Made by a program: the position numbers and the translations under genes
NCBI RefSeq assembly: GCF_022539505.1
Contig: NC_061514.1
Location: forward strand, 341,728,644 to 341,792,643
Source: Lolium rigidum
Lineage: Eukaryota; Streptophyta; Magnoliopsida; Poales; Poaceae
DNA length: 64,000 bases
Direction of reading: 5' to 3'
Part shown: one piece after another, positions 1 to 64,000 of the stretch
Numbering within the stretch: position 1 is the first letter of the stretch
How the letters are laid out: each line of letters opens with the position of its first letter
Notes under the pieces: model-generated
Database searches by the model: none
Seen by the model: the letters and a program-made list of their open reading frames with translations, nothing else
Told to the model about the DNA's origin: nothing

Positions 1-1000
1 AAGACAAGCATCAAAAAGTCTGACATAAGAGTTAACTCATAAAGCAGTAGATTCAAAGTAAAAGCATCGAAGCAACACAGAGGAAGATTTAAGTTTCAGC
101 AGTTGCTTTCAACTTTCAACATACATATCTCATGGATAATTGTCAACACAGAGTAATATGATGAATGCAAATAAGCAAGTATGTAAGAATCAATGCACAG
201 TTGACACAAGTGTTTGCTTCTAAGATGGAAGGAAGTAGGTAAACTGACTCAACATAAAGTAAAAGAAAGGCCCTTTGCAGAGGGAAGCAGGGATTAAATC
301 ATGTGCTAGAGCTTTTTAAGTTTTGAAATCATATAGAGAGCATAAAAGTAAAGTTTTGAGAGGTGTTTGTTGTTGTCAACGAATGGTAGTGGGCACTCTA
401 ACCCCCTTGCCAAACAGGACTTTCAAGAGCGGCTCCCATGAAGGACGTTATCTCTACCAGACAAGGTAGATCATCCCTCTTCTCTTTTGTTTACACATGT
501 ATTTTAGTTTTTATTTATGGATGACACTCCTCCCAACCTTTTGCTTACACAAGCCATGGCTAACCGAATCCTCGGGTGCCTTCCAACATTCACATACCAT
601 GAAGGAGTGTCTATTTGCAAAATTAAGTTGCTTACTGATGAATCAGGGAAAAACATGTGAAGAGAATTATTAATGAAGGTTGATTAATTGGGGGCTGGGA
701 ACCCCGCGCCAGCTCTTTTTGCAAAATTATTGGATAAGCGGATGAAGCCACTAGTCCATTGGTGAAAGCTGCCCAACAAGATTGAAAGATAAAACACCAC
801 ATACTTCCTCATGAGCTATAAAACATTGACACAAATAAGGAGTAATAAAGTTTTGAATTGTTTAAAGGTAGCACATGAAGTATTTACTTGGAATGGCAAA
901 AAATACCACATAGTAGGTAGTTATGGTGGACACAAATGGCATAGGTTTTGGCTCAAGGTTTTGGATGCACGAGAAGAATTCCTCTCAATACAAGGCTAGG

Positions 1001-1229
1001 CTAGCAGGGTTGTTTGAAGCAAACTCAAGGATAAAACGGTGCAGCAAGACTCACATATGAACATATTGTAAGCATTATAAGACTTTACATCGTTTCCTTG
1101 TTGTTCAAGGCTTTGGCTAGCAAGGTTGTTTGAAGCAAACACAAGTATGAACCGGTACAGCAAGACTTACATAAGAACATATTGCAAGCATTATAAAACT
1201 CTACACTGTCTTCCTTGTTGCTCAAACAC
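1001..1229. repeat. Two tandem copies of a 116-bp unit
   Basis: The unit beginning CTAGCAGGGTTGTTTGAAGC at 1001 recurs as CTAGCAAGGTTGTTTGAAGC at 1117, and the similarity runs on through the CAGCAAGACT and CATTATAA segments. By eye the copies are roughly 85 percent alike. They lie in the non-coding interior of W-minus. Confidence 0.75.
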
Positions 1230-1679
1230 AATTACCAGAAAATATCTAGACCTTAGAGAGACCAATCATGCAAACCAATTTCAACAAGCTCTACAGTATT
1301 TCTCCACTAATAGGTTTAAACTACATGATGCAAGAGCTTAATCATGATCTACTTGAGAGCTCAAAACAATTGCCAAGTATCAAATTATCCAAGACAATAT
1401 GAAGCATTTTCTTTTTCCAACCAAATAGCAATAAGTGCAATAGCTTCCAACTTTTGTCATTGAACATTAAAAGTAAAACGAAAAACACAAGTGTTCATAT
1501 GAAAAAGCGGAGCGTGTATCTCTCCCACACAAGGATTGCTAGGATCCGAATTTATTCAAACATAAACAAAAATAAAAACACACGAGACGCTCCAAGTAAA
1601 GAACATAAGATGTGACCGAATAAAAATATAGTTTCAATAGAAGAAACCCGATAAGTTGATGAAGAAGGGGATGCCTTGG

Positions 1680-1754
1680 GCATCCCCAAGCTTAGACGCT
1701 TGAGTCTTCTTGAAATATGCAGGGATGAACCACGGGGGCATCCCCAAGCTTAGG
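1680..1754 (-). repeat. Duplicated polypurine-tract-like motif inside W-minus
   Basis: CTAAGCTTGGGGATGC occurs twice on the minus strand, at 1680-1695 and 1739-1754. The same string sits immediately before the 3' LTR of W-plus at 34943, where it is in the position of the polypurine tract. The two internal copies are therefore tract-like repeats, whatever their present role. Confidence 0.6.
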
Positions 1755-2458
1755 CTTTTCACTCTTCTTGATCATATATCATCCTCCTCTCTTGACCCTT
1801 GAAAACTTCCTTCACACCAAACTTCTCATAAACTTCATTAGAGGGGTTAGTACTCAAAAAAACTTTAATCCACTTTAGCCCTGTAGTGACACATTGAAAG
1901 TACTCAATAAAACATTAGCTACAGCTCTCCACGTCTAGAAAGCCTCACTTAAAGTCCACAAGAGACAATGCAAAAAACAGAGACAGAATCTGTCAAAACA
2001 GAACAGCCAGTAAACACGAATTTTAAAGAGGTACTTACGTTGCTCAAATCAGAAAACTCAAAACTAATGAAAGTTGCGTACATATCTGAGGATCATTCAC
2101 GTAAATTGGCAGATTTTTCTGAGTTACCTATAGAGAATCATACCCAGATTCGTGACAGCAAGAAATCTGTTTCTGTGCAGAAATCCAAATCTAGCATCAA
2201 CATTCTATTAGAGACTTCACTTGGCACACCATTGCAATACAATAAAGATAAGGAGAGGTTGCTACAGTAGTAAAAACTTCCAAAACACAACAAAACAGTA
2301 GTAAAATAAACACATGGGTTATCTTCCAAGAAGTGCTTTCTTTATAGCCATTAAGATGGGCTCAGCAGTTTTAATGATGCACTCGCAAGAAATAAGAGTT
2401 GAAGCAAAAGAGAGCATCAAGAAGAAAATTCAAAACACATTTAAGTCTAACCCACTTC

Positions 2459-3471
2459 CTATGCATAGGAATCTTGTACACAAATAAATTCATGAAGAAC
2501 AAAGTGACAAGCATAAGAAGGTAAAACAAAGAGTAACTTCAAAATTTTAAGCATATAGAGAGGTGTTTTAGTACCATGTAAATTTCTACAACCATATTTT
2601 CCTCTCTCATAATAATTTTCAGTAGCTTCATGAACAAACTCAACAATATAACTATCACATAAAGCATATCTTTCATGATTCACAAACACATAATTTTTAT
2701 CAAGCTCAGAAATAATAGGATTAAAACTTTCAAACTCACTTTTATCAATAACATAACAAGATGATTGATCAATCTCAAAAGATATGGGACTCATAGATAA
2801 AGTCAAGAACTCTCCAATCCCATTTTCATTAGTAGTACAATTGATAGTATCAAGTAACATAGGACCATCATCTAGAGATTTATCATAAACATTTGCCAAG
2901 CAAAACTCTTTAGTACCATGCATTTCGACATCAGGCACAAACAAAGCATTATCATAAGATTTATCAAAGTAGCGTGGATTATCATAGACAACAGTAGCAT
3001 AATTATTCTCACAAGTTTTACTCATAGGTAATATTTCAAGAGAATCCACAGGAACACAACATTCATCCGCCTTTGGTAAGCATGGAGGACAATCAAATAG
3101 TGTAAGAGATAAAGAGTTACTCTATTAGAAGGTTGGCATGGGTAGCTAATCCATTCTTCCTCCTTTTGTTCGTCACTCTCCTCTTCTTTTTCATCCAATG
3201 AGCTTTCAGGTTCATCAATTTCCTCCTCTTTTTCATCCAATGAGCTTTCAGGTTCATCAATTTCTTCTTCCACAAGTTCCTGCAAATTGTGAGTGCATTC
3301 TTGTGCATTAATGAGTCTCTCTTTATAATCAATGATATAAGGATTATCACTGTAGCTTTCTATGCAAAAATTAAGGATAGAAGAGACATAATCTTTAAGG
3401 TCCTTACAAACAACACAAGTTTCATAATTTCTAGCAATGAAGGATTCGATCTCAGAAGCTCCCATAAACAA
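2459..3471 (-). pseudogene. W-family internal protein, broken (two overlapping frames)
   Basis: Two minus-strand frames, 3022-3471 (149 codons) and 2459-3049 (196 codons), overlap by 28 bp and look like one frame broken by a frameshift near 3040-3110. The first part carries a 14-residue acidic unit twice (EIDEPESSLDEKEE, from the 42-bp DNA repeat at 3187-3270). The second part has an MDSLEILPMSKTCENNYATV-type start and many Asp, Tyr and Cys residues. I know similar sequences from common wheat-type gypsy elements that lack pol, but I recognise no catalytic domain. Function unknown; probably an element-encoded protein. Codon use is AT-rich, unlike Tat-A next door. Confidence 0.55.
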
Positions 3472-3605
3472 AACAAATTGTTCTACTTCTTCGAACCCAA
3501 AATGAATATAGTTATTCCAATTATAGTTCTTAATTAAAAATTCCTCACTAAAACCACATTGAAACTTAAGATGTTTAGTATCCTGTTTAGAGCAACAGTT
3601 TATAT

Positions 3606-3610
3606 CATGG
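3606..3610. repeat. Target-site duplication of Tat-A, left copy (CATGG)
   Basis: CATGG directly precedes the TGACATAGG start of the LTR and recurs at 16738-16742 directly after the CCCTTGTCA end of the other LTR. A perfect 5-bp duplication proves a clean integration event. Confidence 0.95.
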
Positions 3611-3990
3611 TGACATAGGCATCCCCAATGGGCCTACCGAAGATAGTACCCGGGGTTTACTGAAGGCCCACTACTCGAAGAATAAGAAGATTCGGAAGCC
3701 CAAGATATTGTTAAGGAAAGCTAGAGTTGTAATAGGAAGCAGTATTTGTAATCTTGCGGGAGGAGTTAGAAATCTTGACTCTGTAACTTGTACATTACGA
3801 ATCCCTCGGCTCCACCTCCTATATAAGGGGGGGTCGAGGGACGAAGAAATCATCGAATCATTGTTTCTAAAACCCTAGTTTCATAATCGTCGAGTACTTT
3901 CGGCTGAAACCTTCGAGATCTACTTGCCCTCTACTTCCAACTAAACCCTAGCCTACAATCCGTAGGCATTGATAAGTTAATCCCTTGTCA
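3611..3990 (+). repeat. Tat-A 5' LTR (380 bp)
   Basis: Runs from TGACATAGGCATCCCC to TAATCCCTTGTCA. It should act as promoter and, in the 3' copy, as polyadenylation region. Differences from the 3' LTR: an A for G in the first 30 bp, loss of CCCG in the middle, a T in the G-run after the TATA box, and C for T near the end. Confidence 0.95.
3820..3826 (+). promoter_or_regulatory. TATA box of Tat-A 5' LTR
   Basis: TATATAA followed by a G-run lies in the middle of the LTR; transcription of the element would be expected to start about 30 bp downstream. Tat-C has TATATTA at the same place. Confidence 0.65.
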
Positions 3991-3991
3991 A

Positions 3992-4010
3992 TTGGCGCCG
4001 ACCGTGGGGA
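3992..4010 (+). other. Tat-A primer binding site
   Basis: TTGGCGCCGACCGTGGGGA begins one base after the LTR. The first 8 bases after the leading T (TGGCGCCG) match the complement of the plant tRNA-Asp 3' end; beyond that the match is poor. Tat-C has TTGGCGCCGTCTGTGGGGA here. Confidence 0.8.
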
Positions 4011-4036
4011 TTAGAGGCGTCAAGGATCCGATCTCG

Positions 4037-6330
4037 ATGGCACGTTCAAGATCGTCGACTTCGTCAACCGCAAACAACGCAATGGATCGAGGTAAACAGA
4101 TCGCAACTGGTCTTGTCGATTTTGTTCCTCACCCGCCCTCCCGTTTGGATGCATATGCATATCTGGAGGAGCCTATGGAGATGACGTTCGGAAGGTTTCA
4201 CTTTCGCGTCGAGAAAGAAGGATCGTATCGTGTCGAAATTCCGATTTCATCGGGATCGTCGGCGGTCGATTCCGATTTTTCAAGCTATACATCGTCAACC
4301 GAATCAGGAGAGGAAGAAACTTCGTCGTCACGCTTCATCAGCACTAGGGCAAGAGAAAAACTTGCCAAGATCTTCAGCGACATGTCGTTTGAGTCATCTG
4401 CGGACTCTTATATAAGCGATGGCTCAAGCAGTGTCGACAGCTACAACTTCATAGACAAATCTACCACAGTGGGCAAGGTCTTCGCCAATCTTAATGATGG
4501 TGTCACCAAACTCGACATAGATCTGGATACAAAATATCATCAGATTTATGTTATCGGAGAACCAAGCCGTGACCAGGAGGAAACATCTGAGGCTTTCGAC
4601 GATTTGGGAAACCCATACGTCGATCCCTCTAATCGCGACAAGGTCTAGGCGATAAATACGTCGGACCTGAGCCTCGCGATAGAGTCCAGCTCCCGCAGGC
4701 AGCATGGGATAGAGCCGCAAGAGCTATGGATGGCTCAGAACCAATGGCTACAACAGCCACGCCAGCAGAGTTGCAAGCATATCAATATAGGCTCGCACGA
4801 GCTGCAAGGGAATTGCAAAAACAGACAGATGCTTTAAATAGAAGAAAGGAGGCAGCCTTGCTTCAAGCAGGCGAAGAGCGGAGTTAAGTCGACAATCTGG
4901 AACTTCGGGAGATAGCCACAGAGAAGCTCGGAACGAGCAAGGTCAAGATTGCAACATATACCCGAAGGAGAAAGAGAGTACCTGGTTCAAAACCTCGACA
5001 TGTCTTTTATGTCGATAGACACAAGAGGAAATATTATCCCCAAGACACCGAAGCTGGGTATATGGCGACACAAGCCTTTATCCTTGCGTCTAGGCCACCT
5101 CCGGAGACCCAAGAGAGGCACTATACAACATGGCAGTGGCGGGAGCCGAAGCCATGGGAACGGCGTTTGCATCAACACCGCCGGAGGGAGCGACAAGGCA
5201 AAATAGTCCACGACCTGCGGCGGCAGCAGCGAGCAAGCTGTCGAAGGAACAAGTGGAGCAAGAGACACGGCAGCACAAGCAAGGGTGGACAGAGCACGGC
5301 AAATCGAAGGGAACATCGGCATTCCCCAGAATTAAACGACGAGGATATGTGCGGTTTGCCGTGCTTCACAAGGAGAGTACGAAAAACTCGAGTCCCTTCG
5401 GGATTTAAGTTGCCTGATAACTTCAAGAAATTCGACGGCCTGCAAGATCCAGAGGATTGGCTAGTTGATTACCTCGAGACGGTGAAGCTAACTGGAGGGA
5501 CTAGGGCAACAGCTATGCAAAGCATCCAAGTGCATTTAAGTGGAGCCGCACGATCTTGGATCAAAAAGCTTCCTCCAGGGTCTATCGACAGTTGGGATAG
5601 CTTCGAAGACATATTCGTCAAGAATTTCCGGTCCACCTGCAAGAAACCCGCATCTCTAGAGGAATTACGGGCGTGTCGACAGAAGCTGACGAGCCAATGA
5701 GAAAATATATCCAAAGGTGGAACATCATCAAAAACTCGGCGAGAAAATATATCCGACGAGAGAGCAATAGATGCGTTTGTCGCGGGGATCGGGCGTGGAG
5801 ATTTTGTCGAGGATTTGGGAAGGACTAATCCAAAGACGGTGTCCGCATTAATGGAAATAGCAAACAGATGGGCGAGATGGAGAAGATGCTGTCCACAACA
5901 AACGGCATAGGTCGCCGGAGGAAGACCGCGGTCGAAATTATCAACCGAGGCGACGATTTCCTCGGCAGTACTCGAGCTATGATGCTCCGGGACAAATCTC
6001 GGCCGGTTTCCGAGCAAATGCAGGAGGAAACAACAGAGATGATTACCAGAGAAGTAATGAGCAACGAGGCGACAATAGAGATGAATCTCGAAACAATAGG
6101 CAAAATAGCGGGCCAAGGTTCCAGAGGCCTTTCGTGTCTCCCGAAGAAATGATGAACGGGCCGTGTCAAATGCATTTTTTCTCGACGACGAACGGAAAGA
6201 GACAGTCGGGACATCTCGCGAAGGATTGTCGCAATTTCCAGGCAATGTTGAGATATGCGGGGGCATGCTAATGCTCGAGCAGCACAAAGAAATCCTCGAG
6301 AACCCAGAAGTGAGGTTCACTTACCACCTC
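4037..6330 (+). pseudogene. gag: Tat-A gag, frameshifted
   Basis: Gag forms the particle that packages the element RNA. The first ATG after the primer site (4037) opens MARSRSSTSSTANN. The frame breaks near 4633 and 4865 (one-base losses relative to Tat-C) and again near 5055 and 5690. The conserved retrotransposon gag core is at about 5400-5680, with the DPEDWLVDYL, AARSWIKKLP and SFEDIFVKNF blocks. A basic, Arg/Asn-rich tail follows. The terminal knuckle region has a CQMHF...GHL.KDC layout (more readable in Tat-C) rather than the usual CX2CX4HX4C. Present copy cannot give one continuous protein. Confidence 0.85.
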
Positions 6331-6380
6331 CTCCCGCAATTACGGACGACAATCGACATCAGCTCAGAATAGCGGCAGCA

Positions 6381-7200
6381 CCTGCACCACCGCCTTACAT
6401 TGATCCTAATTCTAACGGAGCGGTCTCGATGATTCAGAAGGGAAGGCCATCCAATAGAACTCAGAAGGTAATCTCGCGGCAGGTGTTCATGGCAGAGAAA
6501 ATGCCTCCACCAACAGTCGAGTACCTTAATTGGTCGGGGCAAGACATTGGCTTCACTATAGCGGATCATCCACGAGCAAGTTCCTCGACCGAGGCGGTCA
6601 GCACTCATACTACCGAGCGGTCATCGCAGGATTTGACGTATCTCGCGTGTTTATAGATGGCGGCAGCAGCTTAAACCTTATGTACGCAGATACATTAAGA
6701 AAGATGAACATATCCCTAGCAAACTTGAAGCCAACAGACACGAGATTCCACGGTATCACACCAGAGAAGCCAAGCTATTCGCTGGGGAAGATTAATCTCG
6801 ACGTTCAGTTTGGGACCCGAGAAAATTACAGAATCGAGAAGTTGGAGTTTGAAGTTGTAGATTTCCCGTCACAGTACCACGCTCTGTTGGGACGACCGGC
6901 ATACGCTAGATTTATGGCGGTACCACATTATACGTACCTGTTGTGGAGGATGCCTGGACCTAAGGGACCAATCACAGTCAAAGGAAGCTTCGCCCTAGCC
7001 GATAAATGTGATAAGGATTTTCATCGAATATCAGAAACTTTCGGGATGCAAGCTGAGTATTTGGCGTCAAGGCTCATGACTGACTACGACGTGCTGCCAG
7101 ACGTTGGAAGGCCAAATAAAGAATCAACTTTCAACACTGAGAAAAATTCTAAGGAGGTGCAGATTCACCCGACGGATCCAAAAAGACGACATCCATCGCA
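6381..7200 (+). pseudogene. Tat-A protease region
   Basis: Retropepsin-like aspartic protease that would cut the Gag-Pol polyprotein. The frame 6530-7324 reads VFIDGGSSLNLMY at about 6640-6680, where the active-site triplet is Asp-Gly-Gly instead of Asp-Ser/Thr-Gly. The flap and core regions (FHGITPEKPSY, FPSQYHALLGRPAYARFM) follow, the latter being the conserved ALLGR box. Upstream, the linker (PPPYIDPNSNGAVSMIQ) is in another frame. The frame continues toward the reverse transcriptase but shifts near 7190. Confidence 0.8.
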
Positions 7201-8560
7201 AATGACATGGACCTCGCATAGGAAAGCGCGCTCGTCGAGTTCCTCCGTGAGAACTGGAAAATCTTCGCATGGTGTCCAGCCGACATGCCGGGAGTACCCG
7301 GGGAACTTGCCGAGCACCACCTAAACTTGGATCCACTAGCGAGGCCAATCAAACAACCTCGCGACGTTTTTCGGAACCAAATCGCAAGGCTATGCTATCG
7401 GAAATTGATCGGCCGAGAGAAGCTGGTTTTATCAAAGAGCTGCATACAGAGGCCACATGGGTGGCAAACCCAGTGTTGGTGCCAAAGAAAAACACTAAAG
7501 TCCTTCGCATGTGCGTCGATTTTACGTGTTTCAATAAACATTGTCCAAAGGATCACTTTCCTCTCCCGAGGATCGACCAAATTATCGACTCCACGGCAGG
7601 ATGTGAACGTCTTTCCTTCCTGGACGCATATTCCAGGTTATAACCAGATTAGATTAAAAGAAGAAGATGAAGTAAAAACAGCGTTCATCACACCTTACGG
7701 CGTGTTTTGCTACAGAACAATGCCATTTGGTTTGAAAAACGCGGGAGCAACATATCAGAGGATGATGCAGAAGTGTTTGGCGACACAGATTGGAAAAAAT
7801 GTGCAAGTATACATCGACGATGTAGTCATAACGTCAAAAAAGGGGACAACGCTGATCGAAGATCTCAAGGAAACTTTTGACAACCTCGACAAATTCTGCC
7901 TCAAGCTGAACCCGACGAAGTGCTCCTTCGGTGTCCCAGTAGGAGAACTTCTTGGGTTCCTAGTTTCAGCAAGAGGGATTGAAGCAAATCCCGACAAAAT
8001 ACAAGCCATCGTAACAATGAGGAAGCCAACAAAGTTGAAAGAAATACAGCAATTAACTGGGCGAGTCGCAGCTTTGAGCAGATTCGTCGCCGAGGCTGGG
8101 AGAAAAAGCACTACCGTTCTACGCCTTAATAAAGCAAGGGGAGAAATTCCAGTGGAACGAAGAAGCCGATAGAGCTTTCGAGGATTTGAAACGCACAATC
8201 TCGACACCACCAGTCTTGGTGGCGCCGAAAGAAAAGGAACCTCTCCTACTGTACATCACAGCCACACCTCAGGTGGTTAGCACGGTGCTAGTTGTCGAAA
8301 GAGAAGAAGAAGGAAAACTCCATGGAGTGCAAAGGCCGGTATATTTCATTAGTGAAGTTTTATCGCCTTCCAAACAGCGGTAGCCGCAGTACCAGAAACT
8401 AGCATATGGAGTGATTACAACGGCAAGAAAGTTGCGCCACTATTTTTCGGCACACCCGATAATAGTAGTCAATGAAGCACCTCTCTCAAATATACTGAAT
8501 AATCCGGAAGCTACGAGGCGTGTCTCCCTTTGGGGAATAGAACTTTCCCTCGGGACATCA
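7200..8560 (+). pseudogene. Tat-A reverse transcriptase and gypsy RNase H, frameshifted
   Basis: Copies element RNA into DNA. The frame 7269-7643 holds the RT start (ELHTEATWVANPVLVPKK, LRMCVDFTCFNKHCPKDHFP); one extra base near 7637 shifts it to the frame 7285-8172. That frame carries FGLKNAGATYQRMM and the catalytic YIDD box at 7810-7821 (YIDDVV where many elements have YVDD). Thumb and connection follow. Another shift near 8095 leads to the gypsy-type RNase H segment (8186-8560), which has an in-frame TAG at 8381-8383 where Tat-C has a Tyr codon. Not functional as it stands. Confidence 0.9.
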
Positions 8561-8574
8561 CGTATGAAAAAAGG

Positions 8575-9060
8575 AAGGCAATCAAGTCGCAAGTTTTGCC
8601 AGATTTCATCGCAGAGTGGATGGAGCTGCAAAACACGGGACCCCCAGATTTGTCGAGAACTTGGACCATGAACTTTGACGGCTCCAAGAGAGTAGAAGGA
8701 GCTGGCGCAGGAGTGATACTTATATCACCTGAAGGCAACAAGCTAAAATATGTCCTACGGATGACGTTCCCAAACACATCCAACAACGAAGCAGAATACG
8801 AAGCCCTCATACACGGGATGAGAATGGCGAAAGCTTGCGGCGCAACTCGACTAAAATTTTTTGGCGACTCACAATTGGTGGCTCAGCAAGTTATGAACCA
8901 ATGTGATGCAGTCAATGATAGCATGATAGCATACAAGGAGGCGTACAATGAGCTTGAGAAGCTGTTTGATGGATGCGAGGTAAATCACATCGATGAGATT
9001 GAGCAATGATGAAGCCGACGTTCTCGCAAACATCGGGTCGCAGAGTGTCTTCCAATCCCG
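8575..9060 (+). pseudogene. Tat-A second (archaeal-type) RNase H
   Basis: A second RNase H fold follows the gypsy one, which is typical of the Tat lineage. The frame 8530-9009 contains the acidic residues in order: MNFDGS (Asp), NNEAEYEAL (Glu), FGDSQLV (Asp), and the last Asp in SNDEADVLA after a frameshift close to 9000. It would remove RNA from the RNA-DNA hybrid; in Tat elements it is thought to complement a degenerate first RNase H. The frameshift truncates it before the last catalytic residue. Confidence 0.8.
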
Positions 9061-9111
9061 CCAGGCGTATTTTGGGAAGAAATAGCGGAGAGATCCACAA
9101 AGCCAAAGAAG

Positions 9112-10446
9112 GTGCAGAAAAAAGCAAAGGAAGAAAAAACTTCGGCGTCTCTCAAAGAAGCCGTGGAGGACAAAGAGGACCAAGAGCTTGTGATGATGGT
9201 AGAAGTTCCTTGGATGCAAGCGTACATATCGTATATCCTCAGGAAGGAAATACCCGACGATCCAGTCGCGGCAAGGCGAATTATTCGACGATCCAAAGCT
9301 TTCACAGTGGTCAAAGGGGAGCTATACAAGCGAAGTATTTCAGGCGTCTTACAAAGGTGCGTCACACCCGAAGAAGGAAGAATAATCCTAAAGGATGTGC
9401 ATGAAGGAATATGTGGTCACCACGCAAGCAGTCGAGCTATTGCAGCCAAAGTTTTTCGGGCAGGATTTTACTGGTTGACAGCAATCGAGGATGCAAAAGA
9501 GATAGTACGGACCTGCGACGCGTGCCAGAGATTTGCCGCAAAACCTCACTCTCCGGCGGCAGAACTGATGCCAATACCATTGACGTGGCCCTTTGCCCAA
9601 TGGGGACTCGACATGGTAGGCAAGTTGCACAAAGCCTCGCCAGGAGGATATGAGTACCTGTTGGTTGCTGTCGACAAATTCACCAAGTGGGTAGAAGCGA
9701 AGCCAATAAATTTACCAGATGCAGCATCGGCAATAAAGTTTGTGAAAGGCCTCGTTTTTCGGTTCGGAGTGCCTCATAACATTGTCACAGACAACGGCAC
9801 TAACTTTACAGCTAAGGAGTTCAAGGCATACTGCGCAGAAGTAGGCATTAAATTGCACTTTGCGTCAGTAGGACATCCACAAACCAATGGCCAAGTCGAA
9901 AAAGCCAATGGTATCATCTGCAACGGCATTAAAAAACGTCTGCTAGGACCGCTTGAAAAGGCTTGACATACCTGGCCAGAGGAGTTGCCAAGTGTTTTGT
10001 GGAGCATCCGAACAACACCAAATACGGCGACACAAGAAACTCCGTTTTTCCTCGTCCACGGAGCCGAAGCAGTATTACCAATTGAAATAGAACACGATTC
10101 CCCAAGAATAAAAGAGTATGACGAGGAAACATCATGAACAGCTCGGGAGGATGATATGGATGCACTCGATGAAGCTCGAGATGAAGTACTATCACGAGTT
10201 ACCAAGTACCAGCAAGACCTGAAGAATTACCACAGTCGACGATTGCGGCCTAGATCTTTCCAGGTCAGCGATTTGGTCTTACGGCTTAACCAGCAAAGTA
10301 CTGAGAAGCTCGAGTCACCATGGTTGGGACCTTACGTCGTCACGGAAGTCATCGACGGAGGAGCGTACAGGATCAAGGACAAGAAGACAGGGGTTCCCGA
10401 GAAAAACCCCTGGAACGTGGCGCAGCTCAGGCGGTTCTACGCCTAA
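9112..10446 (+). pseudogene. Tat-A integrase with one internal stop region
   Basis: Inserts element DNA in the genome. The frame 9112-9966 has the zinc-binding N-terminal part (HEGICGHH ... CDACQR) and the DDE core: Asp in GLDMVGKLH, Asp in TDNGTNF, Glu in GQVEKANG. A TGA at 9964-9966 and a further TGA at 10135-10137 break the frame; Tat-C reads through at the first site. The C-terminal part (10156-10446, PWLGPYVVTEV, RIKDKK.GVP) resembles the GPY/F-type integrase tail. No chromodomain is seen, as expected for Tat. Confidence 0.88.
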
Positions 10447-11055
10447 AGTCGAAAGATAGTCTTCCTTTGTAAAAATACAATGTACTTGAAACGCCCGCGA
10501 GTTTTCAGACGCACTCTTTTCCTTTTCGGGGCACCGAGTGGGGCCGGAAAGGTTTTTAATGAGGCGGGCTCGCGGTGCTGCAATATAATAAAGATAGTGG
10601 AGATATACTTCTTATTCTTCGACACGCTCGGGGGCTCAATGCCTTCAAGTTACAAAATATATACAATACAGATAAACTAGATTTACCAAAATATTTCGCC
10701 TTGGTACAAGAATACCTCGCCAAATAGAACATCGGAAGCTAACAATTATAAATATAGTGTACTCGTCAAAATTCTATTGCTTTGGTCCAAAAACCTCGCA
10801 ACAAAAATATAAAACGTCACCACCAAGACACTTGGAGGCTCGTGCCCATCGACAGCAAAATATATAGATTCCCTCGCAATAAGAGAAAAATCTTCGGGAT
10901 AAACAAAACAGTATAAGCTCCAGCCAAAGGCTCGGGGGCTTGACGATCAAAAATAGAAACAATACATATTTACGGAGCTTACAACTTTACAATATAAATC
11001 ATGTCTACAAAGACGTATCAATGGTGAACCTACAGCAAGAACAAGGAGAAAACCC
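10447..11055. other. Tat-A spacer after integrase
   Basis: No supported gene. It contains CTCGGGGGCT at about 10628 and 10931, matching the motif of the 3' repeats, and would hold the end of the antisense transcript. Confidence 0.6.
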
Positions 11056-14000
11056 TCAATGGATACCTAGCACATGGTCTATGGTCGTTCGTTCATTGGA
11101 CGGACGAGTACTATGCTCGGCATAGCTACCCTTCACAAAGAACTCAGCGTCCATCCGAAGAAGTTCATCCATCATATCTTCGGCTACAGGAGTCACCAGA
11201 TCATCAATTTTGCCCACATTTCTCTTTTTCTTCGACATTTTAGCCAGGCACGTGGGAACAATTTGATTCATGGGCAATTTTGGATAGCAAATGTTTATCA
11301 TCATCATAGCAAATCTTGCGCCAGCAGAGAGTTGAGCCCGCACAAAGCCATGGATTCGAGGAGCATCTCGAAATTTTTCCATTAATGCAGGAAGAGTTTC
11401 TGGCATCTTGTTGCGAGGAAACATGGTTCCATAAACTAAAAATAAAGTCTTCGTACAGAAGTCAAGGAAATCACGGACCTGAGCTGCGCGATCTTGGAAT
11501 CTGACAATTTGGCGGGTACGCTCAGGAGTAACCCAAAAGTTAGAACCATGTTGTGCAGCCAGTCTGAGCAAAATATTGGTTCGAGCTTCAACACGTTGAT
11601 CTTCGGCAGCAGTATCCAAAAATGAGCCTGGTACAGCAAATAAACTGTCAAGGAAGGAAAAATAGTGAAAACAACATTCAGCATGATTATGAACAGGAAA
11701 CATACCTGTCATGTCCAAGCTGGCGTCAGTCATTAGCTGAAGCATATAATTTTCTCGAGAGGAAGCTTCGGTAGCCTCAGCAACAGCAGCATCCTTTGCA
11801 GCAATGGCTTCTTTTGCCTGTTGAAGAGCGATATTCTCCCTTTCAGATGCTTGTCGAGATTGTTCCATCATCGCAAGAGTTTGTTTCTTCATGGATTGAA
11901 GTTGTTGGCGCAGTTCTTGCAAATCTTGCGACAAATGATGTCTTGACGAACCTTCGATGAGGTTATCGTTGACTAGTGTTTTCTTCGAGAAGGAGGAAGC
12001 AGGAGAAGTATCGGCAGAATGAGGATTGGCAGAGTAGTTATCAAACACCAACTGGAAAAGAAAATTCCAATATCAAAGGATGGCACAAGACAGAATTCCA
12101 TTGATCTTCAAGAAATTTACATGGATATTACAGAGGAGTTCTTCAAAAGGATTACTAAGATAATTGTCGCCAAAGCTAATATGGCGACAATAGCTAAAGA
12201 AATAGAGAAAATAAAAATAAGGGGCATTCAACTAGACCTCCGGCTTTGATGAGCTAGGAGTTGAAGATGGCTTGATCCCGAGATAAGACAGGATTTTCTT
12301 CGTGTTGGGCTTTGCTGCCTTGATCAACGATCGCCATTTTGTTTGTTCTATCTGTTCTGTGTCGCCTACTTTCGCCCAGTCGATAGTTTGTTGGCTATCA
12401 GCGACCAAGGCAACAGTGCTTTCCACAGCAATTTTCATGTTCTCCTGGCGCATCTTCAGTCCAAGATCTTCTGGTGGATTGAAGTCCTTGGCAAGAGCAA
12501 GGAAAGTCTTGGGTTCCGTTTTCTTCGGGAAGAAAAAGGGGAACAGCCGTGACAATCCTGCGTCAGCTTGTTCAATGCCTTCGCGAGCTTCGGTTCCATG
12601 AAATTCAAGGACAGCGAGCGCATCAAGAAGAGGATCGTCATCAGGATCTTCAAGCTCGAATTCTTGGTTTGTCTTACCTGTCGCAAAAATATATGTTGGT
12701 CGACAGTAAGTAAAGTAAAAAATATAAAAATAACAAAAGAGAGAGCAGGTCTAAGAAAAATAGAATGGATCGACAAAATTACCGACAAAGCGCCGGTTCT
12801 GCGCGATCAAGCGCTTGATGATCGCCTTTTCACGAGTAGCCTGCGCGGCTTTGTGCTCGTTCAAAGCAGTTTCGACATCATCAAGTCTTTTTTGAAGGTC
12901 TTTGACACCAGCAGCTTCTGCCTTGGCTTTATCAGCCTCCGCTTTAGCATTGCTAGCATCAAGTTCAGCCTTCTTGCGAGCCGCTTCACTTTGCTCTAAT
13001 TTCTGAGTAAGCGTGTCAACTAACTTGTTGGCTTCTGCAAGTTTTTCTGCCAAAATAGTCAAGGATCGTCAAAATTGCAACAAAACAGGAGCAAGAAGTT
13101 ATAAACAAGAACCAGCAAAAAATTATTACCTTCAGTCTGGCTGGCATACTCACAGTACCCAACGAATTGGGCACCGATGCGAATAAGGTCTTTGATCATA
13201 GGCTGTCAAAGAAGAATAAAGAAAGAAAATGTCGGTATGGGAAAAATATGATGGCATAAAAAAGCAAACAGAGGAAATATAGACAGTGACAAGAAAAATA
13301 AGAACTTACATCATCCAAGAGAGGGTTAGAGGAGCTACTCAATTGGAGGGTAGGCTCCGGGATCGTTTCAATCCTCGTCCTTTTCGGTGAAGGGACAAGG
13401 GGGCTTGAAGGAGGAGTAGGAGCGCCGACGTCTTGTTGAGGAGGCGAGGATTCCTCTCCTTCAACTGGTGTCTCCGAAACAACTAGAGTATGTGACGTAC
13501 TCGTTCGAGCAGCCACATCAAAAGCTGGTACTTCTCCCTCATCATCACTGCGATTAAATGTTGGCAGCATAAAAAGCAAGATAGAAAAAATCTTCGAGTA
13601 CAAAAATAAAAAAAAAGTGACTTACGAACTGATGAGGGCCTCGAGGTATGGATCATAAGTTGCCTTCTGACGTGAAGGAGCAACTTCTTCGGCTTTGGAG
13701 GTGCCGGAATCTTCGACATCATTCCTCTTCCTTTTGTTCTTGGGAGAAACAGCAGGAGGAGGAGATTGTGCCGATGCAGTGCCTTCAGAGGCAGCCTCCT
13801 TTTCAGAAGATCCCGCAGATTTGTGAGAATCTGCGGGTTCATTCACAAAAGAGGGGGCATCTTGGTTGTCGTCGGTGACAATGGCCCTTTCCTCGACTTC
13901 TCCACCTTCAGGAAGGGGAGGAAGCGAGACAAGATTTGGATGGTTCTGTACAAAAACAGGGGAAGATGTCAAAAAAGGAGTTACAAAAGATAGCGAGGCA

Positions 14001-14920
14001 ATAACAAATCAATCGACAAAGTTTACCTTGGGAAGCGCATTGGTGGCGATGTACGGCTTTACACGACAAGAAGAAGGGACAGGATCTTTTTTGCTGAGAG
14101 AGGAGATTTTCCGGACAAGCTTCTCTAAGTCCTTGACCTCCAAATCTGCTGACAGCCGATCTGCGTCCTTGTCGCCAGCATACTTCCAAAGAGGGTATTT
14201 GCGAGCCTGAAGAGGCTGCACTCTAGTTCTAAGAAAGTATGTTGTGATTTGGATACCTGACAACTCTTTGCCGCGAGTATTTTGCAACTCACGGATGCGA
14301 GTCATCAAGGCCTCTGTCGATGTTTTTTCTTCCTCGGTAGCCTCTGCATCCCAGGAGCGGCGGCGAAGGATTTTCTCGGCACCATCGAAAGGAGGGATGT
14401 TGTCTTCAGCACATCCATGGTTTTCCTCCTGAATGTACAACCATTTCTTGCGCCACCCTTGAACTGAGTCAGGGAGTTTGACGTCGAAGTAATCGACTGT
14501 GGGGCGAACGGAAATAACAACGCCGCCTATATTATAGGCGACATTGGGAGAGCCATTGCGGCGACAAAAGAAAATGCGCTTCCATAGCGCCCAGTTAGGC
14601 TGGACGCCAAGGAAGGCTTCACAGAGGGTGATGAAAATAGAGATATGGAGGATAGAATTGGGCGTGAGGTGGTGAAGTTGAAGGCCATAAACAAAAAGCA
14701 ATCAGCGGAGGAAAGGATGAATGGGGGCGGAAAGACCGCGGATGAGATGGTCGATGAAACTTACCCGATACCCCATTGGAGGGGTTGGGTAGCTTTCTTC
14801 ACTAGGGAAGCACAACACTTTGGGCTTCTTGTTAATCCCTAGCTTCTTCAAGAGGTTGATGTCCTGAGTGGAAATTTTGGACCTTTCCCACTCCGCGCTT
14901 CCCAGATCTGCGGCAGCCAT
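11056..14920 (-). pseudogene. Tat-A antisense gene, eight exons, one in-frame stop
   Basis: Spliced gene opposite to gag-pol. Exons: 14920-14027, 13945-13626, 13547-13310, 13202-13130, 13046-12783, 12677-12238, 12051-11706, 11627-11056. Every intron is GT-AG, phases agree at all junctions, total 3147 nt (1048 codons plus stop). Donors include GTAAAC, GTAAGT twice and GTATGT; acceptors include TTTTTGTACAG and TTTTCTTTTCCAG; intron 6 has a weak GTCTAG donor. Exon 1 resembles the family called 'putative gypsy type transposon' (LLFVYGLQLHHLTPNSILHI). Exon 2 has a basic KNKRKR stretch, exons 5 and 7 are coiled-coil-like (Ala/Lys/Glu heptads), and exon 8 is a globular part of unknown role. A TGA at 14702-14704 replaces a Gly codon of Tat-C. 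The start is ATG in MAAADLGSAEWERSK; the frame is also open upstream. Function unknown. Confidence 0.82.
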
Positions 14921-15091
14921 TGACGATTCAGGCGTACTGTGCTTGATCAGCCGACGCGGTGGCATCAACAATGGCGCAGGAATGCAGCTTGGAGAAGATG
15001 AGTTTCGGAAGTTGTGGGACGCAGGAGGAGGTTTTGTAGAGGAGAGCAGGAGAACGGCGCGGGCGGAAGTGCTCGAGGAAGAAGAAGGAGA

Positions 15092-15104
15092 TCTTATATA
15101 GAGG
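15092..15104 (-). promoter_or_regulatory. Candidate TATA box of the antisense gene
   Basis: CTCTATATAAGAT reads on the minus strand about 170 bp before the antisense ATG (14920), which suits a plant core promoter with a leader of about 140 nt. Tat-C has CATCTATTTAAGG at the matching place (55133-55144, minus). Confidence 0.55.
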
Positions 15105-15410
15105 TGCGGCGAAGCGGCGGACCGTTGGATGGAAAAAGTGTGCGGCAGATGATAACCACGTGGAAACAAGGGTAAAAAAGTATTTTAACACTGGAGAAGT
15201 TACGGTACGTGCGCCAGGAAAAGCGGAGGACGTGTGTCTCCCACTTACACGATGTGTCAAGATAGTGGATACTTTGGGCCCGCAAGGCAGTGGGAGAAAA
15301 CCTCTCGCGATTTTCGGACTCGTAATCGTGGCTATCGTCAGCAATAACGTCACCTTGGCAGAAAGAGAAATTCGACTCAATAGCTGCATAAAAAGGCGAC
15401 ATGCACAAGT

Positions 15411-15713
15411 ATTGGAGAGCCTTTGATCAAATACAAGTTTTTGGTCAAATGCTCGGGGGCTACTTTGAAAAAATGAAAAGATCAAGAAATACAAAATAGA
15501 AATGGCGTGAGCCTATGATCAAATACAAATATTTGTTCATAGCCTCGGGGGCTACTCCCATCGGGAGCGCTGTTCGCGCACCCGAGAAATTATAAAACTT
15601 CGGGAGGGAGAGAAAATATAATGGCATAAGGCGTGGAGCCTACAACCAAGCACAAGTTCTTGGCTGTAGCCTCGGGGGCTACTCCCATCAGGAACGCTGT
15701 TCGCGTGCCCGAT
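15411..15713 (+). repeat. Tat-A 3' region tandem repeats with CTCGGGGGCTAC
   Basis: Three diverged units end in CTCGGGGGCTAC at 15452, 15544 and 15671 (spacings 92 and 127 bp). Each begins with a GAGCCT.TGATCAAATACAA-like stretch; two go on to CCCATCGGGAGCGCTGTTCGCG-type sequence. The same 12-mer stands as part of the tract before the 3' LTR (16342-16353). Tat-B and Tat-C have the same arrangement. Confidence 0.85.
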
Positions 15714-16339
15714 GAAATTGTAAAAAAGAAAAGAAAGAATGAAAAGAAGAAAGATAGAAGAGCAAAAGAGTATATTTCGAGTTATAAATAACTCTGCATA
15801 TACTCCCATCGGGAGAGCAATATAAGTCATCTTTGACTCAATAAAATGTGCCATTCCAACAGCCGAATAAGCACTCGACAATATATTCTCAGAACGTCAA
15901 AGTTGCGATCAATTTCTGAATGCCGCAAAACTTTGCGAAGGTAAGACCCCAGATCCATTCTGTGAGGCGTGGCGCCGTCTCTGACGTCGGTTTGCTACTT
16001 TTATCCGTATCAACAGATACGAAGAAAAATCCTAACGGACGCGTTAGGTACCCGATAAATATGACTCGGGACTCGATAGAATGGTAAGACCTTAAGCGGC
16101 ACCTGTCGAAGTTTACACCGATATCCCGAAATCATGTCCAGGGACGTGATTTTGAAGTAGGTTTTTGCGGATTTCCACTAGAGCGAGTTAACTAGTACCG
16201 ATCCGTCAGATGAACTAGCCCCAACTACCATTATCCCTGTACAATATAGAAATTTATGTGAAGAAATATAGAAAAGTTTTAAAGTTGTCGAGTAAAAATA
16301 AACAGTGGAGATTTTCCTTGACTCTACGATTCAAGCAAA
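15714..16339. other. Tat-A 3' untranslated region
   Basis: No gene seen. It is shared with Tat-B and Tat-C (for example GACGCGTTAGGTACCCGATA near 16040) and ends at the polypurine tract. Confidence 0.65.
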
Positions 16340-16353
16340 ATCTCGGGGGCTAC
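16340..16353 (+). other. Tat-A polypurine-tract region
   Basis: ATCTCGGGGGCTAC lies immediately before the 3' LTR and is the expected start site of plus-strand DNA synthesis. Its purine core is only GGGGG, and it matches the three upstream repeat copies. Confidence 0.65.
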
Positions 16354-16737
16354 TGACATAGGCATCCCCAATGGGCCTGCCGAAGATAGTACCCGGGGTT
16401 TACTGAAGGCCCACTACTCGAAGAATAAGAAGATTCGGAAGCCCAAGATATTGTTAAGGAAAGCTAGAGTTGTAATAGGAAGCAGTATTTGTAATCTTGC
16501 GGGAGGAGTTAGAAATCTTCCCGGACTCTGTAACTTGTACATTACGAATCCCTCGGCTCCACCTCCTATATAAGGGGGGGGCGAGGGACGAAGAAATCAT
16601 CGAATCATTGTTTCTAAAACCCTAGTTTCATAATCGTCGAGTACTTTCGGCTGAAACCTTCGAGATCTACTTGCCCTCTACTTCCAACTAAACCCTAGTC
16701 TACAATCCGTAGGCATTGATAAGTTAATCCCTTGTCA
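16354..16737 (+). repeat. Tat-A 3' LTR (384 bp)
   Basis: Same termini as the 5' LTR, followed directly by the CATGG duplication at 16738-16742. Confidence 0.95.
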
Positions 16738-16742
16738 CATGG
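16738..16742. repeat. Target-site duplication of Tat-A, right copy
   Basis: CATGG, identical to 3606-3610. Confidence 0.95.
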
Positions 16743-17104
16743 CGTTTAAGCAAGATTTTAGCAATTGTATTCAGTTTTTCTATCATAGCACTCATAACTT
16801 TTCCCGTTCTTGATTCTCTATAATTATTATACAATTCAATAAGCTCCAAATAGGTTGTAGGTTCTCCCATAATAGCAGTTTTTAATTTTTCGGTTTTTCA
16901 AAATTTTATGAATTTTCGGGTATATAGGAAAAATAAAACAAAACAAAAAGAAACTAGACAAAAGTAAACTAAGCAAAATAATACTAGACAGAAATAAACT
17001 AAGCACAAATAAACTAAACAAAAGTAAACTAAGCAAAACAAAATAAAATAAAATAGAGAGAGAGGTAGAGTGTACTCCCCGGCAACGGCGCCAGAAAATA
17101 GTCT
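16743..17104 (-). mobile_element. W-minus interior next to its 5' LTR
   Basis: Resumes W-minus after Tat-A. It is AT-rich leader sequence without a gene, with several imperfect AAACTAAGCAAAA repeats near 16960-17040. Confidence 0.8.
17076..17093 (-). other. W-minus primer binding site, tRNA-Asp type
   Basis: On the minus strand TGGCGCCGTTGCCGGGGA follows the LTR end (ATCA) after a short gap. It is complementary to the 3' end of plant tRNA-Asp(GUC) including CCA, as I recall that tRNA. It fixes the orientation of W-minus. Confidence 0.85.
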
Positions 17105-18635
17105 TGATGACCCACAAGTATAGGGGATCGCAACAGTCTTCGAGGGAAGTAAAACCCAAATTTATTGATTCGACACAAGGGGAGGTAAAGAATACTTATA
17201 AGCCTTAACAACTGAGTTGTCAATTCAGCTGCACCTGGAAAAGCACTAGTAACAGGGGTGATGTGAAAGTAGCAGTAATATGGGAGCAATAGTAAAAGTA
17301 ACACAGCAGCAGTAATAGTAATATGAGAGCAATGGCACCAGAAAATAGTTGATACTACTTCCAATGTCATATAGAACGAGTATATGATGATGAGAGATGG
17401 ACCGGGGTTCCCAGCTATCTACACTAGTGGTAACTCTCCAATAACAAGTGTCGGGTGAACAAATTACAGTCGGGCAATTGATAGGATTGAAATAGCATTA
17501 AGACAGAACATCAAGATCATTAATCATGTAGGCATGTTTTCCATATATAGTCATACATGCTCGCAATGAGAAACTTGTACAACATCTTTTGTCCTACCAG
17601 CCGGTGGCAGCTGGGCCTCTAGGGAATCTATCGGAAATTAAGGTACTCCTTTTAATAGAGCACCGGAGCAAAGCATTAACACTCCGTGAAAACATGTGAT
17701 CCTCATATCTAAGCCTTCCCCACCAGTTGTCCCAATTTCTGTCACTTTGGGGCCTTTGGTTCCGGACATAGACATGTGCATACAACTTGTAGATACAATC
17801 TAAGCAATAAGTATAGAGCTTAAATCTAAGATCATGCCACTCGGGCCCTAGTGACAAGCATTAAACACAACAAGATTACAGCAACAATAACTTCATAAAC
17901 TTTGTAGATAGACAATCATAATGGAACAATCCATCGGATCCCGATAAACACAACACCGATTACATCAGATGAATCTCAATCATGTAAGGCAGCTCATCAG
18001 ATCATTGTATTGAAGTACATGGGGTGGAGAATACCAACTAGCTACAGCTCGAACCCGTAGTCCATGGGGAAACTACTCACGGAGCATGATGGAGGCGGTG
18101 GCGTTGATGGAGATGGCTTCCGGGGGCACTTTCCCGTCCCGGCAGGGTGCCGAAACAGAGACTTCTGTCCCCCGAATTGGAGTTTCGCGATGGTGGTGGC
18201 GCCCCTGGAGTCTTTCTGGAGTTTCGTCAATTGGTGTCGATGTTTTAGGTCAGGACGACTTAAATAGGCGAAGAGTCGGAGTCGGAGGGGCCACGGGGCC
18301 TCCTCACACTACGGGGGCGCGCCTCCCCTTGGGCCGCGCCACCCACACGTGTGGGGCCCCCCAGGGCACCCCTCTGGTCCCCCTCTGACTTTCTGGAAGG
18401 TTCCGGGAAAAATAAGAAGTTGGGTCTTCGTTTCGTCGAATTCCGAGAATATTGCCCGAACAGCCTTTCTGGAACCAAAAACAACAGAAAACAGACAACT
18501 GGCCCTTCGGCATCTCGTTAATAGGTTAGTTCCGGAAAATGCATAAAACATTATAAAGTGCAAGCAAAACATGTAAGTATTGTCATAAAACAAGCATGGA
18601 ACATCAGAAATTATAGGTACGTTGGAGACGTATCA
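17105..18635 (-). repeat. W-minus 5' LTR (1531 bp)
   Basis: Read on the minus strand it starts TGATACGTCTCCAACGTA and ends GTGGGTCATCA, so the ends form a TGAT/ATCA inverted repeat. It aligns over its whole length with the W-plus LTR (34943-36334 plus 56763-56891). The adjoining bases 18636-18640 are CCCCC; the matching duplication would lie left of the window. Confidence 0.92.
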
Positions 18636-18640
18636 CCCCC

Positions 18641-19610
18641 GGAAAGCATCTCCATCGACACCACCGCCATCTTCATCAACGCTGCTGTCTCCCATGAGGA
18701 GGGAGTAGTTCTCCATCGAGGCTAAGGGTTGTACCGGTAGCTATGTGGTTAATCTCTCTCATATGTACTTCAATACAATGATCTCATGAGCTGCCTTACA
18801 TGATTGAGATTCATTAGAGTTTTGTATCACAATTCATCTATGTGTTACTCTAGTGATGTTATTAAAGTACTCTATTCCTCCTCCATGGTGTAACGGTGAC
18901 AGTGTGTGCATCATGTAGTACTTGGCGTAGGTTATGATTGTAATCTCTTGTAGATTATGAAGTTAATTATTGCTATGATAGTATTGATGTGATCTATTCC
19001 TCCTTCATAGTGTGATGGTGACAGTGTGCATGCTATGTTAGTACTTGGTGTAATTGTAATGATCTATCATGCACTCTAAGGTTATTTAAATATGAACATC
19101 GAATGTTGTGGAGCTCGTTAACTCCGGCATTGAGGTACTCTTGTAGCCCTACGCAATTAGTGGTGTTCATCATCTAACAAAAGAGTGTAGAGTGGTTTTA
19201 TTATGTGATCAATGTTGAGAGTGTCCACTAGTGAAAGTATGATCCCTAGGCCTTGTTTCCAAACACTGAAACTCCGTTTATTTACCTGTTCGTTGCATGT
19301 TTACTCGCTGCCATATTTTATTCAGATTGCTATTACCACTCATATACATCCATACTACTTGTATTTCACTATCTCTTCGCCGAACTAGTGCACCTATACA
19401 TCTGACAAGTGAATTAGGTGTGTTGGGGACACAAGAGACTTCTTGAATCGTGATTGCAGGGTTGCTTGAGAGGGATATCTTTGACCTCTTCCTCCCTGAG
19501 TTCGATAAACCTTGGGTGATCCACTTAAGGGAAACTTGCTGCTGTTCTACAAACCTCTGCTCTTGGAGGCCCAACACTGTCTACAAGAATAGAAGCACCC
19601 GTAGACATCA
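18641..19610 (+). repeat. 3' part of a related W-type LTR
   Basis: Begins inside an LTR (CCGGAAAGCATCTCCATC is the counterpart of a motif within the W LTRs) and ends GTAGACATCA, a W-type LTR end. W-minus was inserted into this LTR; its 5' part should lie beyond the left edge of the window. No reading frame of note. Confidence 0.75.
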
Positions 19611-20516
19611 GTACCCAGGGAACTTGCCGAGCACCACCTCAATTTGGACCCAGTGGCGAAACCAATCAAACAACCCTTGCGGCGTTTTTCGGAACCAGAC
19701 CGCAAGGCTATGCTGTCAGAAATCAATCGACTCAGAGAAGCTGGCTTCATCAAAGAACTGCATACGGAGGCCACATGGGTAGCTAACCCAGTATTGGTCC
19801 CGAAGAAAAAACACGAAAGTCCTTCGCATGTGCGTCGACTTCACGTGTCTCAATAAACATTGTCCAAAGGATCACTTTCCCCTCCCGAGGATCGATCAAA
19901 TTATCGACTCCACGGCAGGATGTGAACGTCTTTCCTTCTTGGATGCATATTCTGGTTATAACCAGATCAGACTAAAAGAAGATGGCGAGGTCAAAACAGC
20001 TTTTATAACACCTTATGGCGTGTTCTGCTATAGAACAATGCCTTTTGGTTTAAAAAACGCGGGAGCAACATATCAGCGGATGATGCAGAAGTGTCTTGCA
20101 ACACAGATTGGCAAAAACGTACAAGTGTATATCGACGATGTCGTCATAACAACAAAGAAGGGGTCAACTTTGATCGAGGATCTGAAGGAAACTTTCGACA
20201 ACCTTGATAAGTTCTGCCTTAAGTTGAACCCGACAAAGTGCTCCTTTGGTGTTCCTGCGGGAGAACTTCTCGGTTTCCTAGTTTCAGCAAGAGGGATCGA
20301 GGCCAATCCAGAGAAAATCCAAGCCATTGTAACAATGAGGAAGCCAACAAAGTTCAAAGAAATACAACAGTTGACTGGGCGAGTCGCAGCTTTGAGCAGA
20401 TTCGTCGCCAGGCTAGGAGAAAAGGCGTTACCGTTCTACGCTCTGATCAAGCAAGGAGAGGAGTTTCAGTGGAACGAAGAAGCAGACAGAACTTTCGAGG
20501 ATCTCAAGCGCACAAT
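19611..20516 (+). pseudogene. Tat-B reverse transcriptase fragment
   Basis: After a one-base shift near 19810 the RT frame stays open from 19828 to the deletion point. It includes LRMCVDFTCLNKHCPKDHFP, FGLKNAGATYQRMM and the YIDD box at 20128-20139, and runs to the EDLKRTI segment before RNase H. The downstream codons to 20649 belong to fused 3' non-coding sequence. This is the best-preserved RT in the window, but it has no start or partner domains. Confidence 0.88.
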
Positions 20517-20773
20517 TGTATTTTCGCGAGGATGGAACTGGATAGGCACTACAGTGCGCGTGCCAGAAAAAGCGGAGGACGTGTGCCCCCACTTGCGCAA
20601 CGTGTCAAACTGCCGCGGATTTTGGGTCCACCAGTCAGTGAAAGGATAAGAGTTCGTGTTTTTTAGATGAAGAGGACGTGGCTAACGTCAGCATTGATGT
20701 CACTTTGCCAGAGGAAATCTTCGACAACGACGATATGAAGACCGGTCAAAGAACACAAGTGATGATAATTTCG

Positions 20774-21074
20774 AGAGCCTTTGATCAAATACAAGTTTTT
20801 GATCAAATGCTCGGGGGGCTATTTTTGAAAAAAGGAAATTTCGGGAATGACAAAATAGAAATGGCGAGAGCCTATGATCAAATACAAGCATTTGTTCATA
20901 GCCTCGGGGGCTACTCCCATCGGGAGCGCTGGTCGCGCACCCGATAGAAATAAAAACTCAAGAAAAAAATGACGATATAGCGACATAAGGTGTTAAAGTG
21001 TTAAGCCTACAACCAAGTACAAGTCCTTGGCTGTAGCCTCGGGGGCTACTCCCATCGGGAACGCTGTTCGCGTG
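20774..21074 (+). repeat. Tat-B 3' tandem repeats
   Basis: Three units with CTCGGGGG near 20811, 20902 and 21037, in the same order as in Tat-A and Tat-C; the first has an extra G and lacks the TAC end. Confidence 0.8.
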
Positions 21075-21633
21075 GCCGATGAAATTATAAAGAGTATAAT
21101 GAGCATATTTCGAGTTATACAAATAACTCTTCATATACTCCTATCGGGAAGACAAGATAAGTCATCCGTTGACTCAATAAAATGTGCTATTCCTCTCTGA
21201 ATGCCGCAAAACTTTGCGAAGGTAAGACCCCAGATCTGTTCTGAGCGGCGTGGCACCGTCTCTGACGTCGGTTTGCTACTTTTTTCCGTATCAACAGATA
21301 CGAAGAAAAATCCTAACGGACGCGTTAGGTACCCGATAAAATATGACTGGGACTCGACATATGGTAATACCTTAAGCGGCACATGTCGGGTTAACACCAG
21401 TATCCCGAGATCATGTCCAGGGACGTGATCTTGAAGTAGGTTTTTGCGGATTGCCACTAGAGCAGTTAACTAGTACCTGACCCGTCAGATGAACTAGCCC
21501 CAACTATCATTATCCCTGTACAATATATAATTGTTTACCTAAAGATATGTGATGGCTTGAAATAGTTATTTGATGATTATAAAGTTGGAGATTTTCCCTG
21601 ATTCTTCGATTCAAGCAAAATCTCGGGGGCTAC

Positions 21634-22022
21634 TGACATAGGCATCCCCAATGGGCCTGCCAAAGAAGGTACCCGGGGTTTACTGAAGGCCCACAAGTCG
21701 GAGAATATGAAGTTCGGAAGCCCAGTTAGCATTAAGGAAAGTTAGAGTTGTATTAGAAAATATAGGGACTTGTAATTTTACGGGTTGAACTCAGAAAGTC
21801 TCCCAGAATCTGTACTCTTGTGTAACACGGTATCCTCGGCTCCGCCTCCTATATAAGGGGGATTCGAGGGACAAAGAGAGGATCGAATTCATTGTCAACA
21901 TAACCCTAGCTTCTTAATCGTCGAGTAGTTTTCGGCTGAAACCTTCGAGATCTACTTGCCCTCTACTACCAACTAAACCCTAGTCTACAATACGTAGGCA
22001 TTGATAAGTTAATCCCTTGTCA
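21634..22022 (+). repeat. Tat-B 3' LTR (389 bp)
   Basis: TGACATAGGC to CCCTTGTCA, preceded by CTCGGGGGCTAC and with a TATATAA box near 21851. It is more diverged from the Tat-A and Tat-C LTRs than those copies are within themselves. Confidence 0.92.
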
Positions 22023-22029
22023 GACATGA

Positions 22030-22360
22030 ACTTACCCATCTAGGTATCTTCTCTTCACACGACTTTACCTGTCAAAGGACCCCAATCTAATGCGGTAATA
22101 GCTCTATCAAAGATTGACAATCCTAGATATGTAAAGGTGAAGGTTTCCTGTTTACAATTGACCATATTAGCAATCCTCTCCTTTTCTAAGTCCATGCTCC
22201 CCAAAGCCATAACCTCACTCTTGCGAAAGTTGATGTGTGGCATGCTCTCAGAGCATATGAGCATATGAACTTAAGATTGGCAATCTCCTAAGGCTTTGGA
22301 TGGATCATGACAATCATGTCATCGCTGGCATATTAAAGATGAGTAACCTCTTTTGGAATA
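22030..22360 (-). pseudogene. LINE reverse transcriptase remnant
   Basis: On the minus strand the region near 22340-22300 reads VTHL*YASDDMIVMI, a decayed version of the QYADD catalytic box of plant L1-type RT (a stop replaces Gln and a Ser is inserted). After a frame change, 22264-22055 reads INFRKSEVMALG and FTYLGLSIFDRA, the palm/thumb region of the same RT. Both segments are in the right order for one gene. No poly-A tail or other LINE parts are visible. Confidence 0.7.
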
Positions 22361-23394
22361 CATGTAGCACTGTGGCACATTACGATTTTCCCTTTGCCCA
22401 CTAGTTTCTCAGTTTTTCCTGTTCAATCCGTGTCTATTTAATTTGACTATAATTCTACAAACAGAGGCCTAGAGATTTCATTGGTGAGATCCGAGGCAGA
22501 AGTCGACAAATCTTCACTTTCTCTGAAGCTAAGCTAGTCTATATAAATGAAGCTCTCTAATCCCTACGAGGTACTAGTTTACTCCAATGCCTCCAATTAT
22601 TTGCAGTGATCCAGATCAAGCAATCCTCCCCAGCTACCACCTCTACACAGGACAGCTGGGAAGGCAGCTCTCCAGCCCTCCAATCCACTGTTCCAAAGAT
22701 CTTGATGCTCATCTATGCATCATCACCAAGAACTCTTATATTTATGTTTATGTTAGGTTAAAAGTTCACCTCTAACTCGCGCTGACTTAATAATACACAC
22801 AAAAAACACAAAGAAATCCCAGATGAGTAGGCAGGCGAGAGGGAAAGATGTGGATTGGATTGAGCCATTGGCCTGCCCTCTCCACGAACTGTTCTATACT
22901 GAAGTTAAGAACGATACGTGATACTCAACTGCATGTAGTAGCATGATTGAACAATTAAGAAGTGTGTGCGTGCGTAGGGATCAAGAGCCTCCAGCTTGGC
23001 CAACAACAGGTCCAGCTGTTGGCTGGGTTAACGATCCCATTTTTAATCAAGTCGTAGACTAATCGCGTGTAGGAGTATTCGGGGAGTTGGGGTCGTGATC
23101 TTCCGCTGGCTACTGACATGTGCAGGTTCATACGGTTCCTGTATTTTTCTTGGGAGACTCGCGTATAGAATTTGAATATGTTTCCTGTGATATTCTTTTT
23201 TGTATTGTTCTGATCATCTTTGATTCGGTAACAGTTGTTTGTAGTGAGATACTCCCTACAAAATCAAGTGCACTATATATCCTTGTCTACGGATCGCATA
23301 TAAGCAATTCACTAGTCGGCTTGATGCCACCGTGCACGCCACCGAGAGTTTGCATGTGGTTTTACAGCAAGTACTAGCTATGGAAATCTATCTG
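22361..23394. other. Unassigned AT-rich sequence
   Basis: I see no supported gene or element here. Short open frames (22587-22775, 23120-23377) show no recognisable motif. Confidence 0.5.
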
Positions 23395-23422
23395 CTCCCT
23401 CCATATATACCGATTTATTAAG
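23395..23422. repeat. MITE terminus-like sequence
   Basis: CTCCCTCCATATATACCGAT followed by TTATTAAG is the inverted, diverged counterpart of 27949-27972. It looks like one end of a Stowaway-type element cut off at the CACTA-like block. Confidence 0.45.
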
Positions 23423-24407
23423 CCACTTTGGCCGCCGGCACAAGCCCCCTTAGCCCGTCGAAGGTCCTGTGCCGACGGCATGCATCATTTTTCATTTTTT
23501 TTAAAATTTCATGGCAATTTTTTCTAATCATGCTTAATATTATGTCATTTTATTAATAATCAAACTTCTCACTCGGTCACCCATCCTTAAAATGATCCTA
23601 TCCCAACACGTTTAACTTCTTTGTTCATTCCGGGTGAGCTTTTGGCAGAGGAGTTATTCTTTGTTGACAATAGTATCCTATCAATCCTGTTAACCCTTGA
23701 CCCATGAGATCACACTTCTTTATTATTTGAATTTCAAACATTTATTTGACTAAAGAACAATGAATAAGTAATAATAAATCTTGAAAAAATAAAATAAAAT
23801 AAATTTATATTTATATTTTTTCATCAAAATCTAAAACCTGAAAAAACTCTATTTCCTTTTCGATTTTTCGGATTCTAAAAATGCGCTAAACGGCCATGGG
23901 TCGTTGAAATCGGATGTAAATTTTTTCGTAGATACATTTTCATATAAAATACATTTTCATCGGACGTCATGCAACTAGAAATCCCGTTTTACCGAAACAT
24001 GACGCCATTTTGCATAATATGTCGAAATTCATGTTTTTCTAATTTTTGTAGCAACTAGACCACATAATACATAGCCATCTCTAGGGATTTTTTTTTTGAA
24101 ATTTCTAACATTTTCTTATGTTTTTCTGAAAACTAAAAAGGCAATTGGGGGGGGGGGGGTGAGGAAAAAAAAATCCCAATGACAAGAAAAAATATGTGCC
24201 GACGGCCAGGCCTAACGCCGTTGGGCCGTTGCCTCACCGTCACGATGGAGACCCTGCGTCAATAGCCTGGCCGACGACCTTTTTTGTGCCGACGGTGCCC
24301 GTCTGCACATGTTGCTCTTTTTCTGTTTGAACCCTATGCCGATGGCCCCGACAAAAAGCCATCAACACAGATTCTGGCCGTCGGCACCTTGGTGTTTTCC
24401 CATAGTG
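23423..24407 (-). mobile_element. CACTA-like DNA transposon fragment
   Basis: On the minus strand the right end reads CACTATGGGAAAACACC, a CACTA-type terminus. Several GCCGACGGC-type subterminal repeats sit near both sides (about 23468, 24194, 24286, 24333 and 24378), as in grass CACTA elements. The left end is not clear and no transposase is seen, so this is a short defective copy. A G-run lies at about 24147-24158. Confidence 0.6.
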
Positions 24408-25430
24408 ACGTGATATAAAACTTTAATCATTAATTTAGTCAACATAATATGAGATATATTTCACACAAATTATACATGCAGCTCTTGTTCAAAAGAATGA
24501 CAAGAGTGGTACTCACCTGCATGAGCTTCTGGCAACCTCGAAATGATATGGTCGGGAGTCACACATCGGTGGCCATGGTAGTTAGGAGGATGTCCACGGA
24601 GGATGAGCTTTGGCGTACAATAGGGTTGTTTCGAGACAACCTTGCCCCGGTGGATAGGTGGAGTATTCGGAAGCAGTTGGCTAGTGAGCGTGTACTGGTC
24701 CTGCGGTGGCGTGGGTTTCATGTGTCGGTCTTTTCTCGGCCCGGTCCGACAGATGCCAAGGTATATTGTGCCATAGTGCGTTGTGAGCTGTCCGCTTGGC
24801 CTTCCTTCTGTGAAACCGATACCTTTGTACATTACGTATCCTTGACAATTATATTCAAATTAAAGAAGTTTACAATGATATAATTAATTTGTGTGACATA
24901 TGTGGTATACTTTACGAAAACTCTGAAGTACGCCCGAGCTAGTGTGCTCCTTTTATCCATTGCACATCGAACCATCGGTTGTTCTAACTGACGTCATATC
25001 CTTCATTGTATAAATTTACGTAATTCAATGAGCCAATACAGAGCATGGACAAGCCAACCACCTCAGTCCTTGCATCGTAGTCCAAGCAAACTCAAAAGCC
25101 TACAGTGCGACGCTGTAACAAGACGAGGTGGATACGGTTTGGTTGCTCGATGCTGTACAGTACGAGCCTCCTGACATATCTTCTCACACTCGCCCAGTTG
25201 GTAATAAGTTCAACAGGTTAAACCGTTTTCCTATCCTAAGAAGGCCACGGGCAACGCATTTTAGACGCTTAAAATGGTCGCGCGTGTTCATTTGCATCGA
25301 TCGAAATGGTCAAAATCGATGCGCGTCTATTTGCGCCGGGTGCTCCCAACGGCACGATGCAATTTTGGTTTTGCATTCTTTCAACATAAACATAATTTAC
25401 ACAGTGAATAAAAGAAAATAAAAAATATAA
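24408..25430. other. Unassigned sequence with one medium open frame
   Basis: A 144-codon + frame (24449-24883) has no motif I recognise. From about 25290 the sequence is CG-rich (CGATGCGCGTCTATTTGCGC) like the flanks of some grass DNA transposons, but no ends could be set. Confidence 0.4.
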
Positions 25431-25432
25431 TA

Positions 25433-25535
25433 CTCCCTTCGGTTCATATTAATTGACTCTAATATGGATGTATCTAGAACTAAAATGTGTCTAGATACAT
25501 CCATATTGAAGTCAATTAATATGAATCGGAGGGAG
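25433..25535. mobile_element. Stowaway-type MITE, 103 bp
   Basis: Ends are CTCCCTTCGGTTCATATTAA and its near-perfect inverse, flanked by TA on both sides (25431-25432 and 25536-25537). The inverted arms continue for about 46 bp each with a few mismatches, so the whole element can fold into a hairpin. It is non-coding. Confidence 0.9.
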
Positions 25536-25589
25536 TACTAAATTTCGGCACAACGTTGTTGTCGATGCAATTTACTGCCGGCTACCCTA

Positions 25590-26345
25590 CCTACTCCTCG
25601 TCGTTGTCGTCGTCAAGCACGACGAATTCCGACATCTGCCACAGCCTGGTTGGCAACCGGCGGAAAATACGGCGGTGCCGCCGGTGGTTGAGCTGGAGGT
25701 GGAACAGCCCATGGGTTGAACGCCGGCGGTGGAGGTGGAGTAGCCCACAGGCTGAACGACGGACGTGGAGGCGGCGGCGAGTGCCGGGCCGAGTTCTGCA
25801 GTGCTCGTTGTTGGGCCTCTTCCTCCATGAGGCGTGGCGGCATGATGTCGGTGGCGTACCGGGGCAGCGGCGGCTGCACCGGTCGGTCCACCCGCGACAC
25901 GAGGACACCGAGCCTCTCGATCTCATCGTCGGTCATCACCGACGGGAAATTGAGCTTCGGCCCTCCGCCATGGCCGCATGCTAGTAGTGGAAGACGCATG
26001 CGACAAAGTTGTCTCGATCGTCCTTGGCCTCCTCGGTGTGGTAGGCCAGCGTGTCGTCGTCGTCTCGGGGAGGCGAAGAGGAGCCGGCGGTTGCCATGTT
26101 CAACTAGGAGGGGGGCGCGCAACATGCCCTAGTGGCCGCTCAAACGGGAAGTCCCGGTCGTCGAGGAAGCCCGCCTTCCTCCATGGATCCTCCTCGGTCT
26201 CGCGCCAGGATCGCCAGGTGTGTCATTGATCGGAGTCTACGGTGAAGGAAGGATCGTCGCTTAGGTCGGGCGGAAGGTATCGCCTCCTGCGCCGGATCTC
26301 GTCGCTCCTCTCCGTCTCACGACGAGGCATCGGCGGGACAGGCAC
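25590..26345 (-). pseudogene. GC-rich coding-like relic of unknown family
   Basis: On the minus strand protein-like stretches follow in order but in different frames: MPRRETERSDEIRRRRR with LPPDLSDDPSF (from about 26334), then DPWRKAGFLDDRDFPFERPL (about 26190), TLAYHTEEAKDDRDNF (about 26050), then GPKLNFPSVMTDDEIERLGV (about 25960) and a Pro-rich tail (to 25613). Stops and shifts break the chain. The GPKLNFP segment faintly recalls the end of AP2-type domains, but the WLG core is absent, so I do not assign it. High GC contrasts with AT-rich neighbours. Confidence 0.35.
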
Positions 26346-26399
26346 CCGGCGGCGGCCGAGCCGCCGGGCAGGTGCATGCCCCCTCCCCCCCCACCCCCG

Positions 26400-27948
26400 A
26401 GCGTTGGCACGAGGTGAATTAAACTCTTTTTTGGACAAATAGATGATGTATTTTACAAAAAGCTTGGTGCAAAGGAGTTTCCGAAAGTTCACGAGGTTTT
26501 GTCTATGTTTTGTGCTTTGCATCAAAAAATGAGAAAGGTGCTAGGACTATGATTTGAGGTCGCGACCTGCTGGTCTTCGACGGAAGAATCTTATCTTGCA
26601 TTGCATAGGCTGTACAGATAATTTAATAACATGCTCAAATTTTTGAATTTTAAATTTTGTTTGAATAATATCGAACGAAAAGTTCCTGAGATTTTCAAGA
26701 TTTCGTGGTAACCGTATTTTCCGGTGTCCCCCAGTAAAGAACTGTCACCAAGGAAAAAAAAAACCTTGGGCGCCACATCCACCACAATGAGAAAGATAGT
26801 TTCCAAAAAAAATGGTTGGCTTGCAATTCAATATAGTTTGGACGGTCGACCGCTTGGTGAAGGCATGGATAGCCTAATTGTGGCCTTTACGAGAGCTAAA
26901 TAGTTTTGGATAATCTCGGGCGCCAAAAACTTGATTGAAATCATGCCGACAGAGTATGCCAGTTGTGTTACGCTTTTTTTAAAATTTCTTGGAAAGGATC
27001 CTGGACAATTTTTGAGAGAGGGCAAAAATATGATAAGTGGTGCAAATAATTTTTCTAAGTGGGGGCAAATCAGTTTTTAGTAAAATGAAAACTGAGTGGG
27101 GGCAGCAACCCCCTTGGCTATAGGCTGCATCCGCCCATGGAAACATGGGAAATTTTTTTAATCTGACTAAACGAAATTTTTCCTTGTTTCCAAGAAAAAA
27201 AGTATCCTAGTCGTTTTGCTGTGGACCACCAAACTAATTAGTTGTAACATATCACAGGAAATGTTAATAATTACTGACAAATGATACAACACCAAGTAAT
27301 GCTGCTGCAAGGGAATATATACAGTTTGGCCGAAGATCACATACATCGATGAAGTTCCCATGCATGATTAGGCAAATTATGCAATCGGTGTCTAGGTCCC
27401 TTAACAATGTATTTTTTTTTCTCTGAATACAGTAGTGGTATATGCAAACTTCAGTTTATTTAGAGCACTTGATAAGTTTTATCAGTGGTATGTATTCTGC
27501 TCGCTGCTAGACAATCTTTTTTCTTGAATTTAAAGGCACAAGAGTACAAAGATTTACATTTTTTTTTCCTGCTACCACTTACCATTGTTGGACGAAGCAC
27601 TGTACACCATGGCACATGATGGGCTGCCTCTTCCCTCACTCTAAACCGCGGACCATGATGTGCCAAATATGGGATTCAAGTAACCGGTACAGGTCGGACT
27701 GCCTCAAACACGTACTACCAGCCAGCCATATTTATTAAATTAGTACTAGACAGATACCGGTAATACAATCTTTACTCCATTTTCAACAATAGAAATACAG
27801 GCTCATTAATTGCTCCTGCATTCACCCTGTCCACACAAGTCGCTCAGTGATTAAGAGAGCAACCCAGCTCGGGCGTACATCGTCCGCACTCGTATACTTT
27901 ATTGATTAAATTAATGATAAAAGTATTTTCTCGAGAAGTACGTGGTGT
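26400..27948. other. Unassigned AT-rich sequence
   Basis: No gene is supported. A short GTGGGGGCA repeat pair occurs near 27058 and 27097, as in edges of some grass DNA elements, without definable ends. Confidence 0.4.
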
Positions 27949-27972
27949 CTTAATAAACCGGTATGGAGGGAG
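27949..27972. repeat. MITE terminus-like sequence (partner of 23395-23422)
   Basis: CTTAATAAACCGGTATGGAG followed by GGAG, then TA, is a Stowaway-type right end. No matching left end is found nearby. Confidence 0.5.
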
Positions 27973-29480
27973 TATCGTCGGAATTCTTAAGAAGTAATAC
28001 TCATTCATATACTGTTTAACATGCATGCACGCAGTTTAACAAAAATCTTTAACCGGCATTTGTTTAACAATATATAAGATATATGCCATGAAAGCTATAC
28101 ATATCATTACATTGATATTCGAAAAGGAAACCGATGCTATAATTTTTACGACATACGGAGTATGATTTATATTTTATTGAGCAACCTAATTGCCATTCCT
28201 GTACCGAGGGACTATGTACATATATATATACTGTTGACCAGGCAATGCCTAAGCGATCAAATGACCGCGATGATTCGATCTGTGCTTAAAGCCTGATCGC
28301 TAAGTTGAACTACCCGTTCCAGTGAAGTTACTAGCCATACATCTTTTTTTAAAAAAGGGTGTGATTATTTCTCAGTTAGATGATATACTCATGTTGTACC
28401 TCATAACTAACACGAATCATGATGTAAATCAAATCATGTGTAACTTAAAAAGCCATGTAGCCGTAGCTATCGATCCACCTCCGGAACGTACGTCGGCGAA
28501 ACAGATGGGCCGCTGCACGTCTCAGTCTCACACCGCGAGCATCATGTAAGTAATTAAAGGGAACCGCGTGTACTGATCCATGATCGATCGATTTGCAACT
28601 GTGGATGGTTAAATTTGTCAAGACAGGAGCTACCAAATTAAGCCAGAGACCAGAAATTCGCATGAAGTAAGCAGATGACAGTGACCCAGCTAGCGCTCGC
28701 CTTATCCTGTGCATCAGCTATGGATCGATGTTAACTGCCGAACTGAAGCAATTGACGGGATCTCCCGCCCGACCGCGCGCGACATTCGTTTCACTCCGGA
28801 GCCGAAGCGAGGTCAACACGTACTACGCGTCTTGTTGACATTGCGTCCGGCAGTCCGTGAAAATGGTTTAGCTCGTGGCCATTGGCTCGGTTTAGCTAGC
28901 TTGACAGCGAGGTAATGCTAGTAGTAGTAAAGACCAACTGACCAGCTCGAGCAGCGTCTCACGCATGCATAGTCAACCAGCTAGCTCACACACGCTCATG
29001 TGTGAAAAACTTAAAAGAGACTCTCGCGACGACTTTGGGTCCGATCGGGTACGTGGGCTAGCTGCACGTACTGAGCTGTCGCGGTTTCTATGGCTGCTCG
29101 ATCGGGGCACCGTGTCCATCGACATGATAACAAAGTCGCGAGAGCTCGCGTAATTCCATGCTGAGGATGGATTCTTGTGGTCAATTTGGGTATATATCCT
29201 TTTGCTGGCCAAGCCTGTTTTCAGAGACCGTCCAAGAGACTATTGGTCGAGCTGGTTGTACATTTCACATGGCGGTCGAGGCCGGCCACCAGTTCACCAA
29301 CTATACAGTAGTTGCTGCTTCTTCTCCACGATCCAGTATCATCCGCCGGCGCACGCGGTTCCGGCCTCGTCGCCTTTCGGTCGGGGTTTTAGCGGCGCGG
29401 CCGCGGGTTTTGTAGACGGCGCGGGGATCTCCCTCTCTCCTGGTCAACAAGTGCAGCATCCCATATCTCTTTTTTTAGCA
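27973..29480. other. Unassigned sequence
   Basis: No supported gene. It is CG-richer from 28740 to 29420, which could be an old gene edge or promoter, but I cannot show it. Confidence 0.35.
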
Positions 29481-29995
29481 AACTAGCACAGTGGCCCTCG
29501 CAAATGCGAGGGCATCATGTGTAGTTGGTTGAAAGTGTTCAAGAAAATAAAATATGGTTTCACTGATATCATATTATTTCCTATTGTGTAACCATAAACA
29601 AAATTGTTCTTCAATTATCATAAATATCTAGGTAAGAAAATATCACGTATGCGAGTAAAATCTTTGGCGATATAATTTTTTTGGGAAAATGATTGTCATG
29701 TCATATGTTAAAACACCTATGAAAGATATTCGATTTGAAAACTGAATTATAGTTCTACATGATGTTAGATCAGTGTGCGAGGATAGTTATCATTGATTTG
29801 AAAACCACTGAATTAGGATAAAACGGTTTATCCTCCTTAATATATAGGTAGGTCACATTTGAGTATTAAGAATTATGTTGTTATAATGTTTCTTCCTATC
29901 ATTTACTCACTATATATCACAATGTGCAATGTTTTAGAAACATGCGCGAGGTGAAAATTTGGCCATTATCTTTTTATATCAATATATGTTAAAGA

Positions 29996-30115
29996 TTGCG
30001 TCAATAGTGAAATTTAGAGAAGTATGACTCTAGGTTTCCAATCTTATGCGTTAATAGTGAAATTTAGATAAGTATGACTCTAATTTTCCACACTCTTATG
30101 CGTCAATTGTTCTTT
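29996..30115. repeat. Tandem duplication of about 58 bp
   Basis: Units share TAGTGAAATTTAGA and AAGTATGACTCTA and are followed by CTTATGCGTYAA in both copies. Confidence 0.75.
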
Positions 30116-30639
30116 TTGCATTTTTTTCTTATGCAAAATGACTATGCGTCTTGGAAACAATAGTTCGAGAATCTAAATTAATCGTGAATTTTACTATCAA
30201 ATTTGAATGACATGTGCTTTTATTTTTTATTTTGTTGAATTATAGAAAGACATACACAATAGTCGAAATACGTCTACCATACAAACCAAGAAAATTCTAC
30301 CAAAATAATTCATATGAATTAAGTGTACTGTTTTTAGGTCTTCTGATTAAAAAGTAGTATTGACACATTGTGTGGATATTAATATAAAACATATTAAGCA
30401 GGAACTGTGGTGACTTTACCCAGTCTATGTGTATAATTAATAAAAAAAAATTATGCCGAGTAATGTTGTATCTTCATCAAATTTGAAGGTTTGATGTTCT
30501 GTGTCTCAATTAGTCGGAGTATCCTCTAGTGGAGGGACTTTTGCATCCGCAAGAGAATATGTGTTGATTCAGCATTGTGTGTATCATTTTGTCGTTTTTT
30601 AAGTGTGAGGGACGTTCTTATTCATAGGGCTATTGATGT

Positions 30640-31850
30640 TGTGATTTCACTAATCTTAAAACTCCATGACTCCGAACTCGGAAACCCCTCATGTGTTTTG
30701 TGGGAGTGTTGGTCCGATAGCAGTCGAAAAAAACTTCAATTATGTGTACTCAATCATCGAAATAATGTATAATGTATGCGATTAATGTCATGACTTCAAT
30801 AATTTTGAAATTCCACGACTCTGAACTCTTGTGGAAATTTTGTTAGTGTGTTGATCTAATTGAATTCAAATAATATTTTCATTTTTATGTGTGCTCAGTT
30901 GTAGGAACAACATACTCCCTCCATTCTCCATTACCCTCCATTCTGAGTTTTAATCGAACCAAACTTTCTAAAATTTGACCTAATGAATAACAAAAAAAAT
31001 GGCAACATCTAAATCATAAAATAAGTATTTATTGTTAGAATCATCACAAAATAATCGCCAAAACAACATACATAGTGTGATTAATGTTGCGACTTCATTA
31101 ATTTTAAAATTTCACGACTCTGAACAACCTCGAGCATTTTGTTAGTGTATTGGTCAGATGGTAGTTAAATAAATTTTCCATTATATGTACCCAACTATAG
31201 AAACAGCGTACTCCGTACATTCACAATTGACATATGTTCTGGATTTTAGTCAAAATAAAACATTATAAAGTTTGAACAAATCTATAGGGAAAATATCAAC
31301 ATTTAAAATGTAAAATCATTATTATTAAAATATTCATAAAATATATTTATATATTATAAATATTTGTTACTATGGATATCGACATTTAATGCTACTTTTT
31401 TTGTTAAAATTTACAAAATTTGACTTTGATAAAATACAAAACGTAGGGTAAGTAAAAAAACAAAGAATGTATGTAGTGATTATTTACAATTTATAAAATA
31501 ATTCTAGACTTACAACCTAATCATTAAAATTCCACGACTCCAAATTTTCGAAGGCGTTTTTTAGTATGTTGGTCTAGTGGTGGTAAAAAAAAGTTATTAT
31601 TTATGTGTACCAGTTGTAGAAACAACGTACTCGCTACGTTTATAATTATACTTTTTTCTTGATTTGAGTCAAATCAAACTTTATAACATTTGAACAAATA
31701 TATAGGAAATAATATCAACATCTACAATATAAAATCATTACTATTAGAATCACCATAAAATATACTATCATATTGTATATATTTGGTATCATGAATGTCG
31801 ATATTTATTGCCACATCTTTGATCAAACTTTACAAAATTCAACTTTATTT
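30640..31850. repeat. Four diverged copies of a modular repeat
   Basis: Copies begin near 30640, 30785, 31085 and 31520. Each has TTMAAAAYTCCAYGACTCYRAA, then TTTTGTTAGTRTRTTGGTC, then a TATGTGTACYCA..GTAGAAACAA stretch. Copies two to four go on into a MITE-like CTCCCTCC.TT...CAAACTTTATAA section with KCAACATYTAMAATRTAAAAT; copy one lacks it. Confidence 0.7.
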
Positions 31851-32374
31851 TTTTTGAAACATTCAAAATTCAACTTTATAACTAAATAAAGAACGTAGGA
31901 AAATAATAATTGAGAGAGTGTGTACTAATTATTTACAAGTTACAAAAAAAAAAATCTAGACTCATATCTGGCCACCACGTACGGAATATTGGTTACGTGG
32001 AAGTATCACGTTTCAGGCAAAAAAAAATCCGTGATTGCGGCTCTCACGATCCAATGAAGTGTTAGTCACGTAGATAGTTGGTATTGTGAAGGCACACAAC
32101 TACGTTTTCCATTTAACTTGTGAAGTATTCCATACGTATATTAAATGGACTGCTTAATTAGGAAGTCCACCACGATTTCAGCTGTATCCTTAATTTCGGA
32201 GGTGCAACGTGACCATGTTAACGTAAATAGTGTCAAATGTGTTACGTAACAACTATTTTTTTTAAATCTCAGCCATCTATTTTAGATCTAACTATCAAAA
32301 TTAATTTAGATGATGTGGATTAACGTGGCGTCTCTATTAAATCTCCTGTATTTTGCTTTTAGTATATAATAGAT

Positions 32375-33240
32375 GCAGCGTCCCACACCAGCGCATCCAT
32401 GGCACGACGCGGCCCAGCATGTGCCAACTCTCTTTGATTTGGGCTGCATTTCGCATCATAATTGGGCCTTAACGAGGGTTTCTGTTTTTTTTCTCCCGAA
32501 AAGAATGTTCAAACCCGCCTCTTCAGAACCGAGTGACCTGACTTCACAGTCACGCCCTATGGCGAGCCAGGGGCAATAGGTTCAGTGACCCTCAACACGC
32601 ACCATATATGCATGCTCCAAAAGTCATCGCCACCGTGTTTCGTCAACCCATTTTCAGGAAAGAGATCAACGTATAGATCTCGCCAAGTCTGCCGTAGACG
32701 CCGACATCCCATCGCTCTACCCGCGTTGATCGTAAGAACATCTCCAACGGGACGACGAGCGCGACCGTTTGCGTTCGCGCGAACGAAAAATACGCCGACG
32801 CATAGCGCCCGTTGCAGCCAAGCCCCCGTGCACCACGCTGCTGAGGTCTAAACATTTTTGTGTGCAGATATGCACAGTTACGACAAAGTGTCAATGCCTG
32901 TGTTGTAATCCATTGCTCGATACTTATTTTGACAGCCTTGGGTCCTTTTGGACCCTCCAATCCCTCCATCTGTCGAAATGAAAATACTACTCCGTATGTG
33001 CCTAGAGTTCACTAATTCAGAATGTTGCCATTGTGGCAGGTATGTGCCGAGAGTTCATGATGCATTGTCATGATGCAGAAGCCGGGGTATACCCCCATTT
33101 AGAAAGAAAAAAAATGTGCCGAGAGTTCATTGCTGAGGAACTAATTCAGAATGCTGCCAGGGTAGCAGGTGTCGCCGTAGTCTCTATCTCTCAGATAGTA
33201 CAGTAGATCATAATGCACACGAGGAGCCGTCCCTGTTGGT
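32375..33240. other. Unassigned sequence
   Basis: No gene is supported. A CG-rich patch (32720-32830) holding AACATCTCCAACGGGACG resembles transposon-end sequence common near grass genes. Confidence 0.4.
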
Positions 33241-33349
33241 GACCTAGGTTGCAGCTTCAGCCACAAGAAGAAGTGACCCTTCGCCATCGCCAAGGAAGCT
33301 AAGGGACATGCGATTACCGGAGCTAGCTGGATAATGGACCATCTTCTCG

Positions 33350-33535
33350 ATGCAGACGATAGCTGAGGCTACAGCTCTACAGAAAGGCTTCAAACTCGTT
33401 GAAAGGCGGGGCTGCTCCCCAGTGATCATTGAAACTGGCTCACTTGAATTAGCACAAGCTTACAACGGAGTGAATCATATTTGGAGCCCATACACTGCAA
33501 TTATGTCTGATTGTTTTCAGATGGATCCAAATTAA
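33350..33535 (+). pseudogene. RNase H-like (RVT_3-type) fragment
   Basis: The frame reads AEATALQKGFKLVERRGCSP then VIIETGSLELAQAYNG, matching the helix-strand region of the plant RNase H-like domain found at LINE C-termini and in many derived plant genes (usual form: AEA.AL..GL.LA...GC, then ESD). The Asp of the ESD motif is replaced by Gly (ETG), so the active site is lost. Flanking frames are broken, and nothing else of a LINE is seen here. Confidence 0.55.
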
Positions 33536-33577
33536 AAGGCTAACGGAGCGAAGCGAGGTGAGTGTGTGTGTGCGGGG

Positions 33578-33806
33578 TGTTGGGGGGGGGGGGGTAGTCA
33601 TCACTGCCTATATAAACCTCTTGTAAGACGTTGGATAGAATTTATCAGAATATAAGATAATCCATGACGTTTTAAACACTTTCCGATATACTGAAGTTTT
33701 GTTGCCTGATGCCTGTGGTCCCCCCTTTATGTTTGAGGAGTTTTCCACGTAAATTTTTTGTGTCTCCCACTGCGATTTTCTTTTCGTGCTTCTCGCTTTT
33801 ATAACA
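33578..33806 (+). repeat. Copia element 5' LTR (229 bp)
   Basis: Runs from TGTTGGGG (leading into a long G-run) to TTATAACA, giving TGTT/AACA ends, with TATATAAA near 33610. It lies directly before a tRNA-Met-type primer site and a copia gag. No 3' partner is found. Confidence 0.65.
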
Positions 33807-33807
33807 G

Positions 33808-34600
33808 ATGGTAGCAGACCATGTGTTTCAGTCTAGGGTTTGCGACATGTCTTTCTTGAAGTTCGATCTACCACATGTAGACTACACCACAAGGTTCTCC
33901 ATGTGGCAAGTAAAGATGAGGGCAATTATGGCCCAAACTAGCGATCTGGATGAAGCGCTCGAAGGATTCGGCAAATCCAGTGCAAAGACATGGAACAATA
34001 AGGAAAAGCGGAAGGATTGTAAGGCTTTATCTTTGATTCAACTTCATCTATCCAATGATATTTTGCATGATGGGTTGCATGAAAAAACTAGAGCGGCTCT
34101 ATGGCTGAAGCTGTAATTGATCTGCATTTCCAAGATATAACTAGTAAGATGCATGTGAAGATGAATTTGTTCTCATACAAGTTGTAAGAAGGTGCGTCGA
34201 TGATGAATCACCTATCGATCTTTAGAGATATTGTTTTTGATTTATTGTCCATGGAGGTAAAGTATGAAGATTAGGATCTCGCTCTTCTATTGTTAGTCTC
34301 ATTGACTAGTTCCTTTACGAATTTCCGAGACACCACGTGATGATCTAACCCTTGATGGATTTTATGAAGCCCTTCAGCAGAGGGAAAATATGAAAACTAT
34401 GATGCAAGCAGATGATTTGTCATCAAAGGCAGAAGCACCCAGGTTCGAGGTAGGTCCGAACAATAGAGATAAGAGCAAGACCGGCAAAGGTCGCTCAAAA
34501 TCCAAGGGACGAGACAATAAGTTCTACATGTATTGTAAGACAACTAATCACAATATTTTGATGATTGTTGGAAGCTACAGAATAAGGGGAAAATAAATGG
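33808..34600 (+). pseudogene. gag: Copia gag, decayed
   Basis: The frame 33808-34116 holds the conserved copia gag start: FDLPHVDYTTRFSMWQVKMR, LDEALEGFGKSSAKTW, KALSLIQLHLSNDIL. It then breaks, but the rest can be followed in other frames (KMHVKMNLF-like, SSFTNFRDT-like). The frame 34390-34596 gives SSKAEAP, the basic KSKGRDNKFYMYCKTTNHNI knuckle start, and loses the last Cys by a frameshift. No pol follows; the copia element is cut off near 34700, where W-plus interior begins. Confidence 0.82.
33809..33822 (+). other. Copia primer binding site, initiator tRNA-Met type
   Basis: TGGTAGCAGACCAT resembles the usual TGGTATCAGAGC with mismatches, two bases after the LTR. It overlaps the first codons of the gag frame. 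Confidence 0.65.
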
Positions 34601-34699
34601 GCAACGCTAGCCCCACTAGCTCTTTCCGTGAGGAAATTAATTGCATGCTTCTGTTTAAACTGGCTCCCTGATTCACGCTGGTCTATCCAAAGCAATCTC

Positions 34700-34942
34700 T
34701 AATTTTAGGAAATAATTTCGGAAAAGTATGATCTGGGGATCAATAAAATACAAGAAATAAAATACAAGAAATATGTTATCTATTTGTTAGCAAACTATAG
34801 ATCATTCCTTGAGTCACTGCATACATCTCATATGCTTTACAATAGTATGATCAAGATTATGTAAGTAGCATGTCACTTCAGAAATTATTCTTTTTATCGT
34901 TTACCTACTCGAGGGCGAGTAGGAACTAAGCTTGGGGATGCT
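34700..34942 (+). mobile_element. W-plus interior tail and polypurine tract
   Basis: Non-coding end of a plus-strand W-type gypsy element. It finishes with CTACTCGAGGGCGAGTAGGA and then AAGCTTGGGGATGCT (34928-34942), directly before the LTR. How it joins the copia relic is unclear; the left boundary is approximate. Confidence 0.6.
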
Positions 34943-36334
34943 TGATATGTCTCCAACGTATCTATAATTTCTGATGTTCCATGCTAGTTTTATGACAATA
35001 CCTACATGTTTTGCTCGCACTTTATAATGATTTCATGCATTTTCCGGAACTAACCTATTAACAAGATGCCGAAGTGCCGGTTTACGTTTCTCGTTGTTTT
35101 TGGTTCCGGAAAGGCTGTTCGGGCAATATTCTCGGAATTCGACGAAACAAAGACCAAACATCATATTTCACCGAGACGGACCAGAACACCGAAGGAGAGT
35201 CGGAGGGGAGGCCCAGGGCTCCCAGACCACAGGGTGGCGCGGCCTGGAAGGGGGGTGCGCCAGCCTATGGTGTGGGCCCCCCAGGCACCCCTTGCGCCGC
35301 CTCTTCGCCTATAAAGTCCCTCGCGACCTAAAACCTCGAGACCAATTGACGAAACTCCAGAAAGACTCCAGGGGCGCCGCCACCATCGCGAAACTGCAAT
35401 TCGGGGGACAGAATCTCTGTTCCGGCACGCCGCCGGGACGGGGAAGTTCCCCCGGAAGCCATCTCCATGGACGCCACCGCCTCCATCATGCTCCGTGAGT
35501 AGTTCCCCCATGGACTACGGGTTCTAGCTGTAGCTAGTTGGTACTCTCTCCCCCATGTACTTCAATACAATGATCTCATGAGCTGCCTTACATGATTGAG
35601 ATCCATCTGATGTAATCGGTGTTGTGTTTGTTGGGATGCGATGGATTGTTACTATAAAGTTTATGAAGTTATTGTTGCTGCAATCTTGTTGTGTTTAATG
35701 CTTGTCACTAGGGCCCGAGTGGCATGATCTTAGATTTAAGCTCTATACTTATTGCTTAGATTGTATATACAAGTTGTTTGCACATGTCTATGTCCGGAAC
35801 CCGAGGCCCCAGAGTGACAGCAAGCTGGGATAAGCTGGAGGGAAGGCTTAGATATGAGGATCACATGTTTTCACGGAGTGTTAATGCTTTGCTCCGGTGC
35901 TCTATTAAAAGGAGTACCTTAATTTCCAGTAGATTCTCTTGAGGCCCGGCTGCCACCGGCTGGTAGGACAAAAGATGTTATACAAGTTTCTCATTGCGAG
36001 CACGTATGACTATATATGGAAAACATGCCTACATGATTAATAATCTTGATGTTCTGTCTTAATGCTATTTCAATCCTATCAATTGCCTTACTGTAATTTG
36101 TTCACCCATCACTTGTTACTTGTTATTGGAGAGTTACCACTAGTGTAGATAGCTGGGAACCCCGGTCCATCTCTCATCATCATATACTCGGTCCTATATG
36201 TCATTGGAAGTAGTATCAACTATTTTCTGGTGCCATTGCTCTCATATTACTGCTACTGCTGCTGTGTTACTGTTACTACTTCTCTCATATTACTGCTGCT
36301 TTCACATCACCCCTGTTACTAGTGCTTTTCCAGG
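34943..36334 (+). repeat. W-plus 3' LTR, first part
   Basis: Starts TGATATGTCTCCAACGTATC and aligns with the W-minus LTR. It stops at GTGCTTTTCCAGG, where Tat-C is inserted, and continues at 56763. Together the parts make about 1521 bp. Confidence 0.92.
36330..36334. repeat. Target-site duplication of Tat-C, left copy (CCAGG)
   Basis: CCAGG before the LTR; CCGGG stands at 56758-56762 after the other LTR. The W-minus LTR supports CCAGG as the original, so the right copy has one A-to-G change. Confidence 0.88.
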
Positions 36335-36721
36335 TGACATAGGCATCCCCAATGGGCCTGCCGAAGATAGTACCCGGGGTTTACTGAAGGCCCACGACTC
36401 GAAGAATAAGAAGAATCGGACGCCCAAGTTGTTATTAAGGAAAGCTAGAGTTGTATTAGGAGATAATATTTGTAATCTTACGGGATGAGTTGGAAACCCT
36501 CCCGGACTCTGTAACTTGTACAATACGAATCCCTCGGCTCCACCTCCTATATTAGGGGGAGTCGAGGGACAACGAAAAGCATCGAATCATTGTCTCTCAA
36601 ACCCTAGTTTTCATAATCGTCGAGTACTTTTCGGCTGAAACCTTCGAGATCTACTTGCCCTCTACTTCCAACTAAACCCTAGTCTACAACCCGTAGGCAT
36701 TGATAAGTTAATCCCTTGTCA
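36335..36721 (+). repeat. Tat-C 5' LTR (387 bp)
   Basis: TGACATAGGC to CCCTTGTCA. The core promoter box reads TATATTA instead of TATATAA (near 36549), which may weaken transcription of this copy. Confidence 0.95.
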
Positions 36722-36722
36722 A

Positions 36723-36741
36723 TTGGCGCCGTCTGTGGGGA
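36723..36741 (+). other. Tat-C primer binding site
   Basis: TTGGCGCCGTCTGTGGGGA, one base after the LTR; same site and start as in Tat-A. Confidence 0.85.
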
Positions 36742-36767
36742 TTATAGGCGTCAAGGATCTGATTTCG

Positions 36768-39021
36768 ATGGCACGTTCAAGATCGTCGACTTCATCAACT
36801 GCAAGCAACGCAATGGATCGAGGTAAACAGATCGCAACTGGTTCTGTCGATTTTGTTCCTCACCCGCCCTCCCGTTTGGATGCATATGCGTATCTGGAGG
36901 AGCCTATGGAGATGACGTTCGGAAGAATCCACTTTCGCGTCGAGAAAGAGGGAGTGTATCGTCTCGAAATTCCGATCTCGTCGGGATTGTCGGCGGTCGA
37001 TTCCGATTTTTCGAACTCAACATCGTCAATCGAGTCAGGCAAAGATGAGACTTCATCGCCACGCTTCATCAGCACCAGGGCAAGCGAAAAGCTCGCCAAG
37101 ATCTTCAGCGACATGTCCTTCGAGTCATCCGCGGACTCCTATATAAGCGATGACTCGAGCAGTGTCGACAGCTTTAACTTCATCGACAAATCCACTACAG
37201 TGGGAAAAGTCTTCACCAATCCTTATGATGGTGTCACCAAACATAGCACAGATCTGAATACAAAGTACCATCAGATTTATGCCATCGGAGAGCCAGGCCG
37301 TGATCAGGAGGAAACATCTGAGGCTTTCGACGATTTGGGAAATCCATACGTCGACCCCTCTAATTTACGACAAGGTCTAGGCAATAAATATGTCGGACTT
37401 GAGCCTCGTGATAGAGTTCAACTCCCGCAAGTAGCATGGGATAGAGCCGCAAGAGCTATGGACGGCTTAGAACCAATGGCCACAACAGCCACGCCAGAAG
37501 AGTTGCAAGCATATCAATATAGGTTCGCACGAGTTGCAAGGGAGTTAGAAAAACAGACCGCTGCTCTGAACAGAAGAAAGGAGGCAGCCTCCGCATCAAG
37601 CAGGCGAAGAGCAGAGTTAAGTCGACAATCTGGAACTTCGGGAGATAGCCACAGGGAAGCTCGGAACAGAGCAAGATCAAGGCTGCAAAACATACTCGAA
37701 GGAGAAAGAGAGCACTTGGTTCAAAACCTCGACATGTCTTTTATGTCGATAGACACGAGAGGGAACATCATCCCCAAGACACCAGAAAGCTGGGTATATG
37801 GCGACACAGGCCTTTATCCTTGCATCCGAGGCCACCTCCAGGAGATCCAAGGGAGGCACTGTACAACATGGCAATGGCAGGAGTCGGAGCCATGGGAACG
37901 GCGTTTGCATCAACACCTCCCGAAGGAACAGCAAGGCAAAATAGTCCACGACCTGCGGCAGCAGCTCCTGAAGGAACAAGTGGAGCAAGAGACACAGCAG
38001 CACAAGCAAGGGTGGACAGAGCACGACAAAGTAGAAGAGAACATCGGCATTCCCCAGAACTAAACGACGAGGACATGTGCGGTTTGCCATGCTTCACAAG
38101 GAGAGTCCGAAAAACTCGAGTCCCTTCGGGATTCAAGTTGCCCGATAGTTTCAAGAAATTCGACGGCCTGCAAGATCCAGAGGATTGGTTAGTCGATTAC
38201 CTAGAGACGGTGAAGCTCACGGGGAGGGACCGGAGCAACGGCTATGCAAAGTATTCGAGATACACCTGAGTGGAGCCGCGCGATCCTGGATAAAGAAACT
38301 TCCTCCAGGATCTATCGACAGCTGGGACAGTTTTGAGGACGTATTCGTCAAGAACTTCCGGTCCACCTGCAAAAAACCTGCATCGCTAGAGGAATTGAGG
38401 TCGTGTCGACAAAAGCCAGATGAACCAATGAGAAAATATATCCAAAGATGGAATATCATTAAAAACTCGGCAAAGAATATATCTGACGAGAGAGCAATAG
38501 ATGCGTTTGTAGCAGGAATCAGGCGAGGAGATTTTGTCGAGGATTTGGGGAGGACCAATCCAAAGACAGTATCCGCATTAATGGAGATAGCAAACAGATG
38601 GGCAGATGAAGAAGATGCCGTTCACAACAAACGGCGTAGGTCACCAGAGGAGGACCGCGGCCGAAATTATCAGAGTAGGCGACGATTTCCTCGGCAGTAC
38701 TCGAGTTATGATGCTCCTGGGCAAATTTCGGCTGGCTTCCGAGCAAGCGCCGGAGGAAATAACAGAGATGATTACCAGAGGAGCAACGAGCAGCGAGGTG
38801 ACAATAGAGATGACTCTCGAAACAACAGGCAAAATACCGGGTCAAGGTTCCAGAGACCTTTTGTGTCCCCTGAAGAAATGATGAACGGGCCGTGTCAGAT
38901 GCATTTTTATCTCGACAATAATGGAAAAAGACGGTCGGGACACTTGCAAAAGGATTGCCGAAATTTCCGAGGCAATGTTAAGGTGGGCGAGGGCATGCTA
39001 ATGCTCGGGCAGCGCACATAA
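36768..39021 (+). pseudogene. gag: Tat-C gag, frameshifted
   Basis: The ATG at 36768 opens MARSRSSTSSTASN. The first 340 codons are open to about 37790, where an extra base ends the native frame; the frame is resumed in 37820-38269 and, after one more shift near 38222, in 38185-39021. It holds an acidic Ser-rich N-terminus, an Arg-rich helix (about 37530-37690), the gag core (DPEDWLVDYL, AARSWIKKLP, SFEDVFVKNF), an Arg/Asp/Asn-rich tail and the CQMHFYLDNN...GHLQKDC knuckle-like end. Better kept than in Tat-A but not one frame. Confidence 0.87.
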
Positions 39022-39050
39022 ATCCTCAAGGACCCGGGAGTGAGATTCAC

Positions 39051-39950
39051 TTGCCACCTCCTCCCGCGATTACGGAAGAAAATCGACATCGGCTCGGAAT
39101 AGCGGCGGCACTTGCTCCACCACCTTATGTTGATCCCAACTCTAACGGAGCGGTCTCGATGATTCAGAAAGGCAGGTCATCCAATAGAGCTCAGAAAGTA
39201 ATCTCGCGACAGGTGTTTATGGCAGAGAAGATGCCCCCACCAACAGTCGAGTACCTTAACTGGCCAGGGCAAGATATTGGCTTCACAATAGCTGATCATC
39301 GATAGCAAGTTCCTCGACCAGGGCAGTCAGCACTTATCTTACCAGCAGTAATTGCAGGATTCGATGTATCTCGAGTGTTCATAGATGGCGGCAGCAGTTT
39401 AAACCTTATGTATGCAGATACACTAAGGAAGATGAACATATCCCTAGCAAACCTGAAACCAACCGACACGCGATTCCACGGTATCACACCGGAGAAGCCA
39501 AGTTATCCGGCTGGGGAAGATTAATCTCGACGTTCGGTTCGGGACCGAGAAAACTACGAGGATAGAGAAGCTGGAGTTCGAAGTCGTGGATTTCCCGTCA
39601 CAGTATCACGCCTTGTTGGGACGGCCATCATATGCCAGGTTTATGGCAGTACCACATTATACATAATTGTTGTGGAGGTTACCTGGACCTAAGGGACCAA
39701 TCACAATCAAAGGAAGCTTCGCACTAGCCGATAAATGTGACAAGGATTTTCATCGACTATCAGAAACTTTCGGGATGCAAGCAGAATACATGGAGTCAAG
39801 GCTTACGACTGATTATGATGTGCTACCAGATGTGGGGAAGCCTAATAAAGAGTCAACCTTTAACAACGCAAAGGATTCCAAGGAGGTGCGAGATTCACCC
39901 GACGGATCCAAAGAAGACGACGTCCATCGCGGCAAACATGGACCTCGCAT
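39051..39950 (+). pseudogene. Tat-C protease region
   Basis: The linker frame (39051-39305) ends at a TAG at 39303-39305. The protease core follows with the Asp-Gly-Gly active site in VFIDGGSSLNLMY at about 39375-39412, a frameshift near 39507, and a TAA at 39664-39666. The ALLGRPSYARFM box is intact. Confidence 0.78.
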
Positions 39951-39977
39951 AGGAAAGCGTGCTCGTCGAGTTCCTCC

Positions 39978-41290
39978 GTGAGCATCTGGAAAATCTTCGC
40001 ATGGTGTCCAGCTGACATGCCAGGAGTACCCAGGGAACTTGCCGAGCACCACCTAAACTTGGATCCATTAGCGAGACCAATCAAACAACCTTTGCGGCGT
40101 TTTTCGGAGCCAAACCGCAAAGCTATGCTGTCAGAAATCGATCGACTAAGAGAAGCTAGTTTTATCAAGGAGCTTCATACAGAGGCCACATGGGTAGCAA
40201 ATCCAGTGTTGGTGCCGAAGAAAAACACTAAAGTCCTTCGCATGTGCGTCGATTTTACGTGTCTCAATAAACATTGTTCAAAGGATCAATTTCCCCTCCC
40301 AAGGATCGATCAAATTATCGACTCCACGACAGGGTGCGAACGTCTTTCCTTCCTAGATGCATATTCTGGTTATAACCAGATCAGATTAAAAGAAGAAGAT
40401 GAGGTCAAAACAGCGTTCATCACACCTTATGGAGTATTTTGCTATAGAACAATGCCTTTTGGTTTGAAAAACGCGGGAGTAACATACCAGAGGATGATGC
40501 AGAAGTGCTTGACGACACAAATTGGGAAAAACGTACAAGTGTACATCGACGATGTCGTCATAACATCAAAAAAGGGGACGACGCTAATCGAGGATCTGAA
40601 GGAAACCTTCGACAACCTCGACAAGTTCTGTCTCAAATTGAACCCAACGAAGTGTTCCTTTAGCGTCCCTGCAGGAGAACTTCTTGGTTTTCTTGTTTCA
40701 GCAAGAGGGATTGAAGCAAATCCCGAAAAAATCTAAGCTATCGTAACAATGAGGAAGCCAACAAAGTTGAAGGAAGTACAACAGCTAACTGGGTGAGTCG
40801 CAGCTTTAAGCAGATTCGTCGCCAGATTGGGAGAAAAAGCGTTACCGTTTTACGCTCTAATCAAGCAAGGAGAGAAATTCCAATGGAATGAAGAGGCAAA
40901 GCGAGCTTTCGAGGATTTAAAGCGCACAATTTCGACACCACCAATCTTAGTGGCACCAAAAGAGAAGGAACCCCTCCTGCTATACATCGCAGCCACACCT
41001 CAGGTGGTTAGCACGGCGCTAGTCGTTGAAAGAGAGGAAGAAGGAAAACTCCACGGAGTGCAAAGGCCGGTATATTTCATCAGTGAAGTTTTATCGCCTT
41101 CAAAACAGCGGTACCCGCAGTACCAGAAGCTAGCATATGGAGTAATTACAACAGCAAGAAAATTGCGCCACTATTTTTCGGCACACTCGATAATAGTAGT
41201 CAACGAAGCACCTCTATCAAATATACTGAACAATCCAGAAGCCACAGGGCGTGTCTCCCTTTGGGGAATAGAACTTTCCCCTCGGGACAT
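39978..41290 (+). pseudogene. Tat-C reverse transcriptase and gypsy RNase H
   Basis: RT is open from 39978 to a TAA at 40734-40736 (a Gln codon in the relatives). Catalytic YIDD at 40542-40553; FGLKNAGVTYQRMM upstream. A TGA lies near 40795; after it the frame from 40827 holds the gypsy RNase H segment (LVAPKEKEPLLLYIAATPQV) and runs without a stop into the second RNase H. Confidence 0.9.
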
Positions 41291-41819
41291 CACGTATGAA
41301 AAAAGGAAGGCAATCAAGTCGCAAATTTTGCCAGACTTCATTGCAGAGTGGATGGAGTTGCAAAATACAGGACCCCCAGATTTGTCGAGAACCTGGACCA
41401 TGAATTTCGATGGATCCAAGAGAGTAGAAGGAGCTGGTGCAGGGGTGATACTCATATCACCTGAAGGCGACAAATTGAAGTACGTCCTACGGATGACGTT
41501 CCCAAACGCATCTAACAATGAAGCAGAATATGAAGCCCTTATACACGGGATGAAGATGGCGAAAGCCTGCGGCGCGACTCGACTAAAAATCTTTGGCGAC
41601 TCACAATTGGTAGCTCAGCAGGTTATGAACCAATGTGATGCAGTCAATGACAGCATGGTGGCATACAAGGAGGTGTACAACGAGCTTGAGAAGCTGTTTG
41701 ATGGATGCGAAGTAAATCACATCAGTAGGCTGAGCAATGATGAAGCCGATGTTCTCGCAAACATCGGGTCGCAGTGGCCTCCCAATCCCGCCGAGGGTGT
41801 TTTGGGAAGAGATAGCTGA
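41291..41819 (+). pseudogene. Tat-C second RNase H (archaeal type), domain intact
   Basis: The frame continues from the first RNase H. Acidic residues are all present in order: MNFDGS, NNEAEYEAL, FGDSQLV, LSNDEADVLA. It ends GRDS at 41819. Here, unlike in Tat-A, the catalytic set is complete, which supports the domain call for the family. The lack of linkage to a working RT makes it non-functional in this copy. Confidence 0.85.
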
Positions 41820-41897
41820 GAGATCCACAAAGACAAAGAAGGCGCGAGAAGAAGACGAAGGAGGAGAAAACTTCGGCGCCTCTCAAAGAAGTTCCAG

Positions 41898-43191
41898 ATG
41901 AAGAAGAGGACCAGAGAGCTGGTGATGATGGTAGAAGTCCCATGGATGCAAGCGTACATATCGTATATCCTAAGGAAAGAAACACCCGACGATCCAGTTG
42001 AAGCAAGGCGAGTTATTCGACGATCCAAAGCCTTCACAGTGGTCAAAGGGGAGTTATACAAGCGAAGTATTTCGGGCGTGCTGCAAAGGTGCGTTACACC
42101 CGAAGAAGGAAGAATAATCTTAAAGGACGTACACGAGGGAATATGTGGTCACCACGCGAGCGATCGAGCTATTGCGGCTAAGGTTTTTCGGGCTGGATTT
42201 TTCTGGTTGACAGCAATCGAGGATGCAAAAGAGATAGTACGAACCTGCGACGCGTGCCAAAGATTCGCCGCAAAACCACACTCCCCGGCAGCGAGGCGAT
42301 GCCAATACCATTGTCTTGGCCCTTTGCCCAATGGGGACTCGATATGGTGGGCAAATTACACAAGGCTTCGCCAGGAGGATACGAGTACATGTTGGTTGCT
42401 GTCGATAAATTCACCAAGTGGATAGAAGCGAAGCCGATAAATTCACCAGACGCAGCGTCAGCCATCAAATTCGTGAAGGGCATCGTTTTTCGGTTTGGAG
42501 TACCTCACAGCATCGTCACAGACAATGGCAGTAACTTTACGTCCAAGGAGTTCAAGGCATACTGCGCGCGAAGTAGGCATCAAATTGCACTTCGCGTCAG
42601 TTGGGCACCCGCAAACCAACGGCCAAGTCGAGAAAGCCAATGGTATCATCTGCAACGGTATTAAAAAGCGCCTGCTAGGACCGCTTGAAAAGGCTCGGCA
42701 TACTTGGCCAGAAGAATTGCTAAGTGTTTTGTGGAGTATTCGAACAACACCAAATACGGAGACACAAGAAACTCCGTTCTTTTTAGTCCACGGAGCTGAG
42801 GCAGTACTACCGATCGAAATAGAGCATGACTCCCCAAGAGTCACAGAGTATGACGAAGAAACTTCAAGAAGAGCTTTGGAGGACGATGTGGATGCACTCG
42901 GCGAAGCTCGGGATGAAGTACTCTCACGAGTCACCAAGTACCGACGGGACACGAAAAACTACCACGGTCGACGGTTGCGGCCAAGATCTTTCCGGGTCGG
43001 CGATTTGGTCTTACGGCTCAATCGGCAAAGTACTTGAAAAGCTCGAGTCACCATGGCTGGGCCCTTACATCGTCACGGAAGTAATCGAAGGAGGAGCGTA
43101 CAGGATCAAGGACAAGAAGACAGGGGTTCCTAGAAAAACCCCTGGAACGTGGCGCAGCTCAGGCGTTTCTACGCCTAGAGTCGAAATATAG
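41898..43191 (+). pseudogene. Tat-C integrase, frameshifted
   Basis: Zinc-binding part (HEGICGHH, CDACQR) in the frame 41898-42425; the first Asp (GLDMVGKLH) and second (TDNGSNF) in 42254-42664; the Glu (GQVEKANG) in 42495-43037; the tail (PWLGPYIVTEV) in 42826-43191. At least three one-base changes (near 42292, 42568, 43035) separate the parts. Confidence 0.87.
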
Positions 43192-43737
43192 TCCTCCTTT
43201 GTAAAAATACAATGTACTAAAATGCCCGCGAGTTTTCAGACGCACTCTTTTCCTTTTCAGGGCACCGAGTGGGGCTGGAAAGGTTTTTAATGAGGCGGGC
43301 TCGCGGTGCTGCAATATAACAAAATATAGTGATGAGATACATATCTTTTCCTCGACATACTCGGGAGATTACGCCTCGAAGTTACAACATATACACAACA
43401 TAGATAAATCTAATGGGCAAGAAATATTTCGCCTTGGTATCAAATACCTCGCCAAATAAAAAGAAAGTACAAAATAGCAATCGGCAAAAGAACAAAATAC
43501 TCGGGGGCTTGTACCCGCAAATATAGTATACTCAATAAAAATTCGGGTGCCTTGGTTTACAACCTCGCATACACAATAAAGAGATTTACCACCGAAACAC
43601 TCGGGGGCTTGAGGAAGAAAAATAGAAATATTTCCTAAACTTTACAATATAGTATATGTTTGCAACAATACAGGACGCCATTTTAGAGAAAAATCGACAG
43701 GTTAAAAGAAAAAGAAAGTCAATTCCGGCTCAATATA
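43192..43737. other. Tat-C spacer after integrase
   Basis: No supported gene. CTCGGGGGCTTG occurs near 43501 and 43602. It matches the Tat-A spacer. Confidence 0.6.
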
Positions 43738-46700
43738 TTATCTATGGTCATCCAGTCCAGTATTTGCAGTGCGAGTACTATGTTCAGCATAGCTGCCCCT
43801 TTCGAAGAATTCAGAGTCCATCCGAAGAAGTTCATCCATCATATCTTCTGCCACAGGGGTCACATGATCGTCAATTTTGCTGACATCTCTCTTCCTTTTC
43901 GCCATCTTGGCTAAGCACTTGGTAACAATTTGACTCATGTCAAACTTGGGATAGCAGATTTTGATCATCATCATAGCAAACCTGGCACCAGCAGATAGTT
44001 GAGCTCGTACAAAGTGATGGATACGAGGAGCATCTTGAAACTTCTCCAACAATCCAAGAATAGTGTCGGGTGCTTCGTTCTGAGGAAACAGCGTCTTGTA
44101 AACCAGGGTTAATGTCCTGGTGCAGAAGTCAAGGAACTCGCGAACCTGACAGGCGCGGTCTTGAAACCTAACAATTTGTCGGGTTCGCTCAGGAGTGGCC
44201 CAGAATAGAGAACCATGGTCGAGAGAACGGTTAACAAGGAGGTTCGTCCTGGTATTCACCCTTTCATCCTCAGCAGCAGCGTCGATAAAGGAGCCTAGTT
44301 GGCGAGAACATAAGAATCTCGAAAAAGGAAATAGCGAGAAAACGGGAATCTCGGTTTGCAAGAGCATACCTGACATATCTGCACTGGCCTCAATCATCAA
44401 ATCAAGCATAAAATTTTCTCGAGTAGTTGTTTTTTCAACTTCCGAAATAGCAGCTTCCTTGGCACTTATGGCTTCTTTAGCTTGTTGAAGGGCAATCCTT
44501 TCCCTTTCGGATGCTTTGCGAGATTGCTCCATCATCGCAAGAGTCTGCTTTTTCATGGACTGAAGTTGTTGGCGAAGTTCTTGCAAATCATTCGGGGAGT
44601 GTTTACTTGAAGAACCTTCGACAAGGTCATCAGCGACAAGTGTTTTCTTCGAGAAGGAGGAAGCGAGTAAAAGTGTCGGCGGGATGAGGATTTGCGGAGT
44701 AGTTATCAAATATCAACTGGAAAAGAAAATTTCAGTATCAATGATCACGCAAAATAAAATTCCATTGATCTACGGGACATTTACACAGATATTACAGAAG
44801 GAGTCTTCAAAAGAATTACTACGACAGTTGTCGCCAAAGCTACTGTGGCGACAACTTCAGAAGGAACAGGAAAATGAAAAACGAGAAAAAGAAAAGGCAT
44901 TCTACTAGACTTCCGGCTTTGACGAGCTAGGGGCGAGGAGTAGGCTTGAATCCAAGATAAGCGAGGATCTTCTTTGTGTTGGGCTTCGCAGCCCTGATCA
45001 GCGATCGCCACTTCGTGGTCTCCATCTCCTGTGTGTCGCCAACCTTGGTCCAGTCGATGTTTTGCTGGCTGTCCGCAACAAGGGCGACAGTGCTTTCAAC
45101 AGCGACTTTCATATTTTCTTGGCGCGGCTTCAGTCCAAGATCTTCTGGCGGATTAAAACACTTGGCAAGAGCAAGAAAAGTCGCGGGTTCCTCTTTCTTC
45201 GGGAAGAAGTAGGGGAAGAGCCGCGATAGTCCTTCCTTGGCTTGATCAATGCCGTCGCGTGCTTCTGTTCCATGAAACTCAAGGAATGCAAGTGCGTCAA
45301 GAAGAGGATCATTGTCGGGATCTTCAAGTTCAAATTCCTGAGATGTTTTATCTGTCGAAGATAGAAATTTATTGATCAACAAACGAGTAAAGAAAAGCAA
45401 GTCCAAAGAATACAAAATGGTTCAGGTACTCACTGACAAAGCGACGGTTTTGCGACCTCAGGCGTTTAATAATCGCGTCTTTGCGAGCAGATTGTGCGGC
45501 TATATGCTCGCTCAGCGAAGTCTCGGCGTCGTGAAGCCTCTTCTTAAGTTCTTCGACACCAGCGGCGTCGGCTTTGGCCTTGTCAGCCTCCGCCCTAGCC
45601 TTACTAGCATCCGATTCGGCCTTCTTATGAGCCTCCTCACTTTGCTCTAATTTTTGAGCAAGTGTGTTGGCACGCTCGTTGGCCTCCGCCGGTTTTACGC
45701 CAAGATAGTTAAATTTAGTTAAAATCACGACAAGAAAGGAGTGAGAAGGCAAGGGTAAAGAGAAGCAGAGAGACACTACCTTCAGCTTTGCTAGCATAGT
45801 CGCGGTACCCAACGAATTGGGCACCGAAGCGGATGAATTCCTTAATCAAAGGCTGTTAAAAGAAAGATAGAGAAAGAAAGCGTCGGTAGGGGAGAAAGTG
45901 CGATAGCACAAAGTCAAAAGAAGCAAACAGAGAAAACATCGACAGCATCAGAAAGCATTTAAGGACTTACATCATCCAAAAGAGGAGTCGAGGAGCTACC
46001 CAATTGCAAGGTAGGCTCCATGATTGTTTCAACCCTTGCCCTTTTTGGTGAAGGGACAAGAGGGCTTGCGGGAGGAGTAGGTGCGTCGATGTTTTGTTGA
46101 GGAGGCGAAGATTCTTCTCCTTCAATTTGCACCTCGAAACAACTAAGAGTATGCGACGTACTCGTTCGAGCAGTCGCATCAATAGCTGGCATTTCTTCCT
46201 CGTCACCACTGCGATTAAATGGCGACAATATAAGAAGCAAGATAGACAAAAATCTTCAAGTAGCAAAATAGTAAGAAACAAAAGGTGACTTACGAACTGA
46301 CGAGGGCTTCCAGGTATGGATCGAAAGCTGCCTTCCGACGTGAAGGAGCAGCTTCTTCGGCTTTGGAAGTGCCGGAATCTTCGACATCAGTCCTTTTCCT
46401 TTTGTTCTTTGGAGAAACAGCGGGAGGAGGAGAGTGTGCCGAGGTGGTACCCTCGGATTCAGCTTCCTTTTCAGAAGATCCCGCAGATTTTCGAAAGCTG
46501 CGGGTTCACTATCGGGGCCGGGAGCATCTTGGTTGTCATCGGCGACAACGGCTCGTTCTTCGACTTCACCACCTTCGGGAAGGGGAGGAAGAGAGACAAT
46601 ATCTGGATGGTTCTGTACAAAGCAAAGAGGGATGTCAATAAAGGAGTTATGCAAAGGATGTCAAACAAAAATAGAGAGTCGACAAAAGTTACCTTGGGAA

Positions 46701-47534
46701 GCGCATTGGCGGCGCTGTATGGTTTTACTCGACAAGAAGACGGGACAGGATCTTTTTTGCTGAGGGAGGAATTTTTCGGACAAGTTTTTCTAAGTCCTTG
46801 ACCGGTAAATCCACCGACAGGCGATCCACATCATTGTCGTCAGCATACTTCCAGAGGGGATTTTTGCGAGCCTGTAGAGGCTGCACTCTGATTCTAAGGA
46901 AATATGCCGTAATCTGGATACCCGATAGGTCTTTGCCGCGGGTGTTTTGCAGCTCGCGGATGCGGGTCATCAATGCCTCCGTCGCCGTTTTTCTTCCTCG
47001 GTAGCCTCTGCGTCCCAGGAACAGCGGCGGTAGATTTTTTCGGCACCATCAAAAGGAGGGATGTTGTCTTCAGCACATCCGTGATTCTCCTCATGAATGT
47101 ATAGCCATTTTTTGCGCCACCCTTGAACTGAGTCAGGGAATTTGACATCGAAGTAATCGACATCAGGGCGAACGCAGATAACAACGCCGCCTATGTTATA
47201 GGCGACATTGGGAGAGCCATTGCGGCGACAAAAAAAGATACGCTTCCACAACGCCCAGTTAGGCTGGACGCCGAGGAAGGATTCGCAAAGGGTGATGAAG
47301 ATGGAAATGTGGAGGATAGAGTTGGGTGTGAGGTGATGAAGTTGCAGTCCATAAACAAAAAGCAACCCCCGAAGAAAAGGGTGAATGGGGGCAGAAAGAC
47401 CGCGGATGAGATGATCGACGAAACTAAACCGATACTCCATTGGAGGGGTCGGGTAGCTCTCTTCGCTGGGGAAGCACAGCGCCTTGGGTTTCTTGCTGAT
47501 CCCCAGTTTCTTCAGGAGGTTGATGTCTTGGGCA
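43738..47534 (-). pseudogene. Tat-C antisense gene, main part
   Basis: Counterpart of the Tat-A antisense gene, 3' of the element D insertion. The splice junctions are kept: donor AAG/GTAACT near 46690, acceptor CAG/AACCATCC near 46613, donor TTC/GTAAGT near 46294, acceptor CGCAG/TGGTGACG near 46210, donor GATGAT/GTAAGT near 45971, and the GTCTAG donor near 44907. The acceptor before the coiled-coil exon is changed from CAG to CGT (near 45704). Exon 1 is free of the Tat-A stop (FLRGLLFVYG) but has a frameshift near 46985. Exon 2 keeps a basic KNKRKR-like patch (KGKGLMSK frame overlaps it). It cannot be expressed in this copy because its start is cut off by element D. Confidence 0.8.
47530..47534. 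repeat. Target-site duplication of element D, left copy (GGGCA)
   Basis: GGGCA here and at 54904-54908 flank the TGTT...AACA element. Removing the insert restores the antisense exon around its 18th codon. Confidence 0.93.
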
Positions 47535-48696
47535 TGTTGCGGTCAGAAACCCACCGGCGGGCAGCGACTGGCAACACCGTAGAGCCGGGAACAACTCATG
47601 GCTGCGGCTGGCCCCAGTCCCTCAGAGCGACGGCCCGCAAAGCCTTCTGGTCACACGTCCGATGCTGTCGCAAGGGCGTGCCACCTGACCTATACCTGGT
47701 CGGGGAAGGTGTTGGATGATGCCTCGCTTAGTTTCCTGCATGGCATACACGTAAACGTTAAATACGAGCCTCGATCGGCTCTCAGGTTGTCCTGTGAATC
47801 GGCTCAAAGAGCCGATCCACCCATGATTCGCACGAGGTGTACGAATATATGGTGGTCCTGCTTGATCAAGATAAAGCTAAAGCGATCTACGACGATTTAG
47901 GGTTTTCACCGCATAATCGGATCATCCTACTCACGATTGGGCCTCGCGCTCGCGCACGGTGATCGTAAGCCGATCCTAGACAGGGCCTAAAAACCAACAC
48001 GAGGTTGATCCCCGGAACATCCTGTCTAGGGCTAGCAAACTACACCCTACACGCCGTTGGATCCTCCAACCCTTTGTAAGGCCTAACTATTGCGGATATT
48101 AAACTAATCCTTGAAGAACAAGGAGCAACCGTAACGGATCGGATCTACTAAACAATGATCAAGCGGGGTGCCTCCCCTACACCTAAGATAGGTGTAAGGG
48201 CGGCTAGATGTATAAGGGTTGCACTACGACATCATATGATACGAAGAACAATGCTAACCCTAACACATCTAAGATAACTACGTTGCTCGCCATCAAAAAG
48301 GCTTCAGCACGAGCAACGCGTGAACAACGTAATAAGCTTGTGCTGCCTAGATCGCAAGATGCGATCTAGGCAGCATGGTGCTTACCGGAAGAAACCCTCG
48401 AGACGAAGGAGTTGGCGATGCGCCGAGATTGGTTGTGTTGAACGTTGGTTGTTGTTTATTTCATAAACCCTAGATACATATTTATAGTCCGGGGGACTTT
48501 CTAACGTGGGAATAATCCCGACCGTGCACGAAGCAAACTCTAACTAACCGACACGTAATCTACTATGTTACAGATACAAGGGCAAACTAGCCCAACTTTG
48601 CATATAAGGCCGATTCACGTAATTCTTCTGTAAATAATCTTCAAGCCCATCTTGATCGCGGCCCACCTCTGACTTGGTCAAATTCTGGTGATAACA
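47535..48696 (-). repeat. Element D 3' LTR (left, 1162 bp)
   Basis: On the + strand TGTTGCGG to GATAACA. The first 290 bp hold about half of all substitutions against the other LTR, and in ten of eleven the left copy has A or T where the right has G or C. The perfect hairpin at 48341-48375 is shared with the right LTR. Confidence 0.93.
48341..48375. repeat. Perfect 16-bp-stem hairpin in the LTR
   Basis: TGCTGCCTAGATCGCA, a 3-nt AGA loop, then the exact inverse. The same hairpin is at 54548-54582 in the other LTR, unchanged. Confidence 0.92.
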
Positions 48697-48732
48697 CATG
48701 CCCCCCTGGTTTTGGAAATGACATTTCCAAAA
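48697..48732 (-). other. Element D polypurine tract and adjacent inverted repeat
   Basis: On the minus strand CCAGGGGGGCATG directly precedes the TGTTATC LTR start (48697-48709). Next to it is a perfect inverted repeat, TTTTGGAAATG/CATTTCCAAAA, separated by one base (48710-48732). Confidence 0.7.
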
Positions 48733-48983
48733 TCATCACGCTTTCTTTCGTCGGGTCATGTCGTGGCAGAGCAGAACTGTTGCAGCATCCTTCATCATGA
48801 CACCTTGTCTTCCCAACTTCTCTGCAAAATTTGATAGCTTTAGCATCACTTCCTCGGAAACTGCAATGGCATTAAATCTCCACTAGGCTCCTCATTATTT
48901 AACCGTGCCGATTGATCAGTCCTCTTCATCCCCTTCCTCTGTTCTAGCTGTCGGCACCCAAAAAACCCTCTTTCCCTGTAACA

Positions 48984-49550
48984 ATGTCTTCCTCTTCCTC
49001 CGTCTCCTCCGGCCTCTCCCTCCAGTCTTTCTCCTCAAGCGAGCCAGAGTGGAACTTCGACCATGTGCCAGGCGGTCCACCCGAAGCATTCGTCGGGTCA
49101 GATGGCGACCTGCCTCTGACCGATGGGGAAGACGACCTCAAGTTCCTCATCGAAGGGGAGCTGATAAGCGAAAGCGAAGACGACCTCCATCCCTGGGTGA
49201 AACCCACCTCCTCCGACAGGAAGGAGGACGAAGAAGAAGTAGAGGAAGAAGAGGAGGAGGAGGATGATCCCTCCTCCCCCGCTAAGCATCCGTCGGCAAA
49301 GCGATTCCGCGCTTGGGCGGACAGCGAAGACGATGATGACGATGAGGAGGAAGAAGAAGAGGATGAATCCTCCTCCTCCATCGGATACCCGCCGACAAAG
49401 CGCTTCCGCTCTTGGGCGGACAGCGAGGATGATGATGATGACGAGGAAGAAGAAGCTCCGGCCGAGGGCTGGGGCAGCAGCGACGAGGAACTTCCCGGGA
49501 GCAGCGCCGATGACATCGACAACGGCGACGATGAGGACATCGACGACTAG
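48984..49550 (+). CDS. Element D opposite-strand acidic protein, 188 aa
   Basis: Complete frame opposite to gag, at the 3' side of element D. It opens with a Ser-run (MSSSSSVSSGLSLQSFSSSE). From about residue 65 it is dominated by Asp/Glu. A unit of about 45 residues occurs twice: PSAKRFRAWADSEDDDDD and PPTKRFRSWADSEDDDDD, each followed by a Glu-run; KRFR could be a nuclear signal. It ends GDDEDIDD. A TTATTTAA box lies near 48894, about 85 bp before the ATG. No catalytic domain; the charge pattern recalls histone- or chromatin-binding acidic tails, but that is only analogy. Of the genes in the LTR elements seen whole in this window, it is the only uninterrupted one. Confidence 0.65.
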   Translation: MSSSSSVSSGLSLQSFSSSEPEWNFDHVPGGPPEAFVGSDGDLPLTDGEDDLKFLIEGELISESEDDLHPWVKPTSSDRKEDEEEVEEEEEEEDDPSSPAKHPSAKRFRAWADSEDDDDDEEEEEEDESSSSIGYPPTKRFRSWADSEDDDDDEEEEAPAEGWGSSDEELPGSSADDIDNGDDEDIDD

Positions 49551-49600
49551 TAGAGTAGGCCTAGTAGTAGCAGTGCACTAGGCACCAGATCCCCCTTTTG

Positions 49601-51450
49601 AGAGCCATCGGCTCTTTCCTGTAAAGCCGCCCCTTTGAATTAATGAGAATTGTTCTTCCAATTTATCTTTCAATTAATCCAATTTTAATCCTTCCGCTTG
49701 CCACACCAAGACCGATAGCAACGTATCGGATTTTTTCCCTTTAGACGCCCATGAAGCCGGACTCAGATATCGATTAGACCGTCAGTCAAGCACTTCTCAA
49801 ATTCGGACTGTGATTTGATACCTGACCGTGATATTTCGCAATCCTATAGCCGATGACTGTTCATCGGCTATTTTGAGAATCCAGTCTCCTTCCTTTTCTT
49901 GCAGCAACAGGACGATCCAAACCCTGTACAAGACGACGGCTTCCCTTTCCGGCTCCCCTCCGTAGCTTTAACAATCTTCTTCTGCAAACAGCCCACCGCT
50001 TTCGGAGAAGGTCATGATGCAGGGTCAGCCGATGCAACTCCAATCGGCTCTCAAAAATAGAGCACCTACCAAGTTAGTTGCCCCCCGAGCCTTAGTCAAG
50101 GCGAGAAAGGTAGTGAATCAGCCAAATGTGCCGCCATTGGCCTCACGTCATAATGCGAGCCAGCCGATTTCAACAAAATCGGCTCCCCAAGCGAGAGAAC
50201 CTTCGGAGGTGAGCTGCCCCCGAGCTTCTTCGGTCCACTTCTGCGCCTTGCGAGTCAGATCGGGTCCTTTCCTTTGGCGGATCTGATGCAACTCATCCTT
50301 AACCTGATCTGCACGTCCAGGCTGCTCTTGGCATTGGTCAGGGTCATGATCCCTCAAACCGCCCCAGCTGATATTGCGGACTCGAGTACTTGCAATAAGG
50401 CATTCCATTGAGGAGTTTTTCCAGTAGAGTTTCTCTTCATGACCCACTTCCTGCTCCATTGAATCTCTGTTTACAACAGTTGTACCTCTTGAGTCGATGG
50501 CCATGCATCGGCTTTCTATCCTTAAGTCGATGTCTGCGCATCGGCTGTGCTTAAAAAGTTTTGAATTTTCTACGGCCGATTTATGTATCGGCCCCCATAC
50601 TTCAATACCCATCATCAAAGGATATCTTGGGCTGCTGGGCATTTGTAAGACGCTTCTACTGTATATCCTCGTGTTTTATCCACCTGGGTGCCCCCCGAGC
50701 CGATTCTTTCAAGGGATTTGATGGTATCGGCTTTTCAGGTATTCCCTGTTGGATCGAATGTTGAACCCAGGTAGCATGTACAGTGAGGATAATTTTGGCC
50801 GATTCTTTGGAATCGGCCTCCACGTTGAATTGCTCAATGAAGGTTTTGTAATGTTCCTCCATAAATCTTTGGGGCCGATCTCCCGGATCGGCATCGCCAC
50901 GTTTGTCCATAGACGCTGTTTTTGTTACACGGTCAGGCCGGTGGATGAAACCAACCTAACCCCGTCCTTTGTCACGTCGATGCGCTCGCGATCGTCCAAT
51001 CCCGGAGCCCTAAACTCCGTTGGAAAGATGGAGACCATGTTTGTGCCAGCCGATGTCTCATCATCGGCTTTCCTTTGCTTGGGGCACCACTCTTTTCTTT
51101 GTGGCCGACCTTCTTCGTCCGGGGGTTCGCTGAATTTTGGCGGCCGGATCAGGCCGTGCCTTCCTCAACGTGTGCGGTATAACCTTTCAGCTTCCTCCAA
51201 CCCACGTAGACGCTGAACCCTTCGCTTTTGGGAACGGCTGAGTCCATCAGGGCACCACCTTGGCCGGTGGTACCTGTCTTCTTCTTCTTCTCCCTCGTCT
51301 TCCAAATCCTCAAGATCTTCCATCCGAGGGGACTCAGCACGTTTGCTTCGAGGCGGGAGAGGCCCTAGGCGCTTGAACACGGACACGTTAGCTGCATCCT
51401 CCTTCTTTTGTTTGCATTCTGGGCAGTTGCCGATTGTAGGCAATCGGCTC
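49601..51450. repeat. Array of GCCGAT...ATCGGC hairpins
   Basis: At least ten short inverted repeats built on the same arms: 49601-49615, 49846-49871 (11-bp stem, 4-nt loop), 50027-50049, 50162-50184, 50574-50592, 50698-50732, 50797-50818, 50873-50892, 51048-51069, 51429-51448. Loops differ in length and sequence. The region lies between the acidic gene and gag and partly overlaps decayed gag tail. Confidence 0.8.
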
Positions 51451-53683
51451 ATTCCTGAATCCCAGCGGTGTACGAAGAAGGGGCAGTCCCGGTGCCTATC
51501 CACGTCGTCTTGCTCCCTCGACTTTTCCTTGGCGTGGCGCTCATATCGCTCCTCGTCGTGATCATGCCGACGACGTCTCCTGTCGTCCCTAGCCGGACGA
51601 TCCTTCTCATCATCGTCGTTGTATCGTCGGCGTTGGTCATGCGACTCACATACTTGTTGAGGAGGTGATCGGAGAGAGGTCGCCGATATCTTATGTTCTT
51701 CACTTCTCCCTGCGTGACGTAGCGCTTGCCGTCGTGGCGGAGCCGATCGCGTGGAGCGGCTTCCTCTGTGTCTTTACTATGAGAGCAGCTGCCCTCATCT
51801 CCGTCCTTACCGAGTGGTGCCCAGAGTCCCACCATGTTGATATTGCACGAGAAATCTGGTCGGCACCCTCCATGGTAAGTATATTCCACCATGTTAACGG
51901 TGGGGAAGGGGTGTGTGTCGACCTTCATGGCGTACTGGTTGAAAATTAGCCGCCCTTTTTCTATCGCCATTTGGATCTGCCGACGCCACACCTGCGGTCG
52001 TTAGTGGTGTGGGTGAACGTGTTATGCCACTTGCGGTATGGCTTTCCGTTCAGCTCCTGCACCGTGGGGATCTTGTGGCCTTCGGGTATCTTTAGCTGCT
52101 TCTCCGTGAGTAAGAGGTCGAAAATCTGCTCAGCTTTGGTCACGTCGAAGTCGAACCCTTTTGGAGGGACTAGTGGCTTAACCCATTTGCAGGACACGGG
52201 GCCTGCCGCCCTAGTCCATTCGGCCACTACTACCTCTCAATCTCCCGCAGCACCTTCATCCTCGTCTGCCTCAACCAGGACCACCGCACGCTTGAATTTG
52301 TCCTGGTAAACATCTGGGTGGCGCTGTTCATATGCGGCGAGCCACGCACCATGTGCGCCAATGAAGGGTAGTCACGCTGGGAGGCCACGTCCTTGATCGA
52401 TGATGAGAGACCCACCACCGCCAACTCGGTCGCTTCTTTTCACTTACGTGAACCGAATAGCATCGGTTCCTAATGGTCCTGAAGCGGCTGGATGTACTCC
52501 GACACTTGTTTCCCCGCGCTTCGTCGTACTTGTGCTAGATCGGCAATACCAGCCTCGGAAGCCTCTGAGTGATACTGTATGTGGAATTGCTCTTCCAACT
52601 GCTTCCAAGTCCGGATCGACTTCGGTGGCAGCGATGTGTACCACCCGAAAGCCGATCCTATGAGGGACTGTGCGAAGAACCTCACACGCAGCTCGTCTGA
52701 TGCTGAGATCGTGCCCAGCTCTGCCAAATATCGGCTCACATGCTCGATGGAGCTGGAACCATCTGATCCACTAAACTTTGTGAAGTCAGGGAGCCGATAT
52801 TTGGGTGGTAGCGGGATAAATTCGTACTCGTTGGGGTACGGCTTGGTATAGCCGAATGTCTTTCTTTTCGGCATCATGCCGAACTGATCTTTCAGAATTG
52901 TACAAATCTGATCCGCGGTGATGGCTGAAGGTGTCGAACCCTGAAGATTCGCCGGGGTGGCATACTTAACCAGCCATGCTTGCTTTTCCAGTTCTGAGCC
53001 AAGCTGCAGGAGCTGAGCTCCGGAGGTTCGTCGGAGTGGCGTACTTAGCTAGCCACGTCCGCTTCTCAAGATCTGCTCCCGACGTTCCTCCTGCTGTTCC
53101 GGAGGTCCCTGTCTGTTGCGGCTGGTTCGAGAGTGCCCGAGTCACTGCGAGTCGGCACGTATGCGCACGCGTATCCGTGCGGGATCTCCTTGGGCGCCTC
53201 GGGTAGGAATTGGTAGTCACTAGGGTCACCACAAATCTTGTAGACGACGTATGCCGATGAGTTCGGCACTTCGGTGCTGCCAACGCGAACGGCGGCGGTG
53301 GACGGGACTCGGAGTGGCATCTCCCCTTTGTAAGTCCCCGAGCTGGTCCCGACGGAGAATACCGATGGCTCATGATTTCCTGGATCACGCGCGAGCGACA
53401 CGCTCCAACGTGTTCACCGAGGCTCTCGAGTGGCGGTGCAGCGAATGAGCCACCATGAAGTTGATCTCCGACGCGGCGACCCGGTGCGTTCTTCCGACGG
53501 GGCGGACAGGTCCACTCCATCGAGCGCGCCTTCACGTGAGAACCCCTTCCACCCGATGCCATGGGAGCGGGTTCTGTGGAAAGAGCCGATGAGGTCGGCT
53601 TCGAGGACTGTCTTGATCTCGTCATGCTTCTTCTTGAGCTCGTCAGTCAGATCCTCGTACTTGACCGGAGTGCTTTCCGCCAT
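50650..53683 (-). pseudogene. gag: Element D gag, frameshifted
   Basis: The minus-strand ATG at 53683 opens MAESTPVKYEDLTDELKKKH, about 40 bp after the primer site. Frame changes near 53480 and 53070 lead through the SSAYVVYKICGDPSDYQFLP region. The gag core is at 52877-52470: KYRLPDFTKFSGSDGSSSIE, FAQSLIGSAFGWYTSLPP, WKQLEEQFHIQY. Further parts are at 52227-51961 and 51503-51165, with a Cys-containing RLPTIGNCPECKQ knuckle region and a RVQRLRGLEEAERLY segment. Beyond this only scraps are readable (51160-50650). Protease would be expected next and is missing. Confidence 0.8.
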
Positions 53684-53720
53684 CTCGGATGTAGATGGCG
53701 ATGCGGTGGATGTCGAAGAT

Positions 53721-53740
53721 GTCCCACCGGGCGTGCCAGA
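53721..53740 (-). other. Element D primer binding site
   Basis: On the minus strand TCTGGCACGCCCGGTGGGAC follows the LTR end (CCGCAACA) after three bases. This type of site is common in grass gypsy elements; I do not name the tRNA. It fixes the minus orientation. Confidence 0.75.
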
Positions 53741-53743
53741 ATG

Positions 53744-54903
53744 TGTTGCGGTCGAAACCCACCGGCGGGCAGCGGCCGGCAACACCGTAGAGCCGGGAAC
53801 AACTCGGGGCTGCGGCTGGCCCCGGTCCCTCGGAGCGACGGCCCGCAAAGCCTTCCGGTCACACGTCCGATGCCGTCGCAAGGGCGTGCCACCTGACCTA
53901 TACCCGGTCGGGAAGGTGTTGGATGATGCCTCGCTTAGTTTCCTGCATGGCATACACGTAAACGTTAAATACGAGCCTCGATCGGCTCTCGGGTTGTCCC
54001 GTGAATCGGCTCAAAGAGCCGATCCACCCATGATTCGCACGAGGTGTACGAATATATGGTGGTCCTGCTTGATCAAGATAAAGCTAAAGCGATCTACGAC
54101 GATTTAGGGTTTTCACCGCATAATCGGATCATCCTACTCACGATTGGGCCTCGCGCTCGCGCACGGTGATCGTAAGCCGATCCTAGACGGGGCCTAAAAA
54201 CCAACACGAGGTTGATCCCCGGAACATCCTGTCTAGGGCTAGCAAACTACACCCTACACACCGCTGGATCCTCCAACCCATTGTAAGGCCTAACTATTGC
54301 GGATATTAAACTAATCCTTGAAGAACAAGGAGCAACCGTAACGGATCGGATCTACTAAACAATGATCAAACGGGGTGCCGCCCCTACACCTAAGATAGGT
54401 GTAAGGGCGGCTAGATGTATAAGGGTTGCACTACGACAACATATGATACGAAGAACAATGCTAACCCTAACATGTCTAAGATAACTACGTTGCTCGCCAT
54501 CAAAAAGGCTTCAGCACGAGCAACACGTGAACAACGTAATAAGCTTGTGCTGCCTAGATCGCAAGATGCGATCTAGGCAGCATGGTGCTTACCGGAAGAA
54601 ACCCTCGAGACGAAGGAGTTGGCGATGCGCCGAGATTGGTTGTGTTGAACGTTGGTTGTTGTTTATTTCATAAACCCTAGATACATATTTATAGTCCAGG
54701 GGACTTTCTAACGTGGGAATAATCCCGACCGTGCACGAAGCAAACTCTAACTAACCGACACGTAATCTACTATGTTACAGATACAAGGGCAAACTAGCCC
54801 AACTTTGCATATAAGGCCGATTCACGTATTTCTTCTGTAAATAATCTTCAAGCCCATCTTGATCGCGGCCCACCTCTGACTTGGTCAAATTCTGGTGATA
54901 ACA
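53744..54903 (-). repeat. Element D 5' LTR (right, 1160 bp)
   Basis: Promoter LTR of the element on the minus strand; CTATAAATATG at 54694-54684 is a likely TATA box. It contains the TCGGCTC/GAGCCGA hairpin near 54005-54022 and the perfect hairpin at 54548-54582. Confidence 0.93.
54548..54582. repeat. Perfect 16-bp-stem hairpin in the LTR (second copy)
   Basis: Identical in stem and loop to 48341-48375. Confidence 0.92.
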
Positions 54904-54958
54904 GGGCAGAGATTTTGGATCTCTCCCACTCAGCGCTCCCCAGATCTGCGGAAGCCAT
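54904..54958 (-). pseudogene. Tat-C antisense gene, severed start
   Basis: The ATG at 54958 opens MASADLGSAEWERSKIS, the same start as in Tat-A, and is cut after about 18 codons by element D. The rest of exon 1 resumes below 47535. A TATTTAAG box is at 55133-55144 on the minus strand. Confidence 0.82.
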
Positions 54959-55449
54959 CGTTGATTCCGGCGTGCTGTGCCTGGTCAGTCTGCGCGGTGG
55001 CATCAACAATGGCGCAGGAGTGCAGCTTGAGAGAAGTTGAGCTCAAAGAACTGTGGGGCGCAAGAGGAGATTTTGCGAGAGAAGAGCAGGGGAGCGGCGC
55101 GAGCGAAAGTGCTGGAGGAAGAAGATGAAGACCTTAAATAGATGTGCGGCGAAGTGGCGAACCGTTGGATGAAAAAAGTGTGCGGTAGATGATGTACACG
55201 TGGAACAGGGGTAAAAAAGTAATTTCGCCCTACAGCCGTTACAGTGCGTGCGCCAGGAAAAGCGGAAGACGTGTGTCCCCCACTTGCACGACGTGTCAAT
55301 ATGATGTGTAACTTGGGCCCGCAAGGCAGCGAGAGAGAACATCTCGCGATTTTCAGGAACATCGATCGTGGTTATCGTCAGCAATGATGTCACTTCAGCA
55401 AGAGAAAATTTCGACTCAACAGATTCATAAAAAGGCGACAGCAAAAGAT

Positions 55450-55757
55450 ATTGGAGAGCCTTTGATCAAATACAAGTTTTTGATCAAATGCTCGGGGGCT
55501 ACTTTGGAAAAAATTAAAAGTTCGAGAAAGACAAAATAGAAATGGTGTGAGCCTATGATCAAATACAAAATATTTGCTCATAGCCTCGGGGGCTACTCCC
55601 ATCGGGAGCGCTGTTCGCGCACCCGAGAGATTTTAAAATTTCGGGAGAGAAAGAAAATATAGCGGCATAAAGCGTGGAGCCTACACCCAAGCACAAGTCC
55701 TTGGCTGTAGCCTCGGGGGCTACTCCCATCGGGAACGCTGTTCGTGTGCCCGATGAA
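55450..55757 (+). repeat. Tat-C 3' tandem repeats
   Basis: CTCGGGGGCTAC at 55491, 55585 and 55712, spacings 94 and 127 bp, nearly as in Tat-A (92 and 127). A fourth copy stands before the LTR at 56361-56372. Confidence 0.87.
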
Positions 55758-56372
55758 ATTATAAAAAAGAAAGATAGAAGAACAAGAGAGTATATTTTGA
55801 GTTATAAGTAACTCTACATATACTCCCATCGGGAGAGCAATATAAGTCATCCGTTGACTCAATAAAATGTGCCATTCCAACAGCCGAATAAGCACTCGAC
55901 AATATATTCTCAGAATGCCAAAGTTGCGAACAATTTCTGAATGCCGCAAAGCTTTGCGAAGGTAAGACCCCAGATCCGTTCTGAGTGGCATGGCGCCGTC
56001 TCTGACGTCGGTTTGCTACTTCTATCCATATCAACAGATACGAAGAAAAATCCTAACGGACGCGTTAGGTACCCGATAAATATAACTGGGACTCGACAGA
56101 ATGGTAAGACCTTAAGCGGCACCTGTCGAAGTTTACACCGATATCCCGAGATCATGTCCGGGGACGTGATCTTGAAGTAGGTTTTTGCGGATTGCCACTA
56201 GAGCGGTTAACTAGTACACGATCCGTCGGATGAACTAGCCCCAACTACCATTATCCATGTACAATATAGAAATTCATATGAAGAAATACAGAGAAGTTTA
56301 AAGTTGTCGAGTAAATATAAACAGTGGAGATTTTCCCTGACTCTACAATTCAGGCAAAATCTCGGGGGCTAC

Positions 56373-56757
56373 TGACATAGGCATCCCCAATGGGCCTGCC
56401 GAAGATAGTACCCGGGGTTTACTGAAGGCCCACGACTCGAAGAATAAGAAGAATCGGAAGCCCAAGTTGTTATTAAGGAAAGCTAGAGTTGTATTAGGAG
56501 ATAATATTTGTAATCTTACGGGATGAGTTGGAAACCCTCCCGGACTGCGTAACTTGTACAATACGAATCCCTCGGCTCCACCTCCTGTATAAGGGGGAGT
56601 CGAGGGACAAAAAAGCATCGAATCATTGTCTCTCAAACCCTAGTTTTCATAATCGTCGAGTACTTTTCGGTTGAAACCTTCGAGATCTACTTGCCCTCTA
56701 CTTCCAACTAAACCCTAGTCTACAACCCGTAGGCATTGATAAGTTAATCCCTTGTCA
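56373..56757 (+). repeat. Tat-C 3' LTR (385 bp)
   Basis: TGACATAGGC to CCCTTGTCA, followed by CCGGG (56758-56762). Confidence 0.95.
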
Positions 56758-56762
56758 CCGGG

Positions 56763-56891
56763 TGCAGCTGAATTGACAACTCAGTTGTTAAGGCTTATAA
56801 GTATTCTTTACCTCCCCTTGTGTCGAATCAATAAATTTGGGTTTTACTTCCCTCGAAGACTGTTGCGATCCCCTATACTTGTGGGTTATCA
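56763..56891 (+). repeat. W-plus 3' LTR, last part
   Basis: Continues TGCAGCTGAATTGACAACTC and ends ACTTGTGGGTTATCA, the W-type LTR end, completing 34943-36334. Confidence 0.92.
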
Positions 56892-58200
56892 TTACACCAC
56901 TTCATATTTGTGCTCCAGGTTTGCACATTCTTAGAAGCTGTATTTGCTTGTTGGGTTTCTAGGAGCAAGAGGATGATACTTTTACTGAGTAAGAGGTTGG
57001 TGTCTCAATGGGCGTCTCTCACGGCATGGCAAGCCATGCGGAAGAAGAATTGGATTTGATGTATCCTTTTGCCAATTCACTTTCGAGGTTGAAGAGCTTA
57101 ATTGCCAGTCATGTCTTCAGTATTATTTGTGCCTACCTGCATAGTTTCTCAGTATGGGGTTTTTTCTGTCAGTTTTTGCTAAAACCATCGAGAATTTTGC
57201 AAATCAAGACATTGTGTTGGAGTGGTACACGATTTCATCAAGAAAGAGAGTGGTAGTGAAAAGTAGCAGGATGAGACGGGGTCACATGCCTGTGCTGAGA
57301 CGGAAGGAGGTGCAAATCAACGGGGTTCATTGTTTAGCTCAGTTTTATCTGTCATTTTTAGCTTAGTCTCCAGTTTCGAGTTACACTACTTCATTTTTGT
57401 GCTCTTGGTTTTGCACGTTCTTAGAAGCTTTTATTTTGCTTGTTTGGGTTTCTACGAACAATAGGATAATACTTTTACAGACCATCTATCTGCTACACCA
57501 TCGGCTCTGCCTATGATGCCTTGTGTGCACTCTTTTATGCAAGACATTGACGGCTTCAGACACAAGCACACATGGTGGTTTATCACTGCTGCACCGCCAC
57601 TCAATTGAATATTTTCCATCACATGTTAGGCCGTATGTATCATAAATGGGATATCAAAACTTTTTCTTGCTGACTTTTTCTAAATTTCTTTCCTCGCAGA
57701 AATCGTATAAGCTGGACATGCATTTCCTAACTCAGTACAATTTTTTGGTTACTAAGTTGTGATAAGTCAAGCCAGAGATCTCAGGAAATGCTTCTCCCCT
57801 GATATTTTGGTCAGTTTTTGGTCAGTTTCTCTGTGTTTATTTCGTTTCTCATTCTTCTTCATTTTCACTCTTTTCTGATCATAGGAAACAAGCCAGCACA
57901 GGCTGATCCTGCGGGTACTAGGCTGTAAGAAGGCAAGCGGGGAAAGTTTGGTATGTGTCATCCGCTCCCGCAAGCCATATTCTCTGTTTTGTCAGTTGCC
58001 TTCTTCCTAGTTTTATTAGTGTTCCACCAAGAAAAGTAGGTCATACTAGTATCCACTGTACTTCTAGCCCGGATATAGCCTTTTATTTGATTCTTAAACT
58101 CAAGAAATAGTCACAGAAACCGATCGGTGGATGCAACATAGCAAGTCTGGTGACATACTAGCATGCATTGTAGTTTTAGCCCATGTCTGCATGGTGACAT
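56892..58200. other. Unassigned sequence with a direct repeat
   Basis: A stretch of about 95 bp at 56893-56987 recurs at 57382-57480 (TTACACYACTTCAT.TTTGTG, TTCTTAGAAGCT, GATRATACTTTTAC), so about 490 bp appears duplicated or flanks an insert. Open frames (57008-57256 and others) show no known motif. Confidence 0.5.
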
Positions 58201-59665
58201 TGTAACACCCCAACTTTTGCAACCTTGTTAGTTGTCCAAAGTGCAAAAATCAGGGGGAACAAAAACTTTTTAAGTTTTGCTCGTATTGGTAGGTTTTTGA
58301 TTGAACTTCTTATCTGAATTTGTTTGACGAGTGATGGTTGTTGAATAGAGCTAAATGAAGTATCTCAACCCACATCTTCAAGTCTCAAGAAAAACCCGTA
58401 AGCTATGACCGGTCTTGTATTACCTTAATCTTCTCTCTTCAAAAGTATAGTAACCCCTTTAACAAAACACAAAACTTCCTTGCTTTATCTTATGACTCGA
58501 AATTATATTTCTTATGATCATTCCAAAACTCCTTCCTTTTGAGTGGCTATGATCACCTTAGATCATAGTATCACAAAAATGGTTTTCTAAAATTATTATT
58601 GACATCAAGTATTTGCCAAATGGCCTACCCCTATGATGCGGGGTGGCTTTCGGACACCTCCACCTCAAGACCGTCAAGTGCAGCCCCGCCTATCGTCGAC
58701 GCTACACCATGGTCAAGGAGTCCCCCAAGTGGACCAACAACACAAACCCCCGCCATATATGTCAAGGTGAACTCTTTCCTCTCTATGGTCGACCTCAACA
58801 CCAACTTGAATGGTATTCTACCTCATGCCTATCATCATTGTGTCTATAGGTGCCGACATCGACAAGGACCAAGAGAGAAGGAACTCCCATGGTGCAAGGA
58901 AGAGAGAAGAAGCAGAAGGAAAGAAGAGAAGAAGGAAGAGGAAGAAGAGGCGGGAGGAAGAGGCCCAGCCGGCCCAGAGGCCGGCCAAACCGGGCCCCAG
59001 GCCGGCCAGGCCGGTCCCAGGGCCGGTCAGACCGGGCCCCAGACCGGATCCACCCCGGCGACAACCGGCGTCGTACCGGCGCCAACCAGGGAAACTTTTG
59101 CGAACTTCCCGGTCGGGCGCCCGGTTGACCGGCCCTGGCACCAGGCTGCCCGGTCCCAGGCCCGGTTGGAACCCGGTTGACCGGATTTCACGGGACAGAC
59201 TCGACCGGAAACGGCCCGAGTCGATCAACCGCATACCTTTTCGACCCAAATCGCCTTGTACCTCTATATAAGCACCTAAGTCATCCCCTTTACTCCTTAG
59301 ACAAGATTTAGGCTTAGACATGGATTTTAGCTTTGTCTCCCTAGGGTTTCATCCCCTTTGTATCAAGGCAACCCTTGTTGGATGATTGGATTTGGTGTGT
59401 GAGATTCTAGTGCTACCACTCTCTCTCCCACTCCTAGATTCATCTCCCTCACCGATCTCTCACCTCGGAATTCTACCGCGTGTCTCTTCCGGGTTGATTC
59501 TATTGGCGTGGTCCATCGAGCCACGAGGGTAAGTATCGATTGTATCGGGTTGTGTTGCGTGTGTTCTTCGTGTTCTTCGCGTTCTTCACCTTCTCCCTCT
59601 TTTCCCCCTTTTGGATTTGGGTCAATCGCGAGATCGGGCCACACACGGGGTCTTAGACCTCATCA
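58201..59665 (+). repeat. Element E 5' LTR (about 1465 bp)
   Basis: Starts TGTAACACCCCAACTTTTGC and ends near CATCA, three bases before a TGGTACCAG primer site. TATATAAG lies at 59265-59272. The end is approximate because the 3' LTR is outside the window. It includes the CCGG-rich tract 58960-59190. Confidence 0.7.
58960..59190. repeat. CCGG-rich degenerate short repeats in the LTR
   Basis: Repeats of CCGGNCAGGCCGG- and CCGGTTGACCGG-like units. Translated they give artificial Pro/Gly/Gln-rich frames. A related tract is at 59930-60110. Confidence 0.75.
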
Positions 59666-59667
59666 TA

Positions 59668-59681
59668 TGGTACCAGCAGCC
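59668..59681 (+). other. Element E primer binding site, tRNA-Met type
   Basis: TGGTACCAGCAGCC resembles TGGTATCAGAGCC with a few mismatches. Confidence 0.6.
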
Positions 59682-59929
59682 TTTGGTTTCCGCGGATTTG
59701 ACCCTCTACCCACCCAATTTCGTCTCTAAAAAAAATTCCCCAAAAATCCCCAAAAATAGCCCTAAATTGCCTTTTGACGGATCTGCGATTTCGTTGCATT
59801 TTGAGTGGTTTTGGTCCATGGATTCGATGTTATTGTGCTTGATCTACTATTTCCCCCACTTTTAGCCCCCAATTCCATCGTTTTCCTTCGATTTGGGTCA
59901 ATTTGGACGATTTGGCTCAAGAACACGTG

Positions 59930-60110
59930 CAGCCGGTTGAGAAATCCGGTCAACCGGGCTGCAGACCGGGCCGGCCGGCGCCAGAGCCGGTCAACCGGGC
60001 GCCCAACCGGGCGCCAACCGGGCCAGAACCCGGTCAACTAGGCTGCAGACCGGGCCGGCCGGCGCCAGGGCCGGTCAACCGGCCGCCAACCGGGCGCAAC
60101 CACATCCACC
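59930..60110. repeat. CCGGTCAACCGGGC repeats in the leader
   Basis: GGTCAACCGGGC and GCAGACCGGGCCGGCCGGCG recur two or more times; they share the unit of the LTR tract 58960-59190. The long non-coding leader continues to 61211. Confidence 0.75.
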
Positions 60111-60662
60111 TCCGCCGCCGACCACCACCACTCCTCTCCACCACCGGCAAGCTCCGTCACCCTCCCAAACCACCGGTACACACCACCGCGGCCCCATAAC
60201 CACCGCCGCAACCGCAAGAGCATCGACACCACCCAGCACCGGCTTACCACCGCCACCACCGCCAAGCTACTTTGAGCATTTTCTTCCGCTAACTTGTGTT
60301 TGCTTGTTCCGGTTTGAGTGCCTTGTTTGTGAAACTAACCCGCAGCTCCGAAGCAAGCGACGACATCCTCGGCACCCCGGACTTGCAACCATACTCTTGA
60401 CACCACCGCCTTCATCGCAAGTTGTGTGTTCATCACCGCCTAACATCTAGGTATAACTTGCATTCCCCTTGTAACCCCTCTTATTTTGCGAACTATCATA
60501 TCGAGCATTGCTTATTGAGTGTTGCGAGACATTGCACGTGGCCCCGATTGTGAGCTGTGTGTGTAGTGTGGAGTAAAGCTTCTAAGCAAAACTCGTGTGG
60601 CAAGATAGAAAAAGCGAGCTAACGCTAACATAGTGCGAGAAAAAAGCCGCAAAAACACAAAA

Positions 60663-60746
60663 AGAGTGCAAGTCGCACCATACATACAAAAGAGTGCAAG
60701 TGCCACCATAGATACAAAAGAGTGCAAGTGCCACCGTATACAAAAG
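60663..60746 (+). repeat. Three tandem copies of a 28-bp unit
   Basis: AGAGTGCAAGTGCCACCATA-type units start at 60663, 60691 and 60719; the third is two bases shorter. Confidence 0.85.
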
Positions 60747-61211
60747 AGTCACAAGCTTTTAAGCAAAAGAGAGAAGAGAAGAGAGGCCGCGTGTGAATCT
60801 TGTTGTCTCTCCGTTTGCAACCAAAGCTTTGCCTCTCCTTGTGTTAGTGTGACACCGAGCACCCTTACATACACTTTTCCGCTCACTTTTGGTTGCACTA
60901 ACCCCGCTTATCCCGTGTGTGTGTTCCACATCTTTTCCGTGTTTATAGTGATCATCGCTTTGACATTTGATATTCTTGGATTTCACCCACTCTTGACAAT
61001 ACACTTGATTTCGGATTTCGTCTTTTGGCTTTCCACCATACTCACCTAACACCATATTTGCTAGCTTTTGCGTGTGCTTTTGTGTGAGTACCCGATACAA
61101 TTGTTCTAACTCTCGGTTTTGTTGGATCACCCCAATCTTGTCATACCACGGTAAGGTTGCGAGGTAGTGTTCTTCCACTAACATACACCATATAGATACC
61201 ATCGTGCTAAT

Positions 61212-63815
61212 ATGTATAGCGACGAAGAAGATACGGAGGAGTACACGAAGCACTTCGAGGAGGATTCCTCTTCAAGCACCGCTGATGTGGAGGAACATGT
61301 GGAGCTCTACTCCGACCATGGCTCCGAAAGCATCACCGACATCGAGGAGCTCGACAACGACCATGGCTACCCAAGCATCATCGACATGGACGACATGGTG
61401 GAGCACCACCTTGAGGACGACTTCGACGAGCTCTACATTGACAATGGCTCATCAAGCATGGACGACATGGTGGAGCAACGCCATGCCTACGACATCGACA
61501 CCATGGCGGCGCCTCACCTAGTCACCTACTTGGCCAATGGAGCTACATATGAAGATAGAGGACCTCCACGATGGCACCATCATATGGATCATCAAGAGCG
61601 TCCCCATCATGAGCGTCATCGACACACTTCTCCGAGCTCCACTAGGCGCCACCATGAGAGTGCTTATGCACAAGATCGTCGACTTCAAGTACATCATATG
61701 GAGCATCAAGAGCGTCCACAACATGATCGTCATCGACACTCTTCTCCAAGCTCCACAAGGCGCCGCAAGCAACATGCCAAGTCGCATGAGCCATCATCTC
61801 GGCATGGCAAGGAACGTCATCGACTCACACCATCTCATGATAGTCGTCGACCACTACCACCTCATGGTCTACATCGACATACGTCACCACATGAGCTTCA
61901 CCGCCACAAGCCACTTCATGATCGCCATCGACCAACATCCCCCAAGGATCTTCGACGACACTCATCAAGACATGGTGATGAAGCACGACTACGAGAGCCT
62001 CGACATGAAGGCGACAAACACCATCTTAGGGTGTCTACCACTCCAAGGATGGAGAGGGCACATCAAGAGGGCCTTCCTCATAAGGCGACTTCTCCCTCTT
62101 GTGCCACCACCACAATGGCCCCTACCTCGTCACATGCCTATGGACTCCGATGCTACAAGTGCAAGCAACAAGGCCACCCTCCACGGGAATGTCCCAATCT
62201 CCTATGTGAGGTGTGCATGGCCAAGGGTCACGTGGCATGGCAATGCACAACGTCAAGCGCCAAGACGCTCTACTTCGACAAGCTACAAACACAAACCACC
62301 AAGAAGCCTTTAGCGCCCACACTTCAAGATGAAGATCAACAAGGTCAACTCAAGGATGATGTGGATCCGAGCCTAGCTCTCCACGACACTACGGCGCCCA
62401 CGATGGAGGACGACTTGGGAGGCGATGGAGTTGAGCATGGTGAGCATGGGATTCTCCCTTCACCTATGGAGGCGCATGGAGTTGAGATGGTTGAGCATGG
62501 GAATTTCCCTTCAACCAAGGAGGCGCATGGAGATGAGAAAGTCGAGCCTACTCCTATATGCTTCATTGATGAGTTGGTACCAATCCCATGTGAGCATGAG
62601 AGCCACTTAGCCCACTTGAGTGAGAGTGATAGTGAGTTGAGTGACTTCCACCCCATATGTGAGTTTGAGTGCTTCCGTTTGGAGGAGATGAGTGATACAC
62701 CAAGCGAGTTGAGAGAGGTAGATGATAGGTCCTTGGAGGACATCGCATTTGCTAACACATTAATCTCTCCCTCTATGGTGTCTTCTTATGTTGCACTAGG
62801 TTCCACGGAGGATGAGTTCCCGATCATGGAGACGATGTACATGGTGCATGAAGATGATGATATCTCACCATGCTTGCTCCAAGATGGACATGTCGACCAC
62901 ATGGATCCTCCTACTTCCACAACACCTACTTCAAATGAGTCGGCCTCCAAAGGTAACAACATAGGTGTTGATGATGCCATGATCCCACTAGTGGACATGA
63001 TGACTTATGAGTGCATGCATGATCTTGATGATACATTTGCTACGTCACATGCTACTTTCATATTCCCATGTGATGCTTTTCTTGATAACATGGTTGATCA
63101 TGTGGAATTGATTGATTGTGATACCATGACCATGCCATGCTATGAGAGCTTCAATTTTGCTACGATTGCTTGCAATATGTCGACCAATTGCTCTTTCCAA
63201 TGTATTGCTTGCAATGATAATGAAAAGGATGACATTAGCTTCCGCATGCTTTGCCCAAAATGCTTACACCATTCCATGATCCTAGCATCCAAGATTGTGA
63301 ACAATTGCTCTTTCTTATGCTTGGTATGCAAGAATGCTTATTTCATTGTCCACGAGATGGCCCCCATAGCCTTCTCACTTTTTGATGATCATGAGTTACC
63401 ACATGCCATGAATGCACCTTCTTGCCATATGCACCATCGCCATGCATTCCATACTATGTTGATTGACACTAATGGTGATGTGCACAAGTCATGGAACATC
63501 ATGATGGATGATGTGTTCCTCTACCATGCACACACGCTTTTTGTCCTCTCTATTGTGTGTATAGGTACCCGCACGACAACTTCCACCGCCACGGAGCATG
63601 AGCTCACGAAACGCGCAATTGAGAGCTACCCCAACAAGGACCTAACCCGCGGGAATCACACCAAAGAGTATGTTCCCACAAGCCTTCGCCCTCGTGTGTT
63701 TCCGACTTGCCTTGTCGAGTTTCCGGTTTGGTCCAATTCCTCGTCACCTCTTTTTGCCTCTTATGCAACATATCTTGACACATCTTGTTGGCACAATGGT
63801 TGTTGTATGTCTTGA
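61212..63815 (+). CDS. Element E gag-like protein with two Cys-His knuckles, 867 aa
   Basis: Open from ATG to TGA without a break. Residues 1-100 are acidic with repeated HGSES/DHGYPS.I.DM-type units. Residues 115-290 are His/Arg/Ser-rich; the block HQERPHHERHRHTSPSSTRR occurs again as HQERPQHDRHRHSSPSSTRR. Near residues 312-345 are two zinc knuckles, CYKCKQQGHPPREC and CEVCMAKGHVAWQC (both CX2CX4HX4C), the mark of retroelement Gag RNA-binding domains. The remainder is acidic and, near 660-720, has a second Cys-rich part (NCSFQCIAC, CPKCLHH, NCSFLCLVC). No protease or RT motif. It probably packages element RNA; the C-terminal half has no known role. Most of this length is not part of a usual gag. 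Confidence 0.75.
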   Translation: MYSDEEDTEEYTKHFEEDSSSSTADVEEHVELYSDHGSESITDIEELDNDHGYPSIIDMDDMVEHHLEDDFDELYIDNGSSSMDDMVEQRHAYDIDTMAAPHLVTYLANGATYEDRGPPRWHHHMDHQERPHHERHRHTSPSSTRRHHESAYAQDRRLQVHHMEHQERPQHDRHRHSSPSSTRRRKQHAKSHEPSSRHGKERHRLTPSHDSRRPLPPHGLHRHTSPHELHRHKPLHDRHRPTSPKDLRRHSSRHGDEARLREPRHEGDKHHLRVSTTPRMERAHQEGLPHKATSPSCATTTMAPTSSHAYGLRCYKCKQQGHPPRECPNLLCEVCMAKGHVAWQCTTSSAKTLYFDKLQTQTTKKPLAPTLQDEDQQGQLKDDVDPSLALHDTTAPTMEDDLGGDGVEHGEHGILPSPMEAHGVEMVEHGNFPSTKEAHGDEKVEPTPICFIDELVPIPCEHESHLAHLSESDSELSDFHPICEFECFRLEEMSDTPSELREVDDRSLEDIAFANTLISPSMVSSYVALGSTEDEFPIMETMYMVHEDDDISPCLLQDGHVDHMDPPTSTTPTSNESASKGNNIGVDDAMIPLVDMMTYECMHDLDDTFATSHATFIFPCDAFLDNMVDHVELIDCDTMTMPCYESFNFATIACNMSTNCSFQCIACNDNEKDDISFRMLCPKCLHHSMILASKIVNNCSFLCLVCKNAYFIVHEMAPIAFSLFDDHELPHAMNAPSCHMHHRHAFHTMLIDTNGDVHKSWNIMMDDVFLYHAHTLFVLSIVCIGTRTTTSTATEHELTKRAIESYPNKDLTRGNHTKEYVPTSLRPRVFPTCLVEFPVWSNSSSPLFASYATYLDTSCWHNGCCMS

Positions 63816-64000
63816 TGCTATCATCATACACTCCGATAATCTCAAGGACCATGTCATACATGTGAGAGACACCGTTTGCATCTTGTGCCACATGTCACAC
63901 AACAAGTTGCTCTTCTTTGGATTTCTCATTTCACCTATGGCAATTGCAATGGATTCTTTGACACTTGAGGATACTCATACTCGGCTCACGCCAACCATAC
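63816..64000 (+). mobile_element. Element E interior, truncated by window edge
   Basis: Continues directly from the gag-like frame; no further frame can be judged in 185 bp. Confidence 0.6.

Follow-up and report, generated by a model that had tools for sequence, protein, structure and literature searches.

Does the minus strand of a grass LTR retrotransposon carry one protein-coding gene interrupted by introns, or a series of open segments that merely happen to join? The question arises from a 64,000-nucleotide stretch of the Lolium rigidum genome (contig NC_061514.1; the window in what follows), in which eight minus-strand segments can be linked by seven GT-AG introns with consistent phases. 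On the evidence of two copies of the element, the locus is very probably an antisense accessory gene of the TRP28/PF04195 type, carried by a Retand-type Ty3/gypsy retrotransposon and genuinely intron bearing.

The element and the gene model

The copies of the element and of the gene are placed as follows.

3611..16737, plus strand: LTR retrotransposon copy 1, with LTRs at 3611-3990 and 16354-16737 and a 5-bp target-site duplication (CATGG)
36335..56757, plus strand: copy 2 of the same element, containing a nested LTR element at 47535-54903
43719..47534, minus strand: copy-2 homologue of the antisense gene, as far as the nested element, with the 5' end of the gene beyond it at 54904-55003

Copy 1 has plus-strand Pfam matches to gag, RT, RNase H, and integrase and a PBS-like stretch 3' of its 5' LTR. 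Its LTRs are unlike at 3 of 380 aligned sites, with 6 gap columns in addition; those of copy 2 are unlike at 6 of 385 sites, with 2 gap columns. The pol frame of copy 1 ends in a stop at about 10446. An earlier note on this DNA had set the gene opposite gag-pol within a gypsy element. The strand and the element are as it described, but the gene is situated past pol and therefore does not overlap gag-pol. The chain itself was reproduced exactly on the minus strand: eight segments, GT-AG introns, and 3147 nt from the ATG at 14920 to the TGA at 11056, with one internal TGA. Between that ATG and another one 45 nt upstream, at 14965, lie 15 codons for which pN is 0.090 and pS is 0.600 between the two copies (P = 0.0014), which makes the upstream ATG the likelier start. 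The gene thus probably begins at 14965 and comprises 3192 nt including the stop.

15157..15162, minus strand: CACGTG (G-box-like) motif, seen by eye in both copies, about 195 nt upstream of the ATG at 14965
15093..15100, minus strand: TATA-like motif TATATAAG (TATTTAAG in copy 2), seen by eye, about 130 nt before the same ATG
14027..14965, minus strand: exon 1, which includes the in-frame TGA and the whole TRP28/PF04195 domain (residues 69-134)
14026-13946, minus strand: intron A, GT-AG
13626..13945, minus strand: exon 2, with a basic run, PKNKRKRN, at 13744-13721 (NLS-like by eye)
13625-13548, minus strand: intron B, GT-AG
13310..13547, minus strand: exon 3
13309-13203, minus strand: intron C, GT-AG
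13130..13202, minus strand: exon 4
13129-13047, minus strand: intron D, GT-AG
12783..13046, minus strand: exon 5, coiled-coil-like, with sub-threshold Pfam matches
12782-12678, minus strand: intron E, GT-AG
12238..12677, minus strand: exon 6
12237-12052, minus strand: intron F, GT-AG, with the non-consensus donor GTCTAG; alternatively the 3' UTR of a shorter product
11706..12051, minus strand: exon 7
11705-11628, minus strand: intron G, GT-AG
11056..11627, minus strand: exon 8, ending in TGA

The CACGTG and TATA-like motifs may represent the promoter of the antisense gene. Retention of intron G, which has a length that is a multiple of three and is free of stops in both copies, was considered and rejected. 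As protein, the readings from the two copies do not resemble each other, and no other intron is as diverged (0.465); for these reasons it is classed as an intron.

Chain length and the case for introns

Chains of open segments were sought with free GT-AG chaining, allowing up to seven introns of 65 to 250 nt each, in the window cut into 82 tiles and in 500 dinucleotide shuffles. The best chain at the locus reached 3143 nt, compared to 1443 ± 178 nt for the shuffles. The earlier argument that seven phase-matched junctions would hardly arise by chance holds to the extent that the chain lies far above the shuffles, but it is weaker than proposed, since 6 of the 82 tiles yield chains of at least 3143 nt. 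In five of them the sequence is decayed sense gag-pol from copies 1 and 2, where chains extend to as much as 3385 nt because free chaining absorbs frameshifts. Chain length is therefore evidence of coding sequence and not of introns; the evidence for introns is the comparison with copy 2, together with a T content of 44 to 53% in introns and 19 to 29% in exons. The scan's longest chain, 3470 nt, is at 60001-63865, where the plus strand holds a stop-free frame of 877 codons (61182-63815).

It follows from these tiles that coding sequence not spliced in this way can also chain long, as might be expected if the open segments had come together by chance with no gene behind them. However, the longest chain in the 500 shuffles was 2093 nt, the excess of third-position differences between the copies is confined to the proposed frame, and there is a Pfam match to PF04195. 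We regard the probability of a chance chain as negligible.

Selection on the exons

All of the evidence on selection comes from one pairwise comparison, that of copy 1 with copy 2. In the proposed frame, codon positions 1, 2, and 3 have 153, 96, and 380 differences, respectively. Omega (NG86) is 0.147 over 1057 codons in this frame (bootstrap range, 0.118 to 0.180) versus 1.32 and 2.01 in the other two frames, and it is 0.12 for gag-pol, pooled over six copy-2 ORFs and thus close to the antisense gene; dS is inflated under NG86, and with fourfold-site divergence in its place the ratios become approximately 0.28 (0.119/0.43) for the antisense gene and approximately 0.19 (0.051/0.28) for gag-pol. 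By part, omega is 0.136 for exons 1 to 6 and 0.155 for exons 7 and 8. Furthermore, pN is lower than pS in each of the eight exons taken alone (Fisher P = 9e-45 to 0.018), with exons 3 (P = 0.018) and 4 (P = 0.014) the weakest. The earlier note had proposed a comparison of dN/dS between copies and had held that a ratio near 1 across all exons would speak against a gene. In this one pair, the ratio is well below 1 in every exon, so values near 1 were not what was found. As read from these substitutions, the comparison shows purifying selection on the antisense gene at the protein level, and the exon-wise pattern supports the earlier claim that a Tat/Retand-type gypsy element carries a multi-exon gene for a protein on its antisense strand.

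The introns present a different picture. At the fourfold sites of the antisense gene, 130 of 396 differ, and the divergence of the introns (p = 0.292) is similar, which indicates comparable rates of evolution in introns and at silent sites. Fifteen indels separate the copies within 718 nt of intron. GT and AG are both kept in six of the seven introns, the acceptor of intron D having been lost in copy 2. Overall, the intron places are common to both copies, and protein-level constraint is found on the exons and none on the introns, as far as two copies can tell. None of the seven exon indels is a multiple of three, and one of them is the target-site duplication, retained in the joined sequence; thus, the indels carry no frame-keeping signal, and they look like decay rather than frame-keeping evolution.

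Divergence is uneven along the element. Introns B and C differ at 35 of 185 sites versus 126 of 315 in introns A, D, E, and G (P = 1e-6), and fourfold divergence is 0.28 in gag-pol versus 0.43 in the antisense gene. We read this unevenness as a probable sign of mixed ancestry through recombination.

The same substitutions bear on a role for the antisense transcript as RNA, in which double-stranded RNA would act in silencing of the element and the protein would be irrelevant. Such a role has been proposed as possible, also alongside a protein (PMC7264820). Selection on the protein sequence argues against RNA as the sole product, and we consider this explanation highly unlikely.

Intron F and the number of products

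The least certain junction is intron F. Its donor is GTCTAG, unlike the other six, which are GTA or GTG, and if the intron is retained, the TAG of GTCTAG is an in-frame stop in copy 1. Copy 2 has the same six bases, but in a frame displaced by an upstream 1-nt insertion. The gene might accordingly make two products, with exons 1 to 6 stopping at this TAG (759 residues from the ATG at 14965) and exons 7 and 8 belonging either to a second gene or to an alternative 3' end. Besides the unusual donor, two observations point this way. Intron F (39 of 185 sites) is less diverged than introns E and G (65 of 153; P = 3e-5) and than the fourfold sites of exons 6 and 7 (34 of 96; P = 0.014). In both copies, its first half can also form a hairpin, though only a little beyond what shuffled sequence gives (z = -1.7 and -2.5). 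Intron F further contains, at 12140-12237, an inverted repeat, TTGTCGCC...GGCGACAA, in both copies.

Against two products, the 53 codons of exon 7 before its first Met are conserved as protein (pN, 0.130; pS, 0.358; P = 0.0028), and the exon 7-8 ORF (11056-12072) is closed 21 nt before the acceptor, which leaves no room for an upstream start. The beginning of exon 7 would therefore have to be spliced on. In addition, the exon 7 acceptor is kept in copy 2, and the phase of intron F (phase 0) fits exon 6, although introns A and C fit as well. Exon 7 thus appears to require splicing to a donor exon that could be any of several candidates. We consider two products possible but rather doubtful; under the eight-exon model, intron F is the weak junction. 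A check for duplication between exons 5-6 and 7-8 returned a 37-residue match that is weak (hhalign probability, 3.3; E = 0.013) and that was reached by 72 of 2000 shuffles for copy 1 and 1 of 2000 for copy 2, a hint of internal duplication.

Protein domains and motifs

Exon 1 contains a complete PF04195 (Transposase_28/TRP28) domain, matched on the minus strand at 14.5 to 14.8 kb over profile positions 2 to 67 of 69 (82.3 bits against Pfam's curated cutoff of 26.2; E = 3e-23, with the TGA read as W). Without read-through, the part after the TGA scores 59.1 bits (E = 4.9e-16). This match supports the link that had been suggested to the grass proteins annotated as "putative gypsy type transposon." Exons 2 and 3 have basic, NLS-like runs in both copies, and exons 5 and 7 have coiled-coil-like stretches, all recognized by eye; the latter are backed by sub-threshold Pfam matches alone. 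No Pfam match exceeded the curated cutoffs for exon 5, exon 6, or the exon 7-8 ORF, and a search of exons 1, 6, and 8 against NCBIfam gave a single match, far under its cutoff. Relatives of exon 1 were absent from the viral contigs, genome contigs, and plasmids searched, as were relatives of exon 8 from viral contigs. Single-sequence structure prediction for exon 1 gave a mean pLDDT of 35.7, which is not interpretable.

Lineage and origin

The element has the marks of the Retand lineage. One mark of the Tat clade is a further RNase H domain (aRH) that separates RH from integrase (PMC6317226), and the copy-2 ORF at 40797-41819 encodes RT_RNaseH (residues 57 to 161) followed by RVT_3 (203 to 322), a candidate aRH. 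In copy 1, the RNase H match is to the second domain alone, with integrase downstream at 9013-9966. Published Retand sizes are 315 to 1,194 bp for the LTR, 7,380 to 12,869 bp for the internal region, and 2,933 to 6,566 bp from POL to the 3' LTR (PMC11963269). Copy 1 lies inside all three ranges, with LTRs of 380 and 384, an internal region of 12,363 (3991-16353), and 5,907 from POL to the 3' LTR (10447-16353). No tandem repeats were detected between pol and the 3' LTR at the score used.

PMC11963269 describes antisense ORFs with TRP28, placed between pol and the 3' LTR, as a typical trait of Retand-lineage elements, and one is present here, between the pol stop and the 3' LTR that starts at 16354. 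In that survey, which covers recently active Retand elements of eudicots and monocots, 97% of the clusters have such ORFs; it describes 104 antisense ORFs, 57 of them with TRP28, and with short ORFs counted, TRP28 is present in every cluster except two. It also predicts TRP28 to be DNA binding.

These observations bear on the earlier view of a host-like gene traveling as cargo. A recently captured host gene would account for the intron-rich, host-like structure. However, PMC11963269 reports TRP28 antisense ORFs lineage-wide and no similarity to TRP28 outside transposable elements, and the gene is at the same place in both copies. Recent capture is thus very improbable, and because the ORFs occur throughout the Retand lineage, the gene is better regarded as the element's own old accessory gene, although it may have an ancient host origin.

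Relation to known antisense genes

The Retand ORFs of Vicient 2025 (PMC11963269) share their antisense place, domain, and element dimensions with the gene described here. They differ in being single ORFs of at least 600 nt, or shorter ones with TRP28, whereas the present gene has up to eight exons, with TRP28 in the first. Maize Grande gene23 is likewise an accessory gene that lies antisense, past pol and ahead of the 3' LTR, and a promoter of its own and a nuclear protein are reported for it (Gomez-Orte 2013, as reviewed in PMC7264820); the likeness lies in these described features. The antisense place is also shared by Silene Retand ORF4, which carries PF04195, and the rice RIRE2 aORF (via PMC7264820). 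Retroviral antisense genes such as HBZ of HTLV-1, with a nuclear product, provide an analogy only (comparison from PMC11963269). Plant LTR elements are generally without introns, the named exceptions being Ogre and EVADE (PMC12786077; for Ogre, also PMC6317226). In those elements, the introns are part of the sense transcript and have a role in gag-pol expression, in contrast to those described here, which lie in an antisense gene.

The kind of gene is thus already known from this lineage, and what looks to be new is the gene model, that is, one intron-interrupted gene rather than separate reading frames. The word "intron" is absent from PMC11963269 and from the 2020 review PMC7264820, both of which treat single ORFs; the review calls for a search for antisense and spliced transcripts. 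Judged by title and abstract, none of the papers listed in the literature searches (in one case, 20 of 369) describes a multi-intron antisense TRP28 gene; introns may have been described earlier, for instance in Gomez-Orte 2013 or Steinbauerova 2011. It is close to an even call, and we suggest it tentatively, that the Retand-wide antisense ORFs catalogued singly (TRP28 and separate Smc-like or coiled-coil ORFs) are exons of one conserved multi-intron gene, possibly with two alternative C-terminal modules (exons 5-6 and 7-8). Were this true lineage-wide, a retrotransposon lineage would have kept a gene and its introns through repeated reverse transcription owing to antisense orientation, which would make it a clear example from nature of intron persistence in a retroelement. 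In that case, surveys requiring a single long ORF (600 nt for PMC11963269 and 250 codons for PMC6317226) would have fragmented and undercounted the gene, and the full protein would so far have escaped analysis. Splicing and function would be testable with existing strand-specific plant RNA-seq.

In the mechanism proposed here, host RNA polymerase II would transcribe the antisense gene from a promoter that belongs to the gene itself, some 130 nt before the ATG, and the host spliceosome would remove the introns. The product would enter the nucleus, associate via its coiled coils, and bind DNA, thereby regulating the element. DNA binding and nuclear import are suggested by published relatives and by the motifs noted above, while splicing, a single eight-exon transcript, and a regulatory function are what we infer from the DNA. 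The introns would outlast reverse transcription since, in a genomic RNA complementary to the gene, they would not be recognized, an argument that we consider sound.

Decay of the copies

The antisense gene is now broken in both copies. Copy 1 has 1 lesion in the joined gene (3189 nt) versus at least 14 in gag-pol (6162 nt), a contrast that is at most suggestive, since exon bounds were picked as open and the contrast is absent in copy 2, where there are at least 4 in 3055 nt of antisense exon, besides the nested insertion and the lost acceptor, and at least 12 in 6200 nt of gag-pol. Disruption of the gene in copy 2 is by frameshifts, by loss of the intron D acceptor, and by the nested insertion. 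The nested element is a different LTR element, with LTRs that are 97.8% identical and a 5-bp duplication (GGGCA), and its insertion point is in exon 1 of the copy-2 gene. Many single-base shifts are found in gag-pol of copy 1 (3998-10446) and copy 2 (36722-43178), with 40 one-base indels between them. Their presence despite near-identical LTRs may reflect either quick decay, earlier decay followed by mobilization in trans, or sequence errors.

A third copy, at 19610-22022, is shortened. Its pol (matching 7293-8199) runs almost straight into the 3' end (15201-16737), and the antisense gene is absent from this fragment. The flanks of copy 2 (34943-36336 and 56758-56891) match, in inverted orientation, one unbroken stretch at 17105-18635 (88.6% and 98.5%, respectively), which looks like an empty version of the copy-2 insertion site.
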